Shown piece by piece: positions 1-64,000 of a stretch of DNA of 64,000 nucleotides. The stretch is from a virus. The notes below the pieces were generated by a model. The model made no database searches. It was given only the letters and a program-made list of their open reading frames with translations, and was not told the origin of the DNA. The stretch's first letter is position 1; each line of letters starts with the position of its first letter. Location: positions 1-64,000 of the IMG/VR virus record IMGVR_UViG_3300043567_001187; one strand, 5' to 3'. The position numbers and the translations under genes are program-made.

Positions 1-3000
1 AGTTTAGATCCTAGAGATTTAAGATTTTCTGCGATTGTTGAAGAACTAGGTGGTTTTAGACAAATTGGTAAAGTTATTCCTCTTATTCAACAGTTTGCAG
101 TAGCACAGCAGGCACTTAAAGTTGCTCAACAAGGCCAGGGTATTTTAGCTAAAGACGCCGCTACTGCACAATTAAGTTTAGCAAACCAAATAGCAAAAGT
201 AAGAGAAGAATTTTTAGCATTAATTAGAAGTATTGGTGAAAGTGATAGTTTTAAGAGTTTTGTTAATTTATCACTACAATTAGCTAGCGCCTTAATAAGA
301 GTAGCTGATGCTGCAAAAGATGTACTACCAGCTATTGCCGCTATTAGTACCATTAAAGGTATTTCAGCACTAACTCAATTTGGATCTGGATTTGCTAGAG
401 GATTAACAAGACCACGAGGTTTTGCTACTGGTGGATATGTTCCTGGTAGTGGCAATAGAGATACTGTTCCAGCAATGTTAACTCCCGGCGAGTTTGTTAT
501 TAGAAAAAAGGCTGTAGAAACTATTGGCGTAAACAGACTTCAAAATCTTAATACTGGTGGTGGTGTTCAAAAATTTGCTAGAGGTTCATTTGTTATGCCA
601 AAAGCTAGAGGCGTAGCTGGAGCAAGGGGTGCTAGAAGCAGATTTAAAGATCTCACAGAAGAAGAGTTAGCACAACTTAGCACGGCCGATATGATCAAAT
701 ACGCTAAAGCTCAAGCGCGAGATATATTTAGCTCTGGTGGAGCCGGTATTGCTACAAGCAGCAAATTTATACCAGTATCAAAAGAGAGAATAACACCAGA
801 ATTAGAATCTAGCTTAACAACATACTTAGGACAAAAAGGTTTTTGGAAAGAACAAGTTTCTCCGTTTGGTAAACCAAACAAAATGGCAGTTAAAGCACAA
901 GGTAAAATGTCTAGAGAAGAAGCATTAAAGAAGCAACAATCAAGAATGGCAGACGAAGTTGCTGCTAGATCTCAACAGTGGACTAGTATACGAAGTGGAT
1001 CAGCTATAGATAATTATTTATTGAGTTCTTTAAAAGATCCTATTCTTTCTGATTATAGAACTGTTCGTGGTGGAGGTAGTTTAAGTAAACCATTTTATAA
1101 TACTCGTTTAAGACAAGCTGTTAATAAAAGTTTAGAAAGTTATGATGATTTTGATTATAGCGCCGGTAATATTGATAAACTAGTAAGCAATTTTGCTGCT
1201 AAAAAATTTGCTAGTGGTGGTTTAGTGCAGAAGTTTGCTGAAGGAGGAGCACCATTACGTCAAAAAATGTCTAGAGAAGAAAGAATTCTACAAGGTATGG
1301 ATGGTGGTCAAACCAGGGGTGGGCGTCAAATATATAACTTTGGTGTTGCTGCTTTAAGAAGAGGAGGTAGAAGAGAAGGTGAGCCAGAACCAGCCAGTAT
1401 TTCTATAGAACCATTTACTATACCTGGCAAACCACCTAAAAAGGCTCAATTTTCTATAGGTACTTTATCAACTCAGGGATTAGATAAACAAATTGAATCA
1501 ATATTAAGTAAAGGATTTATAGACTCAGTATCGACTGCTGCTAATACATTAGGAAGTCAAATAGGTAGTAAACCAATAGTAGCAGGAGCAGCTATAAATA
1601 GAATTCTCAAAGGATCAGGATTTCAATCCGTCATAGGTGCTGGATTAGAAGCTTCGATAGCTAGTATAGGATCCCCTTATATTGATAAAACAGAAAAAAC
1701 AAAAATGTTTGATTTTCCACTCGGATTAGGATCACCAGCAACACTTTTTGGTTTACAGCCAAATATTCCAACAGATGTTACTAGAACTATTGGTGGATTT
1801 GGTAAAAATAGAAGTACCCTTAAAGATGCTGCAATTAGATTTGTAAACGCTATTGAGGGTGGCGAATTTACAAAAGCAAGAAAAGATAAAATTAATACAT
1901 ATCTAGAAAAAAGAAAACTAAGAAATGCATCACCGATCACATCAGGCCAGGATAGTTTATTATCATCTATTTTTGATGATCTTGGTTCAGGAACAGTTAG
2001 AGGTGGAGCTGATTTAAGAGCAAAATACGGATTTAATAAATTAACAAAAAAACAAGTATTTGAACAACTACCACTATTATCAGAACTAGAAAGAAAATCA
2101 TTTTTAGAGGAATTTCGCAGAGCAGTGCCAGTTAGACGTAAATTGGCCTCTGGAGGCTCTATCCAGGACACCGTTCCAGCCCTACTTACTCCTGGCGAGT
2201 TTGTTATTAATAAAAAAGCTGCTAGTCGTATAGGAGCATCAAGACTACATAATCTAAATAGGGCAGATAAAATTCAAGGATTTAATAAGGGCGGGGCGGT
2301 TGGTCATGTACAAAAGTTTGCTAGTGGTAGAACTGTGAACCCTGGCGATTTTGAAGCCAGAGTTCAAAGAATATTGATGATGTTAGAACAATTTGAAAAG
2401 AATATCTATGAAGGATCACGGGCGGCAGGACAAACTGCTAGTAAAGCAAAAGAAGCCGCCAGAATAGCTGCCGGTTATAGACTTTCATCTTTAGAAGATA
2501 GTGCTGAAAGTAGAGAAGTATCACGAAGATATGGTCAACAAGGAGCGCCTCAACCAAGCACATTTAGTAGTAGAGCACAACAATATCAACAAGCGTCAAT
2601 GAATGCAGCACCAGGTATTAAACAAGATGCCTTTTGGGCTATGGGTAAATTTAATAGCATAGTCGTTGCAAGTTCTAATGCATTAAATAAATTCGGCACT
2701 ACCGTCATTGGTGTTGCTCAAAATACTGGTAGGTTTGGTTCTCAAATAGCATCGAATCCAATAGGCACCTTCCTTAAGGCCATTGCACAGGCTACAAATG
2801 GACTATATAACTTATCCAAAGCTAGTATCGGCACAATAGGTGGAGCAGGAGCGTCTGCTTTAGGTTTAGGAGGGTATACTACAGGTGCTGGTGGTGCTGG
2901 TTTGGGTTTGGGTAGTTCAAATATGAGACAACAAGCGAGAGCTTTAAGAGCACAAGGATTACGTGGATCAGCACTACGCAATGCTATGATGAATGCTGGC

Positions 3001-6000
3001 GGTGGCGGCGGAGGTATGCTCCCCTATATGTTACCCGTTGTGGGAGGATTAGCGGTTGATAGCATATCTCAAAGATATGGGGGAGAAACTACAGATACAG
3101 GACGTTTCATAGGAAACGTAGGGTCATCAGCAATAAATTATGGTGCAACAGGAGCCATGATAGGCAGCATTATTCCCGGTGTTGGAACAGGTGTTGGTGC
3201 TCTTGCCGGAATCACTTATGGAGTATATGAAGGCTTAACCAAAGTTGAAGAAGCAAGCAAAGAGTATGCTGAAAAAATGCAATCTATGAATATTGAGAGA
3301 GTAGTAGGAGCTAATGCTCAAAATATAAGTTCTTTTGCTTCTAATTCGAATCTAAAAAATAGGGCGGCAGCATTACAAAGTTTACAAAATATATCAGCTG
3401 AAGAAGATAAACTCAATCTTGTCCGATCAAAAACAGATACCGACGCCACTTTTGCTAGAAGAATAGCGTCCTCCCAACAGTCAGGAGGCAATACTGCCGC
3501 ACAATTCTTAAATACTGAAATAATTAGAACAGGCAAAACATATAGCGAATTAGCGTCATCATTAGACCCCTCTGTTGTTAAAAATATTGTAGAAGCAGAT
3601 GAAACTTATGTTAAAGAAAGAGAAAGATATAATAGACTTCTACAAGAACAAAAAGACAGAGGATTAAGTACGGATAGTTCTGCTACGGTTGCCCTACAAA
3701 AAGAACGAGATGAAGCCTTGTCGGGATTAACCAAAGAAACCATTAATAGAGTAACAGCAGAAAGCAGAGCAGCTTTAGAAGCTGAAAAGACAGCTAAACA
3801 ACAAGCTATGTTGCAACAAGCTGTTGAAAGAGTAATGCAAACTTATTCTGACTCTTTTACTGTTTTTGACCAAATTCTTAATCGTTCTTCGGCCAGTATT
3901 GAGCAAATCAATCAAAGATTAGATAAGATATCTCGTGGACTATCAGGATTTTCTGCTACAGCAAAATTAGAAGAAAATATTAACGTATTAAGAAATCCTA
4001 AAGCATTTTCTACTAAGGAAAGAGATGCTGCTTTCTCTAACGCAGCATCATCTTTCCCAGGAATGGAAAAAACCTTCAAACAAATAGCGGATTATGGTAC
4101 TAATGCCGAAAAGGCTGTTAGAGAAAATTTAAAAAGTGTGAATACAGACCGACCAGATCAAGGAGCAGTTAAGCAAGATCAAATAGCTGTTATTAGAAAG
4201 ACTTTTGATAAACAAATAAACGAAGTATTCAAAGGAGATGAAACACTTAAAAGAGCAGTTGAAACCATCTTAGAAGAAGCAACAAAGGATGCTGAAAAAG
4301 GATTTCTTGATATAGATAGTGTTATTAAACAAATAGTAGAATCTACAGGAGGACAACTAGGAACAACAGTAGAGAATCTACTAATCAAATCTCAACAACA
4401 ATTGATAGATACTTTTGATAAAATCAAAGCTAGTGCCCAAGCTATTGCTAATATTAATCAAGAAATTATTGATAGGAATGCCGCTTTTACAGCACAAACA
4501 ACCAATAATAGTATGGCCTATAGAGAAGCGTTGGGACAAAGAATATCTCCTCAAGAAAGATTACGTCTAAATCTCTCTTCGAGTGCTCAAAGATTAGGTA
4601 TAGGCTTGGCCCCTGGTCAAACTTTAAATGCTAATATAATAGCTGATCGTAGAAGTCAGCTAGAACAACAACGAAGTACTAAACAACAAGAATTAGCTAA
4701 ATTAACACCAGACTTAGAAAAAAATAAGTCAGCAGAAGAAGCGGCCAAAGCTATTGATCAGTTGCAACAAGAACTAGCAAAACTAGATAGCGCTATCGAA
4801 ACTACTAATCAGGAGTTAGAAAAATTTGGAAATACTATACAATCTTCTATAGATGAAACTATTAATAAAATAGCCGATAGAGCAAAAGTTTTAGAAGAAA
4901 ATATGTCTTTCAGAAGAGAAGACTATACCTCTCAAATAACCTCTACTCCGGAACAGAGAATAGATGCTGCTACTATTCAAAGACTTACAAGAGATGCTAT
5001 AGGTGGTAACTATAATATTGGCTCGTCTCCTGGTGCTAATAAAGCCTATAACGAATTTATGGCTCCTTATAGACAGGAAATGGTCCGACTACAATCTGTT
5101 GGTGCTCAATTTACTACTCAAGGTATGCAAGAAGTTCAGAGAGTATTAGCAGAAGGAGAAAAAGTTCGTCAACAAGCTTTTGCTCAAGAAATTGAACAAA
5201 TTATCAATAATTTTCAAAGAACCAATAGAGATCCAGAAGATCCTCAACAAAGAGCGCAATTAGGTCAATTATTACAGAATTTAGGAAAAGCTCAAGGTAT
5301 AGATCCGGCACTCATTAAGCAAGTTGCAGAAGAAGCCCAAATGAATGCTCAAGATAGAGCAAATGCAGCAAAGGCTGACCAAAAAATTATAGAATTTACA
5401 GCAGAGCTTAAGACACTATATACTGATCAGGCTACTGCTAATAAAGCTCTAAATGAAGAATCTAATGCTAGAATAATTGCGATACAGAAGGATGTGGTTG
5501 CTCCTACGCTAGAAGCTGTAACAACAAACACAAACCTTCTAAAAGCAGAAATTAAAAGATTAAGTGACGCGGTAACAGCTTTGGCGGCTGCTGGTGGAAA
5601 GCCAGTGCCAGTAGCAGCAGCACCAGCTGTTGTCGCGGGTGGTAACGCTAAGGGTGGATTAATATATGCAAATAGAGGTATGCTAGTTGATTATCAACCA
5701 AAAGGAACCGATACTGTACCCGCTATGTTAACCCCTGGGGAATTTGTTGTAAACAAAGATGCTACCCAAAAGAATTTAGGATTATTAAGAAGTATTAATA
5801 GTGGTTCAAAAGCATATAGTAAGGGTGGAGTAGTTTATGCTGCTAATGGTGGTGAGATATTAGCTAGATATAATGGTGAAGTTAAAAAATGGGAAGAAGA
5901 TTTTGCGGCTAAAAAAGCTCGCTGGACGGATAAACCACCAGAATTTACAACTTGGTTAAGAAATCAAGGATATGATAGTACTGAGCAAGAAAATGCTATC

Positions 6001-9000
6001 AGAGCACGAGGACGATCCAGAACAAGAGCAGTTAGAGATCGACAAAGCTTACAAACATCATATACATCACAAAAACCACCAACATCATCAACAGCTCTAG
6101 ATACATATAATAAATATGGCCCCTCGTCAGATGCTGATATACAGGCAAGGTTCAACACTCCTGTTCCAGAAAGGGGTGGAATTAAAAAGATTGAAAATAA
6201 TAGACTAGGACAAAAAATTTATTACAACGACGGTACGGTAGAACAACTCATACAGAAAGATGAGATTAGTAATCAAAATCAAGCATTAGAAACTTTAGTA
6301 GTAGGACCAGCTATTGGTAAGGGAATAAGTTTAGCGGCTAAAGGATTATCAAGATTTATCCCCAAAAAAATTAAATCATCAGTAACCACTACAACACAAG
6401 AAGCAGATTCTCTTACTCCAGATGCTTATAAATGGTTTTCACCAGAAACAGCAGATCCTGATAATATACGCGACTTTGTAAAAGCTGGTTTAAATATACC
6501 TGAAGCCAAAGCTGCCAGAGCTAGTGGATACAGATTACTCAAAAGAGCTAATCAAATAGATCTGGTTGATTCTAATGGTAACACTATTAGAAGATTAACA
6601 TATGGTGGAGAACCTTTAAACCCCACTATGGCTCAGGCAACCAGAGCTGCTATAAGAGAGGCTCGTCGATATAATCAAGAGGCTATGTTACCGCGTCGTC
6701 CTCGCCAGCCCGTAACCACTAATAGCTCACCAAGAGTGGCAACAACCACAGGTGCTGTTGCAGCAGCAGGGGTAATTGGAACAGGAATAGGGACTGTTGG
6801 TAACAGATTCTCTTCGAATCAACAGCCTAGTTCAACAACTACAGCATCTAGACAAGACGTTGTTGTTAGACCCACAAGTAGAACAGAGCCAAAAAAACCA
6901 CCCAAACCAGTTGTTTCTGACAATAATCGTGGCATAATAAGAGAAGAAGTTCCATCAGTAACAAAGCCAGAGGTATATGGTGCTCATCCCGCCACGGCAT
7001 CACTTAGTCCTTTTAATTTTGAGGATATAGATCCTACTGGCTCATACGACTATTATAAAGCCGCACTAGCGAGACTTGATAGCGAATTAAAAACAGTTCC
7101 AAAGGTATTATTCTATACTACAGATTGGTATAGGAATGTACAAGATGCTAATTATCAATATTATAAAGCAATGGAAGAAAAAGCAAAATATAGATTTGGT
7201 GAACCAGATCATATTAGATTTATAGAAAGCGAAAGAGCCAGAATACTGCAACAATATCAGGATAAAAAAGCTTTAGTTATGAAAAGAATTAGTGAAACTG
7301 CTAGTCCTTTTGATCCTGAATATAAACCAGCAGCCGCTATGCAAAATGAAAAAGAGGCTAATCCTATGCCTCAAACAGCGCCAAGTTCACGCAACGATGC
7401 TAGGTCCGAAGTTAGAAAACCAAGAAATGCTAAAGAAGCAAGACAAATGGAAGCTGAAAGACTAGATAAAGCAGGAATAGACTCACAAGCAGTGAATCTT
7501 GATCGTAGCGCTAAAGAAGCCATGTTTAAAAAACATTTTGAAGCTATTAATAAGCAGATCAATATACCTATAAGTAATAAACTAGCATATCTTACTCAGA
7601 TAGCTAATGATCCACGTTTTGTTGGTAATCCTGACTTACCAGAAATAAATAGAAAAATTAATGGTTTAAGCGGCTTACTTATTAGTGAAGGTATGCTTAA
7701 AGCTGCATATGGTTTATACAGAATACCAGAAATAGTTCCAGATATAGCAAAGGCTCAACAAGAAATTACAAATAGGGTAAAAGCGGCCAGCGCATTATTA
7801 AAATTCTCAGGATCTCGTAGAGAATTTTTACAAACCGGTGTCCCAGTCGCCGCACAAAACAGATCAAAGGGTGGATTAATTTATGCTAGTAATGGAATGA
7901 TGGTTCCTTATGAACCCAAAGGAACAGATACGGTGCCTGCTATGCTTACTCCAGGAGAGTTTGTTGTAAATAGAGAATCAACACAGAAAAATTTAGGACT
8001 ATTAAAAGCTATTAACAAAGCTCGTGGCGGAAAGATCTCTATGGAAGAGTTACAAATGCTAACGGGGACTTCGAGAGCAGGATTTTATACTATTTCTCCT
8101 GATGACCCAATGTTTATTGATGGATCTTCTATGAGATCAAGACCATGGGCTAGGGGCGGAGAAAAAGAAGCAACAGACCAGTATTACTATATGCAAAAAC
8201 TTTTTGAGGAATATTGGTCTAAACCTCAAATGAGAAGATATAGAAGTACTCCTGAAGGTCAAGCAAAATATGATAAAATGCGTAAAATGATAGCAACCGG
8301 TTTTGGACTTGATGCTGTAGGTCGGCCAGTTTTTAACAATCCTTTTAGTAAGTATGGAGATCCAGCATCACACGCTAAAGATTTAGAAACTATATTCGGC
8401 AGATTACCGCAGGGGATGAGCTATTCTTCTTCCACTAATGCTGCTGGGGGTAATGCATTAATGAATCAGTGGAGAAGTAATGGTGGATTAATCTATGCTA
8501 GTCAAGGTCAATTAGTCAATTATCAACCAAGAGGTAGCGATACTGTTCCCGCTATGCTTACTCCTGGAGAATTTGTCGTTAATAAAGAATCAACACAAAA
8601 AAATCTGGGCCTATTAACTGCTATTAATAAGAGTCGTGGTGGCGTAATCTATGCTAGAGATGGAGTAGAAGTTGGCGCTGGTAGTAATTCGTCTTATGGA
8701 AGTATGGGTGCTACTACCGTTAATTTTAGCATTCCACAAGATATTAAAGATCAGCTATCATCGTTAACTATGATTAAACTAGATCCCGCGGCGATAACAT
8801 CTCTTAATTCGTTCAAAACAGATTTTAGTAATATAGTACAAAGGTTAAACAATCTTAATATTAATATTCCAGCAAAAATTGAGATGGTTGGAACTCATCA
8901 GGTTAATGTTACTATAGATGCTCCTGCTCTAGAAAACATGATTCCTGGTATAGAGAGTATGGTAGCATCATCAGTATCTAGTAAGATGGAACAAATTTGG

Positions 9001-9048
9001 AATCAAAGTGGCGGTGAACTAGGACCTACTCCAACAATGTACGGATAA
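1..9048 (+). CDS. Tail tape-measure protein (5' end outside the window)
   Basis: The frame is open from base 1, so the first Met codon at 475 is internal and the gene starts to the left of the window; at least 3015 residues are present. The tape measure sets tail length and is packed inside the tail tube. Supporting signs are the extreme length, Gln/Ala/Glu-rich helical and coiled-coil stretches (about 3240-5560), and a Gly-rich hydrophobic segment at about 2995-3240 (MLPYMLPVVGG, then GAMIGSIIPGVGTGVGALAG) that could form the membrane-active part. The motif DTVPAMLTPGEFVV(N/I), known from many tape-measure proteins, occurs five times, near 463, 2167, 5710, 7927 and 8539. The last three copies are followed by TQKNLGLL. 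A second short motif, VQKFA-x-G, recurs near 565, 1222 and 2310. The C-terminal 120 residues are a different, beta-rich sequence. Function is secure; domain borders are rough. Confidence 0.9.
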   Translation, partial: SLDPRDLRFSAIVEELGGFRQIGKVIPLIQQFAVAQQALKVAQQGQGILAKDAATAQLSLANQIAKVREEFLALIRSIGESDSFKSFVNLSLQLASALIRVADAAKDVLPAIAAISTIKGISALTQFGSGFARGLTRPRGFATGGYVPGSGNRDTVPAMLTPGEFVIRKKAVETIGVNRLQNLNTGGGVQKFARGSFVMPKARGVAGARGARSRFKDLTEEELAQLSTADMIKYAKAQARDIFSSGGAGIATSSKFIPVSKERITPELESSLTTYLGQKGFWKEQVSPFGKPNKMAVKAQGKMSREEALKKQQSRMADEVAARSQQWTSIRSGSAIDNYLLSSLKDPILSDYRTVRGGGSLSKPFYNTRLRQAVNKSLESYDDFDYSAGNIDKLVSNFAAKKFASGGLVQKFAEGGAPLRQKMSREERILQGMDGGQTRGGRQIYNFGVAALRRGGRREGEPEPASISIEPFTIPGKPPKKAQFSIGTLSTQGLDKQIESILSKGFIDSVSTAANTLGSQIGSKPIVAGAAINRILKGSGFQSVIGAGLEASIASIGSPYIDKTEKTKMFDFPLGLGSPATLFGLQPNIPTDVTRTIGGFGKNRSTLKDAAIRFVNAIEGGEFTKARKDKINTYLEKRKLRNASPITSGQDSLLSSIFDDLGSGTVRGGADLRAKYGFNKLTKKQVFEQLPLLSELERKSFLEEFRRAVPVRRKLASGGSIQDTVPALLTPGEFVINKKAASRIGASRLHNLNRADKIQGFNKGGAVGHVQKFASGRTVNPGDFEARVQRILMMLEQFEKNIYEGSRAAGQTASKAKEAARIAAGYRLSSLEDSAESREVSRRYGQQGAPQPSTFSSRAQQYQQASMNAAPGIKQDAFWAMGKFNSIVVASSNALNKFGTTVIGVAQNTGRFGSQIASNPIGTFLKAIAQATNGLYNLSKASIGTIGGAGASALGLGGYTTGAGGAGLGLGSSNMRQQARALRAQGLRGSALRNAMMNAGGGGGGMLPYMLPVVGGLAVDSISQRYGGETTDTGRFIGNVGSSAINYGATGAMIGSIIPGVGTGVGALAGITYGVYEGLTKVEEASKEYAEKMQSMNIERVVGANAQNISSFASNSNLKNRAAALQSLQNISAEEDKLNLVRSKTDTDATFARRIASSQQSGGNTAAQFLNTEIIRTGKTYSELASSLDPSVVKNIVEADETYVKERERYNRLLQEQKDRGLSTDSSATVALQKERDEALSGLTKETINRVTAESRAALEAEKTAKQQAMLQQAVERVMQTYSDSFTVFDQILNRSSASIEQINQRLDKISRGLSGFSATAKLEENINVLRNPKAFSTKERDAAFSNAASSFPGMEKTFKQIADYGTNAEKAVRENLKSVNTDRPDQGAVKQDQIAVIRKTFDKQINEVFKGDETLKRAVETILEEATKDAEKGFLDIDSVIKQIVESTGGQLGTTVENLLIKSQQQLIDTFDKIKASAQAIANINQEIIDRNAAFTAQTTNNSMAYREALGQRISPQERLRLNLSSSAQRLGIGLAPGQTLNANIIADRRSQLEQQRSTKQQELAKLTPDLEKNKSAEEAAKAIDQLQQELAKLDSAIETTNQELEKFGNTIQSSIDETINKIADRAKVLEENMSFRREDYTSQITSTPEQRIDAATIQRLTRDAIGGNYNIGSSPGANKAYNEFMAPYRQEMVRLQSVGAQFTTQGMQEVQRVLAEGEKVRQQAFAQEIEQIINNFQRTNRDPEDPQQRAQLGQLLQNLGKAQGIDPALIKQVAEEAQMNAQDRANAAKADQKIIEFTAELKTLYTDQATANKALNEESNARIIAIQKDVVAPTLEAVTTNTNLLKAEIKRLSDAVTALAAAGGKPVPVAAAPAVVAGGNAKGGLIYANRGMLVDYQPKGTDTVPAMLTPGEFVVNKDATQKNLGLLRSINSGSKAYSKGGVVYAANGGEILARYNGEVKKWEEDFAAKKARWTDKPPEFTTWLRNQGYDSTEQENAIRARGRSRTRAVRDRQSLQTSYTSQKPPTSSTALDTYNKYGPSSDADIQARFNTPVPERGGIKKIENNRLGQKIYYNDGTVEQLIQKDEISNQNQALETLVVGPAIGKGISLAAKGLSRFIPKKIKSSVTTTTQEADSLTPDAYKWFSPETADPDNIRDFVKAGLNIPEAKAARASGYRLLKRANQIDLVDSNGNTIRRLTYGGEPLNPTMAQATRAAIREARRYNQEAMLPRRPRQPVTTNSSPRVATTTGAVAAAGVIGTGIGTVGNRFSSNQQPSSTTTASRQDVVVRPTSRTEPKKPPKPVVSDNNRGIIREEVPSVTKPEVYGAHPATASLSPFNFEDIDPTGSYDYYKAALARLDSELKTVPKVLFYTTDWYRNVQDANYQYYKAMEEKAKYRFGEPDHIRFIESERARILQQYQDKKALVMKRISETASPFDPEYKPAAAMQNEKEANPMPQTAPSSRNDARSEVRKPRNAKEARQMEAERLDKAGIDSQAVNLDRSAKEAMFKKHFEAINKQINIPISNKLAYLTQIANDPRFVGNPDLPEINRKINGLSGLLISEGMLKAAYGLYRIPEIVPDIAKAQQEITNRVKAASALLKFSGSRREFLQTGVPVAAQNRSKGGLIYASNGMMVPYEPKGTDTVPAMLTPGEFVVNRESTQKNLGLLKAINKARGGKISMEELQMLTGTSRAGFYTISPDDPMFIDGSSMRSRPWARGGEKEATDQYYYMQKLFEEYWSKPQMRRYRSTPEGQAKYDKMRKMIATGFGLDAVGRPVFNNPFSKYGDPASHAKDLETIFGRLPQGMSYSSSTNAAGGNALMNQWRSNGGLIYASQGQLVNYQPRGSDTVPAMLTPGEFVVNKESTQKNLGLLTAINKSRGGVIYARDGVEVGAGSNSSYGSMGATTVNFSIPQDIKDQLSSLTMIKLDPAAITSLNSFKTDFSNIVQRLNNLNINIPAKIEMVGTHQVNVTIDAPALENMIPGIESMVASSVSSKMEQIWNQSGGELGPTPTMYG

Positions 9049-9052
9049 TATT

Positions 9053-10765
9053 ATGAGTTATGACCCTCCAGTAAAACTATACTATGCAGCAAATAATGAG
9101 TCTACTAGTGAAGACTGTAGATTAGTTCCAGCACCACAAATCAGTATTAGTCCAGAAATATATTATGCAAATAATATAGCAATAGGATATACTTTTAATG
9201 TAACGTTAAATGGTTATGCTACTTCTTTAGACCTTAGAAATCCAGCTCCTAGTGCGATTTTTTCAGATACCCTAGAATCTATTCAAAATATAAAAAATCT
9301 TTTTTTTGTTAATAATGGCACTTTACTTATCACTAACAACGGTAGTGAAATTTTAAAAGGTACTGGAGGCATAGTAAAAAGTATACAGTTTGAAGAATCT
9401 GATAATCAATGGATTAATTATGCTCCGTATACTATAGAACTAGAACTGAACGAATTAAATATTGGAAGCTGTGGTGGTGCCCCATCTTTTGCTTGTGGAA
9501 ATATCCCAGAAGGTATAGTAGAAACACCAGAATTAGTTGATATGACTAAATATAAAATTAAATCTTTTGAAGATAGTTGGAGTATTACTTTAGATGAAAA
9601 TATTTATAGTAGCCATAGCGGGATTGATAATCAGTACTTTAACTTAGAATACAATGTTAGCGCTATAGGCAAACATTACTTTAATGGTCAAAACTTATTA
9701 CCAGCTTGGGAACAAGCTAAAAACTTTTGTCAAGATAGATTAACTAAACAAATCAATAGTTTAACTGATCAATGCTTAGACGGAGAAACAACAGAAGGAT
9801 GTGAAGGCACTACGTTATCTAATGCTTTTATAACTTCTGATGGTAACGGCATACTATCAGAAATAAACCTAGATTCTAGTTATGATATTTTTAATGAAAG
9901 CGCTAGTGTAGAAGCTTCAGAAGCTGAAGGTTCTTTCAAAATTAACTATAAAAGCATAATAAAAAAAAGAGGAAGTGCTGAAAAAGCTATTCATACTTTT
10001 ATAGTAACTAAAAAAATATCAGATGACGAGAACGGAAAAATTATTTCATACAATATTTCAGGCTCAATACAGGGGTTGATCCCTGGAGCTTTAATAAGAA
10101 AAGAAAGTCATTTAAAACTACCATCGTATGGAACAGTAATTGAAAGCACTACTTTCAACGGCGATTCTAAGTATAGTAATGCTTATAGTTATTATATCTC
10201 TAATGTAGGAGATAATAAAACTTTACTAGTAGATTTTGTTAGAGATAAAATAAATAATAATGATATTAATATCACATACGCAGGATTAGGAATATCAGGA
10301 TGTTCTGATCCTACTACAGCTCCAGACAGATGTACATCTTTTTCTTTAACGCATGACAATATCAAAGGGATAATATCTTATGAAGCCGAATATGATGGAT
10401 CTAAAATATTAAGCTTAATAGATAAAATTCCTATAAAAACATATAGCTTATCCATAGAAGAACCATTGCCTATGACGGCAGAATTTATAATCCCTGGAAG
10501 AAGCGGTGGTCCGGTGATACAATTGCTAGATATCGAAACCCCACGCAAATACACATTATCGGTGGAAGGATTAGAGACACCAAACTTGTGCAACACAACG
10601 AATATAAGTTCTTTGGTTTCCGGCGCCTGTAATGGAGACTATGCTATAGATAGCGTTGGTATTCCTAATATAGACTTAGGCACTGTTTTCTTAATAGAAG
10701 AAAAATACAAAAAAGGATTTAATGGTACTTATACTCTTAATAGGACTTATATAGAATATGAGTAA
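9053..10765 (+). CDS. Putative virion/tail protein, first of a tandem paralogous pair
   Basis: 570 residues, beginning 4 bases after the tape-measure stop and therefore in the same transcription unit. I do not recognise a named family. It is clearly paralogous to the next gene. Both have an N-terminal PAP(Q/K)I-I...YAN-AIGY...VTLNG block, a middle KIK-F-DSW block followed by PW-QAKNF-QD-L, an (E/T)SEAEG(S/T)F block, an EAIH-F...KKIS block and an I-G-I(Q/K)GL block. Predominantly beta-type sequence and position right after the tape measure suggest a tail-tip or baseplate component; that role is inferred. Two Cys-rich patches (near residues 140 and 235) are not shared with the paralogue. No strong Shine-Dalgarno sequence is visible before the start. 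Confidence 0.7.
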   Translation: MSYDPPVKLYYAANNESTSEDCRLVPAPQISISPEIYYANNIAIGYTFNVTLNGYATSLDLRNPAPSAIFSDTLESIQNIKNLFFVNNGTLLITNNGSEILKGTGGIVKSIQFEESDNQWINYAPYTIELELNELNIGSCGGAPSFACGNIPEGIVETPELVDMTKYKIKSFEDSWSITLDENIYSSHSGIDNQYFNLEYNVSAIGKHYFNGQNLLPAWEQAKNFCQDRLTKQINSLTDQCLDGETTEGCEGTTLSNAFITSDGNGILSEINLDSSYDIFNESASVEASEAEGSFKINYKSIIKKRGSAEKAIHTFIVTKKISDDENGKIISYNISGSIQGLIPGALIRKESHLKLPSYGTVIESTTFNGDSKYSNAYSYYISNVGDNKTLLVDFVRDKINNNDINITYAGLGISGCSDPTTAPDRCTSFSLTHDNIKGIISYEAEYDGSKILSLIDKIPIKTYSLSIEEPLPMTAEFIIPGRSGGPVIQLLDIETPRKYTLSVEGLETPNLCNTTNISSLVSGACNGDYAIDSVGIPNIDLGTVFLIEEKYKKGFNGTYTLNRTYIEYE

Positions 10766-12368
10766 TATTACTTTTACATATGGTGGTGCAACGATAGCGC
10801 CAGCACCCAAAATTAATATAAAATCAAATATAATATATGCAAATGATAGCGCTATTGGATATGAGCATGAAGTTACTCTTAATGGACAAGCTATCGATAA
10901 AGATGTTTTAACATTTGGTGCAACGATATCTAAAGCAGAAGAAATAAGACAAACTTTATCTAAAAATGGATCAGTATTAATAGTGTCTGGCGATGGATCG
11001 GATTTAATAAAAGCTTTTGGGGGAGTATTAACAGATCTAAAATTTGATTCTGATAATTCATTTAGTAAATTTGCTAATTATTCAGCAACTATTATTTTTA
11101 ATGAGTTAAATATATTAGATGATTCTTTTAGTTGTAATTCCTCTCAGCTGTCTGGATATAGTCAGCTTATAGATATTAATAAATATAAGATCAAAGAATT
11201 TACTGATAGTTGGACATTTAATTTAGATGATGGAATTTATGATTTTGATAACCAAATTAATAATAGTCAATTAAGTGTATCTTATCAAATATTAGCTAAA
11301 GGATTATCCTATTTTACAGAAGATTCGAATATTGTCTTGCCATGGCAGCAGGCTAAAAATTTTGTTCAAGATAAACTATTTACTCAAATAAAAAATTTTC
11401 ATAACAAGAATATTCTCAAATTAGATGCTGATACAGCTTGCGCAGCCTCTAAATCATTAACAGATCTACATTCGGATAATGGTCAATTATACGCCATAAA
11501 CCTATCATATTATGTATATGATGAAACTATTTCTTGTGAAACATCAGAAGCTGAAGGCACATTTTCTGCCACATATAATGCTATACTAAAATTTGATGAT
11601 GATAATTCAGATATTTCCAGTAAAGAGGCTATACATAACTTTACAAAAAAAATTAGTACCAACTATGAAGGATCAAAAGAGATTATATCATTGTCTGTAG
11701 ATGGTACTATTAAAGGATTAAATAGTTCTAATTTATCTACAGATTTAGTATTTGGTGGTTTTTCTTTACCCAAAAACGGCAAACTTTTAAAGGATGGCAA
11801 CAGTTTTACAAAATTAACTAATGCAAATATAGCTAAAAATAAGATTATAAACGCCTCGCAAGAAGATTTTACAGATACTTTTAAAGATATTCTAAATATT
11901 GAAGATATTTTTTCTACCTTAAATTGTTCTGATACAATAATATCTCCTAATGTTTTTAGCTTGACAACAGATCTTTTTTTAGGTATAATAAATTATAGTG
12001 CGCAATATTCTAGCGATAGATTATTAGCCGTTGATAGTGGAAATATAGTAATATATAATACCACAATAGATGTTGAGAAACCCAAACCAATATATGCAGA
12101 ATTACCTATTGTTAATGGAAACTATGTTATACAGGATTTATCTACTACTACTAGTCAAAAAATTAATATTGGCGTGAATGGTAGGTTAAAATATGATCAG
12201 TGTACTGCTCAACCATCGTTACAGAAAATTAAAGGCATTATGGAAGAATTTACTTTTCCCACAGGATTGAACTTTATATTAACAAATAAAAATTTATTAT
12301 ATAATTTTCCCAACCATAGTTTTACTATGAATGTATCATATTTATGTAAGAGTGGGTGTCCAATATGA
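10758..12368 (+). CDS. Putative virion/tail protein, second of the tandem pair
   Basis: 536 residues. The start overlaps the preceding stop by 8 bases (ATGAGTAA), typical of translational coupling. It aligns with the preceding protein along most of its length; shared landmarks include the N-terminal YAN-AIGY-EVTLNG block, the KIKEFTDSW block, LPWQQAKNF and SEAEGTF. The pair most likely arose by tandem duplication, followed by strong divergence. The C-terminal quarters differ most. A structural role in the tail tip or baseplate is inferred from position only; no enzymatic motif is seen. Confidence 0.7.
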   Translation: MSNITFTYGGATIAPAPKINIKSNIIYANDSAIGYEHEVTLNGQAIDKDVLTFGATISKAEEIRQTLSKNGSVLIVSGDGSDLIKAFGGVLTDLKFDSDNSFSKFANYSATIIFNELNILDDSFSCNSSQLSGYSQLIDINKYKIKEFTDSWTFNLDDGIYDFDNQINNSQLSVSYQILAKGLSYFTEDSNIVLPWQQAKNFVQDKLFTQIKNFHNKNILKLDADTACAASKSLTDLHSDNGQLYAINLSYYVYDETISCETSEAEGTFSATYNAILKFDDDNSDISSKEAIHNFTKKISTNYEGSKEIISLSVDGTIKGLNSSNLSTDLVFGGFSLPKNGKLLKDGNSFTKLTNANIAKNKIINASQEDFTDTFKDILNIEDIFSTLNCSDTIISPNVFSLTTDLFLGIINYSAQYSSDRLLAVDSGNIVIYNTTIDVEKPKPIYAELPIVNGNYVIQDLSTTTSQKINIGVNGRLKYDQCTAQPSLQKIKGIMEEFTFPTGLNFILTNKNLLYNFPNHSFTMNVSYLCKSGCPI

Positions 12369-14146
12369 CAACAGTTTTAGAACCAGCAATATCGGGACTG
12401 CCTATATATTTTATGGGAGGTTCTGTAGTATCTTTTAATGCTTCTATAGGTTTTGGCTCTCAGCAAGAAAGCACACTAACAGTAGAACTCATAGAAGACT
12501 GTGAAACACAATGCGGCACACCTCAAACTATTCAAACCTCAGGAATTATAGGAAGTCCGCAATATTTTACTGCTGGAAATTTTACTTTTGGTGGTATAGT
12601 TACTTCGTGGAATAAAACTAAAAATATAAACGGTGAAATATATACTATAAAATTAAACGATCCTAGACAGCTTTTACAAAATGTTACTATTATTACAGAC
12701 AGTATTAGAGGCACTACAAGCCCCACTTCTATCGGCTCTACTAATTATTGGCAGAATGAGACTATATATGGACCTAATTATTATAATGTATTTGCATGGT
12801 ATGAAGATAGGCTAACCATTACTAATGGGGTGGGTAGTAAATGTCCTGCTTTTGGTGACTCTGGAAATGTTGATGGTCAAGGAATGCCATACTCTAGAAT
12901 AAAACATGCTCTGACTCCAAGAATTTTTCCAACAGGTACTTTCTTCACTCCAGTCCGACCAGTTCACGGTCCGTTAGGCGCGTTCCCATACAGTATGTTT
13001 TCCGCTTTAGCATATAGCGGAACTCCTCTAAAGTCTTCTCCTGACAATATCAATACTTATAATTTTGAAGTGGATTTAAATACTTTGCCAAACGCTCCTG
13101 ATTACTATAGGGTGCCTGGACCAAGCACCACATTACTAGAAATGGCACAGGATGTTTGCGATGTAATGGCTCAAGATTTTTATGTTTATATGGAACAAGT
13201 ACCAGTATCCGGACAAGCTCCTAAAAATATTATTAAATTTGGATTAGTAGATTTGACTGCCAACCCTTCTAGTTTTAATACCATATTAACAGCCTTTAGC
13301 GGACAAGCATTGGATTTATCTTTTGGAGAAGAATTTAGAAGTGATATTACACGTAGTATACTTATTGGAGAAAATATACATCAATTAACTTATGTTAATG
13401 AATTTTTACCATTTTTTGGAGAAGACCTAGATCCTATCACTTTAAACATGCGTCCTGTAATAGCTTTTTATTTTGACTATAATGGATTTTGGATAGCAAA
13501 AAATGTCAACGATTTAAATTCTAAATTATATAATCCCTTTTTTGTTAATAATGGATTATATTCTATTCATGAATTAGATATAAGATGTGCGATGGCCTCT
13601 TTTAAAGCTTGGTTTTTTCGTACTTTTACGGGAGAATCCTTAGAAGAGTCTGGGTATTTGGGTACTCCAGGAACATTTAATAGTGCTATTAGAAATCGTT
13701 TCTCTAATTGTGTAATAAATAATCCAGACTGGATAAAAACTAGACTTATAGATTCTGAAGATCAACTCAATATCATACAATCTTCACTGTATAAAAGTGC
13801 TCAAGATTTATTTCAAAATCCTACACAATTTGCTGCTGCTAGTAATAAACCAGATAATTTGATCGATTTAGAAAAAATACATTCGTGGCTAGCAGATTTA
13901 GGCAACACATATTATGGTAAACAATATATAGTTTCAGCACCAAATATATGTTTTAGAAAAATTACAGACGGATCAGTTGTTTTTACCAAAGAACCAACTA
14001 ATGCCGGTGGTTGGGTAGAACCTGGAAGTACAGTATTAGATTTGACGGATCCAGAACTAGAAACATTTAGAACAGAAGATGGACGTATTAAATGTTTTGC
14101 CGTATTTAAAACTGATGGTGAAGTATATAATGCTGGAGTTAATTAA
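12365..14146 (+). CDS. Putative tail/baseplate protein
   Basis: 593 residues from the ATG at 12365, which forms an ATGA junction with the previous stop. An in-frame GTG at 12356 would add MSN and would match the MS- beginnings of the four neighbouring plus-strand genes, so the start is not settled. The N-terminal 120 residues contain an ordered beta-type segment: TLTVELIED, then FTFGGIVTSWNKTKN and YTIKLNDPRQLL. Its shape (a short beta domain ending in a LxDP motif) resembles N-terminal domains of phage tail hub proteins. I offer that as a weak family impression, not an identification. The rest has no recognised motif. Position between the duplicated pair and two more long virion genes supports a tail structural role. 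Confidence 0.6.
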   Translation: MTTVLEPAISGLPIYFMGGSVVSFNASIGFGSQQESTLTVELIEDCETQCGTPQTIQTSGIIGSPQYFTAGNFTFGGIVTSWNKTKNINGEIYTIKLNDPRQLLQNVTIITDSIRGTTSPTSIGSTNYWQNETIYGPNYYNVFAWYEDRLTITNGVGSKCPAFGDSGNVDGQGMPYSRIKHALTPRIFPTGTFFTPVRPVHGPLGAFPYSMFSALAYSGTPLKSSPDNINTYNFEVDLNTLPNAPDYYRVPGPSTTLLEMAQDVCDVMAQDFYVYMEQVPVSGQAPKNIIKFGLVDLTANPSSFNTILTAFSGQALDLSFGEEFRSDITRSILIGENIHQLTYVNEFLPFFGEDLDPITLNMRPVIAFYFDYNGFWIAKNVNDLNSKLYNPFFVNNGLYSIHELDIRCAMASFKAWFFRTFTGESLEESGYLGTPGTFNSAIRNRFSNCVINNPDWIKTRLIDSEDQLNIIQSSLYKSAQDLFQNPTQFAAASNKPDNLIDLEKIHSWLADLGNTYYGKQYIVSAPNICFRKITDGSVVFTKEPTNAGGWVEPGSTVLDLTDPELETFRTEDGRIKCFAVFKTDGEVYNAGVN

Positions 14147-14149
14147 ATT

Positions 14150-16096
14150 ATGTCTAGAATATTAGATTGTGGAAATCTAGATATATCAAATATTTCAGAA
14201 GAAATCATAACCATTAATCAATCAGCATGGGTTGCTGCTGACGTTGATGAAAAAATATATTTATATTCAACAAACAATACTGTTTTTGGATTTATGGTAA
14301 TAAAATTTGCTTCTCCATGTTTAGCTACACTTTGTGACGATACAACAAGTAGAGGAATTCAATTCGCAGTAAGTACACAAGAAATGGCATTGCGCGATTT
14401 AGAAAATTTTAGAGATTTTGCTATAAATAACACGTCATATTACTCTCAACAAATGAATAATGCTCTTGCAAATTTTGGATTACCACCATCTCATGCTAGT
14501 CATTTTAATCCACAATGGGGTATTCAAAGGCCAATTCCATCATTTAATGATAAAATCAGCAAAAACTTAGCTTCTCAACCCACAAAAGGTATAGACGCTC
14601 ACAATCTTAATGATTTTGGTTTTCAATCAGTAGCAGTTAGACCTCTAGGTGCTGTTATTCCATTAAGAGATAATTTTGACACTTATGGACCATGGACATC
14701 TAATAATTTTTGGACTTCTACGGGTGGAATAAGTGTTACTAGTGATAATAGTTTTTCTCCTTGGACTTTCGGATCTATATATACATTAAATAACGCAGGA
14801 GAAAATATAGTTGAATTTAGTAATAGAGGATTAGTGAAGGCTGAGACTGGTCTCGTTACGCTTGTAGGAATTCCATCTTCTGAACACAATTTGCCAAAAC
14901 TAGGGGAAAAATTATCAGGATTTGGACCTAATTTAACTTCAGTAAACTTTAGCTTAAGCACTAAAGGGGCAACTACAACCTATGAATTTAAAACATACAC
15001 TCCTAAATTTGGTAAACTTACAAAATTATTTTATGATAGATATAAAGAATTAAACAAGGCAAGAAATAAGCAACTTAAACTACTTAAAGATTTTCAAAGT
15101 AAACAAAATAAATTATATAGAAAAATTGCAGCACGAAGAATTAGAGAAAAATTAGACTCAGTTAAACCCGATGCCTTTAGCAATAGTATGCAAAGAGTAA
15201 TTATTGGATATATGGATGATTGGTATAATTTAGGTGATGGTTCAAAATCTCAAAAAACAGTTGTTGGTATGGCTACATTAGCAAAAACTAGTTTGGAAAC
15301 TTTTGCTGATGAAAACATGAATAAAAGCATAATGAGCTTAGATGGTATCTTTAGTCCGGTATCAAATTATAATTCAGCTTTACCTAGAGTAGTAGAGCCA
15401 GAAGACCCAACAATTATTAATACTTTGCCTGCTATGCCACCAGGATTTAGCGATTTTGAAAATCCAAAAACAATTAATAGTAAAAGTTATAATCCTATAA
15501 CTATTGGAGATACAGAAGGACCAGCAAAATTTCATGATGGTGAAGCTATGGGTCATTCTATAGATATTATAGGTAGAAATTCTATACCAAAAAATGGTCT
15601 AATTAATAGTTTTTATGGGTTGTCTCAAGACGATAAAGAAAAAAAATATGGAGAAGGATCATATAACTTTATAGCTTTAAAAGGCCCATTAATGCTACAT
15701 TCATGGGGTTATGATCTGGAGGGTAATCCTGTACCTGGAGACGGAACAACTTTTGAAAGTAATTGGTTACAAAAGCCAAAATCTTGGCCAGTAGCTCCGA
15801 TAGATCTTAGGTTTGATAAACAAAGAGGTATGTGGGTATGTCCTCAGCCTTTTAGAATTGTTACTGGTACCTTATTGAGTCCACTACTTCCTGGACAAGA
15901 AGCTTTTGCTATATTAGAAGATGATTTTTCTAAAAGAGTTGGAGTAGTAGATAAAATAGGTCGTTCATGGAAAGCTGGTACTCGTTGTTATCTTTATTTT
16001 GATGCTTATATTAATGTGTATATCGTATTAGAAGGTCATGAACCAGAAGAGCCAGATGATGAAACTAATTGTTGTGATGAATCTGATGTGGACTAA
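14150..16096 (+). CDS. Putative virion structural protein
   Basis: 648 residues, starting 3 bases after the previous stop. No family was recognised. Visible parts are an N-terminal beta-type region, a strongly basic helical stretch (about residues 290-345, rich in Lys/Arg/Leu, probable coiled coil), a Pro/Asn-rich linker around 420-460, and a conserved-looking C-terminal domain. That domain has GPLMLHSWGYD, PIDLRFDKQRGMWVCP, then a small beta domain and a very acidic tail with adjacent Cys residues (ETNCCDESD). The layout of a rod-like middle and compact ends fits a tail fibre, tail spike base or baseplate protein. That is an inference from composition and place in the tail gene train. Confidence 0.6.
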   Translation: MSRILDCGNLDISNISEEIITINQSAWVAADVDEKIYLYSTNNTVFGFMVIKFASPCLATLCDDTTSRGIQFAVSTQEMALRDLENFRDFAINNTSYYSQQMNNALANFGLPPSHASHFNPQWGIQRPIPSFNDKISKNLASQPTKGIDAHNLNDFGFQSVAVRPLGAVIPLRDNFDTYGPWTSNNFWTSTGGISVTSDNSFSPWTFGSIYTLNNAGENIVEFSNRGLVKAETGLVTLVGIPSSEHNLPKLGEKLSGFGPNLTSVNFSLSTKGATTTYEFKTYTPKFGKLTKLFYDRYKELNKARNKQLKLLKDFQSKQNKLYRKIAARRIREKLDSVKPDAFSNSMQRVIIGYMDDWYNLGDGSKSQKTVVGMATLAKTSLETFADENMNKSIMSLDGIFSPVSNYNSALPRVVEPEDPTIINTLPAMPPGFSDFENPKTINSKSYNPITIGDTEGPAKFHDGEAMGHSIDIIGRNSIPKNGLINSFYGLSQDDKEKKYGEGSYNFIALKGPLMLHSWGYDLEGNPVPGDGTTFESNWLQKPKSWPVAPIDLRFDKQRGMWVCPQPFRIVTGTLLSPLLPGQEAFAILEDDFSKRVGVVDKIGRSWKAGTRCYLYFDAYINVYIVLEGHEPEEPDDETNCCDESDVD

Positions 16097-16112
16097 ATTA
16101 TAGGGTATTTTT

Positions 16113-18839
16113 ATGAGCTGCACACCAACACCAACTATATCTAATACTCAAACATCTACTCCAACCAAGACTCCCACATCTAGCGTTACGGCATCTAAAA
16201 CAGGAACTCCATTAGAAAGTGCAACTCGTACACCTAGTATCACACAAAGTAAAACTAAAACTTTAAGCAAAAGTAATACTAAAACTAGAACCGCCACTGT
16301 CAGCAGAAGTCCCGACATATCGCCAACGCCATCGTTTTCAATTTCAAGAAGTTCTACTCTTACAAGAACTATTTCAAAAAGCCTAGGAACTACCAAAACC
16401 CCGTCCCCATGCTCAAGTCCTACTCCTTCAATATCTTTTAGTAAAACTAATACCGCTACGCCTACTCGTACAACCACAAATACTGCTAGTAAAACCCCAA
16501 CACTATCAGCAACTAAGACACGTACTAATACAGCAACTAATACAAAAACTAATACAAGTACATCTAGTTTAACTAAAACAAAAACCAATACTAGTACAAT
16601 TACATCAACTAATACAGCGACTAGCTCATCTACTCCTACTATAACAGCAACTAATAGCCCTACAAATACTATGACTGCAAGTATAACTCCTACTTATACG
16701 CCTACTAATACCACTACTAATACAGTTAGTATTTCTATGACGAATACCTCTACTAGTACTGTCACACGTAGTATTAGTAATACGACTACTCAAACACCAA
16801 CTAGTACTAATACATCAACGGTTAGTCAATCAGTTAGTGGTACTCCTAATGCTTCTCATACATCAACACCAACCAATACGGCTACAACTACAAGAACAAC
16901 GACTAATACTGCGACACCAACAAAAACATTGACAAATACTGCAACCTCTACTACTACAGCAAGTAGCAGCTTAACTGCAACTATCACAGCTAGTATAACT
17001 CCAACAAATACCGCCACCAATACTCTGACACCAACTAATACGTCTACCAACACCCTAACCGCCACTAATACTATAACACCATCTCCAACCTATTCCCCAA
17101 CTAATACCATAACATCTACACCAACATCAACTATTACAGCAACTCAAACCAAAACAACTACTAATACTCCAACTTTTACCAGAACATCAAGCATAAGTAT
17201 GACACCCACAGATACACCCACAACAACACCAACCACAACACGTACCAATACCACAACAAACACTATAACTGGTACTCAAACTAAAACACCCACCACAACC
17301 AGAACACCAACTAAAACCAGCACAATGACACCATCTGCTACTATAGTATGTGAAATAGAGACAATAACAGATCCTGTTGATACAACTATTACTATAGATA
17401 GACATACAAGAATAGTTGCTGATAATGGACCAATTAATATAGACTTAATAAATTATACATCTTCTATATGTCCATTAAATCCATATCCGTTACCACATGT
17501 TACATTAATTCTTGATGGATCTAGTTCAGAATATAATACAGTATACCAAGTTTTGCCTGGAAATCAGCCAGTAAATATAAGAATAGCTAAACAAGGATCT
17601 GGCACATGGGTATTTACTGATTCTAATAGTAATTGGACACATAGAGCTAGTGGTACTCCACATTTACTATTCGAAGAAGGAACTATTATTTTAGCCGGAA
17701 ATGCTCTGGGCGGTTCGGCTACCGGTAGTATAATAGGCAGACAAAATGCTACTATGCCATATCTTGGTAGTGCTGATTTTAATGGACCAGTGGCTCTTTT
17801 AATAGCTCGACAAGCAAGAGAACTTACCGAGGATGGAGATTTAATACCAGAAGAAAACAGAGAACCATCAACTTTTTCTAGAGTCTTAGAGATTCCATCA
17901 GGAGCAATAAATTCTGATATTATTCTAGGAGGTAGTTCCTATGGTAATCAAAACGGAGAATTTGGTACTTTTGATAGTAATGCAGCATTTAGAATTGGAT
18001 CTAGTGGCATAACACTAGCATCAGATGCTAATGGATATGTAAGATTTATAACAGCATATTGGCAAAAAGTAGATGGCAACCCAGATCCTGAAATAGATGT
18101 CAATATTGGTACACAAACAATGACAGGAGATGTCTGGCTAGATTATGCATTATTCCCATCATCTATTAATAATTTAAATATAAGAACTGGTGGTCTGGTT
18201 TTTGCTAATGGAAACTATAGATTTGGCGGCAACCCATTAAGCAATCCTCCAATATTAACCATAGGTAGTGAATATTCTTCAGCAAGAATAGAGATGGTAT
18301 CAAATATTCAAGCTTTTAATAGTACAACATTTATAGGAAACGATAATCTTATCACAGGAGGAACATTTAGATTATTTAATAACGGAACAGACCCGACCGT
18401 AACTGTACAGGCTGGTAGTCACACAATTTCATCAGACTTAATATTTGATACAACACCAACATTTGATGTATCGGATGGCTGTCAGATAACTATTGGTGGA
18501 ACTATACAACCTACCAGTGCCGGATTAATAAAAAATGGCTTGGGAACTCTTATACTACAAGAAGCTGTCGGATATAGCGGCACTACGAATATTATAGATG
18601 GATCTTTAACAGTAAACTCTATAATAAGCGGACCATCTATAGTTGATTCGGTAGTATTTACATCTGGTACTTTAACTATAAACTTTAATAGTGAGCCATC
18701 AATCAATGATACTTTCCAGATATTGCTTGGTTCTACAGCACAAACTTATGTCACTGAAGATATCAGCCTCGTTGGGATAACAGGAACTTATATCCCAGCA
18801 TATGACGATACTACTTCTACTTTAACTATTAATGAATGA
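16113..18839 (+). CDS. Mucin-like Thr/Ser-rich virion protein with autotransporter-type beta repeat
   Basis: 908 residues in two halves. Residues 1 to about 410 are almost only Thr, Ser, Asn, Ala, Pro and Lys, with Thr at every second position over long runs (TNTATNTLTPTNTSTNT is typical). From about 411 a beta-rich domain follows. Near residues 801-840 it carries GLIKNGLGTLIL...GYSGTTNIIDGSLTVNS, which matches the pattern of the passenger-associated transport repeat of autotransporter adhesins (a right-handed beta-helix element). A Shine-Dalgarno-like ATAGGG lies 8 bases before the start. As last gene of the tail module it is probably an exposed fibre or adhesin. No signal peptide is seen, so secretion by the autotransporter route is unlikely. 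The Thr/Ser face is an obvious acceptor for O-glycosylation, and glycosyltransferase genes lie directly downstream on the other strand. Confidence 0.7.
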   Translation: MSCTPTPTISNTQTSTPTKTPTSSVTASKTGTPLESATRTPSITQSKTKTLSKSNTKTRTATVSRSPDISPTPSFSISRSSTLTRTISKSLGTTKTPSPCSSPTPSISFSKTNTATPTRTTTNTASKTPTLSATKTRTNTATNTKTNTSTSSLTKTKTNTSTITSTNTATSSSTPTITATNSPTNTMTASITPTYTPTNTTTNTVSISMTNTSTSTVTRSISNTTTQTPTSTNTSTVSQSVSGTPNASHTSTPTNTATTTRTTTNTATPTKTLTNTATSTTTASSSLTATITASITPTNTATNTLTPTNTSTNTLTATNTITPSPTYSPTNTITSTPTSTITATQTKTTTNTPTFTRTSSISMTPTDTPTTTPTTTRTNTTTNTITGTQTKTPTTTRTPTKTSTMTPSATIVCEIETITDPVDTTITIDRHTRIVADNGPINIDLINYTSSICPLNPYPLPHVTLILDGSSSEYNTVYQVLPGNQPVNIRIAKQGSGTWVFTDSNSNWTHRASGTPHLLFEEGTIILAGNALGGSATGSIIGRQNATMPYLGSADFNGPVALLIARQARELTEDGDLIPEENREPSTFSRVLEIPSGAINSDIILGGSSYGNQNGEFGTFDSNAAFRIGSSGITLASDANGYVRFITAYWQKVDGNPDPEIDVNIGTQTMTGDVWLDYALFPSSINNLNIRTGGLVFANGNYRFGGNPLSNPPILTIGSEYSSARIEMVSNIQAFNSTTFIGNDNLITGGTFRLFNNGTDPTVTVQAGSHTISSDLIFDTTPTFDVSDGCQITIGGTIQPTSAGLIKNGLGTLILQEAVGYSGTTNIIDGSLTVNSIISGPSIVDSVVFTSGTLTINFNSEPSINDTFQILLGSTAQTYVTEDISLVGITGTYIPAYDDTTSTLTINE
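16119..17345 (+). repeat. Low-complexity repeat coding the Thr/Ser tract
   Basis: About 1.2 kb of degenerate short repeats dominated by ACN codons, with frequent ACTAATAC and ACAACN units. Codons for Thr vary (ACT, ACA, ACC, ACG), so the protein pattern is kept better than the DNA pattern. This argues for selection on the Thr-X dipeptide repeat rather than recent DNA slippage. It also produces long spurious open frames on the other strand. Confidence 0.85.
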
Positions 18840-20435
18840 TCATTGTTTATAAACAATAAACTGATCAGTAGATAAAATATCTAATCCTGTATTATCTAAC
18901 ATCCATAATCCATCTTTATATGAATTAATTAATGGTTTACCATTTATATTAAAAGATGTATTTAATAGTACGCCTATTCCAGATAGTTTTTCAAATTCTG
19001 TAAGTAAATCATATATAAAAGAATTTTGGTCTTTTGTAACCGTTTGTAATCTTGCTGTTCCATCAATGTGGGTGATAGATACTAATTGTTCCTTATATTC
19101 TTCCCTAACATTAGCATAATAACTCATAAATCTACTTTCACCATTAAATTCAAAATACTTATTAGCATCTTCCAATTTAACTACAGGAGCAAATGGTCTG
19201 AACCACTCTCTTCTTTTAACCTTTTGATTAAGAATATCTTTCATGTTCGGTATGGCAGGATTGCATAGTATACTCCTATTGCCAAGTGCTCGCGGTCCGT
19301 GCTCACAATCACCTTGTATTAATCCTACTATATTTCCATTATTTAAAATTTCAGCCATTTTTTCATGACTATATACTTCTGACCATTTATTTTCTATTAA
19401 TTCATATATACAATAAGGATCCAAAACTGGCAACCCTCCATATGTTACATCAACTTGATATCTGGGTCTTTCATAGTCTAATAACATACCCAACGCCAGC
19501 CCCGAATCATTTGAGTTTGGCGCTATAAATATTGGTCTATTAAATAAATCCTTAACTCTTGTGTTACAAACAACATTTAGAGCGCAGCCTCCGGTTAAAC
19601 ATATAGGTAGATGACTATACTCTATTGAATTTAATATTGGTGTAATAATTTCTAAAAATATTTCTTCAAATACTTTCTGAGATGTTGCAGCTATATCTAA
19701 AGCCAAGTCTCCCATTAGTCTATTATTCGTATCAAATACTATTCCAATTTTTGATCCTATTATTGTATTAATTTTTTCTAAATAATCTATACCATTGGGT
19801 TTACTGAAATAATAATCTTTAAAGTATCTTACCCAGTCTTCTCTTACTGATCCGTATCCACACAAACCCATTAGTTTTCCAGCGTATACTAAATTACCGA
19901 TAGATAATTCTGATTCAAACTTAATTTCATTAATAAAATGTCCAAAGGACATATAAGCAAAACCTAAATCTATATCTACGTTCTGTATATTTGTAACACT
20001 GTTTTGTCTATTCCCATAAAATATATTAAAAAATCCATCGCTACCACCCCCATCATAACTAATAATAATAGCTTCATCAAAAGGAGATTGATAAAATGTT
20101 CCGGCAGCATGGGCCTTATGGTGTAAACAAAAATGTTTATTTTTAGCCGATATAAGATCTTCAAATTTTATATGATCACTTCCATATATCACATCGGTAT
20201 TCGCATATAATAGATTATCAAAAAGTAAACTATTATTAAATTCCTTTTTAATATACTGTAAAATTTGATCTAGAATATAGAAAGAGTTACGACACAACAG
20301 ATACTGTGTTAAGCCATAATTTTTTTTATTAATAAATCTTTCTATTTCTATAATTTTATACCTATTATTATCTCTAAAGGCGATACCACCATTATGAGAT
20401 CCGTATATAGCTAAATTATTTTCATGATAGTACAT
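18840..20435 (-). CDS. NodU/CmcH-family carbamoyltransferase
   Basis: 531 residues. The family transfers a carbamoyl group from carbamoyl phosphate to a sugar or antibiotic hydroxyl, via a carbamoyl-adenylate. Diagnostic blocks are visible: SYDGGGSDGF in the N-terminal actin-like domain, LTGGCALN for nucleotide binding, and GDCEHGPRALGNRSIL plus REWFRPFAPVV in the C-terminal domain. Near-full family length. I start at the ATG at 20435 because the longer frame needs a TTG at 20453 inside the upstream gene. It is the last gene of a glycosyltransferase group, so a glycan on the virion or host surface is the probable acceptor (inference). Confidence 0.88.
   Translation of the reverse strand: MYYHENNLAIYGSHNGGIAFRDNNRYKIIEIERFINKKNYGLTQYLLCRNSFYILDQILQYIKKEFNNSLLFDNLLYANTDVIYGSDHIKFEDLISAKNKHFCLHHKAHAAGTFYQSPFDEAIIISYDGGGSDGFFNIFYGNRQNSVTNIQNVDIDLGFAYMSFGHFINEIKFESELSIGNLVYAGKLMGLCGYGSVREDWVRYFKDYYFSKPNGIDYLEKINTIIGSKIGIVFDTNNRLMGDLALDIAATSQKVFEEIFLEIITPILNSIEYSHLPICLTGGCALNVVCNTRVKDLFNRPIFIAPNSNDSGLALGMLLDYERPRYQVDVTYGGLPVLDPYCIYELIENKWSEVYSHEKMAEILNNGNIVGLIQGDCEHGPRALGNRSILCNPAIPNMKDILNQKVKRREWFRPFAPVVKLEDANKYFEFNGESRFMSYYANVREEYKEQLVSITHIDGTARLQTVTKDQNSFIYDLLTEFEKLSGIGVLLNTSFNINGKPLINSYKDGLWMLDNTGLDILSTDQFIVYKQ
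18842..18857. other. 16-base perfect palindrome at the convergent gene ends
   Basis: ATTGTTTATAAACAAT reads the same on both strands and lies within the last codons of the minus-strand carbamoyltransferase, 2 bases beyond the stop of the plus-strand mucin-like gene. It is flanked by TGATCA on both sides. With no GC pairs and no adjoining U-run it would be a poor intrinsic terminator, but its place at the only convergent junction in the window is notable. Confidence 0.4.
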
Positions 20436-20439
20436 AATA

Positions 20440-21702
20440 TTATATATTTCCAATTATAGGTTCAGCCCAGCCCTTGGATATGCTATGAGGCCATACTACC
20501 CAGCTAGTTGGTCTAATTTTAGTTTCAAAACTTCTCCATACTTTACAGTATCCGTCGGGATCATTTTTCATACGAGCTATTTCATATTGATCCGCGTCCT
20601 CTCTGAACATATCATTACCATCCTTATCCTTAAAAGCTACAGCCCAGAAATCATAATCGTCTTCTGGCACCTGGTCATATCCTATATCTATACAGTGTTT
20701 AAAAATATAAATTAGTTGTTCTTGAAACTCATTATCTGGAATATTCATATTTTCTAATTTTGGAGGTATATGATCCAATAAATCTCTAGTAACCCCTCTG
20801 CTACTAAAATGCATACCAGCGTATTTTTCATAGTCCTTAAGAGATCTAACAGTACCAAAATCATAAACTCCAAAATCAATATCTTTTTCATGATTATCCA
20901 TTTGAAATAATTTTCTATTTCTTAAATGACAACTATTATTCCTAGCGCCCCAATCGTTAATATCGTCCCATTGCTTACTTCTTCCTCTTCTAGTATATTC
21001 ATGCCAACAGATAACTTTATTAGGATAAAATATATCATACCCATAAGTAAAAGCACGAACAGCAATATTTATTTCTTCTCCATGAAAATAATAATAAGGA
21101 TCATGCTTAACTTCTTTACAGAATTGTCCTAAAGTAAATGCAAAATGAGCACTATAAAATCTACCCAGTAATGGTTTACTAATATCTTCTATTTCTGGAT
21201 TAAAATTAGTAGGTAAAAAAAATACAGCTCCTTCGGGTATATATCTATCAAAAGTCATTTTCCATGGTTCTTGTACTCTTTCAGGTGGATCATTATCAGG
21301 ATTAAAGCTGGGTATATATCCTGTAATTAGTGGTTTTGAATAACCATCTTTTTGTAGCTTTTTTAACATTTTTATTAATATAACATCCCAGTCTTTAACA
21401 AATCTATGATGACTGTCTAGTTGTAGAGTATAGGTTTCGCCGGCATATAGACTCTGAATAAGGTTTCTCGCCCAGCATACACCCTGGCTATCTCTATAAT
21501 CTATATCTAGAATTTTAAATCTAGAATCATTGATATATTCATTTAAGTTGTCCCAGCCATCATCCGGATGATGCTGCCAAGCTATGCCAAATCTTAAATT
21601 TTTAGGATATTTAGCATTATGCAACATATCTTGTAACGTTAGTAATAACTGAGGATCTCTATATGACGCAATTTGTATAAATATAGTGTTTTTATTATTC
21701 AT
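20440..21702 (-). CDS. GlcNAc-transferase-type glycosyltransferase (polypeptide GlcNAc-transferase family)
   Basis: 420 residues. The N-terminal block IFIQIASYRDPQLLLTL is the signature of the family that includes the Skp1 hydroxyproline GlcNAc-transferase of Dictyostelium (Pfam GlcNAc). It is followed by FGIAWQHHP, the ARN block (VCWARNLIQSLY) and the metal-binding QLDSHHRF. Further down come a conserved YFHGEEI and a CWHEYTR His block. Known members add GlcNAc from UDP-GlcNAc to protein hydroxyls. The protein is expected to be cytosolic, as no signal or membrane segment is seen. Adjacent to YibB-like, FkbM and carbamoyltransferase genes and tail to tail with the Thr/Ser-rich virion gene, so the acceptor could be that protein. 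Acceptor and donor are inference. Confidence 0.82.
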   Translation of the reverse strand: MNNKNTIFIQIASYRDPQLLLTLQDMLHNAKYPKNLRFGIAWQHHPDDGWDNLNEYINDSRFKILDIDYRDSQGVCWARNLIQSLYAGETYTLQLDSHHRFVKDWDVILIKMLKKLQKDGYSKPLITGYIPSFNPDNDPPERVQEPWKMTFDRYIPEGAVFFLPTNFNPEIEDISKPLLGRFYSAHFAFTLGQFCKEVKHDPYYYFHGEEINIAVRAFTYGYDIFYPNKVICWHEYTRRGRSKQWDDINDWGARNNSCHLRNRKLFQMDNHEKDIDFGVYDFGTVRSLKDYEKYAGMHFSSRGVTRDLLDHIPPKLENMNIPDNEFQEQLIYIFKHCIDIGYDQVPEDDYDFWAVAFKDKDGNDMFREDADQYEIARMKNDPDGYCKVWRSFETKIRPTSWVVWPHSISKGWAEPIIGNI

Positions 21703-21705
21703 AAG

Positions 21706-22575
21706 TTATTTCTGTAAAAAAATTTCATAAAAATATTTTATTGATTCTTGATTAACATGATGTGGCCAAGGCTGCCAATCATCAAACTCTAGAGTATGAT
21801 ACAAATCTTTTTCATTAAAATATAAACAAGACATTATAGATTCCTCCATAAATAAGTCATTTTCTTTTGCAAGAAGTAATTTTAGTAAAATATCGTCAAA
21901 CTTTTGCAAAAAACTTAGGTAGTTTTCAGTAATACCACCAAAAAAACCACCAACAATATGTCTACTATTATCAAAATTTATATAGTAATCTTGAGGTATA
22001 GTCACCTCGGTTCCGAAAGACTTATTATTTTTAGAAATAAGAATAATCTTACCTGTATTGGCTAACCTATTTAAGTATAATAGATATTCTGGCGTAAACA
22101 TGCTGCTATTGTACCAATTTCTTCCGTGTTCATTTGTTTCTAATTCGTACATATATTGTGCTGGAAATAAACCTCCATGAGACAATCCAGCATCAAACCA
22201 ATAAACATAACGATATTGCTCTATATCTTTTATGAGACTGATCCAAAAAAATTTATTATACTGTATTTCAAAACACCGATGGTCGGTCTTTTGTTTCTCT
22301 ATGTTTTTTTTACTCTGTATTAGATCATAATATTTAGTATCTTTAAGATCAAATATTTTAAATTCTAGTAAATTTTTATCAATTTTATTTTCTTCATAGA
22401 AAAATTTTTCTAACTCTGTTAATTCTTCTGAAGAAGTAAAACAAATAATTTTTGTTGGTTGTAAATTTAATATGTTCAATAAACTGAATTTATAATGCCA
22501 GTCTCTACTAGGTCTACCACCAAATTCTGAACCATATAAATTAGAATATATACAAGTAATAATTAATGTAGACAT
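21706..22575 (-). CDS. YibB/HtrL-like putative glycosyltransferase
   Basis: 289 residues. The central YVYWFDAGLSHGG and the later IVGGFFGG with MEESIMS correspond to the middle domain of the next-upstream fusion protein (FWIDGGI, RGGFFGG, TEESIFT). The two are diverged relatives. That layout, with a W/F-(I/F)-D-x-G acidic motif, resembles the HtrL/YibB family linked to surface polysaccharide synthesis. The enzymatic role is inferred, and donor and acceptor are unknown. Spacing to both neighbours is 3 bases, so the genes are co-transcribed. Confidence 0.6.
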   Translation of the reverse strand: MSTLIITCIYSNLYGSEFGGRPSRDWHYKFSLLNILNLQPTKIICFTSSEELTELEKFFYEENKIDKNLLEFKIFDLKDTKYYDLIQSKKNIEKQKTDHRCFEIQYNKFFWISLIKDIEQYRYVYWFDAGLSHGGLFPAQYMYELETNEHGRNWYNSSMFTPEYLLYLNRLANTGKIILISKNNKSFGTEVTIPQDYYINFDNSRHIVGGFFGGITENYLSFLQKFDDILLKLLLAKENDLFMEESIMSCLYFNEKDLYHTLEFDDWQPWPHHVNQESIKYFYEIFLQK

Positions 22576-22578
22576 AAA

Positions 22579-24930
22579 TTAATTTTCTTTTCTTTCGTCT
22601 TTACCATAATGATGCACCCTATTGTGTGTTATAGGACTCGCTAGAAGTATAGCTGGATGTATTTTATTTTCTACTGTTAGAGTATACATATGACTCATCC
22701 AGGTTTGTTCAAACGGATTAGCCCATTTGGTATCCAAAAAACATTTCTGGTTACCTTCCTGATCTATAATATGCGGCCAGTTGCTATAGTAAATTTCTCC
22801 TTCTACATAAGGAATATTGTTTATACTTTTAATTTTATCAAATTTAGTTAATGGTCTCTTAGAAACTTTACCGAAATAACTAATTCTTTTTTCTTCTGGT
22901 ACATTATGCCAACTCCACTGTTCTCCATTATGGCCATAAAATTCACTGAAACTAAATTTTAAAAAGTCATAGGTTTCATTTTTCATTATCTTGATAACCG
23001 TAGATAATAAATTATTAATATTTTTTCTTAATCCAAAAGAACAATATCCATTAAAATCCAATAACATATCATCTTCAAAGAAAACCATATACTCTGAACC
23101 TAGATTATCAAAATGTTCTGCTGCCCATTGTCTGGCTCCACAAACACCCATATTACCATTTCTTATATGCTCTATAAAGCTATACTTATTTACAATACTA
23201 TTATATCTATCTGTAGTTGTAGTATTTGTAGAATTATTGATTAACACTAATCCTGTTTTCTTAATAAAATCTTTATCAAACTCTTCAAAACTATCAAGAA
23301 CCATTTGTAATTGTTCAGGAGAATTAAACGTATTAATATAAACTACTATATCATTATTTTTATGTTTTTTTCTGTTATTTTTTTTATCTATTTTATTTAG
23401 TTGTACATTATTATTTTTAAGATTTTCAAAAAAAGTAGATATTAATCCATCAGCATTAATCATAGAATATTGATAAGTATCCGGATCAATGTATGTCATG
23501 ATAGTAAAGATACTCTCTTCTGTTCCCATAAAGCCACGAGAAAGAGTATCATTTAGCAAATGATAGTATGTATCATTAGCTTTTGATATATCGTCTATAT
23601 GCCCACCAAAAAATCCTCCGCGGGCGACTCTGGTTAAATTTTCTCCACATATCTGATTCATTTCTTCTATTTGAAATCCATGAACCTCTGTATTGGTATT
23701 ATATGGAAAACATAAAAAAAGCATATTATTAATAATGTGTGGTATTTTTTCTAAAACTTTATCATGACTAAAATATCCTGGATGAACAGTATTAGTTATT
23801 CCTCCATCTATCCAAAACATATATTCTGTATTGAATGGATTAAAACACTTAGCGTTATGGAGCATAAACATTTTGCTCATAACCATAGGATTATACCATT
23901 CCATCTCAGCCTGGGCACTATTTTTTAACCATCCCACCTGATCATACCATGACGGATTGGTTCTTATATTTTGTACTTGGTCAAAAAATGGGAAAAAGCT
24001 ACTATTAAAATCTTCCTTAGTTTGATGATATACTACGGTGTTATGTTTTGATCTGTATTTCCAAACTATATGTTCATTATCTGGATCTATAAATACTATG
24101 AGTGGAATGTCTGTTAAGTTTTGTAGTAGTTCTTCGAATTTACATAAATAATGAGTAAAGTCACGCCGCCACTCTTCAGTTAATTCGTTTCTTTTTAAGT
24201 CCCAAATCCCTGTCACTAACGTAAGTTTAGGACTAGTAATTATTTTTTGTACAGATTTGATTTTTTCCCAATAATCCGTTCTAACAGCATCTAAATTTTG
24301 ACCAGATATAGTATATATATAGTTATTTTTTTCTAATAAACCGATGACCTCTTTCTTTTCTTCTTCAGACAAATTAATATATTCTATTCTAATAACTCTA
24401 GGATTATATTTTTTTATATCAATATTTTTTAATATGACATAATCATGACCCTCAGCATCTATAGATAATACATCAAAATTTTTAATATTGTGTTTAGTAA
24501 ATAAGCTCTCAGGAGTTAAACACGGTACTTCTATTAATCTTCCGTATTTATTTACTGTTTGTCTATCACCACTAGAAGCTAATCCGTTTTTGGGAGGAAA
24601 TACCGCAGACATTCCTCCAAAACATTCATGTATTTTCCCTTCATCTATTGCTTTTTGATCTATGGTAATCATTCGAATGACACCATCGTAATCTGATACC
24701 GCAACATTTTCGCATATGCTTGGCGTATTATCGTATAGTTTTTTTAATTTATTAAATTGTTCTAATATAGGCTCAACAAATAATCCATTCCATCCATATA
24801 AAGAAATATATCCTCTAGTCTCATCGAATGAAACCCCATCCATAGCTCCTATTATACAAATAAATATATCATTATCATATTTTCCAATATGATGTAGAGC
24901 TATATCATATATATTATCTTCTGTATGCAT
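22579..24930 (-). CDS. Three-domain fusion: FkbM methyltransferase, YibB-like domain, GT-A glycosyltransferase
   Basis: 783 residues. Residues about 1-230 form an FkbM-type SAM methyltransferase: IGAMDG near 27-32, FVEP near 51-54, DVLSIDAEGHD and a final RIEY block. Residues about 235-520 form a YibB/HtrL-like domain: LVTGIWDL at its start, TEYMFWIDGGI, RGGFFGG, TEESIF. Residues about 527-783 are a GT-A fold glycosyltransferase with VVYINTFNSPEQL at the start, GNMGVCGARQWA and the metal-binding FFEDDM. Three activities that act on a sugar chain are thus joined in one chain. This suggests assembly of a methylated oligosaccharide. Start at 24930 directly follows the upstream stop (TAAATG). Confidence 0.8.
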   Translation of the reverse strand: MHTEDNIYDIALHHIGKYDNDIFICIIGAMDGVSFDETRGYISLYGWNGLFVEPILEQFNKLKKLYDNTPSICENVAVSDYDGVIRMITIDQKAIDEGKIHECFGGMSAVFPPKNGLASSGDRQTVNKYGRLIEVPCLTPESLFTKHNIKNFDVLSIDAEGHDYVILKNIDIKKYNPRVIRIEYINLSEEEKKEVIGLLEKNNYIYTISGQNLDAVRTDYWEKIKSVQKIITSPKLTLVTGIWDLKRNELTEEWRRDFTHYLCKFEELLQNLTDIPLIVFIDPDNEHIVWKYRSKHNTVVYHQTKEDFNSSFFPFFDQVQNIRTNPSWYDQVGWLKNSAQAEMEWYNPMVMSKMFMLHNAKCFNPFNTEYMFWIDGGITNTVHPGYFSHDKVLEKIPHIINNMLFLCFPYNTNTEVHGFQIEEMNQICGENLTRVARGGFFGGHIDDISKANDTYYHLLNDTLSRGFMGTEESIFTIMTYIDPDTYQYSMINADGLISTFFENLKNNNVQLNKIDKKNNRKKHKNNDIVVYINTFNSPEQLQMVLDSFEEFDKDFIKKTGLVLINNSTNTTTTDRYNSIVNKYSFIEHIRNGNMGVCGARQWAAEHFDNLGSEYMVFFEDDMLLDFNGYCSFGLRKNINNLLSTVIKIMKNETYDFLKFSFSEFYGHNGEQWSWHNVPEEKRISYFGKVSKRPLTKFDKIKSINNIPYVEGEIYYSNWPHIIDQEGNQKCFLDTKWANPFEQTWMSHMYTLTVENKIHPAILLASPITHNRVHHYGKDERKEN

Positions 24931-25329
24931 TTATTGTTTTTGTTTAGTGTTTTTAATAGCTTTTTTAATTAATATTATCGCAACTGATTTAAAAAAAGGG
25001 AGATGTCTTTTTTCAGCTTCTTCATGTAGCCATTGTGATATGGTTTCAATATTTTTCTCACACCATTCCACACCCATCTGATCCATTTTGAGTGCTCTTT
25101 CGTTGCATGAACAATTAGAACCGGACCTTATACCTATAATCGATAATATTTTTTTAAGTTCTGTACCTACTCTACCGCTTTTATGGTACATAGGGTATTT
25201 TGGATGATCAGTGTTTATTACCCACATATCGCCAGTTTTAAGGATCACACAATCCATTACTTCTTCTAAGTTCCAACCTCTTTCAGTACATTTTTCTTTT
25301 AGTTTACTATAATGTGCTTTGATAATCAT
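24931..25329 (-). CDS. Conserved hypothetical protein with CxC and WC motifs
   Basis: 132 residues from the ATG at 25329, which overlaps the upstream TGA as ATGA and has AAGGAGAG about 7 bases before it. The longer frame to 25353 is not needed. Central block GTELKKILSIIGI, then C-S-C-NERA, MDQMGVEWCEKN, then WLHEEAEKRHLPFF. I have seen this pattern as a stand-alone or C-terminal unit in phage proteins of unknown role but cannot name it. The three ordered Cys residues could bind a metal. Confidence 0.6.
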   Translation of the reverse strand: MIIKAHYSKLKEKCTERGWNLEEVMDCVILKTGDMWVINTDHPKYPMYHKSGRVGTELKKILSIIGIRSGSNCSCNERALKMDQMGVEWCEKNIETISQWLHEEAEKRHLPFFKSVAIILIKKAIKNTKQKQ

Positions 25330-26168
25330 AGTAACTCTCCTTCTTGGATACACACATTAGAGTCTGATCCTCCGTCTGGTACAGTTCCACTAGGACAGCA
25401 TAAACAGCTGTCCCCTATCCACATCCACGAACCATCATCAAGAAAAGCCCGACAAATTTGTACTCTATATGGATTCTGAGTGTGCCAAGCTGGAGGAAGA
25501 CCGTGTTCGTTTGGACTAGAACCTGCAACACAACATTTTCTATCACCAACAATTCCTTTTGGTCTTGGAGAAACAGCATTATTCCAACATCCGCATATAT
25601 TATTAAAAAATGCTAGATAAGCATCAGGATCATCAGGATCATACACGTAGTCATACACACTCGCTACTCCAGAACATTCTATACATCCAGACCGAGTAAT
25701 TTCTGTATTACACGCCGAAGCTCTAATACCTCTTTCCCATGGTTCTCCTATTTCTCCGTCTGTTCCCTCGTTAACTTTTATAAATATTGGCTGTTGTTCT
25801 TGATTATCAACTATTTGCCTTACAGGAAATCCGATATCCCATGCAAAATCCGCTCCTCTGCATAAACTAGTACCAGCACATCTTTCAAATCTAAAAGTTG
25901 ATCCACCGGGAGGACCATCATTTCCTTCGACAGGTACAATATCCCCATTTTCTGTTTCATAATATCTTATACAGTACCATTCTCCATCGTCTTTTGGTAC
26001 TGTTCCAGCCCATGGTTTTTTTCTTTCATCAAATTCCACAAAAGTTGTATAAGTGTCTGTTTGTATACAAAAACAACAAATTCCACTACTTATACAACAA
26101 CAACCTTCTCCACCAGCTATTTTTTCGCCAGTTAATATAATTTTATTCTGATAAGAATAAACAGACAT
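25326..26168 (-). CDS. Cysteine-rich protein of unknown function
   Basis: 280 residues with about 21 Cys, including CCC, CC, CC and CC runs near residues 23-32, about 215 and about 257. There is no signal peptide, Zn-finger consensus or recognised domain. The sequence is rich in Gly, Pro, Trp and Asp, poor in Lys near the ends, and reads like a rigid extracellular or virion-surface domain rather than an enzyme. It is coupled to both neighbours (TAATG with the upstream zinc-ribbon gene, ATGA with the downstream gene). Disulphides would not form in the host cytoplasm before lysis, so assembly after release or metal binding are both possible. Function unknown. Confidence 0.6.
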   Translation of the reverse strand: MSVYSYQNKIILTGEKIAGGEGCCCISSGICCFCIQTDTYTTFVEFDERKKPWAGTVPKDDGEWYCIRYYETENGDIVPVEGNDGPPGGSTFRFERCAGTSLCRGADFAWDIGFPVRQIVDNQEQQPIFIKVNEGTDGEIGEPWERGIRASACNTEITRSGCIECSGVASVYDYVYDPDDPDAYLAFFNNICGCWNNAVSPRPKGIVGDRKCCVAGSSPNEHGLPPAWHTQNPYRVQICRAFLDDGSWMWIGDSCLCCPSGTVPDGGSDSNVCIQEGELL

Positions 26169-26488
26169 TACTTGTCTTTACTCCACTTATGCCATCCCTT
26201 GTTTGGCAAATAGTTGCCCTCGTCATCTTTTCTTTTCGGAAATAGAGTACCACCCTTTTTATGCTGTCCAAAAGCTAGAAGGGCACCGCAATCAGAACAT
26301 CTTAATTCATAATAATCATTTCCTTCTACGCTTCTTACTACAAATCTAAGATTGGCGCTACCGCATAACCCACACTTGTCTTCAGCAAAAATCTCTTGAA
26401 TAAGCGCTAATTCTTTAAAAATTTCTTTTTGTCCAGAGGCTTCCAATTCAAACTCTAATTTATCGCCAACCTTATATTTGACTTTCAT
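26168..26488 (-). CDS. Zinc-ribbon phage protein
   Basis: 106 residues. A four-Cys ribbon is visible: CGLCG near residue 39 and LRCSDCG near residue 64, separated by a beta-type FVVRSVEGNDYYE segment. It is followed by FGQHKKGGTLFPKRKD and a Trp-rich end. The pattern recurs in phage genomes close to recombination genes in my recollection. A nucleic-acid role is plausible but not shown. Start overlaps nothing upstream; 7 bases separate it from the preceding gene. Confidence 0.55.
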   Translation of the reverse strand: MKVKYKVGDKLEFELEASGQKEIFKELALIQEIFAEDKCGLCGSANLRFVVRSVEGNDYYELRCSDCGALLAFGQHKKGGTLFPKRKDDEGNYLPNKGWHKWSKDK

Positions 26489-26495
26489 AGTTCAC

Positions 26496-27221
26496 CTATT
26501 TCCAGTTTGGATCATACCCCATAATGTTTTGTGGTATATCATGATTTTGTTGATACGAAGATAATGTTGTAATAGTTTTTACAGCATCATCATATGATAT
26601 ATGATAGATATTTTCATGAGATATTGCAAGATGAGTTAGTAGTTTTTTAATATTAATATCTAATCTTTTACCAAAAACATCAAAGAAATTTAATTGACTA
26701 CTATTAATAGTATTAGAAGTATCATTATCATGATCAACTACATCTTTAGCTATTTCATCAGCAGTAACAACTTTTCTTAACTTTAATGCTTTTCTAAGTG
26801 TTCGTCCTTCTGCTCTGGTTTCTGCAACGGCCACAGGATGATTTCTAAATACCTTATCGCAATTGCCCCAGTAAACGTCTGCTGCGGCGCTTACGGTGCG
26901 ATATTTAGTTTCCTCTGGAGTATCACGATCATTTAAAACATATACCAGAGAATAAACCACAGTGGCTCGTCGTTCATTTGCTAAGTCGGGAGACTGAATA
27001 ACTTCTGGTCTAGCTTCTATTATAGTACAATTTAATACTGTCTCAAAAATTCTCCTTAGACCATCTGTAGTAGGATTACCAGCTATTTTTTCATCATCAT
27101 TTAATAAACTTAACACATGATCAGTCCATTCCAGATCATTGGGTGATACTAGTTTATTGTGTTCTACTTCAACAGATTGTGTTTCATTAACATTCATACT
27201 ATCTTTTTTAGGTCTTCCCAT
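26496..27221 (-). CDS. Conserved phage protein, possible recombination/annealing accessory
   Basis: 241 residues. The most ordered part is GNPTTDGLRRIFE (about 48-60), then AADVYWGN, and a helical block AVAETRAEGRTLRKALKLR at about 128-146. The ETRAxGRxLR block is reminiscent of the helix found in phage Rad52/RecT-like single-strand annealing proteins. This is a weak similarity and no full fold was recognised. The upstream gene zinc ribbon and the homing-endonuclease-like gene are directly coupled. No catalytic residues are evident. Confidence 0.5.
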   Translation of the reverse strand: MGRPKKDSMNVNETQSVEVEHNKLVSPNDLEWTDHVLSLLNDDEKIAGNPTTDGLRRIFETVLNCTIIEARPEVIQSPDLANERRATVVYSLVYVLNDRDTPEETKYRTVSAAADVYWGNCDKVFRNHPVAVAETRAEGRTLRKALKLRKVVTADEIAKDVVDHDNDTSNTINSSQLNFFDVFGKRLDINIKKLLTHLAISHENIYHISYDDAVKTITTLSSYQQNHDIPQNIMGYDPNWK

Positions 27222-28015
27222 TAATTATCTCCTATTATAATATTCCTATGATCACTATCAGGAAAAGCTTTTTCAATATTTTTTAGTACCGATAATAGAT
27301 CTTGATAAACAACATCGCCCCTAGCCTTAGAAAAATCCTTAAACTGTTTAATACGCACCAGAACCAACCCTTTACCCAAAATTAAACCAGTTTTTTTATT
27401 ATCATACTTTTGATTTCTTTTTAAAGTTTCAGAACCCCAAACAGGTTCAAAGTGTGACAAACCATCAACCTCTATGGCTACATTTAGTTTAGGTAAAAAT
27501 AGATCAATCTGCAACTTTGTATTTGATAATGTTTGTTCTTTGTGAAAATCCACCTTGTAACCATCTTGTAATAGTTTATCTAGTAGATATAGTTCTAGCT
27601 TAGAACCCTTCCTACTAGCCTCCCTTACCGCACTATTAGCCTGTTGTAATATTTGAGTTTTAGTATCTTCTGATAATTTATTCCAATTATCTTTAGCTTT
27701 ATTTTTTCTTTTTTCTAATTCATTATTATCTAACTCCTCCCACGACCTCATCACAGCTTGACCTATTTTACTTTTAATTTCTTCTGGTCTGTTTTTGCCC
27801 ATAGTAGGATGCTTGGACTTTCCAGACTTTAAAGCATTAGCTTGTGCTTCACTCTTATTTTTTATTTTAATTTTGAGTTTTATAGCATCTCTTCTGATTT
27901 TATTAGCATATGTATTATATTCACTAGCTATGTCTTGAAAACTTTTATTTTCAATTTCATACTTTTGCTTAATAATTTTTTTCTTATCACTATCAGAGAG
28001 ATTGTTGTAATTCAT
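27221..28015 (-). CDS. Homing-endonuclease-like protein (NUMOD-type HTH plus EDxHD/Vsr-like nuclease)
   Basis: 264 residues. N-terminal about 45 residues form a helix-turn-helix (KSFQDIASEYNTYANKIRRD). Next comes GKNRPEEIKSKIGQAV, which has the look of a NUMOD3 DNA-binding motif. The C-terminal half has an E in LELYLLDKLL, an (I)D in LQIDLFLP, EVDGLSH, then KRNQKYDNKK and a final LVLVRIKQ. This E-D-x-H-D order is that of the Vsr-fold EDxHD homing endonucleases known from phages. A single base is shared with the downstream gene (TAATG) and 23 bases with the upstream one. A free-standing mobile nuclease is the best reading. Confidence 0.65.
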   Translation of the reverse strand: MNYNNLSDSDKKKIIKQKYEIENKSFQDIASEYNTYANKIRRDAIKLKIKIKNKSEAQANALKSGKSKHPTMGKNRPEEIKSKIGQAVMRSWEELDNNELEKRKNKAKDNWNKLSEDTKTQILQQANSAVREASRKGSKLELYLLDKLLQDGYKVDFHKEQTLSNTKLQIDLFLPKLNVAIEVDGLSHFEPVWGSETLKRNQKYDNKKTGLILGKGLVLVRIKQFKDFSKARGDVVYQDLLSVLKNIEKAFPDSDHRNIIIGDN

Positions 28016-28367
28016 TATAATTAACCATTCTGTATTGTGGTTTGGTTGACTTATCGTATATAATTAGATTATAATTATAGTCAATATCCGATCTATTAAA
28101 ATTTTGCATATCATGAATATATAACCAGCTACCTTTATGATTAGTAGCATAACTGTCTTTATCAAAAAATACTATAGTACCAGTAAAAAACTTAGCATAA
28201 AAAGTTGGTAAAAGACTATATTCGGTATTTGTTGGAAACATTATATCTGTGAATATAACAAAGTCATCATACTTATTATTGTCGTACAGATAATGTTTTA
28301 ATTGTTCTATAATATTATCTGCGGGAATTTGCATAGAGTGATAATAAAACGCTAATTTGTTAGTCAT
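27993..28367 (-). CDS. Hypothetical protein in nucleotidyltransferase gene group
   Basis: 124 residues with no recognised family. The sequence alternates beta strands and helices with a hydrophobic start (KLAFYYHSMQIPADNIIEQL), as in a small Rossmann-like domain, and ends in a Gln-rich tail. It overlaps the upstream LicC-like gene by 4 bases (ATGA), so it is translated together with it. It could be the remnant or partner of a surface-sugar enzyme; nothing in the sequence proves this. Confidence 0.5.
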   Translation of the reverse strand: MTNKLAFYYHSMQIPADNIIEQLKHYLYDNNKYDDFVIFTDIMFPTNTEYSLLPTFYAKFFTGTIVFFDKDSYATNHKGSWLYIHDMQNFNRSDIDYNYNLIIYDKSTKPQYRMVNYNELQQSL

Positions 28368-28999
28368 ACTTTGGCTCTTTTCTTATTGTCTATAAAAAAT
28401 GGTTTAATATTTATATTATGGTTTTCTATTAATTTATTAATCAGTTCAAAAACAAAACAATTTAAATTATTTTCATTAATGATCATATTATATAGGTATT
28501 TAATGTGTTCGTTTTGAATATAGTATATGTTATATATATAATTTTCTAGCTCATAGTCTATATTGCTTAAAGAGCTATTACATATGTTACATCCTAATTT
28601 ATAGTCATTGTGTAAGCTTAAAAAGGCTTGAGATCCAAATGACTTATCAAATCTGTTAAAAATATTTTTACCAATCATTATATCGCCAAATATTATTAAA
28701 CAATCTGTATTTAAAAAGTTTTTAGCAGCATACAAACTTGATGTTGTGTTATATGACTCATATTTTTTGTTATATATTATGTCTAAATTAGTATATTGAT
28801 GTGAATTTTCTTTAATATAACTTTCAAATTTTTTAGCTTCAAAACCGTATATATAAATAATTCTATCTTCAGGAAAAATAGAACGAATAATATTATATTG
28901 ATAATAAAATAGTGGTTTTTTATTATAGTCTAGTAAGGCTGTGCAACCTTTTGATTTCATCCTTTTTTGAAATTTATCTCCTAAGATAATAATATTCAT
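28364..28999 (-). CDS. LicC-like nucleotidyltransferase
   Basis: 211 residues. It follows the sugar/choline-phosphate nucleotidyltransferase plan: N-terminal IIILGDKFQKRMKSKGCTAL in place of the glycine loop, then LLDYNKKPLFYYQ, then NKKYESYNTTSSLYAAKNFL and the metal-site IIFGDI. The N-x2-Y...N-x-x-SL...GD order is especially like LicC, the CTP:phosphocholine cytidylyltransferase, but sugar-phosphate substrates are equally possible. The glycine loop is poorly kept (GDKFQKR), so activity needs testing. It overlaps both neighbours by 4 bases, in one operon with the Cys-motif protein and a GT4 enzyme. Confidence 0.6.
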   Translation of the reverse strand: MNIIILGDKFQKRMKSKGCTALLDYNKKPLFYYQYNIIRSIFPEDRIIYIYGFEAKKFESYIKENSHQYTNLDIIYNKKYESYNTTSSLYAAKNFLNTDCLIIFGDIMIGKNIFNRFDKSFGSQAFLSLHNDYKLGCNICNSSLSNIDYELENYIYNIYYIQNEHIKYLYNMIINENNLNCFVFELINKLIENHNINIKPFFIDNKKRAKV

Positions 29000-29730
29000 A
29001 CTATCTGATAATAATTCTTATCATTCAAAATATCATATCCATGATAATTAGCATATCTATATACCGATCCGGCATATATAATAATATTATGATCTTGATC
29101 ACATAAAATATTAAAAGTGGATAGGTCGTCATAAATAATACTATTAGCTTTGTCTATTATGGAGAACATATCTTCTTTGTACTTACTAATGCCGCAAATA
29201 AAGCGATAAGCAACATTACGAACAGTAGCCTCGTGTAGAATGTCACCCCATAAAGCATCTTGATCTACCATAGTTTGTATTCTCCATATAATACCAAGAC
29301 TATCTAACTTGGTTCTAAGATAATTAAATGGAAAAGTTTTATATGTGGTATGTCTAATAATAATAATTTTTGTTGGTTTAAATTTAGTATTTGATATCGC
29401 AATAGTTAATTTTTCAAAATCTTCAATAGATATATTTTTTAAATCTATAACAGCTAAATAGTCTATGGAATTGGACTGTTTAATAAGATCTATTTTTTCT
29501 TCAGTTGTTAAACTAGTATTTTTAAACCAAGAATCTTCTCTATATCCTGGACATTTTTTTTCACCAATTACATAAAACTCTTTCTCGTTGTCATAAGCTT
29601 CTAAAATAGATGTGTTTTTGTCTTTATATTTAGATATATAATCTAAATAACACCCCACCTGTGTTATATTTTCATAAATAGCACAAACACATTTTTTACA
29701 AGACGTATGTATAGCCGGTATACTACTCAT
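28996..29730 (-). CDS. Cys-motif protein with possible metal site
   Basis: 244 residues. The N-terminus has HTSCKKCVCAIY, a further Cys at about 27 (GCYLD) and another at about 59 (KKCPGY), a spacing that could hold zinc or an iron-sulphur cluster. The middle part is alternating strands and helices (LAVIDLKNISIEDFEKL, KIIIIRHTTYKTFPFNYLR), perhaps a degenerate GT-A or Rossmann domain. No family could be named. Overlaps the GT4 gene by 8 bases and the LicC-like gene by 4, which ties it to the same pathway. Confidence 0.5.
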   Translation of the reverse strand: MSSIPAIHTSCKKCVCAIYENITQVGCYLDYISKYKDKNTSILEAYDNEKEFYVIGEKKCPGYREDSWFKNTSLTTEEKIDLIKQSNSIDYLAVIDLKNISIEDFEKLTIAISNTKFKPTKIIIIRHTTYKTFPFNYLRTKLDSLGIIWRIQTMVDQDALWGDILHEATVRNVAYRFICGISKYKEDMFSIIDKANSIIYDDLSTFNILCDQDHNIIIYAGSVYRYANYHGYDILNDKNYYQIV

Positions 29731-31366
29731 AAAGTTCTGCCTGATTAATAAGTTTATGATCGGCTCTTATATTGTTGGCATACAAGATATTGTTCAAATA
29801 ATTCTCTAAAATTTTAACTACCTGATCTCTACTCATAGACCTAACAGAGCCGCCACCAGCCACTATACCCATGCTTAAATCCCTGATCAAGCATTGTACT
29901 GCCGCACTATTCAATATATATGGAGCATTTAAAACTTCTGTGCAAACATATTCTACAAATTCTTTATGTGTCAAATTATTAGGAACTTTAACGTTGTTAT
30001 GATTAGTTGCTATAGGTGGTGAATGCCAGTCTCTTTTATCTTTAATATCAATAGAATCAAAACAAGCTTCCCAAACCTTATATACATTATCCCAAGTATA
30101 CTTAGCGATGCACTTATTTCTAATTTCTAAACTATCCTGTTGTTTATATTCTTGTGGTGTTTTTATTAAGTATTGATATAGCATGTTGGCAGTAGCTTCT
30201 ATATCTGGATATGCTCTGTCAGCATTGGTTTCTGTTTCCCTGAACATTCTTTGTACTGGTATTGATATACCATTTAAGTTTTCAACAATTTCTGTCATAG
30301 CACTATAGTCTACAGAAGCTATTTTCAAACCACAAGATGCTGCTTCTATTTGAGGCATACCAAATCCTTCACAGATTGCATACTGTACAAATATATCAAA
30401 TAAATTATATATTTCATTTAACTGAGAAGTATTAACACCGTGAATTGGACTAGCCACTACAGAAGAATAATTGTTACATTTTATACATCGTTTTAAGCCA
30501 CCTTGAAACTTAGATGGTAGAAAACTATTACAATTCCTACATAAGTAACTAAAATATACCTTATCGGCAAGACCATATTCCAATAACAGTCCTGGAATAT
30601 CCCATCCGTTTTCTTCTGGATATGATGTGTGCAGATACAGGTATGTTTTTTCATATTCAGAGTCTAAATTATTAGACTTAAGAATTTCTAAATACTTTTT
30701 AAAAGACATCATTAAATCTGCTAAAAGTTTACGCTTTTGATTTCTCATCACAGCACCAATAACCGTGATATCTTTACCAAAATATTGTATTTTATGATTA
30801 GTTTTATTCTCTATAGGAAAAAACTCTTCAGGGTTTATACCAGCATAAGCACACCTATCAAACATATTGATTTGTGAACCACATTCCCTGGTTAAAGTCT
30901 TTTTGGCCCATTCTGTATACGGAACCACAACATCAGCATTAGCAAAAGTATATCTCCACTCTGTTTTTTGTGGAGCAGAATCTACTGTGGGCATAATTAC
31001 CCAGTGAAAAAATGGTCTAAATGGACTAGTTTCTTGATAAGAAAACATCCAATAGTCTCTTATATCAAAAACTATATGAGGCTTAAAATCTGCTATTGCT
31101 TTATTAAATTTCCATAAACCAAACTGATTGATATTATTAGAAGCATACTGAGAGTGTTTGGCATGATCCTGAGCAACAGCATTAGGATAAAATTTCCATG
31201 GTATATTTGCTTTACTGGCAGTTTCTTTGGTAGCATAACATCCTAATTCTGCTATTTCGTACTTGTTACTATTATGCAACCGTGTTAGAATTTCTTTACC
31301 ATAAATGCCATAGCCAGTATTTAAACAACTGGCATCATTAGCAATAAATATTCTTTTTTTGATCAT
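29723..31366 (-). CDS. GT4-type glycosyltransferase with embedded zinc ribbon
   Basis: 547 residues from the ATG at 31366. A longer reading begins with a TTG at 31417, but the bases in between form the ssb terminator hairpin, so I reject it. GT-B fold signs: N-terminal NDASCLNTGYGIYGKEIL, mid-chain VIGAVMRNQKRK, and the C-terminal donor-site block CEGFGMPQIEAASCG (E-x7-E pattern). Unusual is a four-Cys ribbon (YLCRNCNSF...RCIKCNN) inserted in the C-terminal domain just before the donor block. About 110 residues after the catalytic domain (from PIATNHNN) are a separate helical tail. Probably acts on the same glycan as the neighbouring genes. Confidence 0.78.
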   Translation of the reverse strand: MIKKRIFIANDASCLNTGYGIYGKEILTRLHNSNKYEIAELGCYATKETASKANIPWKFYPNAVAQDHAKHSQYASNNINQFGLWKFNKAIADFKPHIVFDIRDYWMFSYQETSPFRPFFHWVIMPTVDSAPQKTEWRYTFANADVVVPYTEWAKKTLTRECGSQINMFDRCAYAGINPEEFFPIENKTNHKIQYFGKDITVIGAVMRNQKRKLLADLMMSFKKYLEILKSNNLDSEYEKTYLYLHTSYPEENGWDIPGLLLEYGLADKVYFSYLCRNCNSFLPSKFQGGLKRCIKCNNYSSVVASPIHGVNTSQLNEIYNLFDIFVQYAICEGFGMPQIEAASCGLKIASVDYSAMTEIVENLNGISIPVQRMFRETETNADRAYPDIEATANMLYQYLIKTPQEYKQQDSLEIRNKCIAKYTWDNVYKVWEACFDSIDIKDKRDWHSPPIATNHNNVKVPNNLTHKEFVEYVCTEVLNAPYILNSAAVQCLIRDLSMGIVAGGGSVRSMSRDQVVKILENYLNNILYANNIRADHKLINQAELYE

Positions 31367-31376
31367 TGATGATAAA

Positions 31377-31414
31377 CAAGACCCCTGGTATCTAAAAAGA
31401 CACCAGGGATCTTG
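31377..31414 (-). terminator. Strong hairpin after ssb
   Basis: Arms 31377-31392 and 31399-31414 pair over 16 bases (two G-U pairs) around a 6-base T-rich loop; TTTATC follows on the minus strand. It lies 17 bases after the ssb stop. The short U-run makes termination likely but perhaps partial. Confidence 0.75.
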
Positions 31415-31430
31415 CAAAACTCCTTTAATG

Positions 31431-31802
31431 TCAGAATGCTACTGGTTCAGCATCTGTGGTCTTTTCGGCCCTTTTAGACTTTACAATCTTACCGAAATTA
31501 TTCACTCTTACCTTTAGGGTACTATGTTTAACACCATCTTTTTCCCAACTATCGTTTCGTAGTGATCCTTCAACCATTACCAGATCACCCTTCTTTAATG
31601 AAGATGAGATGCTCTCGGCACCACTATCCCAAGCCTCACATTGGATAAATGAAGTAATCTTATCCTGGGTTCCGTTAGCCTTGGTAAACTCTCTTGATAC
31701 AGCTACTGTGAAGTTAACTACTGAGGTTTGTTTATCACCAATATTAACAACTCTTAGTTCGGGATCACGAGCCAAATTTCCTCTTAACATTACAATATTC
31801 AT
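31431..31802 (-). CDS. ssb: Single-stranded DNA-binding protein
   Basis: 123 residues. OB-fold SSB: MLRGNLARDPELR at the start, VVNFTVAVSREF, FIQCEAWDSGAESI, LKKGDLVMVEGSL and STLKVRVNNFG. It is shorter than host SSBs; the usual acidic DDDIPF-type tip that recruits partners is missing, and the protein ends DAEPVAF. It coats single-stranded DNA at the phage fork. AAAGGAG lies 8 bases upstream of this ATG. A sigma70-like promoter and a hairpin terminator flank the gene, so it is probably expressed as its own unit. Confidence 0.93.
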   Translation of the reverse strand: MNIVMLRGNLARDPELRVVNIGDKQTSVVNFTVAVSREFTKANGTQDKITSFIQCEAWDSGAESISSSLKKGDLVMVEGSLRNDSWEKDGVKHSTLKVRVNNFGKIVKSKRAEKTTDAEPVAF

Positions 31803-31841
31803 TCATCAATCTCCTTTGAAAAGTTTTGAAACCAACAAAAT

Positions 31842-31869
31842 ATAATAGATCTGAGCGGTAGGGTGTCAA
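31842..31869 (-). promoter_or_regulatory. Sigma70-like promoter of ssb
   Basis: On the minus strand TTGACA (31869-31864), 16 bases, then TATTAT (31847-31842). The -35 box overlaps the stop codon of the polymerase C-terminal gene. The 5' leader would be about 30 bases and contains the ssb ribosome-binding site. Preceding bases AAAAC are shared with the candidate at 59748. Confidence 0.65.
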
Positions 31870-33479
31870 GTTTTGGCGATATAGGCTTTGTCTACTATGA
31901 TGCCGTCTCCGTTTTTCGTTTTTGACCCCTTTACTATAATTACGTTGTTTTGAAATAATAAATTTTTATAGGTTTTATATTGTTCAGGGAAAAATATAAT
32001 AGAGTCCGTCGATCCTGTGGAATCCGACAGTGTCACAAAAGCCATTTCTAGTCCTGGGTTTTTACCGCTCTTAGTTTTTGTAGTATTAATAAAATCAATC
32101 TCACCACCAAGTATAAGATTATCTTTTAGTATAGTATTCTTTAGTTCTTTACAACTAATATTGGTCATACTAATATCATACATATCTATTCTAGAACAAG
32201 TAATAGAGCATCCCAATAAAGAGTCCTCACTATCCGCTATCCATTCTGGACTATCATCTAAACTATAAGGAGGGTGATCGAGAGAAGATAGTATGTCTTG
32301 TATAGCTTGTTTTCTATTTTTATTTACTTTGCCTATACTTAATAAAAACTTTAATGCATCTCCTAAACTGGTAAAATTTTCTATATGATCAATAATATGC
32401 TGAATTTCTTTTTTGGTCAAACTACTACCAAGACTATATTCAAAAAGCATACTATTTCTAGTTTTTTTTATAAAGCTTATAGCGCCACTTTGTATAAGGG
32501 CTTTAGCTGCTGTAGAATTAATATTTACTAGTATATTAAATAATATCTTAAGCCAATTCATACTATTCCATTCTATATTGCCACATATAGTAAGTAGTTT
32601 ATCAAAAACAGATCCACCCACACCCTTTATATCTGTTAAACCAAAATATATTTTATTATTTTTTATAACAAATAAACTATTTAAATTTCTGAGATCCGGC
32701 GTATGTACAGTAATGTCCATTTCCATGGCATTCTGAACTAAAGACTTTATTTCTTCTTGAGGGTCTATTTTATCTTTAGCAAATCTTAAGTATGAAGCAA
32801 AAAACATCTTAGGGAAATGAGCTTTGGCATATGCAGATAAATACGCATTAATAGCATAGCTAACAGAATGAGACTTATTAAAGCTATATCTCTGACTTTT
32901 CTCAATCCAACCGAAAATTTGTTCTGCTTCATCATTTGTTACTATGTTTAGTCTATTAGCACCCTCTATAAATTTAGTTTTGACTTTAGCCATCTCTTCC
33001 GGTTTTTTCTTGCCAATAGCTTTGCGTAATAAATCAGCCTCTTGAAGATTAAAGTCAGCAATAACCCTAGCAATTTCCATAGCCTGTTCTTGATAAACCA
33101 TTTCTCCATATGTTTTGTTTAAGATAGGTTCTAAGGCTTTATGAAAGTAATCTACAGACTCTAAACCATTTTTTCTATCTATATAATGATTAGTAACACT
33201 TTTACCATCTCTTATCGCCTCTAATGAACCCGGTCTTAATACCGCGATCAAAGCAGATAATTGTTCTATATTTTCTGGTTTTAGTTTTTTAGCAATTGAT
33301 CTTCCTAGTCTAGACTCTAACTGGAAAACCCCCTTAGTATTTCCTTCGGATATTAATTCCCAAGTTCTAGAACAATCGAAATTAATATTTTCTATTTTGA
33401 GATCAAAGTCTACCTGGGTAATGCCACCATCCTCAATAATAGGAAAACCACAACCACAAGAATACTGATATGTTTTCAT
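31866..33479 (-). CDS. DNA polymerase III alpha subunit, C-terminal half (split gene)
   Basis: 537 residues. Begins with a short lead (YSCGCGFPIIEDGG) and then enters the DnaE fingers region: NFDCSRTWELISEGNTKGVFQLES, LIAVLRPGSLE, YGEMVYQEQAM, LRKAIGKKK, YSFNKSHSVSYA, followed by helix-hairpin-helix and an OB domain (IDFINTTKTKSGKNPGLEMAF near 460). It lacks the PHP and palm domains, which are in the separate gene at 34334-36202. Together the two make about 1159 residues, the size of one DnaE. The site where cyanobacterial DnaE is split by an intein (before CFNKSHS) is intact here. So the two halves probably associate without splicing. Confidence 0.9.
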   Translation of the reverse strand: MKTYQYSCGCGFPIIEDGGITQVDFDLKIENINFDCSRTWELISEGNTKGVFQLESRLGRSIAKKLKPENIEQLSALIAVLRPGSLEAIRDGKSVTNHYIDRKNGLESVDYFHKALEPILNKTYGEMVYQEQAMEIARVIADFNLQEADLLRKAIGKKKPEEMAKVKTKFIEGANRLNIVTNDEAEQIFGWIEKSQRYSFNKSHSVSYAINAYLSAYAKAHFPKMFFASYLRFAKDKIDPQEEIKSLVQNAMEMDITVHTPDLRNLNSLFVIKNNKIYFGLTDIKGVGGSVFDKLLTICGNIEWNSMNWLKILFNILVNINSTAAKALIQSGAISFIKKTRNSMLFEYSLGSSLTKKEIQHIIDHIENFTSLGDALKFLLSIGKVNKNRKQAIQDILSSLDHPPYSLDDSPEWIADSEDSLLGCSITCSRIDMYDISMTNISCKELKNTILKDNLILGGEIDFINTTKTKSGKNPGLEMAFVTLSDSTGSTDSIIFFPEQYKTYKNLLFQNNVIIVKGSKTKNGDGIIVDKAYIAKT

Positions 33480-34171
33480 GCTGTAAAAGAATCTTTGAAT
33501 TTAATTTTTTGACCAAGATTTCTATGCAATTTCATAAAACGAACTATCAACTCGGCTGTATCCTTAACATCTTTTAGAGCATCATGAGCACCGGTTTTAG
33601 ATATGCCAAAATAATCTCTCACACTATCTAGCGTATAGCTTTTAAGATCTTGATTACTTTCAAACCAATAAAACATTAAATTCATACAATCTACCACATC
33701 TCTTGGATAAAATAGTTCTGTTTTGTTTTCTTTATTGGTGTTACCATATTTTCGGCTTAGTCTATCAATAATTGGTAGGTCAAATCTATAGATATTATAG
33801 CCTGCCGCAATGGGCGCACTAAATTGACTTTTTTTAGATGATCGTGTATGATATTTATCCAAATAGTTGACAAACAAATTCCAAGAATGATCTTGTTTTG
33901 GGTATTCTTTCCATAAGGCCAAGACTTTTTCTTTTGAGCATTGTTTCACTTTAGCATGAAAGTCTAAGATATCTGTTTTATATTCATAGTTAGGATCTTT
34001 TTCAATACATTCTGGTTTAAAATTAATATTGAATTCAGAACCATTTATAATTTCTAATTGTATAGGATCAATCATTACCGCAGCAATTTGTACAGGACTA
34101 CATTCACCAGGGTCTGATCCGTCGGTTTCAAAATCAAAAACACAAATTTTATTATAGTTGATCATCAACAT
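33476..34171 (-). CDS. DEDDh 3'-5' exonuclease (epsilon-like proofreading subunit)
   Basis: 231 residues. Exo I motif VFDFETDG near residue 11, Exo II AAGYNIYRFDLPII and Exo III HDALKDVKDTAE are all present, giving the D-E-D-H-D set of the DnaQ family. It would remove mismatched 3' ends made by the polymerase halves encoded on both sides. The start (MLMINYN) overlaps the 61-residue gene upstream by 20 bases; an ATG 6 bases later is equally possible. The gene end overlaps the polymerase C-terminal gene by 4 bases (ATGA). Confidence 0.88.
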   Translation of the reverse strand: MLMINYNKICVFDFETDGSDPGECSPVQIAAVMIDPIQLEIINGSEFNINFKPECIEKDPNYEYKTDILDFHAKVKQCSKEKVLALWKEYPKQDHSWNLFVNYLDKYHTRSSKKSQFSAPIAAGYNIYRFDLPIIDRLSRKYGNTNKENKTELFYPRDVVDCMNLMFYWFESNQDLKSYTLDSVRDYFGISKTGAHDALKDVKDTAELIVRFMKLHRNLGQKIKFKDSFTA

Positions 34172-34337
34172 CTACTTCTGTGAGGGGTTGTACAAATGTT
34201 CTATTATTAGGATCTGCTACTTGTTGAGCATTGATAGATTTGCAGCAACTAATTTTTACAGCATTAATTTTTGTGTATTCTACATCATTAAGCTTAAACT
34301 TTTCATCTACAGATATATCTTTAAATTGTTTTTTCAT
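34152..34337 (-). CDS. Small conserved phage protein
   Basis: 61 residues. Pattern F-K-D-I-S-x-D-E-K-F-x-L-N-D-V-E-Y-T-K-I, then SCCKSINA and an acidic end (TEVDVDDQL). Small proteins of this pattern with the CC-x3-NA block are common in phage genomes but their function is unknown to me. Overlaps the polymerase N-terminal gene by 4 bases and the exonuclease gene by 20. Confidence 0.7.
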   Translation of the reverse strand: MKKQFKDISVDEKFKLNDVEYTKINAVKISCCKSINAQQVADPNNRTFVQPLTEVDVDDQL

Positions 34338-36202
34338 AATTTAACTCCATTGAATAATAAATCTTGAACTGTCATCATTTTATCGAGTAAAGCAACTCCT
34401 AGTATATCCAATTTAATAACTCCCAAAGCTTCTAAGTCTTGCATTTCCATACCAGCTATTAGTTGATCGTTTTTGCTATCATAAACCATAGGACAAATTT
34501 CATTCAAGGGTTCTGCACTAATGGCTATGCCAGCAGCGTGTTTAGACTGATTGGACTTTGTACCTTCTAATCTTATAGCCTGTTCGAACCTTTTTGACAA
34601 TGGACCCTGTAATTCGTTATTTTCATCTATGAAACACCATTCTCTCAGTTTATCTTGATTATTTTCTAATGACCATCGTATAATTGAAGCTTCTCCTGTT
34701 TCTTCTTTCATCTCTTGAAGCTCATCAGCAATTTTAGATTCATCAGGAATATTTTTGGTTATATTATTCATTTCATCAAACGTTATATTACCATACACCC
34801 TAATAACATCTTTGAGGGCGCCCCTACCTTTAATAGTATTAAATGTTACCATTTGAGAAACTTTATCTATACCATATTTATTTTTAATGTACTGAATTAT
34901 GTTTTCTCTTTTATTAATTGGTACGTCAACATCAATATCTGGCATAGAATCTGATCTAGCAGCATTAAAAAATCTCTCAAAAAGTAGATTATATTTTATA
35001 GGATCAATACTAGTAATACCTATTAAATAAGATACCAAACAACCAGCGGCACTCCCCCTACCCGGACCCGGCAACCAATTATTAGATCTTACGTAATTTA
35101 CTATATCTTGAACTATTAGAAAATAACTACTAAGATCAGCACCTTGTAAAACCTCTAATTCATATTTGACCCTATCTACATAAATCTGCTGGTCTTCTTT
35201 TGGAATAATATTAGCTATTTTTTCTTTCCATCCTTTACGACATAACTCTCTTAAATACTCAGCATCATCATATCCTTCTGGACATTGAAATGTTGGGAGT
35301 TTAGGTTTGCTAAGTATATCATAATTTTCAATTAAACTTGCCACATAATTAGTGTTTTCTATTTCTTGTGGTAAATGCAAGCTGGACATTTCTTCTTGAG
35401 AAAGTATATGATAATTATCAGAATTAAAGAAACACCCCATAGGCACAGATTCATTATTACTAATTTTACGACTAATTTCTGGAAATGTAGTCTTTAAATT
35501 ATTGCACAACAATATTCTTTGATCAACAGCATCCTCTTTTCTGCAATAATGAGCATCTGGTGTGCATACTACTTTAGTGTTTGTGATTTGCCCCAAGTGT
35601 CTTATAGATTCTGTAAGTATTTTTTGAACTGGTAAATTTTCCACATCCATTAATTGGACTTCTAAAAATACATTATCAGACTCAAAGATATTTTTTAAGA
35701 TATTTATATGTTCTGTTCCTAAAGTTTTCCAATTGTCTTTTAGCTGTAGATTATTATCTAATAGGGTATCTGCTAATGTTGAACCCAAATGACCTGTAAT
35801 AGCGACCATATCAGACTTATTAAATTTAGATAGAGTTTTTAAATCTAGTCTTGGCTTGTGATAATAAAAATCCGGACGATTAGATTCAGAAATTATTTTG
35901 ATAAGATTTTTCCATCCTCTATAATTTTTAGCCAGCACTATAAAATGGCTTAATTCTTTGTTGTCTTTTTCTTTAATAGACGGATCATGATTACAAATAT
36001 ATAATTCACAACCCAGTATGGGTTTAATACCAGCCTTTTTCATAGATGAATAAAACTTGACAGCGCCAGCTATATTGCCATGATCTGTTAAAGCACATGC
36101 AGTAGCGCCAATTTCTTTGCATCTTTCAGCAATCTGGTCTGTTTTAGAAAGTCCGTCTAATAACGAAAAAGTACTATGAGTATGAAGAGGAATATAGTTC
36201 AT
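34334..36202 (-). CDS. DNA polymerase III alpha subunit, N-terminal half (PHP and palm)
   Basis: 622 residues. PHP domain: LHTHSTFSLLDGL at the start, ALTDHGNIAG, VVCTPDAHYC. Palm domain: PGRGSAAGCLVSYLIGIT, then PDIDVDVP with the first two catalytic Asp, and GVIKLDILGVALL with the third. It stops about 20 residues later, between palm and fingers, at NGVKL. All three catalytic Asp are thus in this half, while the fingers, DNA-binding and OB parts are in the gene at 31866-33479. AGGAAG lies 6 bases before the ATG, and the start overlaps the upstream TGA as ATGA. A promoter candidate precedes it. Confidence 0.92.
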   Translation of the reverse strand: MNYIPLHTHSTFSLLDGLSKTDQIAERCKEIGATACALTDHGNIAGAVKFYSSMKKAGIKPILGCELYICNHDPSIKEKDNKELSHFIVLAKNYRGWKNLIKIISESNRPDFYYHKPRLDLKTLSKFNKSDMVAITGHLGSTLADTLLDNNLQLKDNWKTLGTEHINILKNIFESDNVFLEVQLMDVENLPVQKILTESIRHLGQITNTKVVCTPDAHYCRKEDAVDQRILLCNNLKTTFPEISRKISNNESVPMGCFFNSDNYHILSQEEMSSLHLPQEIENTNYVASLIENYDILSKPKLPTFQCPEGYDDAEYLRELCRKGWKEKIANIIPKEDQQIYVDRVKYELEVLQGADLSSYFLIVQDIVNYVRSNNWLPGPGRGSAAGCLVSYLIGITSIDPIKYNLLFERFFNAARSDSMPDIDVDVPINKRENIIQYIKNKYGIDKVSQMVTFNTIKGRGALKDVIRVYGNITFDEMNNITKNIPDESKIADELQEMKEETGEASIIRWSLENNQDKLREWCFIDENNELQGPLSKRFEQAIRLEGTKSNQSKHAAGIAISAEPLNEICPMVYDSKNDQLIAGMEMQDLEALGVIKLDILGVALLDKMMTVQDLLFNGVKL

Positions 36203-37197
36203 TCTGTGCTTCCTGGTGCTTTGTAAGATCCTACACTATAGCCCGGAATGGTATATTTGTCAACCACGTTCTCTATGCCAAGCAGATCAACATCATGCTT
36301 AACCTGTTGACACTTGGTCATAGTATTATCAACTTTAGTTATCTGATTATCTCTATATTCCACAATAGGAAGTACATGGCTATTTTCAAAAGTTGTTTTT
36401 CCAAAATGGCATAGTTTCGTACATTTCCAGGTTTTGTTTAACTCTGGCACCTTAGTATTTTTAATGGTTTCAAACTTCTTTTTAATCATTAATTCTGTTT
36501 GCGGCAAATCATTTTTATCATAACAAACACTAAAAGCTCCACCATCATTAATAAAATTTATAGTGAAAATAATATGATCCATTTGAGGATATAAAGAACT
36601 AACAGCATAATGATAAATTCTTAATTGTGGATCATTTTGTAGTTTAGCTAATGTTTTTTCTTCGCCAGTGGCCCAATCTAATCTTTTACCACTTTTCCAG
36701 TCTATTATCTCAATAGTATTATCATTAACCTTGGTTATGAGGTCAATAGTGCCTTTAATGGCCAAATATCCTTCTAATAATCCGTCTTTAGTTTGATAAG
36801 AATATTTAGCCCATGGTTTTTTTATAACAATATCAAATCTTTGTTCTGGTTGTAGTATGTTTCTATTGCGAGGGTCGAATGATCCGTTGTGCGATTCCAG
36901 AGCCTTGTTGACCCACAGGTGGCAATCTTTATAGTCTTTGACACTCCACTCATGGTTTTTAAACTGAGTCGAGTAATACTTGTAAACCTTTTCAATAATA
37001 GAGTTTAAATTGTACTGATTAATATTAATTGGGCCTAAAATATCATCAGTATAAATAGTTTCATTATTTTGTTCGGTCAACTTGATGTAAGCTAAAACCT
37101 CTAAGACTTTATGTATAATAGTGCCTTTATCGGCTTTAATTCCCGAAGGAGATTTCATTCCTAATACATATTCAAGAAAATATTGCTGTCCGCACAT
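36199..37197 (-). CDS. PD-(D/E)XK nuclease (RecB/Cas4-type)
   Basis: 332 residues from the first ATG. PDDEXK_1 features: GTIIHKVLEVLA, then IKGTIDLI with the Asp and IEIIDWKSGKR with the (E/D)xK. Next comes QLRIYHYAV, and a C-terminal WKCTKLCHFG plus a later Cys (MTKCQQ) that might form, with Cys2, a Cas4/AddB-like iron-sulphur site. The first ATG is probably not the true start. The frame continues upstream without a stop for 19 codons, and TYLRSSSYNTHS before MCGQQYFLEY is the conserved S-x6-C-x2-Y-x3-Y opening of this family. No ATG, GTG or TTG is available there; ATT codons at 37236 and 37242 are candidates. Likely role: recombination or DNA-end processing with the RecA-like protein. Confidence 0.82.
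   Translation of the reverse strand: MCGQQYFLEYVLGMKSPSGIKADKGTIIHKVLEVLAYIKLTEQNNETIYTDDILGPININQYNLNSIIEKVYKYYSTQFKNHEWSVKDYKDCHLWVNKALESHNGSFDPRNRNILQPEQRFDIVIKKPWAKYSYQTKDGLLEGYLAIKGTIDLITKVNDNTIEIIDWKSGKRLDWATGEEKTLAKLQNDPQLRIYHYAVSSLYPQMDHIIFTINFINDGGAFSVCYDKNDLPQTELMIKKKFETIKNTKVPELNKTWKCTKLCHFGKTTFENSHVLPIVEYRDNQITKVDNTMTKCQQVKHDVDLLGIENVVDKYTIPGYSVGSYKAPGSTE
36235..36263 (-). promoter_or_regulatory. Sigma70-like promoter for the polymerase genes
   Basis: On the minus strand TTGACA (36263-36258), 17 bases, then TATAGT (36240-36235), inside the 3' end of the nuclease gene. Transcription would begin about 26 bases before the ATG of the polymerase N-terminal half at 36202. Confidence 0.55.
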
Positions 37198-37235
37198 ACT
37201 ATGAGTATTATATGATGAACTTCTAAGATAAGTAA

Positions 37236-37856
37236 TTATAATGGCAGTATTCCTCTCTTAAGTATGAATCGGTAAATAAGACTATTTTTTTCTTCTATAG
37301 AAATGTTATCATTTTGTATAACACAACTAAAGTTGCCCCAATTATATTTGTCTGGATCTAATGCGGTTTCTGGTTCAGCAGAGGAGTTGAATGGATTTCT
37401 TGTTAATCTAATAACATATCCACCAGCTTCTAGTATAGGATCTACCTCATTGGGAAATCTATTATCTAGTAATAGGGCGAAGTCCGGATTATCTTTTTGT
37501 ATAGTATTAAGAGTTGCTTCTACCCAAATTTTATCTTTCATTCTTCTGAACATTTTTGTTCCAATATATTCCATAACTTCTCTTGCTGTCATTAATCCTA
37601 TTAATGGACCATTATACCCCGGCATATTTTCCCACAATAATGAAGTAAACGAATTCTTATCCTCATCACTACCATAACATTGAGCATTTGTTAATCCTAG
37701 CAAGTCTATACAAATATTCTTTTTTAATGGATCAGCAAAACTATATGTTCTAACATCTATGTTAGGGTTTATAGAATATATTAAACTCTGTAAATATTCT
37801 CCTGATGTACTTTTGCCAGACTGTTTACGTCCAGAGAATGCTAATATTTTGGTCAT
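37236..37856 (-). CDS. Deoxynucleoside monophosphate kinase
   Basis: 206 residues. P-loop GRKQSGKST at residues 9-17, YSFADPLKK (substrate-binding block of the T4 gp1/dNMP kinase family), GLMTAREVMEYIGT, VEATLNTI, and ALLLDNRFPNEVDPI with Arg of the lid. The enzyme turns dNMPs into dNDPs to feed replication, together with the ribonucleotide reductase and dCMP deaminase encoded nearby. The start overlaps the primase stop by 4 bases (ATGA). Confidence 0.85.
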   Translation of the reverse strand: MTKILAFSGRKQSGKSTSGEYLQSLIYSINPNIDVRTYSFADPLKKNICIDLLGLTNAQCYGSDEDKNSFTSLLWENMPGYNGPLIGLMTAREVMEYIGTKMFRRMKDKIWVEATLNTIQKDNPDFALLLDNRFPNEVDPILEAGGYVIRLTRNPFNSSAEPETALDPDKYNWGNFSCVIQNDNISIEEKNSLIYRFILKRGILPL

Positions 37857-39013
37857 GCTATACTTTCTATAAAACTCTTAATTTCAGTATTAATTTGTTC
37901 ACTATTCATTTCGCCCACATCAGAACAACTAATTTTAGGTATAAAAATACGATAAGTATTCTGGCATTTACTCTTAATCTGATCAGCAGCTTTGTGTCCA
38001 GCATCATCATTATCTGTTAGTATTACCAAATTCATAGCTCCTGAACTATCTAATAGAATTTTTTGTCTATCGCTCAGTGATGACCCAAAAATACCTACAC
38101 TATTATGTATATTGTTTTCTTCTAGTCTCCATACATTACCAGGGCTTTCTACTATAATAGCAGTGCCACTATCTAAGATAAACTTTTTAGCAAACCATAG
38201 GTTATACAAATGGTTTTGACTTTTAAAATCCGCATTATGTTTCCACTTAGGATATTTCCACTTAAAAGAATCTTCTGGACACCTATTTAGAGGATTATGG
38301 TAACATTTACAACTATCACATTTTTCATATATACTACGACCAGTACATCCTACCATATATTTATAATCATTATCATATATGGGTACAACCACCCTATCAG
38401 ACATTTCCCTACCTTCTCTGCTACATAAACCTACATCATATTTAGATAGTATTTCATCGCTATAATTTCTATTAAGATAATATGATGCGGGAATTTGCAG
38501 GGTTTTGATTATTTGTTCTCTAGTAATATTAGATTTGGTGATGGCAACATTTTTATTGATATAGCTAATAACAGATGTAAACTGCTGTTTTTCTCTATCA
38601 ACCTTAGACACTTTTATCTTACTAAAGTCTTTATTCAAGAAGTTTGTAGCAAAGGCTAATGCTTCTTGAAAGGAACACATATCATCACCTGGTTGTGTCC
38701 ATCCATAATTCTGGGCTGAAATAATCCCCCTAATAAAACCTAGAATAGATCCCTTAAAAGTTTTTTCACAATTATGGGTTCTGCATTTCCAATTACCTCT
38801 ATAGTGATCTCCTTCTGGATAGATATTGATAGCAGACGAGTTATCTCCACCATGAATTGGACAACTCATGGTGATCATTTTTTGGTTGATTTTATAGTCT
38901 AAATTAAAAGAGTTCAATAACGATGTGATATTATCACACAACTCATCACAGACTATTTTTAGTTTAGCCTGATCATTCAAAAGGGATTTGGTCATTGTCG
39001 TTGTCATTATCAT
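37853..39013 (-). CDS. DnaG-type primase
   Basis: 386 residues. A zinc-binding domain comes first: C51-P-I-H54, then C77 and C82, a CHC2-like finger. In the C-terminal half is a Toprim domain with AIIVESPGNVW (the catalytic Glu) and ILTDNDDAGHKAA (the DxD). A second Cys cluster (EKCDSCKCYHNPLNRC, about 230-245) is extra. Primes lagging-strand synthesis with the DnaB-type helicase encoded just upstream. The start at 39013 lies 41 bases inside the helicase gene; an ATG at 38995 is an alternative. Confidence 0.87.
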   Translation of the reverse strand: MIMTTTMTKSLLNDQAKLKIVCDELCDNITSLLNSFNLDYKINQKMITMSCPIHGGDNSSAINIYPEGDHYRGNWKCRTHNCEKTFKGSILGFIRGIISAQNYGWTQPGDDMCSFQEALAFATNFLNKDFSKIKVSKVDREKQQFTSVISYINKNVAITKSNITREQIIKTLQIPASYYLNRNYSDEILSKYDVGLCSREGREMSDRVVVPIYDNDYKYMVGCTGRSIYEKCDSCKCYHNPLNRCPEDSFKWKYPKWKHNADFKSQNHLYNLWFAKKFILDSGTAIIVESPGNVWRLEENNIHNSVGIFGSSLSDRQKILLDSSGAMNLVILTDNDDAGHKAADQIKSKCQNTYRIFIPKISCSDVGEMNSEQINTEIKSFIESIA

Positions 39014-40430
39014 CTACTACAAAACCTTCACTATTATTTTTGATATTATGAGCTACTTCTAATTTGGTTTTACCTTCCGTAATCTTTGCACACCAGCCCT
39101 TCATATAACAGTTAATATAGTCATTATCGTCTAATCCTCCACCATGACGACTAATTAATGGTACAAGTTTTCTATTCCCATTATCTGGACCATCTTCTGC
39201 AATTTCTTCATCACTTTTTCTTTTAAAAATACTAAAATTACTACAAAGCCAAATAATTCTATCTGATCCACTAGCAGAATCGGTACTTTCTTTTGTAATA
39301 CCATCCCTGTTTAACTGAATAAAGGCAACTATAGGAACTTTATATCTAACAGCAAAATTATGAAGGCTAGTCATCATAAATCCTAATAATTGATATTCTT
39401 TTAGATCTTGACTAATACCACTACTATCCATAAGTTTAAGATAGTCATAAAAAATCACACAATCTTTTGCTGTACCGTCATCATTTAATCCTACCTCTTT
39501 AACAAGCCATCTTCTCATAATAGCTAATTGATCTTCAAATGGTTTTCCAGCTATGCTCTTATGATACAATTTCATAGCCTTAAGTTCTTGAGCTGCTTTT
39601 GTGATTTTATTCTTTTTGTCTGGTGAATCTGAGAATTTACCAGTTTCAATATTATTAATCTCAATCTCGGTAAGCATTGCTAAAATTCTATGAATATGAT
39701 CCTCTTTATTCATTTCAGTATCCATATTTAATACTGGAACACCTAGTTTAGCAACATTAATACCCATATTATCGCTTAAAAGAGTTTTACCCGTTTTGGG
39801 CCTGGCTCCTATAACATTAATAGTACCCTTTCTTAATCCTCCACCAATTGCTAGGTCATACGTAGGAAATCCTGTAGGAATACCAACCTGATCAACTTTA
39901 TTAGTCTCTAATGATTCAATATACTCTTCAATAGACGAGCCCATTTTTTCTGGACCACTATCGGTATCATTTAATAAAGAGGTAAAATTAAAAATGCTAT
40001 CTTCTGCTATTCCAATAATTGAAGATATGGGTTCATTACCAGTAACTTCTAAAATTTTATCTTGGGTTTCTTCTAGTTGTTTTCTTAAAAGTCTAGCAAT
40101 TTCTAGTTTACGAATTTTAGCCGCAAACTTTCTAACATTATCTAGGCTAACAGGAAAATCTATAATAGCCTTTAAATGTTGCGTTTCTTCTTTTTTAGAT
40201 AGTATATGAGAAAATCCAAGCTCTTGAGCTACAGAATATATAGATGCTATATCTATAGGGCTTTGATTACTATCACAAAGAGTCTTTAAACACTTAAAAA
40301 TAATGTTATTACTATCGATAGTAAAAGAAGTTTCTTGAACTATATCAGCAATATCTAAATAGGCATTTTCACCATATTGAAAAATACCAGCCAATACCGC
40401 TCTTTCTGCGGCAGGATCACACAAAATCAT
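38973..40430 (-). CDS. DnaB-type replicative helicase
   Basis: 485 residues. I start at the ATG at 40430, which shares a base with the upstream stop (TAATG) and has AGGAG 9 bases before it, giving MILCDPAAERAVLAG, the usual DnaB N-terminal helix. Walker A GARPKTGKT is near 208-216, VLNMDTEM follows, Walker B is VIFYDYLKLM and the H4-type block is PIVAFIQLNRDG. The C-terminus is an acidic tail of DN repeats ending QIPFE, unusual for DnaB and reminiscent of SSB acidic tips. It unwinds the fork as a hexamer, coupled to the primase. Confidence 0.88.
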   Translation of the reverse strand: MILCDPAAERAVLAGIFQYGENAYLDIADIVQETSFTIDSNNIIFKCLKTLCDSNQSPIDIASIYSVAQELGFSHILSKKEETQHLKAIIDFPVSLDNVRKFAAKIRKLEIARLLRKQLEETQDKILEVTGNEPISSIIGIAEDSIFNFTSLLNDTDSGPEKMGSSIEEYIESLETNKVDQVGIPTGFPTYDLAIGGGLRKGTINVIGARPKTGKTLLSDNMGINVAKLGVPVLNMDTEMNKEDHIHRILAMLTEIEINNIETGKFSDSPDKKNKITKAAQELKAMKLYHKSIAGKPFEDQLAIMRRWLVKEVGLNDDGTAKDCVIFYDYLKLMDSSGISQDLKEYQLLGFMMTSLHNFAVRYKVPIVAFIQLNRDGITKESTDSASGSDRIIWLCSNFSIFKRKSDEEIAEDGPDNGNRKLVPLISRHGGGLDDNDYINCYMKGWCAKITEGKTKLEVAHNIKNNSEGFVVDDNDNDNDQIPFE

Positions 40431-40795
40431 TAGCCTGCTCCTGTGGAACACTTGTTGCACTTGTATCTATCTATAGACTCTATGAGGGACGGTGCAACTT
40501 TTTCTGTTTTTCCACAAACTCTACACTTGGCTTTTACAAAGTCAAAAGTTCTATTCCTCACCGATGGTGGTGGTTTTCTGATCTTTTTGTCAAACTCAAC
40601 ATCCTCTTTGCACATACCAAATTCAGCCATATGCTCAAATTTATTGGTAGTTTTTTTCTTTTTTGTTGCGGTTTTGGGCTGGGTTTTTCGTGTCTTAGGT
40701 TTTACAATCTCTACATTGCCCTGATCATCCTCATCAGTTAAACCCTTTTGTAAAATAGCTATCAAAGCTTTAATATCATCTTTATCAAGAGCCAT
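40430..40795 (-). CDS. Zinc-ribbon protein with basic linker
   Basis: 121 residues. An acidic N-terminal helix (DKDDIKALIAILQKG) is followed by a Lys/Thr-rich basic linker (about 33-50). A conserved-looking middle precedes a C-terminal four-Cys ribbon, KCRVCGK...YKCNKCS. A DNA- or RNA-binding role in replication or transcription is plausible from composition and from its place directly before the helicase gene. No specific family was recognised. Confidence 0.6.
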   Translation of the reverse strand: MALDKDDIKALIAILQKGLTDEDDQGNVEIVKPKTRKTQPKTATKKKKTTNKFEHMAEFGMCKEDVEFDKKIRKPPPSVRNRTFDFVKAKCRVCGKTEKVAPSLIESIDRYKCNKCSTGAG

Positions 40796-41273
40796 GTTTC
40801 ACCTTGCTTTTTTGTACAGATAGTATAATATCAGATAAATTCTTAAGACTATTAGCTAAATAAGATAATCTATCACTTCTTTGTTTAGCGTATTTTTTAA
40901 TATTGTTTAATGATTGAGCTTTATCATTATGTTTTATAGCCTGTGTGGATTTCTCTATATATCCATACCCCTTATATGTATTTATCTCGTCGGCTATTAA
41001 ATCCTTTAATGTCTCCTCTGCCCAGTTATATCTAGCTATTTCTCTATTAATAGTTCTTTGAGTATGAAAACTGAATTGTCCTAATCTATATGCTATTTGA
41101 GCACAATCTTCTGGTCCTAATTTTTCAATAGCATCCCTATTCATAGTAAGATATTCATTTAGTTCAATAGAGGGTAAAGAGTCTTCTTTATAAGAATTGA
41201 ATCCTATAGCTTGTTCATATTCATCTAGAATATCATCCCAATATTTGACTTCTTCTTTGGATGTTTTAAGCAT
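40785..41273 (-). CDS. Conserved phage protein of unknown function
   Basis: 162 residues, all-helical in appearance. Notable blocks: GPEDCAQIAYRLGQFSFHTQR, REIARYNWAEE, GYGYIEKSTQAIKHND and KYAKQRSDRLSYLANSLKNL. A high share of charged residues suggests a coiled-coil bundle. It sits among replication genes and overlaps neighbours by 8 and 11 bases. I know this type of sequence only as an uncharacterised protein of large phages. Confidence 0.6.
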   Translation of the reverse strand: MLKTSKEEVKYWDDILDEYEQAIGFNSYKEDSLPSIELNEYLTMNRDAIEKLGPEDCAQIAYRLGQFSFHTQRTINREIARYNWAEETLKDLIADEINTYKGYGYIEKSTQAIKHNDKAQSLNNIKKYAKQRSDRLSYLANSLKNLSDIILSVQKSKVKHGS

Positions 41274-41673
41274 CTTTTATCCTTTCATTCCACACTTCGG
41301 AATCTTCGTTATACGCCAAAGAAATATATTTAAGACCATTGATCTCGCACCATTCTTGTTTATCATTGTCTCTTTTTTGAGATTTTTTAAACGCTAGCAT
41401 ATTAGTATGATAAAATGCTACAAACTTAAAATGTTGTTCCCCGTGAACTTCAAAGCAAGTCTTTTTTAATGGTAGATAAAAATCTAAATATAATGTTTCA
41501 CTTTTTCGTAGTGGAATAGGTACTTCTTCTAATATTTGCATTGTTGGAAAATTTTGCGTAATCAAAGATCTGGCAGTTAGGTGTAAAGACGATCTATTAT
41601 CTACCTTTCCTTTAGCCATATTACCAGTTAGTTGCCAGTTACGAGAGTTTCCATCTAGATCCTTAATCAGCAT
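41266..41673 (-). CDS. Vsr/PD-(D/E)XK-fold putative endonuclease
   Basis: 135 residues. After a Ser/Thr-rich lead, the C-terminal part reads LYLDFYLPLK, CFEVHGEQHF, then SQKRDNDKQEWCEINGLK and ISLAY. The D-x-E/V-H-G-x-QH-x-RD-xK order is that of very-short-patch-repair-like nucleases. It is compact and lacks a separate DNA-binding domain. Because it overlaps the RecA-like gene by 7 bases it is more likely a recombination or repair nuclease of the phage than a mobile element, unlike the larger protein at 27221-28015. Confidence 0.65.
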   Translation of the reverse strand: MLIKDLDGNSRNWQLTGNMAKGKVDNRSSLHLTARSLITQNFPTMQILEEVPIPLRKSETLYLDFYLPLKKTCFEVHGEQHFKFVAFYHTNMLAFKKSQKRDNDKQEWCEINGLKYISLAYNEDSEVWNERIKDA

Positions 41674-42683
41674 TTTATAATGCCCATCATGTCTTTAATA
41701 CTTACTACTAATTGTTCATATACTTCTGGATGTTCGACTAAATATTGTCTTACTTTTTCTGTACCTTGAAATTTTGGTTTATCATCAACACAGTTTAAAG
41801 TATACCAAGCACCTCCCTTATGAATCAAACCCATATCAGAACCTAAACTAATAGCTTCTGTATATTTATCAATTCCTTGTCCATATCTAATATAACTAGT
41901 AATATTACCTCCAGGTGGCCCCAGAGCAGAACAAATAACTTGCCATTCTATTTCTTGACCAATTTGAGTATTATCGGCACCTAAAGTCCATGGCTTAAAA
42001 GTTTTTGCTCTTAGTTTGATATCTGTTTGATAAGCTATAGCCTGACCACTCTTCTCTTTAAATTCTGCACCATATCCTGTTGGATTACCCATTAAGTGAG
42101 TAATACCAATAACTATATTTTTATTAACGGGAATAACGTTGGCTACCTTTCTACAAAATTTAGCTAATAGTTTTGCTCCGTCTGCTCTTTGCATCTTGTC
42201 CATTTCGCTTGTAATCTCTGCTTCTGTACATAGTGCAGAATATGAGTCGATAATCAATACAGAGCCTGGAACTTCATTAATAATTTTTTCAGCTATTTGT
42301 AAATATTCTTCGGCATGTAATATTTTACCCTGTTGACTTCCTATAACATGAAATCTATCCAATAATAATCCTGGTATACCTTCTAGATCTCGTTTTTTCA
42401 ATCTACCTTCGATATTTAGATAATACACTTCTCTTGGACTTTTCAGGTTGCCCTTATATTTTTCTTGTTGTGCAGTAGCGGCGAAATCTAGACTACTCGT
42501 AGTCTTGCCACATTTGGGTTGACCGGTCAACACAACAAAACTTCCTTCTGGTATTCCACCGTTTAAAAGAATATCTAATGATGGACTGACTGGTATAACG
42601 ACACTTTTTCTATCTATTATAGCGTTGCCGGTGACTATAATATCGTCCCCAAAGTTCTTAACTACATCTTCCTTTAAACTCAT
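41667..42683 (-). CDS. RecA/UvsX-like recombinase
   Basis: 338 residues. Walker A GQPKCGKTT at about 54-62, YYLNIEGRL, Walker B VLIIDSYSAL, a Q-type switch in VIGITHLMGNPTG, and the C-terminal GADNTQIGQ region. Length fits phage RecA/UvsX rather than full bacterial RecA, with the N-terminal polymerisation helix (SLKEDVVKNFGDDII) shortened. It promotes strand exchange for phage recombination and replication restart. Start forms an ATGA overlap with the upstream gene. Confidence 0.88.
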   Translation of the reverse strand: MSLKEDVVKNFGDDIIVTGNAIIDRKSVVIPVSPSLDILLNGGIPEGSFVVLTGQPKCGKTTSSLDFAATAQQEKYKGNLKSPREVYYLNIEGRLKKRDLEGIPGLLLDRFHVIGSQQGKILHAEEYLQIAEKIINEVPGSVLIIDSYSALCTEAEITSEMDKMQRADGAKLLAKFCRKVANVIPVNKNIVIGITHLMGNPTGYGAEFKEKSGQAIAYQTDIKLRAKTFKPWTLGADNTQIGQEIEWQVICSALGPPGGNITSYIRYGQGIDKYTEAISLGSDMGLIHKGGAWYTLNCVDDKPKFQGTEKVRQYLVEHPEVYEQLVVSIKDMMGIIKC

Positions 42684-43093
42684 TCTAGGTCCTTTAATTT
42701 AGAAATAATACTTGTAGATTTTTTATTAGCTTCACCAAATACTATATTTTGTTTTCTATCTACTTTTAGAGATAGTGTTGTATTTTCTGATGCTAGCCTG
42801 TTTTGTTCTTCTTCTATGATAGATATAAGGTGTGGTGCTCGCAGAGAATATATTTTTGCTGATTTAGGATTAGACAATGCCCTAACAATAGCTTGGTCGC
42901 CATATTTTTTGAGCAGCTTATTGGCCGAACCTATTTGATTTCTATAGTATTTTTGCCACTGAGGACTTGACCAAAACTTATAGTGTAAGTCCTTATTTTC
43001 CTTTTTTGCCATTTTTTCACATATTAGTTCTGTGATATATTGAGCTGGCGAAACGCTCTTACCATTAGAATACTTCGATAAGTATTTTTGCAT
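42680..43093 (-). CDS. Conserved phage protein of unknown function
   Basis: 137 residues. N-terminal half contains SPAQYITELICEKMA, FWSSPQWQKYYRNQI and AIVRALSNPKSAKIYSLR. The second half is a helical region ending in charged residues. Translationally coupled with the HTH protein upstream and the RecA-like gene downstream. A recombination-linked role is an inference from context only. Confidence 0.6.
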   Translation of the reverse strand: MQKYLSKYSNGKSVSPAQYITELICEKMAKKENKDLHYKFWSSPQWQKYYRNQIGSANKLLKKYGDQAIVRALSNPKSAKIYSLRAPHLISIIEEEQNRLASENTTLSLKVDRKQNIVFGEANKKSTSIISKLKDLE

Positions 43094-43395
43094 TATTTGT
43101 TAGGTCGAAAAATATAAGTATTAGTATTTTTAGTTGAAGGTCCTATGTTTTTAATAAACTCATCACTAACTTGTGATGCTGCTTCTGTCATTATACTCAC
43201 ACTATTACTTTTCTTAGATGATGTTTGTCTGATCATCAACTCTTTAGTCTTATCAGTTTTTGCTGGTTTAGTTTTTTCTTCTGTCTGATATGACTTTACT
43301 ATTGAGATAGAGACTTTTAATTCTTTAGCTATTTCCTCTGGTGATTTCTTTTGAGACAATAAGTATTTGATAGCATATTCTTTAGTTTTATTCAT
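43093..43395 (-). CDS. Small helix-turn-helix protein
   Basis: 100 residues from the ATG at 43395, which shares a base with the preceding stop (TAATG) and has GGGAG 8 bases before it. The longer frame to 43428 is rejected. The helix-turn-helix is YLLSQKKSPEEIAKELKVSISIVKSY, of the type seen in sigma-4/resolvase-like proteins. The rest is Lys/Ser-rich and probably disordered, ending TYIFRPNK. A DNA-binding regulator or replication accessory is likely. Confidence 0.6.
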   Translation of the reverse strand: MNKTKEYAIKYLLSQKKSPEEIAKELKVSISIVKSYQTEEKTKPAKTDKTKELMIRQTSSKKSNSVSIMTEAASQVSDEFIKNIGPSTKNTNTYIFRPNK

Positions 43396-43775
43396 TAGGA
43401 CATCTCCCTTTCGGCATTGTTTAACCATGCTGTATTTTTAGTTGATAAAAAGTTTACATATAAATCAAAGATTTTTTGATTTACCTCTTTGAATTCAAAT
43501 TGTTTTCTGCCTATCTTAGCCAAAAACTTTTTGCTTTGGCCTTCGCTATATAGACCGATGGGATTATAAACCTTGCCATAAGTACCAACCTTAATATAAA
43601 ACCTGGTAGGTTTATTGTCTACACTAACAGCTTTTGCTAACGCGTCTTCTTCATTGTCTATTCTGGGTTTCTTCAGACTATCTAGGTAGTCTTGTTGACC
43701 TAAGATAGTATAGCATTCAACAACTCTTGGTGATTGTTTTGTGTGATTTTGTATAAAGTCATTTATGTCGGCCAT
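43395..43775 (-). CDS. Conserved phage protein of unknown function
   Basis: 126 residues. Core block RFYIKVGTYGKVYNPIGLYSEG, then FLAKIGRKQFEFKEVNQKIFD and TAWLNNAEREMS. The core looks like a small alpha/beta domain that is strongly constrained. The end overlaps the HTH gene by one base and the start overlaps the zinc-ribbon gene by 13. Function unknown. Confidence 0.6.
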   Translation of the reverse strand: MADINDFIQNHTKQSPRVVECYTILGQQDYLDSLKKPRIDNEEDALAKAVSVDNKPTRFYIKVGTYGKVYNPIGLYSEGQSKKFLAKIGRKQFEFKEVNQKIFDLYVNFLSTKNTAWLNNAEREMS

Positions 43776-44113
43776 ACGGTTTTATTGCCTTTCTTTATTC
43801 TTGTCATGCCGCTTGGTAGAGGCTTATCTTCAATCTTATTTTCTTTATAATCGTTATGTTTTTTATATAGAGAATCTTTTTCATCTTGACTCATTCTGTC
43901 ACGGTTCCTATTTGCTAAATCCCCTATAGTTTTTAGTTCACTATCGGTTTTTTTCACAGAACAGTTTTGTGTTGATACATCCTTCATATAATTACGATGT
44001 GTTTTTTTGTTATTACAATGAACACACTGTGGAGATTCTATATAATTTCTAATAGAAAAGAATAACTCAAAATCTTGAGAACATTTACTACAAGTATAAG
44101 AATATGTAGGCAT
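43763..44113 (-). CDS. FmdB-type zinc-ribbon protein
   Basis: 116 residues. The N-terminus MPTYSYTCSKCSQDFELFF, with the second Cys pair QCVHCNN near residue 34, is the FmdB-like Zn_ribbon_8 pattern. The C-terminal part is basic and charged. Such proteins appear in phage replication regions and are regarded as putative regulators. No more specific role can be read here. Confidence 0.75.
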   Translation of the reverse strand: MPTYSYTCSKCSQDFELFFSIRNYIESPQCVHCNNKKTHRNYMKDVSTQNCSVKKTDSELKTIGDLANRNRDRMSQDEKDSLYKKHNDYKENKIEDKPLPSGMTRIKKGNKTVWPT

Positions 44114-44115
44114 AA

Positions 44116-44703
44116 CTAATTAAAATAAATATCTGATATGTATAATGACCACTCTGGTGGTATGTTCTCTTTTATCTTAGATAGGTGGTGGGCTATAGGC
44201 AAGTATTTGGTATTTTTCTGTGGCATTATAGGAATATTTTTGAGCGGCATATTAGCCTGTTTTGGAGTTCTATTTCCCTTTTTTCTATTGCAATCTATAC
44301 AAGCTGTTACTATATTGGTCCAACACGTTGGAGAACCCACAATACAAGACCAGGATGATTTTGGGATCACATGATCATATGTTAATTCGCTAAGGTTAGG
44401 ATTATTGCCACAATATTGACAAGTATATTCATCTCTAATATAAATATTCTTCCTAGAAAACTTAACATACTGAGTAGCAATTCTCAAATAATGATGAGTT
44501 TTTACTACCGCAGGGATGGGGTATTTTTTATAGTTAGCCCCCAAAATATAGTCATCTTTATAAAAGTCTATGATTTGTATACTAAGATTATGATTAGTCT
44601 CATATTTCATAGACCATACTAATGCTCTTTGCCAACTGATAATAGTCAGTGGAGAATAATCTGCATTAAGCACTAAGCATTTGCTATGTTGCTTTTGTTC
44701 CAT
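44116..44703 (-). CDS. HNH endonuclease
   Basis: 195 residues. Starts with a LVLNADYSPLTI lead typical of this HNH family, then IRDEYTCQYCG (first Cys pair), LTYDHVIPKS with the catalytic His, and TACIDCNRKKGNRTP with the second Cys pair and terminal Asn. Could be a structural or mobile nuclease; because it overlaps the PhoH gene by 20 bases it is well integrated in the operon, which argues against recent insertion. Cuts double-stranded DNA; the target is unknown. Confidence 0.85.
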   Translation of the reverse strand: MEQKQHSKCLVLNADYSPLTIISWQRALVWSMKYETNHNLSIQIIDFYKDDYILGANYKKYPIPAVVKTHHYLRIATQYVKFSRKNIYIRDEYTCQYCGNNPNLSELTYDHVIPKSSWSCIVGSPTCWTNIVTACIDCNRKKGNRTPKQANMPLKNIPIMPQKNTKYLPIAHHLSKIKENIPPEWSLYISDIYFN

Positions 44704-45427
44704 CGTTATTTTCGTATTTATCTATTTGTTTCAAAAGATCTGCTATAATAGGATTACGTAAAATATCAGATGAATTTAAATATGAAATACCAACACCAAC
44801 AATGTCGGTTAATATATTGATCATAGTGAAAAATCCACCCTGTAAATGTCTATTCAAATCTGATTGACTAACATCCCCAGTTAATACCATTTTACTTTTG
44901 AGACCTAATCTTGTCAATAACATCTTCAGTTGATCATATGAAGCATTTTGACACTCATCTGCTACAATAAAACTATCATGAAAATTACGACCTCTCATTA
45001 GTCCAAGAGGAACAATTTCTATTTTATTATTAGTCTTTAAGGAATTATATTGTGCTGGACTGATAAAATAATTGATTTCATCCAGTATAGGTAGAAGATA
45101 TGGGTGAAGTTTTTCTTCTGCGGTTCCTGGCAAATAACCTATCTTTTCACCACTTTCTACTACTGGTCTAGTTATGATAATTTTTTTTACTTTATTATCT
45201 AATAGATAAGATAAAGCCATACCTATAGCAATGTGCGTCTTCCCGGATCCTGCTACACCTTGGCAAAAAGTAATATGGTTTTCAGCTATGTTTCTAATAT
45301 AGTCGTGTTGATTGGGTGTTCTTGGTTTTAATTCATTTCTATAGGTTTTATCAGCACCATTAATATTAGCATCTTTTGTTAAGTCGATAGTTTTCTTATT
45401 TTTTGTGTTTTTAGTTTTTTTTCTCAA
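44684..45427 (-). CDS. PhoH-like ATPase
   Basis: 247 residues. Walker A GVAGSGKT at residues 57-64, IITRPVV, GYLPGTAEEKLHPY, Walker B IVADECQNA and VLTGDVSQSD are the PhoH hallmarks. The start is a TTG at 45427: no in-frame ATG occurs before the P-loop, and AAAGGG lies 6-7 bases upstream. PhoH-like proteins are frequent in large phages and probably act as RNA helicase-type ATPases; their role in infection is unsettled. Confidence 0.88.
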   Translation of the reverse strand: MRKKTKNTKNKKTIDLTKDANINGADKTYRNELKPRTPNQHDYIRNIAENHITFCQGVAGSGKTHIAIGMALSYLLDNKVKKIIITRPVVESGEKIGYLPGTAEEKLHPYLLPILDEINYFISPAQYNSLKTNNKIEIVPLGLMRGRNFHDSFIVADECQNASYDQLKMLLTRLGLKSKMVLTGDVSQSDLNRHLQGGFFTMINILTDIVGVGISYLNSSDILRNPIIADLLKQIDKYENNDGTKAT

Positions 45428-45451
45428 TTGTTGCCCTTTTATTATAGAGTG

Positions 45452-47644
45452 TTAAATTAGACATGCACCGCCAGCGCAACTAATTTCCTCTATACCGGTC
45501 GTATTATCCTCTGTCTCAGACAGTTGCGTATAATCAACCTTCTTAAAACTATTAAATAAATCACAATAGATTTTCCAATTATAAACATCTTTCATACAGT
45601 AAGTTAACCTCTTGATGTCTCCATCAAAGTATTTTCCTGCAAAGTTTTTCATTTTGGTGATAAATAATAATTTTTCTTTAGAGTCGCTTTCTTTGGCTTG
45701 ATTCATATTAACATAATCACAAGCTGACCATAAATTATTAGAAAAAGCATTAAGACCTAATTCTATTAAACCAGAGCACCATAAAGCAGCATCTCCATAT
45801 TCTTTAACAATTTCTCTGCTAGTATATACTGTGGTAAAGGGAGCTTGGGGATAGTCTTTATCTCCGCTTTGTGGAATAAGGCTAATACCAGCAAAATATT
45901 TTCTATGATTATAGATATATTTAGTAACATCATCCCATTCATCTGGTTTAACGGTAACTGTGTTGCTAACATTATGACTAAGATAATCCTGGGTACATAG
46001 TTTTTTGTTTTTACCAGAATAAACCCAATTTTTTTGTGTTTCTTTTACTATACTCAACATCTCTACTGCTGGTAATTGATTTTTTAATTTAGCTCCGTCT
46101 GGAACTTCAATTGGAAATTTAATAACTTCATCAGTATCATTGGCAGACCATGAAGATTTTTCACAGGCTTGTGGGTTATAGTTCTTAAAGTGCTGGAATG
46201 GTGCTTCTAAAACATTGGCCTGTACATGGCGTATATATCTTTTAGCGTGATGTGGATGGATACCAGACGAAGTTCCTAGCATAGAACTAGAAGTGCCTTC
46301 CGGTTTTAAGCAAGTGACTCTGGCTGCTTGGTTAATATCTAACAATTCTGCAATAGCTTTATTGGTATCTACCGCTATTTTAGCGCCATTCTTTAGTACC
46401 TTTTCTGTAAGCACAAGTTCATGCTTTTCCATAATACCAGTTAATGATACTCCTAATAAAGCTTCTCTTTTGAATATTCTGCAACTAATTTCTCCTAGAT
46501 AGTCCAGTTTTGTAAAGCCTGCTTGTAGAGTGCCAATAATTGCTGCTGCTTTGCATCGATCATAAAAATCATCTTCATCTTCTATGGATGAACAATTGAT
46601 TGTAGATAGATTACATCCTTGCCAGCCACTTTCATTTGTTTCGGCATCAACAGGCCACATACCTACTTCTACGCATGGATTAAAAGTCATCTCTGTAGAA
46701 TCACTCCAAATAAATCCTGGTTCACCAAACTCTTTAACGCTCTGCATTAATGTTTCAAATTCTTCTAATGTTGTAGATTCTTTGAGTAAAAGAGCAGAAT
46801 TATTGCTTCTTGCTCTTTGTGGATTATCAATAAACCAGTTACCAGTTTTTGCTTTAGCCATTTCTTCGTCGTCGTGACTAAAGAGTGCTAAACTAGCAGA
46901 GCGTCTGACCCCACCACTTAATACAGCATCACTACTGTGCATAATAATATCATAAGCATCAATAGGTCTTAGTTTCTTTTGTTCATTAGCTAAACATCTA
47001 TCTAACAAGGTGCGAATTTTTTCTAGACCATTAGCCAACGGTTCAAATCCTGGAGCTTTACCAACACCAGAACTTAATATAGAACCTTTTGGTCTAATAT
47101 TAGAGTAGTCAAATACAACATAAGTATTTTTATACATCTCAAATTCTGGAATAGGATCACTAAAGTAGCTGCTAAGTAGTACTCCTAAAGCATCAGCCCA
47201 TCCTTCTATACTATCTTCTATAGTATACTTAAGACCTTCACCTTCTGGTGGATTATGTTCTAGTTTTGGTAATTTAGCCACATGATGTTTTTGTACGCTA
47301 AATCCTGTACCGCTACCACATAATAGTAACCAAAAACACTCTTGAAAAAATCTTAATCTATCACAGTATGAGCTTGTGCAGTTATATATTTTAGCGTGAC
47401 GTTTTAGAATGGGTTCTCCCCCAAACTGAAGTGCTCTTTGACTACCAAGAACCTTTTTCTTATACATCATATCGTAAGCCCAATTAATCTGCTCACCAAT
47501 ATTTTTATCTGCATACATAGTATGCATCATGTTTTTTACTCTTTCTACAGCCTCTTTCCAAGTTTCTCTGCGATTCTTGTCTTCTAACCACCTAGCGTAC
47601 TTACTAACAAATGTATAATTTTGAAGTTCTTGAAGCGCAGACAT
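45452..47644 (-). CDS. Class II (adenosylcobalamin-dependent) ribonucleotide reductase
   Basis: 730 residues from the ATG at 47644, which has AGGAG 5 bases before it; the frame upstream of it uses only a TTG. Monomeric B12-dependent type: KKKVLGSQRALQFGG, GSGTGFSVQKHHV, GGVRRSASLALF, FNPCVEVGMWPV and GCNLSTINCSS, EGTSSSMLGTSSG. The C-terminal ISCAGGAC tip has the redox-active Cys pair that re-reduces the active site. It turns ribonucleotides into deoxyribonucleotides and needs cobalamin from the host. No class I small subunit gene is in the window, which agrees with class II. Confidence 0.92.
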   Translation of the reverse strand: MSALQELQNYTFVSKYARWLEDKNRRETWKEAVERVKNMMHTMYADKNIGEQINWAYDMMYKKKVLGSQRALQFGGEPILKRHAKIYNCTSSYCDRLRFFQECFWLLLCGSGTGFSVQKHHVAKLPKLEHNPPEGEGLKYTIEDSIEGWADALGVLLSSYFSDPIPEFEMYKNTYVVFDYSNIRPKGSILSSGVGKAPGFEPLANGLEKIRTLLDRCLANEQKKLRPIDAYDIIMHSSDAVLSGGVRRSASLALFSHDDEEMAKAKTGNWFIDNPQRARSNNSALLLKESTTLEEFETLMQSVKEFGEPGFIWSDSTEMTFNPCVEVGMWPVDAETNESGWQGCNLSTINCSSIEDEDDFYDRCKAAAIIGTLQAGFTKLDYLGEISCRIFKREALLGVSLTGIMEKHELVLTEKVLKNGAKIAVDTNKAIAELLDINQAARVTCLKPEGTSSSMLGTSSGIHPHHAKRYIRHVQANVLEAPFQHFKNYNPQACEKSSWSANDTDEVIKFPIEVPDGAKLKNQLPAVEMLSIVKETQKNWVYSGKNKKLCTQDYLSHNVSNTVTVKPDEWDDVTKYIYNHRKYFAGISLIPQSGDKDYPQAPFTTVYTSREIVKEYGDAALWCSGLIELGLNAFSNNLWSACDYVNMNQAKESDSKEKLLFITKMKNFAGKYFDGDIKRLTYCMKDVYNWKIYCDLFNSFKKVDYTQLSETEDNTTGIEEISCAGGACLI

Positions 47645-47645
47645 A

Positions 47646-47795
47646 CTATCTCCTATCAGCAGTAATAAGTGTAAAAAATCCGAAAATAACAATAGATTGA
47701 AAAGATAATTCGATCATTTCAATATTATGTATTGCCTTATAGTAAACATAAGCATATATACTAAGATAAAATATTATATTATTAATTTTAGACAT
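47646..47795 (-). CDS. Small membrane protein
   Basis: 49 residues, too short for ordinary cut-offs. ATG at 47795 begins 3 bases after the dCMP deaminase stop; the TAG at 47648-47646 lies one base before the reductase ATG at 47644, so it exactly fills the gap. Two hydrophobic segments are visible, IIFYLSIYAYVYY and SIVIFGFFTLITA. Its 3' end carries the ribosome-binding site of the reductase gene. Function unknown. Confidence 0.55.
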   Translation of the reverse strand: MSKINNIIFYLSIYAYVYYKAIHNIEMIELSFQSIVIFGFFTLITADRR

Positions 47796-47798
47796 AAT

Positions 47799-48272
47799 CT
47801 ATAATACACCGCTTAAATGTTTCAGCCAAGAAAGATCTGGATCGATATTGATAATATTGATACCGCTCATTTGTACAAAAAGATCAAATCTTTTTTTAGC
47901 ATCGTCATCAAAAAGATGAGTTCCATGGCTTTTCATCATGATAACAGTAGAGACTCCTTCTTGCCACAGAGCCATTAAACAATCATTACAGCATTGACCC
48001 GTTACATATGCTGTGGCGTTATCTGGCCTTACTACACAATTAGATAAAGCGTTTCTTTCTGCATGAATCATCCAGTTATACTTTTCTGGTCTAGTATTAG
48101 GCAGAATAGAGTCATTTAGTCCGCGAGCAAATCCATTATATCCTACACCCAGAATACGATTATGGTTATCAGCAATAACACAACCGTGTTGAGTTTGAAT
48201 ATCGTGGCTGCGTTGAGAAACAACAACAGCAAGTCCTAAAAAATAATCTATCCAGTTTGGTCTATTGTTCAT
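47799..48272 (-). CDS. dCMP deaminase
   Basis: 157 residues. Zinc-dependent cytidine deaminase fold: GCVIADNHNRILGVGYNG, the HAE motif at residues 70-72, and C95-N-D-C98 (family PCxxC, here CCNDC). It turns dCMP into dUMP for dTMP supply. A short unpaired stretch of 39 bases separates it from the GlsB-like gene, so a new transcript might begin there, although no clear promoter was found. Confidence 0.87.
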   Translation of the reverse strand: MNNRPNWIDYFLGLAVVVSQRSHDIQTQHGCVIADNHNRILGVGYNGFARGLNDSILPNTRPEKYNWMIHAERNALSNCVVRPDNATAYVTGQCCNDCLMALWQEGVSTVIMMKSHGTHLFDDDAKKRFDLFVQMSGINIINIDPDLSWLKHLSGVL

Positions 48273-48311
48273 AGAACTATGATAGACTATGTTTTGTTGG
48301 TAGCAAGGTAT

Positions 48312-48557
48312 TTATTTTGCAAGCTTATTGTATAGAACTAGTGCTAAAATAGCCCCTACTACGCCTACTACAACCCCTGCCGGTGATACTGCGCTATATT
48401 GACCGAGCATATACATAATTGCGCCGCCCATATATGAACCAGCAACACCTAGAGCCACAGTTTTAATGAAACCGAAGTTTTCTTCACCAGGAACAATAGT
48501 TTTAGCGATTGATCCAACAAATAGACCATAAACACACCACACTAAAATATTAAACAT
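48312..48557 (-). CDS. GlsB/YeaQ/YmgE-family membrane protein
   Basis: 81 residues. Small three-segment membrane protein: VWCVYGLFVGSIAKTIVPG at the start, FIKTVALGVAGSYMGGAI, and GVVVGVVGAILALVLY. This follows the transglycosylase-associated (YeaQ) pattern, including the AK-(I/L)-(V/M)-PG turn. GGAGG stands 6 bases before the start. Bacterial members are stress-linked; a phage copy may act on the envelope. It ends a run of membrane genes starting at 51826. Confidence 0.8.
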   Translation of the reverse strand: MFNILVWCVYGLFVGSIAKTIVPGEENFGFIKTVALGVAGSYMGGAIMYMLGQYSAVSPAGVVVGVVGAILALVLYNKLAK

Positions 48558-48939
48558 GTGCTGCCTCCATTAAAATTAAAGTTTCTTCTGTAGAAAGGTT
48601 AGACCCACACTCTAAGATAGCATCCATTAGTGGAATACCATATTCTTTGTATTCTGCTGGTGTGAGTTCTTTTTTTAGTAGTTTTTTAATAGTACGTCTA
48701 GTAAACCAACTTCTTTGTAGACTAAATGTTTTTAATTCTGTCATCATAAAAGAACATTTTTCATCTTTACTGCGAAATAGTTTAAGTTTACTTTGACGAC
48801 ATTCTTGAACTACTCTTACTAGGGTTAGTATAATACTAATAATCATTAGAATAGCCATAACGCTACCAAAAGTTTCTGGTGGATTAGGTACCATAGACAA
48901 TATTTTTTGGGCTAAATTTTTTAATTTTTCGTTATTCAT
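48550..48939 (-). CDS. Membrane protein of unknown function
   Basis: 129 residues with one clear membrane segment at about residues 24-43 (TFGSVMAILMIISIILTLVRVV), followed by a basic stretch (KLKLFRSKDEKC) and a helical C-terminal domain (KELTPAEYKEYGIP, STEETLILMEAAHV). It overlaps both neighbours by 4-8 bases. Orientation with the charged domain in the cytoplasm is suggested by the positive residues after the segment. Confidence 0.6.
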   Translation of the reverse strand: MNNEKLKNLAQKILSMVPNPPETFGSVMAILMIISIILTLVRVVQECRQSKLKLFRSKDEKCSFMMTELKTFSLQRSWFTRRTIKKLLKKELTPAEYKEYGIPLMDAILECGSNLSTEETLILMEAAHV

Positions 48940-49199
48940 TGTTTTAGTATTATAGATGTTGCTGATTCAGGTTCACAATAGCCACAATCTACTTTCTTAA
49001 TACCATCACCGCTAATGTACCATCCTTTACCCTTGCATACTGGGCAGTTTTTTCGTGGATATTTTTTGTTTGTTTCTTGATGAGACACTTTAATAACAGA
49101 TCCAGCTAAGATTACTGGAGCTAAAGTGGATCCATTATAATCTTGAGCGGCAAAAAAGCCTACAGAACAAATTAGTGGTAAAACTAAAAACTTATTCAT
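48936..49199 (-). CDS. Secreted or anchored small protein with DnaJ-like zinc motif
   Basis: 87 residues. A signal-peptide-like start (MNKFLVLPLICSVGFFAA) is followed by CPVCKGKGWY and DCGYC, two Cys pairs as in the DnaJ central zinc domain (C-x2-C-x-G-x-G). There is only one such zinc site. The start overlaps the 56-residue gene by 8 bases (ATGAATAA). Periplasmic or membrane location is expected; function unknown. Confidence 0.6.
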   Translation of the reverse strand: MNKFLVLPLICSVGFFAAQDYNGSTLAPVILAGSVIKVSHQETNKKYPRKNCPVCKGKGWYISGDGIKKVDCGYCEPESATSIILKQ

Positions 49200-49362
49200 C
49201 TTTTTTCTCTTTTCTCCATCGTGGTTTCCACTTTCGATCTGGTTTAATAATAGGGTCTACCGTGCCAGTTTTAGATGGTACAAATATTTTAATTAATGTT
49301 AGCACAAAAGACAAAACCATTGATAACGCTCTTTCAAGAGCTATTCTATCTAAGAGTTTCAT
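49192..49362 (-). CDS. Small membrane-associated basic protein
   Basis: 56 residues. ATG at 49362 overlaps the peptidase stop as ATGA; the stop at 49192 overlaps the next start by 8 bases. A hydrophobic helix (SMVLSFVLTLIKIFVP, about residues 14-29) is followed by a strongly basic tail (PDRKWKPRWRKEKK). Single-segment, basic-tailed proteins of this size resemble small holin or spanin parts, but this is only a resemblance. Confidence 0.6.
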   Translation of the reverse strand: MKLLDRIALERALSMVLSFVLTLIKIFVPSKTGTVDPIIKPDRKWKPRWRKEKKDE

Positions 49363-50285
49363 AAATAATCCTCAAAACCGTAGGAAGGAAGTTTTTGTAC
49401 AGGAAAACCGTCAAAATTGCTAAAAACATAAGCAGCATTGCCACTTAACATACCAGAGGCAACATCAGCAGTAATTAAAAATGATCCGTCTGGAATAGGA
49501 CCCCATTCTGGATGACCACCACTATTCCACTTGCCCCAACTATTTTGTACTAAAAATGCTGGTTCTTTACCTGTGTCGTCACAGGCTATCCATGCCATAG
49601 CATGAGCCCATTGTCCTTGTGGCTTTGCAAATCCCTTTTTATCTCGTGTGCTACTAAATCCATACATACTACAAACACTAATACCATAACCATTAGCAAG
49701 AGCATCTCTTGCTTCTTCTATTGTACGGACCAAACTTACTGTTTTAATTTGATGATCATTAGCTAAATCAATGACTTTATCTGGTAATCCTCGTCCGCCC
49801 CATCCTGCTCCTAGACTACCATTATATTTGGTTAAATCTACAACCCCTTTATATTCTTTTCTAACCAATACTCCACCGTGTTTACTTACAAATTCTGCCG
49901 CTCTGGCACAACTCATGCCTTCACCAGCATGACCTCTAGCTCCATAGACAGCTTCAGTAGCGCCTCGTGCTATCCAACTCTCTCTATCATTATGAACATC
50001 AATTTCTACTGCTCGTGTAACGTCTATAGCGTTTCTTGTAGAATGGCTTACGCAATCCCCGGTTGTTTGTCTCTCATTATATGGATTCTTATCAAACTTA
50101 TAAACGCTCTTATAAGGAGTACTTAGTTTGCCTTTACCGCTACCGGCTATTCTTCTGCCACCATCACTGAAGTAAGCATATTTAGATACTTCCATTAAAT
50201 GTTCAAAGATATGGGGTTCCCACAAACATCCACCAAAACCATTCTTATATAATTTTAATAAATCTTCTGGAGAATAACGTGGCAT
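49359..50285 (-). CDS. Papain-like (C1 family) cysteine peptidase
   Basis: 308 residues. Catalytic Cys78 lies in QTTGDCVSHSTRNA, the His228 in WAHAMAW, and the Asn248 in QNSWGKW, the classical C1 order. No signal peptide is visible (MPRYSPEDLL). There is no propeptide of the usual size; the first 70 residues may be a short one. It might cut virion proteins, host envelope proteins or peptide cross-links. The surrounding genes for small membrane proteins point to a lysis or ejection setting (inference). Confidence 0.8.
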   Translation of the reverse strand: MPRYSPEDLLKLYKNGFGGCLWEPHIFEHLMEVSKYAYFSDGGRRIAGSGKGKLSTPYKSVYKFDKNPYNERQTTGDCVSHSTRNAIDVTRAVEIDVHNDRESWIARGATEAVYGARGHAGEGMSCARAAEFVSKHGGVLVRKEYKGVVDLTKYNGSLGAGWGGRGLPDKVIDLANDHQIKTVSLVRTIEEARDALANGYGISVCSMYGFSSTRDKKGFAKPQGQWAHAMAWIACDDTGKEPAFLVQNSWGKWNSGGHPEWGPIPDGSFLITADVASGMLSGNAAYVFSNFDGFPVQKLPSYGFEDYL

Positions 50286-50780
50286 TTATTTACTTCCTTC
50301 ATTACAGGCCCAGGCTAATGCTTTAAAGCCATCAACAGCTTTAGTTCTTAACTCTGCTGATAATAAAACTTGATCATCTCCAATAGCAGATACCATAACG
50401 TCTTTAGCTTCTTTAGCTAGATTAGCATACTTGTCTTTAATATCTAATCTTAGCATCACACCAGCTAAACTATTAGCCTGACGAATTTCTTCAGTATTTT
50501 TTACTATCTGATTTTCACCATCTAATGAAACTAAGGTTGATAAATCTAGATAAAGATCCCGTAATCTAAGACTATCATCTTTTGCTGAAGATCCAAAAGA
50601 TTTTAATAAAGCTACTAATTCATCGGCTTGTGCTCTAATGTTAGAATCCATAGGAGCGTCTATCACCACACTATTTGTAGGATTATTATTAGATGGTATT
50701 AATTTAGATAAATCTGGTTTAATTAAACCAACTAGTACCAATAAGGCTCCACAAACTAATAAAATATATTTGAGTTTCAT
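50286..50780 (-). CDS. N-terminally anchored protein
   Basis: 164 residues. A single hydrophobic segment is at residues 4-20 (KYILLVCGALLVLVGLI); Cys10 within it does not form a good lipobox. The rest is a helical soluble domain, probably outside the membrane. One base separates its end from the peptidase start, so the two are coupled and could act as a pair. No family was recognised. Confidence 0.6.
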   Translation of the reverse strand: MKLKYILLVCGALLVLVGLIKPDLSKLIPSNNNPTNSVVIDAPMDSNIRAQADELVALLKSFGSSAKDDSLRLRDLYLDLSTLVSLDGENQIVKNTEEIRQANSLAGVMLRLDIKDKYANLAKEAKDVMVSAIGDDQVLLSAELRTKAVDGFKALAWACNEGSK

Positions 50781-51169
50781 AGCTGTGTTTTTTCCTCACA
50801 AGAATTAGGACTTAAATAGGGGAACATCTGATCAGCAACCTTAACTGCTTCACTACAATTTAATTGAGACGCTAAATCTCGTGTTTGTTTCCAGCTCACT
50901 ATCAATTTAAAAAAGGTATCTTCTTTAGCAGACGCGGGGTGGTTGTTGGTAACCACTGGTAGTTTTACTTCTGGAACAACAGTTAAATTTGATTTGTTGC
51001 CTAAAAGGGTTTTGCTCTTATTCATTAGATCAGTAATTATTTTTTGCACTGGACTCATTTTGTCCTTAAATAAAACAAATAGTACCAAAGCAGCACCAGC
51101 GTATAGGGCTAAATCTGTTGGACCCAATCTGCTTGAAAAATCACTAAAACTTTCAGTAGCATAATTCAT
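50777..51169 (-). CDS. Membrane-anchored protein of unknown function
   Basis: 130 residues with one membrane segment at about 20-34 (DLALYAGAALVLFVLF), a Lys-rich part after it, and a helical C-terminal half with two Cys. It overlaps the upstream gene and the downstream gene by 4 bases each (ATGA). Confidence 0.55.
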   Translation of the reverse strand: MNYATESFSDFSSRLGPTDLALYAGAALVLFVLFKDKMSPVQKIITDLMNKSKTLLGNKSNLTVVPEVKLPVVTNNHPASAKEDTFFKLIVSWKQTRDLASQLNCSEAVKVADQMFPYLSPNSCEEKTQL

Positions 51170-51552
51170 GATAGTTTAAATACTCCTGTATTTTTAAATA
51201 TGGTTACGGTAGCATCAATCGTAGAACTAACTAATAACATTAGTAAAGTCTTGATGTATCTACTTATAATAGGTTGTAAAAATGCTGGCACAAAGGGAAT
51301 ATTAACTATAACAAAAACCTTATCGTAAAACGATGATAACAATTCCATAGCTATAGTTTTTTTATCTTTACCAGCTAAATCTGGATAATTAATTTGAATA
51401 GTTTGAACAATTTCCGCTACTGCTAATTGTAGTATTTTCCAAGCTTGATCTAAAGCAACACCTTTAATATTATTTAGGTTTTCTTGGTTGTTTTTTACTA
51501 GTTCTTGTAGTTTTAGATTTAACTTTTCTAGGTTTATCATTAGTATCACCAT
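51166..51552 (-). CDS. Hypothetical protein with hydrophobic C-terminal half
   Basis: 128 residues from the ATG at 51552; a second ATG at 51540 is equally likely and neither has a clear ribosome-binding site. It overlaps the upstream holin-like gene by 83 (or 71) bases in another frame, much more than its neighbours. The last half has hydrophobic segments (VFVIVNIPFVPAFLQPII, TLLMLLVSSTI). Function unknown. Confidence 0.55.
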   Translation of the reverse strand: MVILMINLEKLNLKLQELVKNNQENLNNIKGVALDQAWKILQLAVAEIVQTIQINYPDLAGKDKKTIAMELLSSFYDKVFVIVNIPFVPAFLQPIISRYIKTLLMLLVSSTIDATVTIFKNTGVFKLS

Positions 51553-51826
51553 TATTAATTACTGGTTTAGGAATATCTTTTTGCTCATCACCCATCATGC
51601 TCCACCAAGTTTGTTTAATCTCTTTTCTACTATTAATATATTTCCAAAGAATGATTAATTGACCGCCAATTAAAATAATACTTTCAACACCATGACTAAC
51701 ATCTCTTATAAGATCTTCTTTTTGACTATTGTCACCTATTAATCCAAGCAGATATAAGCCACTAAAAATAAAGCTTACAGCTGTGAACCAAAATTCTGAG
51801 CTTTTCCAGCCAGGTTTATACTTCAT
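51470..51826 (-). CDS. Holin-like two-segment membrane protein
   Basis: 118 residues. Starts KPGWKSSEFWFTAVSFIF, a common opening of phage holins. Two hydrophobic segments are at about 12-30 and 48-63, a short charged loop lies between, and a strongly basic tail (KVKSKTTRTSKKQPRKPK) follows. The layout fits a class II holin, with the tail in the cytoplasm. GGAG lies about 6 bases before the start. It is the first of nine mostly membrane-linked genes. A TATAAT at 51882-51877 lies upstream, but no good -35 box goes with it. Confidence 0.6.
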   Translation of the reverse strand: MKYKPGWKSSEFWFTAVSFIFSGLYLLGLIGDNSQKEDLIRDVSHGVESIILIGGQLIILWKYINSRKEIKQTWWSMMGDEQKDIPKPVINNGDTNDKPRKVKSKTTRTSKKQPRKPK

Positions 51827-51926
51827 ATTTTATTCTCCATACTATTTTACACCAGAATGGAGTAAGATAAAAAGACATTATATTAATCCAAGAATACTTG
51901 ATTCATTAATGGTCTACTCTCTCAAG

Positions 51927-52547
51927 TTAGTACGGAGCGGTGGGCGGGGTGAAGTTGGCGGTGTAGAGGGCCGCGCCTTTAACGATCCGCATCTCGTCGA
52001 TGTAGCCTTTAAACCAGTAAGCACTGTATCCAACCCCGATCTTGCCAATCTGGAGGCTCGAACCCGGCCCCTGCGTCGAATCTCCTTCAAGGTCAACCGT
52101 GCCGACAATCGCCCCGTCAAGAAATATCCTGCCAGTGTTTCCGCTTCTGGTCGCCGCTATGTGATACCACTGATTCGCAGACACCGATCCACCGCGGGCG
52201 TCTGTAGCGCTCAAGTAATTTGAGCCTAGCCACACCTCGCCATCGTCAATGCCAAGAATAAAGTCGGCAAGACTGTCATCCCACAGGGAAAGAACCGCTC
52301 GCTCGCCGCCGGTAACGTCCGTTGGGTAAATCCATGCCTCAACCGTCCAATCGCCGGCCGTGAAGTCGAGGCTAGAGAACCCCTCGACTCGCAGATACTC
52401 GTCAGTGCCGTTCAGGAGAAGGCTTGATCCACCAAACTTGCTTTGGGCAGTCGAAATCGTGGCGCTACCGCCCCGAGTGACGGAGTAGTTATTGACCGAA
52501 GAGTCCGCGAACGTGGTTGCGTTGTTGGCCCCGTCAAAGTGCAGAAG
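51927..52547. other. GC-rich island coding the LamG domain
   Basis: Hand counts of three 60-base lines here gave 52-57% GC, against about 23% in a line just to the right (52621). The change at about 52547 coincides with the domain border in the protein. The island also opens long frames on the other strand that are spurious. Confidence 0.8.
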
Positions 52548-53066
52548 TAAAGTTGTTAGGTTTGGATACATTCCTAATATATCGGAGTTTGCTATTCCTA
52601 ATATTTTTCTATTAACAATAATATTATCAGCAGCGATATTAGTTATATTCTGTGAATTATTATTAAAAGTTATACTACCACTAACTATATTATTGCTAGT
52701 GTCCCCTTTGAAAATTGCATTATCATTAAAAATACAATTTCCTATTATGTTACCGACACTATCATGTCGTGACGTATGATTAAATGTACAGTCTCCTGTA
52801 ATAGTTCCTTCAAGGCGTGAATTCTCATTAAAAGTCGCCATCCCAGTAACGGTAATAATGATCCCTAAACTAGAGTAATTCTGTACCGTCAAGTTCGCTA
52901 CTGTTGGCTCACTACCACTATTACTAGCTATACTAGCTGATGCTATTACATTATCACTACTAGATGGCAAACTTGTGGCCGGTGTTGTAAAAGTAGCATC
53001 AGTCCACCAGTTGTCAAGTTCGGTCCACTCACTATCTACTGCACCATTGAAATATAAAGTTGCCAT
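51927..53066 (-). CDS. Fibre/adhesin with N-terminal beta repeats and C-terminal LamG-like domain
   Basis: 379 residues. The N-terminus (LYFNGAVDSEWTELDNWW) and the short FN-x-(N/D)-S repeats to about residue 165 match the next gene. From about residue 172 a concanavalin-like LamG/jelly-roll domain follows: LLLHFDGANNATTFADSS, GGSSLLLNGTDEYLRV, WTVEAWIYPTD, NQWYHIAATRSG, and GYIDEMRIVKG. That fold typically binds glycans. The LamG part is encoded by unusually GC-rich DNA (see the entry at 51927-52547), so it is probably a recent acquisition grafted onto an existing fibre gene. A receptor-binding role is likely. Confidence 0.75.
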   Translation of the reverse strand: MATLYFNGAVDSEWTELDNWWTDATFTTPATSLPSSSDNVIASASIASNSGSEPTVANLTVQNYSSLGIIITVTGMATFNENSRLEGTITGDCTFNHTSRHDSVGNIIGNCIFNDNAIFKGDTSNNIVSGSITFNNNSQNITNIAADNIIVNRKILGIANSDILGMYPNLTTLLLHFDGANNATTFADSSVNNYSVTRGGSATISTAQSKFGGSSLLLNGTDEYLRVEGFSSLDFTAGDWTVEAWIYPTDVTGGERAVLSLWDDSLADFILGIDDGEVWLGSNYLSATDARGGSVSANQWYHIAATRSGNTGRIFLDGAIVGTVDLEGDSTQGPGSSLQIGKIGVGYSAYWFKGYIDEMRIVKGAALYTANFTPPTAPY

Positions 53067-53977
53067 TATACTATTCCTAATATAGAGGATCCATTAACAC
53101 CCTTTGTTCGATTAACAACTACGGTACCTAAACCAACTTTATTTATTGAGCTATCATTAAATATTACATTATCTACTCCCTGGTATATTAGTGCATTATC
53201 AGTCATATAACTATTATGATTAAAAATAACTAATGAAGTACTTGTTATCGAACCATCCTCTTCAATATAACTATAATCATTAAAGATAATGGTTCCATCC
53301 ACACTGCTAGCATAGCCATAATACCTTATATAACTATGATCATTAAATGTAATGTTATCTATAGCTGCTACTCCCCCTGTATCAGAAAGCACATAAGAAC
53401 TATCATTAAATATAGCATTAGATGTTCTTAGACCAGCATCACTGGTATAATCAATATAGGAATAATCATTGAAGGTTGCAGTACCAATAATATCTAATAA
53501 GTTTGTAGAACTAGATATCCCACCATCAAAATGCGAATAATCCTTAAAAACAACATCTCCATCAATTTGTGCTAAGTCTATTCCTAGAATATATGAAGTA
53601 CCATTTAGAATAACATTACCACTAACAACACAACCAATACTAGCACTATTATATAGAGATATATCACCATTTACTGTGGTGAGTCCGGTTATATTACTAT
53701 TTCCATTAAGAACGATTTCATTAGTAACATATATGGCTATACTATCTTCTTCTGTTTGCGGCTGGATATAAGAACCATTATTCATTGTTAAACTAAGTAT
53801 AGTTATGGAACTTCCAGTATTACTTGTTACAGCACCTTCATTTAGTATCACATTGTCTCCACTAGAAGGTAAAACTGTGGCTTGATTTGAGTAGTTTGTT
53901 CCGTCAAAAGTCATCCACCAGTTGTCTAGTGTGGTCCATTCAGAGTCAACGGCACCATTAAAATAAAAAGTGGGCAT
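53066..53977 (-). CDS. Repeat-containing fibre protein (paralogue of the LamG fibre N-terminus)
   Basis: 303 residues. The start FYFNGAVDSEWTTLDNWW equals that of the next gene. About seven imperfect repeats built around FN(D/H)-x-S-Y(I/V) with 20-25 residues spacing (IFNDSSYVL, TFNDHSYIRY, IFNDYSYIEE, IFNHNSYMT) suggest a beta-solenoid rod. It ends VNRTKGVNGSSILGIV, where the paralogue has VNRKILGIANSDILGMY and then goes on into the LamG domain. So the same fibre scaffold exists with and without a binding head. Virion location is inferred. Confidence 0.65.
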   Translation of the reverse strand: MPTFYFNGAVDSEWTTLDNWWMTFDGTNYSNQATVLPSSGDNVILNEGAVTSNTGSSITILSLTMNNGSYIQPQTEEDSIAIYVTNEIVLNGNSNITGLTTVNGDISLYNSASIGCVVSGNVILNGTSYILGIDLAQIDGDVVFKDYSHFDGGISSSTNLLDIIGTATFNDYSYIDYTSDAGLRTSNAIFNDSSYVLSDTGGVAAIDNITFNDHSYIRYYGYASSVDGTIIFNDYSYIEEDGSITSTSLVIFNHNSYMTDNALIYQGVDNVIFNDSSINKVGLGTVVVNRTKGVNGSSILGIV

Positions 53978-53988
53978 AAAATACCTAA

Positions 53989-54282
53989 TCAGTTGATGAA
54001 CAAATCTGTTAGTACTTTAGAAGCATTGTTTCCTAATAATTCTAAAATTCTAGCTTCAGCTTGAACTTGAGTATAATCCCCTATATTTGTGTACTCTTGA
54101 TCTTTCCATAAAACTAAAGCTTTTGGTATGCCCATTATTTTAGCAATAACGTTTTTTCTTTTGCTATTATCTATTAATGTAATATCAAGCTCGTTTAATG
54201 TAATAGGATTAAAACTTCGTATTGTTCCATCTTTTCTTGTAAAGCTTGGAGGAGTAAAAGATATCGGATTTGGTAGATTCAT
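53989..54282 (-). CDS. Hypothetical protein in fibre gene group
   Basis: 97 residues. Opens with LPNPISFTPPSFTRKDGT, a pattern of Pro and aromatic residues seen in phage tail or fibre accessory proteins, followed by ITLNELDITLIDN and a helical C-terminus. Lies between fibre genes with small gaps. It could be a fibre chaperone or a structural joint; unproven. Confidence 0.5.
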   Translation of the reverse strand: MNLPNPISFTPPSFTRKDGTIRSFNPITLNELDITLIDNSKRKNVIAKIMGIPKALVLWKDQEYTNIGDYTQVQAEARILELLGNNASKVLTDLFIN

Positions 54283-54285
54283 ATA

Positions 54286-54756
54286 TTAGTATCCTGGTAC
54301 AAAGGCGATAATGTCCCATTTGTTTCGACTACTATCATAAGTAGCGCCTAATATATCCATAGTTCCGCTAGAACTACTAAATGGTAGTGGACTAGAGGCA
54401 CTGCTTGGAATTCTAAAATTATTACCAAGAGTTAGTGGGATGCCACTGTTAGCATAACTTATTCTCCATCTTAAACTTTGACCATCAGAACCATTAGTTG
54501 GATCAGCTAAAAGGCCACTACCAGCAAGCGTTAAATCAAAAATACCACCAAGACTAGCGTCTGTAGCAATACTACCGCTTATACTACCTAGTTGTACAAC
54601 GACTGCCGATGCTCCCCCAATAGCGACACTTATTTGGCTAAGACTAATCTTTTTGGTGACGCCGCTACCAGCCGGATCATCCATAAAAAGAAAAACGTCA
54701 TCATTGGTTAGGTTGCCGCTTCCTTCTGGAAATTCATTAATGCGATAAACTGGCAT
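54286..54756 (-). CDS. Tail-fibre-type structural protein
   Basis: 156 residues. The start MPVYRINEFPEGSGNLTNDD followed by FLFMDDPAGSGVTKKISLSQ is a common opening of short phage fibre and tail-associated proteins. After a Gly/Ser-rich beta segment comes GQSLRWRISYANSG and NNFRIPSSA, then a C-terminal strand ending FVPGY. Trimeric fibre structure is plausible. A few bases separate it from its neighbours. Confidence 0.65.
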   Translation of the reverse strand: MPVYRINEFPEGSGNLTNDDVFLFMDDPAGSGVTKKISLSQISVAIGGASAVVVQLGSISGSIATDASLGGIFDLTLAGSGLLADPTNGSDGQSLRWRISYANSGIPLTLGNNFRIPSSASSPLPFSSSSGTMDILGATYDSSRNKWDIIAFVPGY

Positions 54757-54757
54757 A

Positions 54758-54979
54758 TTAACCCCCTACTATAATTTGATTACTACCAGTTAATTCTACA
54801 AAAATACCATTATAGAATCTATTATCAAACTTACTTTGTATAGTCTCTAAAGTAGGAGTATTCAGAACATAGGTGTCTAGAACGTCTTTATCAGAAAATC
54901 CTGTTGGTTTACATCCTACTACTATTGTACCATTTTTTATATCGTTAGAGGTTTTAGCTTTTAGAATATCATTTGCCAT
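54758..54979 (-). CDS. Small hypothetical protein in fibre gene group
   Basis: 73 residues, no known family. Contains GTIVVGCKPTGFSDKDVLDT and a beta-type C-terminus NGIFVELTGSNQIIVGG. Its size and place between fibre and coiled-coil proteins suggest a minor virion part or fibre assembly factor. Confidence 0.45.
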   Translation of the reverse strand: MANDILKAKTSNDIKNGTIVVGCKPTGFSDKDVLDTYVLNTPTLETIQSKFDNRFYNGIFVELTGSNQIIVGG

Positions 54980-54982
54980 AAA

Positions 54983-55303
54983 TTATACCCTTTCTATTCT
55001 TTCTTCTAGTGCTTCTAGTGTTTTACCTAATATGCCTATTTGAACTTTTAATTCATTCATAACGTCGCTATTTCTTTGTAGCGCATTAGCGAACGCTGCT
55101 TGATTTTCTTTATTACTATTTAATCTTTCCATTATAAATTGTCTATCATGCACATACGGAGATTGAGTTTCTATCATAACTAATACTTCTGATTTTGTGG
55201 CCATATTACGACCAATCGCAACCCAAAAACCTAGCATAGTAACTATAATACCAATACTAGTAGTAGCAATATTTTCCCAGAAATGAATAATAGTGTCTGT
55301 CAT
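54983..55303 (-). CDS. Membrane-anchored coiled-coil protein
   Basis: 106 residues from the ATG at 55303; the frame to 55324 would need a TTG inside the terminator hairpin. One membrane segment (TTSIGIIVTMLGFWVAIG, about residues 13-30) is followed by a long heptad-rich helix to the end (ERLNSNKENQAAFANALQRN, LGKTLEALEERIERV). Layout is typical of small phage holin-like or superinfection-exclusion proteins; neither is proven. Confidence 0.6.
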   Translation of the reverse strand: MTDTIIHFWENIATTSIGIIVTMLGFWVAIGRNMATKSEVLVMIETQSPYVHDRQFIMERLNSNKENQAAFANALQRNSDVMNELKVQIGILGKTLEALEERIERV

Positions 55304-55321
55304 ATGGTTCTCACTATATAA

Positions 55322-55358
55322 CAAAAGCCATAAAGGATATACACCTTATGGCCTTGTT
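55322..55358 (-). terminator. Intrinsic terminator after the 55386-55952 gene
   Basis: On the minus strand GCCATAAGG pairs with CCTTTATGGC (one bulged base) around a 6-7 base loop, followed by TTTTGTT. It lies about 30 bases after the stop of the upstream structural gene. Confidence 0.7.
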
Positions 55359-55385
55359 ATCTTATAAAGTTTTTAGTAATTAAAA

Positions 55386-55952
55386 TCAGTTAGTTTTAGC
55401 CTTGTAATTATCATTATATGGAGTATTAGAACCTCTCATATAGGTTAATTCGCCAGGAACTTCTCTAGTTGGTGTTGCAGCCTCATCTGTGGCTAGAGCG
55501 TCTACAGCAACCACAGGAAAGCCACTATCAAAAGTATTGGTTACTCTATTATACTTATTGGCTCTAACTGCCGATGTAAATCTGCGAGTTCTAACCGTTT
55601 CAACCTTATTAATACTGCGTACTGTATCTCCATCATTTCCTGGGGTTAGGATACTAGTATTAGCCACACCAGCAATTTCGTTAGTAATTAAACTAGAAAG
55701 TGGTTTGGTGTTATTGTATGCAAAAGTACCACCACTAATAGCTTTACCAGCATAATCTTTGACTGTTACGCTATCTTCTACAACCTTGGAACCAAAAGCA
55801 TCTACTGGACCAACAACAGTTTTAACTTGATCCATTACATTGGATGCTGATGATCCGTTAGCTTTCATTGTGCCGTTATCATTATTGGCTTCTGAAAATG
55901 AACCATAGGGGGTGCTTGTTAAAGATGAACCATTTACTTGTACTGTGGCCAT
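55386..55952 (-). CDS. Putative virion protein
   Basis: 188 residues, rich in Asn, Ser, Thr and Val. N-terminal ATVQVNGSSLTSTPYGSFSE, middle beta-type region (GKVVEDSVTVKDYAGKAIS), C-terminal repeat of Thr/Asn residues. No known family. GGAG stands 7 bases before the ATG and a terminator follows, so it is probably expressed from its own transcript, as abundant structural proteins often are. Confidence 0.55.
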   Translation of the reverse strand: MATVQVNGSSLTSTPYGSFSEANNDNGTMKANGSSASNVMDQVKTVVGPVDAFGSKVVEDSVTVKDYAGKAISGGTFAYNNTKPLSSLITNEIAGVANTSILTPGNDGDTVRSINKVETVRTRRFTSAVRANKYNRVTNTFDSGFPVVAVDALATDEAATPTREVPGELTYMRGSNTPYNDNYKAKTN

Positions 55953-56001
55953 TATATTACTCCATATATGGTAGGATATATTGCTAAGTGTTTATACACC
56001 A

Positions 56002-56664
56002 TTATTTCTTTAAAGAAGAATTAAAAGCTACGAAATTTTTAAGACTATTGATAGAGGATGTTCTAAAACCGAATAGGCCAGATTTAATCATGGTTTCAAA
56101 ATGCTTATCACACCACATATTTCCTGTACATAACACATTTAAGTCTTTAGAGTTTTGATGCAGGAAGATGGATGCTAGAATATTATCGGCTAAATTATCT
56201 ATAAAATAACCACTAGAAGGATAAATAAACTTAATATTATTGTTGTCAAAAATTTCACAAATCTTTTTAAGGCAATAGTGGTCAAAAACCCTGTATTCTA
56301 AAATATATCTCATCTCTATATTTTTTTCATTACAGTATTCTGAACAAACTTTGATATCTTCACGAATTTTATCATATTTTCTATTAGCTGCTAGATTTTG
56401 TGGCATACTAATATCCACAGTACAGGCACCAGCAGCATTAGCCTGCTCAATAGAGTATCTGCGACTTTTAATATCAGCAATACCTAATGGATAATCTATA
56501 AGACAGGATAATTTATTATCTGTAGGTATTAGGTTTTTAAAAGACTTAATGAGATAGTAAGGAACCGTTATACTATTAACCGTATAGTTTTTAATTTCTT
56601 GTAATATTGTTTTTGCTTCTGATTCACTAATCTCAGTATTTATAATAGCAAAATCAATATACAT
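56002..56664 (-). CDS. DeoC-like TIM-barrel protein without the aldolase lysines
   Basis: 220 residues. The frame follows deoxyribose-phosphate aldolase: CLIDYPLG near 54-61, SRRYSIEQANAAGACTVDI near 67-85, ILEYRVFD, and near the end GFRTSS. The two lysines of the aldolase site are gone: the usual VKTSTG is FIYPSSG (Lys to Tyr) and the usual VKASGG is VLCTGN. So the barrel is kept but Schiff-base chemistry is not expected. Either a different reaction or a structural or binding role applies. Start ATG at 56664 is 5 bases after the protease gene. Confidence 0.65.
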   Translation of the reverse strand: MYIDFAIINTEISESEAKTILQEIKNYTVNSITVPYYLIKSFKNLIPTDNKLSCLIDYPLGIADIKSRRYSIEQANAAGACTVDISMPQNLAANRKYDKIREDIKVCSEYCNEKNIEMRYILEYRVFDHYCLKKICEIFDNNNIKFIYPSSGYFIDNLADNILASIFLHQNSKDLNVLCTGNMWCDKHFETMIKSGLFGFRTSSINSLKNFVAFNSSLKK

Positions 56665-56668
56665 AACG

Positions 56669-57343
56669 TTATTTCTTTTTTAAGGTATTTTTTATATAGT
56701 CTATGTTAGGATATTTTTTTGAACCCAAGATACCATCAGCAAAACCATAATGAACAGCTTCTTCTGCTGTTAAGATCCAATCTCTTTTTGTGGCTAATTG
56801 TGTTACTATGTGTTTACGTACAATCATTTTTTTCCAATTTTTACTTTTACATAGACTACTATTCATACACTTTTCTGTAAATATATCAATCATCTTTTCA
56901 CTCTCTTTTTCGCTCCAATGAACCATACTAAGGGCCGCTTTATGCTCATTGTCTATGCTCAATGATCCATAATGTATTAAAAAATTAGTATTAGGACTTA
57001 ATATTCTAAGATCTGCCGCCTGTAATAATACTGTACTACTGGATTCTACTTTAGCAGATGCGATGATAGCGACCTTTGCTTTGGAGCTTTTTATGCTATC
57101 ATAGATACCTAAACAATCTTGCCAGTCTCCACCCGGAAGGTGCATATGTACAAGAATAGGATCTAAAGATAACAAGTTTAAATATCTTAAGTTTTTTTCA
57201 AATACTATAGCTGATCTATAGTCTACTCCAGATTCTTCGTTTTCGTCAGAAATATATGAGTGTAAATATAGTTCTCTATTATCTACATCTATATTATAGT
57301 CGTGTATATGGCTTAAATTAATATTATGACTATTCGTTGTCAT
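56669..57343 (-). CDS. ClpP-like serine protease
   Basis: 224 residues. The ClpP/S14 fold is visible in MHLPGGDWQDCLGIYD, then AIIASAKVESSSTVLL with the probable nucleophile Ser at 101-102, FLIHYGS with His124 and KRDWILTAEEAVHYGFADGI with Asp188. The nucleophile surroundings (VESSST instead of QAASMG) are unusual. In phages ClpP-like proteases often mature the capsid, but a regulatory protease is also possible. No scaffold or capsid gene is directly adjacent. Overlaps the upstream gene by 14 bases. Confidence 0.82.
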   Translation of the reverse strand: MTTNSHNINLSHIHDYNIDVDNRELYLHSYISDENEESGVDYRSAIVFEKNLRYLNLLSLDPILVHMHLPGGDWQDCLGIYDSIKSSKAKVAIIASAKVESSSTVLLQAADLRILSPNTNFLIHYGSLSIDNEHKAALSMVHWSEKESEKMIDIFTEKCMNSSLCKSKNWKKMIVRKHIVTQLATKRDWILTAEEAVHYGFADGILGSKKYPNIDYIKNTLKKK

Positions 57344-57758
57344 GTGTGTTATTTGGTCCTAAATGGTTATAAATCGTATCACTAATTAATTTCATAGTTT
57401 CTGAATCATTAAAACATTTACCTATAGCAATTCTAAATCTGTATCTGGTAAAAATATCTAAAATTTCTACACCATGAATATTTTCTATAATACCCTTGAT
57501 TTTTTCTGAAATATTAAAATTAGTATGACCTAACCAAAAATTAAATATTTTACTTGACGCCGTATGTTCATTATACGGAATAAGACCAAGAGGAGATGCT
57601 ATCACTTTGATTGGCTTACCAAGGTTGGTATGTTCATCAGAAGGGATCAGACTATCTGTTTCATGTATATCATTTTCATAGTCTGTCCATTTAGCATCAT
57701 CCATATTTTCGCCAAACGGATCAACCCACTTTTCCCATTTTATCAAAGGTTTATTCAT
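57330..57758 (-). CDS. Conserved phage protein of unknown function
   Basis: 142 residues. A Trp-rich acidic N-terminus (KWEKWVDPFGENMDDAKW) is followed by a compact conserved-looking part: SPLGLIPYNEHTA, FNFWLGHTNFNIS, then GVEILDIFTRYRFRIAIGK. Seen by me as a recurring protein type in large phages; no function is known. Overlaps ClpP and the next gene by 14 and 4 bases. Confidence 0.6.
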   Translation of the reverse strand: MNKPLIKWEKWVDPFGENMDDAKWTDYENDIHETDSLIPSDEHTNLGKPIKVIASPLGLIPYNEHTASSKIFNFWLGHTNFNISEKIKGIIENIHGVEILDIFTRYRFRIAIGKCFNDSETMKLISDTIYNHLGPNNTHDNE

Positions 57759-58132
57759 GATGTTTTATTGTTGTTAAATGCTTGTTGCTGAAATAAACTG
57801 GGTTTAACTATAGGAGGTTCTTCAGTCTCATGAATCTTAGAATTGATAGGATTTAAATGCAAAGACCATGTGTTAATCACATTATAAATATAATCTTTAT
57901 GCTGTGGATTTTTTTGAGCAATACCAAGTAGAATATCTAGAACATGCACTGCATAATAGCCACCACTTAAATAATATAAAAAATCTCCCGTTTTGGCAGC
58001 AGAGTCTGGATCTATGTTATCAAATAGAAAATCTACCTTAATATTATCTGTCTTATTGTCTAATATAAAACTAATAGTATTATTGTTTGATTCTTCTTCT
58101 ATAACTTTTTTCCATGGCCATAGATTCATCAT
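57755..58132 (-). CDS. Hypothetical protein
   Basis: 125 residues, no family recognised. Starts MNLWPWKK, then ISFILDN, a small alpha/beta part (FLYYLSGGYYAVHVLDILLGI) and a Gln/Asn-rich end. Overlaps both neighbours by 4 bases. Confidence 0.5.
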   Translation of the reverse strand: MMNLWPWKKVIEEESNNNTISFILDNKTDNIKVDFLFDNIDPDSAAKTGDFLYYLSGGYYAVHVLDILLGIAQKNPQHKDYIYNVINTWSLHLNPINSKIHETEEPPIVKPSLFQQQAFNNNKTS

Positions 58133-58521
58133 TTTAATTTTTGTATTACCTCTATTAGTAAAGGCATGTACTCTACTGGCTGTGAATAGTCAAATTCAAT
58201 CCAGTAACAATTATTTAAGCTAGTAGTATAATTAATTAAAAATCCATAAATAGTATTTAGTGTTTGAGTATCTGACACAATATGATTTGAATGTAAAGAT
58301 ATTATCTGTGGTAATAATTCTAGATCACTAACAAAAACGTATTCTTTTAAAGATAGAATAATCTTATCATTAAGCTTATTGTCAGATAGGTGGTCATTTA
58401 TAACATTAAAAGACGGAATAGTTAACTTATCTTTATCTAAGGATAAAACATATTTTTTACCTAAAGAAATATTAGTTGTTAAAACAACACAATTAATTTT
58501 AACTTCAAATTTATCGCTCAT
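58129..58521 (-). CDS. Hypothetical protein
   Basis: 130 residues, mixed strands and helices (VKINCVVLTTNISLGKKYV at the start, YWIEFDYSQPVEYMPLLIEV at the end). No family recognised. It lies between the sigma-factor gene and a hypothetical gene with 4-base overlaps on both sides, so it may be expressed early with the sigma factor. Confidence 0.5.
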   Translation of the reverse strand: MSDKFEVKINCVVLTTNISLGKKYVLSLDKDKLTIPSFNVINDHLSDNKLNDKIILSLKEYVFVSDLELLPQIISLHSNHIVSDTQTLNTIYGFLINYTTSLNNCYWIEFDYSQPVEYMPLLIEVIQKLK

Positions 58522-59171
58522 GAAATACTTTCCTTGATATTTTCTATAGCTTTATTTAAGCCTTGCCTTACCGCTTCTCTAGTAATACCGTATTTTTTGC
58601 CTATTTTTTCAAACGTATAAGATTCAAAATAATATAGCTTAATATACTCTTTTTGTCTAGCAGATATACAGTCTAACGACAACAGCTGTTGTACCAAATC
58701 TGACAGTTGCTCTTTTGATTCTTTTTGAATAGCTAAATCTTCTGGAGATAAATCTGACATATCTGATGTTATAGAAGATAGATTAGTGCCGTCGTCGTTA
58801 TCTAAATTGAAGTCTAATGAGTATATTTTCTTAGTCTTCTTTTTATGTTTGCTATCCTTTGATATATATGTTTGTATAGCCCATAGAGCACATTGGTTTC
58901 TATATGAATATTTAGTTTTTTTAGTTCCTTTATCGTTTTTATAGTTGTCATCCCATCTCCAATCTGCCATCATCAGAGCATTAGCAACAGAAGATATAGC
59001 ATCTTCATCTTTTAACATTTTAATGGCTAACCCATTATAAAAATTATTGGCAAATTTAGAAATGGCCTTTTTCGCCAATGTGACATAAATATGTAAACTA
59101 TCAAATTGAATATCTTTATGATCTTTATAATTTATCTTTTGTTTACCCACACCCTGTAGTTGTAATAGCAT
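58518..59171 (-). CDS. Phage RNA polymerase sigma factor
   Basis: 217 residues. C-terminal region 4 is clear: CISARQKEYIKLYYFES, then YTFEKIGKKYGITREAVRQG, with the second helix contacting the -35 box. Region 2 is shorter and weaker (DEDAISSVANALMMADWRW, then YSYRNQCALWAIQTY). Between them is a Lys-rich acidic linker (about 115-160). It would redirect host RNA polymerase to late or middle phage promoters. A promoter candidate at 59720-59748 lies upstream in the preceding gene. It overlaps the downstream gene by 4 bases. Confidence 0.85.
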   Translation of the reverse strand: MLLQLQGVGKQKINYKDHKDIQFDSLHIYVTLAKKAISKFANNFYNGLAIKMLKDEDAISSVANALMMADWRWDDNYKNDKGTKKTKYSYRNQCALWAIQTYISKDSKHKKKTKKIYSLDFNLDNDDGTNLSSITSDMSDLSPEDLAIQKESKEQLSDLVQQLLSLDCISARQKEYIKLYYFESYTFEKIGKKYGITREAVRQGLNKAIENIKESIS

Positions 59172-59177
59172 TATTTA

Positions 59178-59504
59178 TTATCCTTTAATTAAGAAGTCCT
59201 TTGGAACATTATGATTAATTACGTCCTGAACTAAGTTTTTAAGATTATTTCTTAGTTTATATCTACTATTCTTATCAAATCCTAAACCCATATCTTCACT
59301 ATAATCCATGTTGTAGTCAGTATAGTATTTTTCTATTATCCTATCCCACTCATCGTCCGTTAAATCTCTACCTATACTATTGGATAAATGATAAGACAAC
59401 TGGTCTAGACTCTTAATAACCACATCATTATTCTGATATTGATGCTTATTCAGTAGTCTTTGTTTAATCCATGCGATAAATCGCACACAGTCCGAAAGTA
59501 ACAT
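59178..59504 (-). CDS. Conserved hypothetical helical protein
   Basis: 108 residues. Helical, with FIAWIKQRLLNKHQY near the start and LTDDEWDRIIEKYYTDYNM in the middle. This opening is similar to small proteins found next to phage sigma factors. No catalytic motif. Just 6 bases precede the sigma gene, so both are on one transcript. Confidence 0.5.
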   Translation of the reverse strand: MLLSDCVRFIAWIKQRLLNKHQYQNNDVVIKSLDQLSYHLSNSIGRDLTDDEWDRIIEKYYTDYNMDYSEDMGLGFDKNSRYKLRNNLKNLVQDVINHNVPKDFLIKG

Positions 59505-59511
59505 TTAAAAT

Positions 59512-60045
59512 TTACTTAGTTAGTTTTTTCCACTGGTCTGGATCTGGTCTATCCTTATCTCCCCTTTTTGCTGGTTTGTATTTTTTACCCATTCTTTCTT
59601 TTTTCTTACGAATATTATCCCAAAGTCCAGGTTTACTACCAGCATCAGTAGTATCGGCACTAGATGCTACAAACATGACAAAATCATGAATGCTTCTCAT
59701 CTGATCCTCCACAACAGCGATCATACCCTGTAGGTGTGATGCTGTCAAGTTTTCCTTAACGTTTTCGTTATTTAGATTGTCTAGTATATTTTTAGCGTGA
59801 TTCATAACAGCATTAAGAGAGCCAACGCTCATATTATAAAAGTCGTTTTTATATTCCATCATTTCTGTCTCTGGACTCTCTTCCTCTATCTCCTCAATAT
59901 CTGTAAAATCAGTAGACTCATTAGCTACCAACTTATTAAATGTAGAGATAAATTCTTTTAGCATATCTCCAATATTAGAAATGGTATATTCTTCTGTTTT
60001 TGATGAAGTATTATGGATCTCTAAGAGATCGTCTATATTTGACAT
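59512..60045 (-). CDS. Acidic helical protein with basic tail, possibly head-associated
   Basis: 177 residues. An acidic helical body (FTDIEEIEEESPETEMMEY) is followed by a membrane-neutral helix and an ordered basic tail, GLWDNIRKKKERMGKKYKPA and RPDPDQWKKLTK. Such tails are found at the C-terminus of several phage head or scaffold proteins, and the next upstream gene has a similar basic end. A scaffold, portal-linked or head-assembly protein is therefore plausible but unproven. Confidence 0.55.
   Translation of the reverse strand: MSNIDDLLEIHNTSSKTEEYTISNIGDMLKEFISTFNKLVANESTDFTDIEEIEEESPETEMMEYKNDFYNMSVGSLNAVMNHAKNILDNLNNENVKENLTASHLQGMIAVVEDQMRSIHDFVMFVASSADTTDAGSKPGLWDNIRKKKERMGKKYKPAKRGDKDRPDPDQWKKLTK
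59720..59748 (-). promoter_or_regulatory. Sigma70-like promoter candidate inside 59512-60045
   Basis: On the minus strand TTGACA (59748-59743), 17 bases, then TATGAT (59725-59720). Preceded by AAAAC as at ssb. It would drive the downstream hypothetical gene and the sigma factor. It is inside a coding region, so the match could be by chance. Confidence 0.4.
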
Positions 60046-60066
60046 TTAAAATTAACTCCTATTTAA

Positions 60067-60627
60067 TTACCAGGCTTTACAACTCCAATATCGAGCCTTC
60101 CACTTGGGACCAGGATTATCACAATTGTGTCGTGCTCTAAAACTTTTACGTCTTGATGGAATATTTTTTTTGATTTTCATGTTTTTGTCACCGAAGCGCA
60201 CAATAACAACTTTACCCTTATCATTCTTAACATAAACCGCTGATTTCTTAGGACCGTCTGGTGTTCTAAAAGGTTTATTGAGAGTCACTTTACGTCCTTG
60301 ATATTCTGAGGCTACTATGTGTGAGATATCGTACTCTTCAGTTTCTTCTCCAGCGTCTACATAATCTTCATCTTTAGGAATAACTAGATTAGATAGTGTT
60401 AATTCCTCAGATTCTCCACAATCTTCACACTCAAAAGAACTAGCTAATCCTAGAATTTCTAAAACCTGATCTAACAAACTACCCTTACCCTGTTTTTTAG
60501 TTTGTCCTAAGCATATAGCAACCCTTTGTTTACTATCTGGATACTCTTTTTTCATTGTTTCATTGCCCATGCAGCGAGCAACAAAATCCGACCCTTTTTC
60601 ATCGTCTTTTGGTTTTGGAATTGGCAT
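60067..60627 (-). CDS. Putative head-associated protein with KARYWSCKAW end
   Basis: 186 residues. N-terminal GSDFVARCMGNETMKKEYPD then RVAICLGQ is a pattern of phage prohead proteins in my memory, and a C-terminal domain has YVKNDKGKVVIVRFGD, RRKSFRARHNCDNPGP and KARYWSCKAW. Between them is a single zinc-like CEDCG. The C-terminal block recurs in phage head-maturation and scaffold-type genes, so a head-assembly function is likely but not certain. It overlaps the GT4 gene by 29 bases. Confidence 0.6.
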   Translation of the reverse strand: MPIPKPKDDEKGSDFVARCMGNETMKKEYPDSKQRVAICLGQTKKQGKGSLLDQVLEILGLASSFECEDCGESEELTLSNLVIPKDEDYVDAGEETEEYDISHIVASEYQGRKVTLNKPFRTPDGPKKSAVYVKNDKGKVVIVRFGDKNMKIKKNIPSRRKSFRARHNCDNPGPKWKARYWSCKAW

Positions 60628-61705
60628 AGCTATGATTCTTTATTAGAGTATTAAGTATAATTTGTGCTGTTTGATCCCAAGAATATTTTTTAGCCGTAAT
60701 TAATCCTTCAGGATTAGAGTCTATATTATTAGTATACACAGTTCTCATATATTCTATTGACTGTTCTAGTGCATTATGGTCTAATTTCGCCCAATTACCC
60801 TGACCATGAAACCATTTACCATCATTAGCCGGTTCAGTTTCATTAATATTTACTAAAAAACTATTTTTACTGTTACAATACTCTGTGTGAGCAGAATAGT
60901 TCGTGGTGATAATTGGCTTATTTAATGCCATGCTTTCTATGATCTCATTATTCCACCCTTCCGCCCTGCTTAGAAATACGCCACAATCACAAGAGTCTAT
61001 AAATTCTGCCACATGATACTGTGTTGGTAATCTATCATAAATTTTTATTTTATCTTTGAGCGGTGATTGAGATACTATATTAAGCCAATAGTTTGTTTCA
61101 TTTTCTGAAAGAAAGGGGTTGTGTGGTAGCAACCATAGTTCTACTTTATCATTAATATCAAAAGCTTTACTAAATGCATGTATTAAAAAATCCTGAGACT
61201 TTCTGTGTTCCCATTTTCCTATATGAAAAAATATATAATTTTCTTTAGCAAATCTTATTTTATTTTTTAGTTGAAAAATGTCTAAGTCTACTCCTAAAGG
61301 AGCAACATATATTGGTTTGATTATTTGGTTGTTAATTAAAACTTGTCTAGCCCATTCAGAAGCCACAAAAATATAATCACTATAATTTAGGTGGTGAACT
61401 TCACGAGGAGTTAATTTATCAATTTCGAAAAAGGGAAATGTATAATAATGCCCATTACCAATTTTAGACGCTAAATCGTGTTGGTGCCATATTTTTAAAC
61501 AGGGGGCATCATAATTAAAATCATTAATTTTTAACATTAAAGATTTAATAAGATCAACATCGTTTTGAGAATTTACTTCTATATTAGTGCCAATAGGAAA
61601 TAGGGCTGTTTGTACACCGGCCTTATGAATAGCCTTGACTATATTGGTAGAGGTTATACCATATCCAGTACTGTTAATAGGACAATTAATATTTATTGAT
61701 TTCAT
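60599..61705 (-). CDS. GT4-type glycosyltransferase
   Basis: 368 residues. GT-B fold: N-terminal ININCPINSTGYGITSTNIV (GYG-type loop), YVAPLGVDLDIF, FHIGKWEHRKSQDFLIHAF and the donor-site block FLSRAEGWNNEIIESMALNK (E-x6/7-E). Acceptor unknown. It could act on the same pathway as the glycosyltransferases at 18840-31366 or modify host receptors. It stands isolated from them, between head-type and nucleotide genes. Confidence 0.82.
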   Translation of the reverse strand: MKSININCPINSTGYGITSTNIVKAIHKAGVQTALFPIGTNIEVNSQNDVDLIKSLMLKINDFNYDAPCLKIWHQHDLASKIGNGHYYTFPFFEIDKLTPREVHHLNYSDYIFVASEWARQVLINNQIIKPIYVAPLGVDLDIFQLKNKIRFAKENYIFFHIGKWEHRKSQDFLIHAFSKAFDINDKVELWLLPHNPFLSENETNYWLNIVSQSPLKDKIKIYDRLPTQYHVAEFIDSCDCGVFLSRAEGWNNEIIESMALNKPIITTNYSAHTEYCNSKNSFLVNINETEPANDGKWFHGQGNWAKLDHNALEQSIEYMRTVYTNNIDSNPEGLITAKKYSWDQTAQIILNTLIKNHSYANSKTKRR

Positions 61706-61709
61706 TAAA

Positions 61710-62834
61710 CTATACTCCTAGTATTGGATTAGTGTTTTTATGTATACTATTTACTCTACAAAATTTGGCACATCTAGACATATGTTTTAAAGAATCTGCT
61801 CCTATATAACAGCAGCAAGATCTTATGCCCCCTAGTAGCTCTTGAGCTACGTTATCAAGAGATCCTTTATATTTTACTGTTATTTTAGTTCCTTCACTAG
61901 CTCTATAATTTTTAATATGATCCTCATATTTTTCTTGTGCATAGTGGGTGCTCATGCCGTAGTATGAGAATTTAATTTTTCTTTTTTCTGTATCATATCC
62001 TGGATTGTTTGGTTGCCAAAAAGCTCCATGATTTGCTAGATACTCATATGTCCATTCTCCATCAGATTCTTCAGAACCAGCAAAATATCCTCCCAACATT
62101 ACAAAATCGCTTCCAGCGCATAATCCCTTGCAAACATCCCCAACTGTTTTATGTCCACCATCAGACACTATCAAACCGAGTTTCTTGGGTCCGTTTTGAA
62201 GACCGTGAGCAATATATGAGTTTTCTAAACAAGCCGACAACTGTGGAAAGCCACAACCAGTAAGAAAGCGAGTCGTACAGGCGCTTCCTCCACCAATTCC
62301 AATTTTGGCCAAATCTACTCCACCATAAATCAATAATTCTTGAGTAGACGAGGTATTGGTTACGTTTCCAGCTACAATTATCGACTCTGGAAAATTTTCT
62401 CTCACCTTCTTACAATACTTTACAAAAACATCCATATGACCATTAGGAACATCAATACAAATATTGGGCTGTTTTCCAAGTTTATTTTTTAGCTCTAATA
62501 AATGGCTTAAGTCACTTTTCTTATATCCTATAGATACAAATGTATAGTCTATATTTTCTGGATAGTCTGTGAAATAGTTGTATAAATCTTCAACCCTATG
62601 ATACTTATGGAGACATGCTATCATTTTATGTTTTGCTAAAGATTTAGCAATCTCAAATGAGCAAAAACTCATATTAGCACACATTATAGGAATACCATTC
62701 CAAACTCTAGGACTATGATAAAAATAGAAAGTTCTTTCTAGTTTAATCTCTGATCGACTAGTAAGAGTTGACCTTTGTGGTTCTATTAATACGTCATCAA
62801 AATCTAGTTTAGTTTCATTGCTTATTGTTTGCAT
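61710..62834 (-). CDS. guaC: GMP reductase
   Basis: 374 residues. IMPDH/GMPR TIM barrel: LDFDDVLIEP, CLHKYH, then KIGIGGGSACTTRFLTGCGFPQ with catalytic Cys186, SDGGHKTVGDVCKGLCAGSDFVMLGG, and the flap YGMSTHYAQ plus YRASEGTK. The absence of a CBS insertion and the YGMS flap favour GMP reductase over IMP dehydrogenase. It would convert GMP to IMP with NADPH, shifting purines from guanine to adenine, which fits an AT-rich genome. Phage copies are not usual. Confidence 0.83.
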   Translation of the reverse strand: MQTISNETKLDFDDVLIEPQRSTLTSRSEIKLERTFYFYHSPRVWNGIPIMCANMSFCSFEIAKSLAKHKMIACLHKYHRVEDLYNYFTDYPENIDYTFVSIGYKKSDLSHLLELKNKLGKQPNICIDVPNGHMDVFVKYCKKVRENFPESIIVAGNVTNTSSTQELLIYGGVDLAKIGIGGGSACTTRFLTGCGFPQLSACLENSYIAHGLQNGPKKLGLIVSDGGHKTVGDVCKGLCAGSDFVMLGGYFAGSEESDGEWTYEYLANHGAFWQPNNPGYDTEKRKIKFSYYGMSTHYAQEKYEDHIKNYRASEGTKITVKYKGSLDNVAQELLGGIRSCCCYIGADSLKHMSRCAKFCRVNSIHKNTNPILGV

Positions 62835-62836
62835 GA

Positions 62837-63367
62837 TTAGATATCAAAAAATCTCCAGCGGTTGTGGTGTTCTATGCTGTTATAGCCATCAATATATTGT
62901 AGATAGTTTTTTAGTTCATCCCAAGAAGAAAAAATCATCTGGTGTGGTATTGTACCAAACAACCAGTCTGGAGCATTTTGTTTGCCCTGTTCCATATGTA
63001 CAACCACGGGCTTTTTAGACCTATTGGCTAAAAATATTTCTTCGTATGTACCACACGGATGCACATCTAAATCTAGATTGACTATTAAAAAATCGCTAAT
63101 ATCTACTAGTCTTAAATCCACTCCTCGTATAGTTTTCATTACGGAGGATAGTGCATCATAATTTTGATCGTATTTTAGTTTAGTCTTATACTCGTGTGTT
63201 TCAGCATCTTCTTTACCAAGTTTTGTTGGTTTTTTAATTGGATTAAAGACAACAACACCTAAACTTTCTAAAAAAGGTGTTATATTATCTCTCCACCCAT
63301 TACCTCTATCTATTACCCTGTCCATCGCACCCGCTAAATACACTCTCTGATTTTTTAATCTATTCAT
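62837..63367 (-). CDS. Nucleoside 2-deoxyribosyltransferase-like protein
   Basis: 176 residues from the ATG at 63367, which shares a base with the stop of the small upstream gene (TGATG); the longer frame would begin with TTG. Motifs: VYLAGAMDR, WRDNITPFLESLGVVVFNP, VDLRLVDISDFLIVNLD and CGTYEEIFLANRSKKP with the catalytic Glu. The family transfers or hydrolyses deoxyribose on nucleotides. It is likely to work in nucleotide salvage with GMP reductase. Confidence 0.75.
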   Translation of the reverse strand: MNRLKNQRVYLAGAMDRVIDRGNGWRDNITPFLESLGVVVFNPIKKPTKLGKEDAETHEYKTKLKYDQNYDALSSVMKTIRGVDLRLVDISDFLIVNLDLDVHPCGTYEEIFLANRSKKPVVVHMEQGKQNAPDWLFGTIPHQMIFSSWDELKNYLQYIDGYNSIEHHNRWRFFDI

Positions 63368-63507
63368 CAATATTTATCCATAAATAAAAAAGTAAATAAA
63401 TTATTAGAAGGTTTCACTCCGACAGCACGACCACTTCTAACAAAATTTATTTGTTGAAGACCATGTATCACTCCCACAATAATACATACCATAAAAACAT
63501 ATTTCAT
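63367..63507 (-). CDS. Small membrane protein
   Basis: 46 residues, too short for ordinary cut-offs. ATG at 63507; the TGA at 63369-63367 overlaps the following ATG (TGATG). Hydrophobic N-terminus (YVFMVCIIVGVIHG), then a basic-polar end. GGAAAGG lies about 13 bases upstream, a long spacing, so translation may be weak. Function unknown. Confidence 0.5.
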   Translation of the reverse strand: MKYVFMVCIIVGVIHGLQQINFVRSGRAVGVKPSNNLFTFLFMDKY

Positions 63508-63554
63508 TATATTAATTATACCTTTCCGATGTCAGCATACCACTCACTGTCTTT

Positions 63555-63582
63555 AGTATAGCGACCAGACGAGGTATTTCAA
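63555..63582 (-). promoter_or_regulatory. Sigma70-like promoter candidate
   Basis: On the minus strand TTGAAA (63582-63577), 16 bases, TATACT (63560-63555), in the only long noncoding gap nearby (63508-63596). It would drive the small membrane gene and the downstream nucleotide genes. Confidence 0.4.
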
Positions 63583-63596
63583 ACAATATTTTTTGT

Positions 63597-64000
63597 TCAA
63601 TGGCTATAATATATATTTTTAACAGTATTTATAGGAAATATTTTATTATTAACCATATTTGTTATATCTTTTATAAGAATATTCTCTGTATTTTTATACA
63701 GCTCACACAGATAATCGAACTGATCCTGTGCTTCATTTACAGACTCTATTGCCATACGAATTTGATCTGGTGAATTACCATATGCTATACCAGCATCATA
63801 ACAAAAACCGTCTGGATGACACAATATACGAGATCTGAAGTATTCTTTTTTTGTTAAATTGTTCAAAGGATGAAGAACAGTGACGCAACCACATAAAGGG
63901 GCCATAATAGAAAAAAAGGTATTAGGATCATAGCAGTAAAATAATTTAGATCTATTAAAAACATCAACAGCTTCTGCAACAGATACTTTGTCAAGATTGG
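63597..64000 (-). CDS. Glycosyltransferase C-terminal part (5' end outside the window)
   Basis: The frame is open through base 64000, so the ATG at 63905 is internal and the gene extends to the right. At least 133 residues are visible. LFYCYDPNTFFSIMAPLCGC followed by VTVLHPL is the conserved donor-site end of a GT family in phage and bacterial sugar loci (a YD-x2-T...A-LCGC block). The C-terminus is helical. It may belong to the same pathway as the GT4 gene at 60599. Confidence 0.6.
   Translation of the reverse strand, partial: NLDKVSVAEAVDVFNRSKLFYCYDPNTFFSIMAPLCGCVTVLHPLNNLTKKEYFRSRILCHPDGFCYDAGIAYGNSPDQIRMAIESVNEAQDQFDYLCELYKNTENILIKDITNMVNNKIFPINTVKNIYYSH

What the first reader, a model, noticed from the sequence alone, without database searches (positions are those of the whole stretch)
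16113..24930. Mucin-like virion protein beside a phage protein-glycosylation cassette
Seen: a 908-residue protein, half of it Thr at every second residue, converges with genes for a polypeptide GlcNAc-transferase-type enzyme, a carbamoyltransferase, a YibB-like protein and an FkbM/YibB/GT fusion. Known: the GlcNAc-transferase family modifies protein hydroxyls. Inference: the phage may build a methylated, carbamoylated glycan on its own tail fibre, a decorated mucin-like virion. This could shield the particle, bind mucus or alter host attachment.
Basis: partly seen in the sequence, partly recalled or inferred. Interest (0 to 1): 0.75.

Follow-up and report, generated by a model that had tools for sequence, protein, structure and literature searches.

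The report
Phage mucin-like tail protein with glycosylator
A tailed phage carries, side by side, a tail protein with about 400 residues in which every second one is threonine or serine and an enzyme shaped like those that start sugar chains on animal mucins; the two travel together in many unrelated phages and in a few bacteria, so phages probably make mucin-like, sugar-coated tails.

Summary
The 908-residue protein ends the tail-gene module. From residue 3 to 408, Ser/Thr fills 97.5% of alternate positions without losing register. It converges on genes for a carbamoyltransferase, a PF11397 glycosyltransferase, a YibB-like protein and an FkbM-YibB-GT2 fusion. The proposed enzyme-substrate link survives controls. 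Strict S/T alternation lies near the glycosyltransferase in 22 of 34 dereplicated phage loci and in 0 of 120 random viral loci, in about 16 unrelated carrier proteins, often as the adjacent gene. In one tail lineage tract and enzyme are both present (18) or both absent (11), as a single split. The enzyme's model (pLDDT 94) matches solved polypeptide GalNAc-transferases as its top 27 hits. Two Bacteroidota chromosomes carry the same pairing, one with a T9SS-secreted carrier. Most likely it is a dedicated mucin-type O-glycosylation system of phage tails. GlcNAc-T plus YibB-GT2 is the conserved core; carbamoylation and methylation are variable additions. The sugar, occupancy and benefit are unknown. 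Exceptions: some phage and most bacterial PF11397 genes have no such tract nearby, and some tracts occur without the enzyme.

The parts
16113..18839 (+). Mucin-like protein, 908 aa, last gene of the plus-strand tail module; proposed acceptor
   Evidence: 72%-identical 966-aa homologue in L002
16119..17336 (+). S/T-alternating tract, residues 3-408; S/T at 97.5% of alternate positions
17349..18836 (+). C-terminal region, residues 413-908; probably a beta-helix (PATR autotransporter-type repeat near 18525-18614, Pfam E 2.9e-4, below cut-off; NCBIfam TIGR02601 E 0.003)
   Evidence: 77% identical in L002; AF2 model poor, pLDDT 44
18840..20453 (-). NodU/TobZ-type O-carbamoyltransferase, 537 aa; variable decorating enzyme
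   Evidence: PDB relatives 7xb6, 3ven TobZ; 4/34 relatives
20440..21702 (-). PF11397 (GT60-like) polypeptide N-acetylhexosaminyltransferase, 420 aa; proposed initiating enzyme
   Evidence: E 4.7e-68; AF2 pLDDT 94.3; top 27 PDB folds are polypeptide GalNAc-transferases
21409..21417 (-). Invariant D96-S97-H98 (DxH motif) of the transferase
   Evidence: invariant in 36 sequences
21706..22575 (-). 289-aa YibB-like protein, possible second transferase
   Evidence: 7/34 relatives; weak relation to the YibB domain
22579..24930 (-). FkbM methyltransferase - HtrL_YibB - GT2-like fusion, 783 aa. YibB-GT2 is the conserved core of the cassette; FkbM is a variable N-terminal addition
475..9048 (+). Tail length tape measure protein, 2857 aa; shows that the plus-strand genes are a tail module
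   Evidence: PHROG 25241 tail length tape measure E 1.9e-9
9053..16096 (+). Four conserved tail-module genes (570, 536, 596, 648 aa) leading into the mucin-like gene; in L314 and L322 the Thr tract is part of the 648-aa protein's homologue

Best explanation
A dedicated mucin-type O-glycosylation system for a phage tail protein. SHOWN: the S/T-alternating tail-module protein, the enzyme families, the predicted fold of the transferase, and their non-random linkage. INFERRED: in the infected cell, before assembly, the PF11397 enzyme transfers an N-acetylhexosamine (probably GlcNAc from UDP-GlcNAc) to hydroxyls of the alternating Thr/Ser residues. The YibB-GT2 protein, and here perhaps the 289-aa protein, extend the chain. 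The FkbM and carbamoyltransferase activities cap or decorate it, and this decorating part is swapped between phages. The product is a tail appendage with a densely sugared, extended stalk carrying a probably beta-helical C-terminal region. The alternation is probably kept because spacing by two residues gives a high density of acceptors and keeps the chain extended. The benefit (shielding, reach, stability, attachment) is open.
For: (1) Tract under protein-level selection: register kept over about 400 residues, mixed codons, even-length indels, 'x' positions free to change. (2) Linkage: strict S/T alternation in 22/34 dereplicated enzyme loci against 0/120 random viral loci; Thr-rich ORF in 25/34 against 4/120 (Fisher p about 2e-17), adjacent gene in 11, about 16 unrelated carrier families. 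Whole records: Thr-x pattern in 33/37 enzyme-bearing against 2/33 random records. (3) Tail lineage A2: 18 loci with both, 11 with neither; one clean split, so one event; the 11 also lack YibB-GT2. Lineage A1: 16 with both. (4) Fold: AF2 pLDDT 94; top 27 PDB matches are all polypeptide GalNAc-transferases. (5) Family knowledge: CAZy GT60 TcOGNT1 makes GlcNAc-alpha-Thr on T. cruzi mucins (PMC9472816, PMC8724618). (6) Cellular pairing: Jiulongibacter sediminis has transferase, carbamoyltransferase and FkbM-YibB protein beside an S/T-alternating protein; a Saprospiraceae MAG has transferase and YibB-GT2 beside an S/T-alternating protein with a T9SS sorting domain.
Against: No biochemical or mass-spectrometric evidence. 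PF11397 genes without a tract exist: a set of phages with tandem copies (L048, L049, L058, L039) and most of the 80 cellular loci, 25 of them in T6SS clusters. Tracts without the enzyme exist: 40 of 50 Thr-tract viral contigs lack it, many of them fragments; in lineage A1 six Thr-rich rows have no complete enzyme. Fold similarity is modest (TM about 0.5, 13% identity), and no solved structure is found by sequence. Virion localisation is inferred from gene order and fusions only.
Confidence: 0.77

Rival explanations
1. The cassette modifies host surface glycans (LPS or capsule) to block superinfection or alter receptors; the Thr protein is an unrelated tail protein that lies nearby because both sit in a variable tail/cargo region.
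For: GT, carbamoyltransferase and FkbM genes are common in polysaccharide clusters (general knowledge), and phage glycosyltransferases are known to modify host serotype (cited in PMC12619734).
Against: Enzyme and tract are present or absent together in lineage A2, occur with about 16 unrelated carriers, and are paired in two bacterial chromosomes. No membrane or serotype-conversion partner was identified. The fold is closest to polypeptide transferases. Of the cellular PF11397 loci, 25 lie in T6SS clusters and at least 4 beside peptide exporters.
Confidence: 0.1
2. The tract is a real but unglycosylated stalk: an extended T-x-T linker or one-faced beta-strand, or low-complexity sequence spread by recombination; the enzyme modifies another virion or host protein.
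For: Thr tracts without PF11397 exist, some as poly-Thr runs (L331, L352). Thr-Pro linkers are common in secreted proteins (general knowledge).
Against: It does not explain the linkage or the shared absence. Recent DNA-level expansion is excluded here by codon diversity and the absence of repeats longer than 13 bp.
Confidence: 0.11
3. The enzymes glycosylate phage DNA (hypermodified bases).
For: Phage glycosyltransferases that modify DNA are well known (cited in PMC12619734). A conserved nucleotidyltransferase/GT group at 28364-31417 lies nearby and is kept in relatives without the cassette.
Against: The fold matches of the PF11397 enzyme are polypeptide transferases. The cassette varies independently of the conserved 28-31 kb group.
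Confidence: 0.02

Closest known systems
Trypanosoma cruzi mucin O-glycosylation (CAZy GT60 TcOGNT1)
   Same: GT60-type enzyme initiating O-linked sugar on Thr of Thr-rich mucins, extended by further transferases (PMC9472816, PMC8724618)
   Different: Eukaryotic Golgi, GPI-anchored mucins; here a phage enzyme, a tail protein as acceptor, and YibB-GT2, FkbM and carbamoyl partners. Sugar not shown.
Animal polypeptide GalNAc-transferases (GT27)
   Same: Closest solved folds; DxH motif; role of starting mucin glycans
   Different: 13% identity, TM about 0.5; no lectin domain identified; donor sugar unknown
Mycobacteriophage virion glycosylation (Freeman et al. 2023, cited in PMC12619734)
   Same: A phage with glycans on its own virion proteins
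   Different: There glycans lie on C-termini of capsid and tail-tube subunits; here a dedicated mucin-like tract and a GT60/GT27-like initiator
Bacteroidota general O-glycosylation (own knowledge)
   Same: O-linked sugar on Ser/Thr of exported proteins
   Different: A short sequon and a transfer machinery at the membrane; here a long alternating tract with its own linked transferase
Phage Nol-like carbamoyltransferases (PHROG 1601)
   Same: The carbamoyltransferase here is a member (E 1.4e-123)
   Different: Here it is linked to a tract protein and to PF11397

Membership tests
PF11397 / GT60-like GlcNAc-transferase | Match to the family profile above its curated cut-off | tested here: met
   E 4.7e-68, 230.6 bits against cut-off 21
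PF11397 / GT60-like GlcNAc-transferase | GT-A fold with conserved metal/nucleotide motif | tested here: met
   D96-S-H98 invariant in 36 sequences; AF2 pLDDT 94 and GT-A type matches
PF11397 / GT60-like GlcNAc-transferase | Transfers alpha-GlcNAc to hydroxyls of a polypeptide | not testable with these tools
   needs an enzyme assay
GT27 polypeptide GalNAc-transferase | Fold of the catalytic domain | tested here: met
   top 27 PDB matches are GT27 enzymes, best E 1.9e-10
GT27 polypeptide GalNAc-transferase | Sequence similarity to the family | tested here: not met
   no PDB chain found by profile search even at E 10; filed as similar, not as a member
Mucin-like protein | Long Ser/Thr/Pro-rich tract of low sequence conservation with kept composition | tested here: met
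   S/T at 97.5% of alternate positions; non-S/T residues 30% identical against L002
Mucin-like protein | Dense O-glycosylation | not testable with these tools
   needs glycoproteomics
Virion (tail) protein | Encoded in the tail module, or fused to a tail protein in relatives | tested here: met
   last gene after the tape measure and four tail-module genes; tract inside the 648-aa tail protein's homologue in L314 and L322
Virion (tail) protein | Found in purified particles | not testable with these tools
   uncultured phage
NodU/TobZ carbamoyltransferase | Both Carbam_trans domains | tested here: met
   PF02543 and PF16861; TobZ, GdmN relatives in the PDB
HtrL_YibB | Profile match: fusion protein, residues 236-486 | tested here: met
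   E 3.4e-10, above cut-off
HtrL_YibB | Profile match: 289-aa protein | tested here: not met
   no Pfam or NCBIfam match; only weak BLAST relation

The most novel reading that the evidence does not exclude
A widespread prokaryotic and phage mucin-type O-glycosylation system: a GT60/GT27-like initiator and a YibB-GT2 elongator, with exchangeable capping enzymes, act on a genetically linked acceptor whose signature is strict Ser/Thr alternation. Phages use it to build mucin-like tails and Bacteroidota to coat secreted surface proteins. Related PF11397 enzymes in T6SS and peptide-export clusters would be further branches of protein glycosylation.
Probability: 0.55. Interest if true: 0.88.

Novelty: new variant of a known kind. 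Interest (0 to 1): 0.78.

Why it matters
Mucin-type O-glycosylation is regarded as a eukaryotic process (general knowledge), and the known phage virion glycosylation that I found concerns other targets. A linked enzyme-substrate pair recurring on about 16 unrelated carriers would give phages a general way to build sugar-coated bottle-brush tails, predict acceptors from sequence alone (S/T every second residue), supply compact bacterial-type mucin-glycosylating enzymes, and offer a testable function for the unexplained YibB family. It also gives a testable pair in a named, sequenced strain (Jiulongibacter sediminis JN14-9).

Tried and rejected
No near DNA relative of the region among deposited phages, and no relative of the C-terminal region there. 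AF2 of the C-terminal region failed (pLDDT 44, two sequences); the PATR match is below its cut-off, so 'beta-helix' is tentative. PDB sequence search for the transferase and the 596-aa tail protein gave nothing useful. The idea that FkbM is the conserved terminal gene, read from whole-protein BLAST, was rejected when domains were searched apart: YibB-GT2 is conserved, FkbM is not. Thr content alone (T60) was replaced by alternation, because it misses Ser-rich tracts (L402) and accepts poly-Thr runs (L331, L352). Neighbours of Thr tracts without PF11397 were pooled to look for a substitute enzyme: GT25, GT2 and TOD1/MUCI70 families appear once each, nothing recurrent. Cultured phages with PF11397 (XacN1, RAS14) were checked: only short Thr-Pro stretches in a very large protein 6-10 kb away (in XacN1 next to baseplate-wedge genes), weak support. 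Literature searches found no account of PF11397 with Thr-rich phage proteins in the open-access library; preprints and subscription papers were not covered.

Full report
1. What is there. The window is the first 64,000 bases of a 94,485-base virus record. On the plus strand a tail module runs from a tape measure protein (475-9048; PHROG match) through four tail-module genes to ORF 16113-18839 of 908 aa. Residues 3-408 of this protein form a tract in which Ser or Thr fills 97.5% of every second position and 16.7% of the others, and Pro occurs only at the others. The register never slips over about 400 residues. All four Thr codons are used and the longest exact DNA repeat in the tract is 13 bp, so this is not recent slippage. 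Against a 72%-identical homologue (L002) the 'x' residues have mostly changed, S/T mostly stayed S/T, and apart from one 1-residue gap at the N-terminus all tract indels are even (2, 4, 16, 4, 12), which keeps the alternation. The C-terminal 496 residues carry a weak PATR (autotransporter beta-helix) match; the structure prediction was poor.

2. The neighbouring enzymes. Tail to tail with it lie a NodU/TobZ-type carbamoyltransferase, a PF11397 glycosyltransferase (E 4.7e-68), a 289-aa YibB-like protein, and a fusion of FkbM methyltransferase, HtrL_YibB and a GT2-like domain.

3. Is the link between tract and enzyme more than chance? A scan of 2.9 million viral contigs with the enzyme gave 62 loci, 34 after dereplication by enzyme identity (under 85%). 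Within 10 kb, 25/34 have an ORF with at least 30% Thr in 60 residues, 11 of them the adjacent gene; the carriers fall into about 16 families that share no detectable sequence outside the tract, plus four that are nearly all tract. Among 120 loci drawn by an arbitrary 15-mer only 4 pass, and none reaches 35%. With the stricter measure, S/T alternation of at least 0.9 over 40 residues, the counts are 22/34 against 0/120. The enzyme loci are on average longer than the random ones (about 18 kb against 9 kb), which cannot account for a contrast of this size. On whole records, a 7x Thr-x pattern occurs in 33/37 enzyme-bearing records against 2/33 random ones. In the reverse direction, 10 of 50 Thr-tract contigs carry PF11397, against 1/33 random contigs: weaker (p about 0.04) and depressed by short contigs. 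So the enzyme predicts the tract much better than the tract predicts the enzyme.

4. Same lineage, with and without. To remove the confound that both may simply sit in tail regions, two tail proteins were used as anchors. In lineage A2 (a 1047-aa protein), 18 loci have enzyme and tract and 11 have neither; the 11 also lack YibB-GT2. The tree shows one clean split, so this is one evolutionary event, not 29. In lineage A1 (the window's own 596-aa tail protein) there are 16 with both, 18 with neither (two of them, L316 and L336, are truncated contigs identical in the anchor protein to positives), 6 with a Thr-rich tract but no complete enzyme, and 2 with the enzyme elsewhere in the record but no tract in the locus. 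Of the six, the three identical rows L330/L331/L338 have poly-Thr rather than alternating tracts, and the record of L323 contains a PF11397 fragment.

5. What the enzyme looks like. With 36 sequences AF2 gives pLDDT 94.3. The top 27 Foldseek matches in the PDB are all polypeptide GalNAc-transferases, the enzymes that start mucin glycans in animals and Toxoplasma (TM about 0.5, 13% identity). Invariant residues include D96-S97-H98, G208-E209-E210, R216 and H234. From general knowledge these resemble the DxH motif, the GGE region and the second metal-binding His of GT27; I did not align them residue by residue. GT60, the family to which I would assign PF11397 (own knowledge for the Pfam link), includes Gnt1 and T. 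cruzi TcOGNT1; the latter makes GlcNAc-alpha-Thr on parasite mucins (PMC9472816, PMC8724618, PMC6939170).

6. Organisation of the cassette. Domain-level searches show that YibB (24/34) and GT2 (23/34) accompany the transferase, while FkbM (3/34), the carbamoyltransferase (4/34) and the 289-aa protein (7/34) come and go. A constant initiator and elongator with exchangeable finishing enzymes is what a diversifying glycan system would look like.

7. Outside phages. The genome scan found cellular relatives. The Bacteroidota strain Jiulongibacter sediminis JN14-9 has the transferase, carbamoyltransferase and FkbM-YibB protein in a row, and the next gene, divergently transcribed, encodes an S/T-alternating protein; a Saprospiraceae MAG has the transferase and YibB-GT2 beside an S/T-alternating protein that ends in a T9SS sorting domain (E 1.2e-7). 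A further close homologue (L479) has no tract in the short stretch held, and close homologues are rare in the two orders sampled. Most other cellular PF11397 genes are more distant and have no tract: 25 of 80 loci contain TssF of type VI secretion, and at least 4 have a C39-peptidase-type ABC exporter. These contexts point to protein or peptide substrates, but that is inference.

8. Conclusion. The most economical reading is that the tract is the acceptor and PF11397 the initiator of a mucin-type O-glycosylation system on a phage tail protein (0.77). Shown: sequence, families, predicted fold, linkage. Inferred: activity, sugar, order of steps, virion location. Not addressed: benefit. I found no description of this pairing in the open-access library searched.

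Noticed in passing
L415, L416, L433, L459, L467, L473 and others (25 of 80 cellular loci): PF11397 transferases of Burkholderiaceae and Enterobacterales lie in type VI secretion clusters (TssF, TssG, ImpA_N confirmed by Pfam in L459), which suggests glycosylation of a T6SS component or a T6SS-delivered transferase.
   Followed up: partly
L411, L417, L423, L448, L483: Bacteroidota PF11397 genes sit beside C39-peptidase ABC exporters (L417, L448 by Pfam) or an ABC-transporter ATPase (L483), possibly a system of glycosylated exported peptides.
   Followed up: partly
L481:1501-3271: A PF11397 transferase overlaps a 2OG-Fe(II) oxygenase gene and is followed by a small 89-aa protein; reminiscent of the hydroxyproline-directed GT60 pathway on Skp1, so a candidate hydroxylation/glycosylation pair.
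   Followed up: partly
L407:7963-11242: Jiulongibacter sediminis has two PF11397 genes flanking the S/T-alternating gene, the second shorter (306 aa) and divergent.
   Followed up: no
window 28364-31417: A nucleotidyltransferase (weakly GlmU-like), a 244-aa gene and a GT4-type transferase are conserved in relatives that lack the mucin cassette, so they belong to another sugar function.
   Followed up: partly
L048, L049, L058, L039: Phages with tandem pairs of PF11397 genes and no Ser/Thr-alternating tract in the locus; their acceptor may differ.
   Followed up: partly
G159:C1:39120-39239 (record of L323): PF11397 fragment with a 49-aa open frame in a phage that keeps a Thr-x tract: possible decay of the enzyme.
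   Followed up: no
window 31869-36202: DNA polymerase is encoded in separate pieces (34337-36202 and 31869-33479, plus a 231-aa exonuclease-subunit match at 33479-34171).
   Followed up: no
window 51930-53066: A Laminin_G_3 domain protein matching virion structural families; a homologous domain is fused to the Thr tract in L007.
   Followed up: partly
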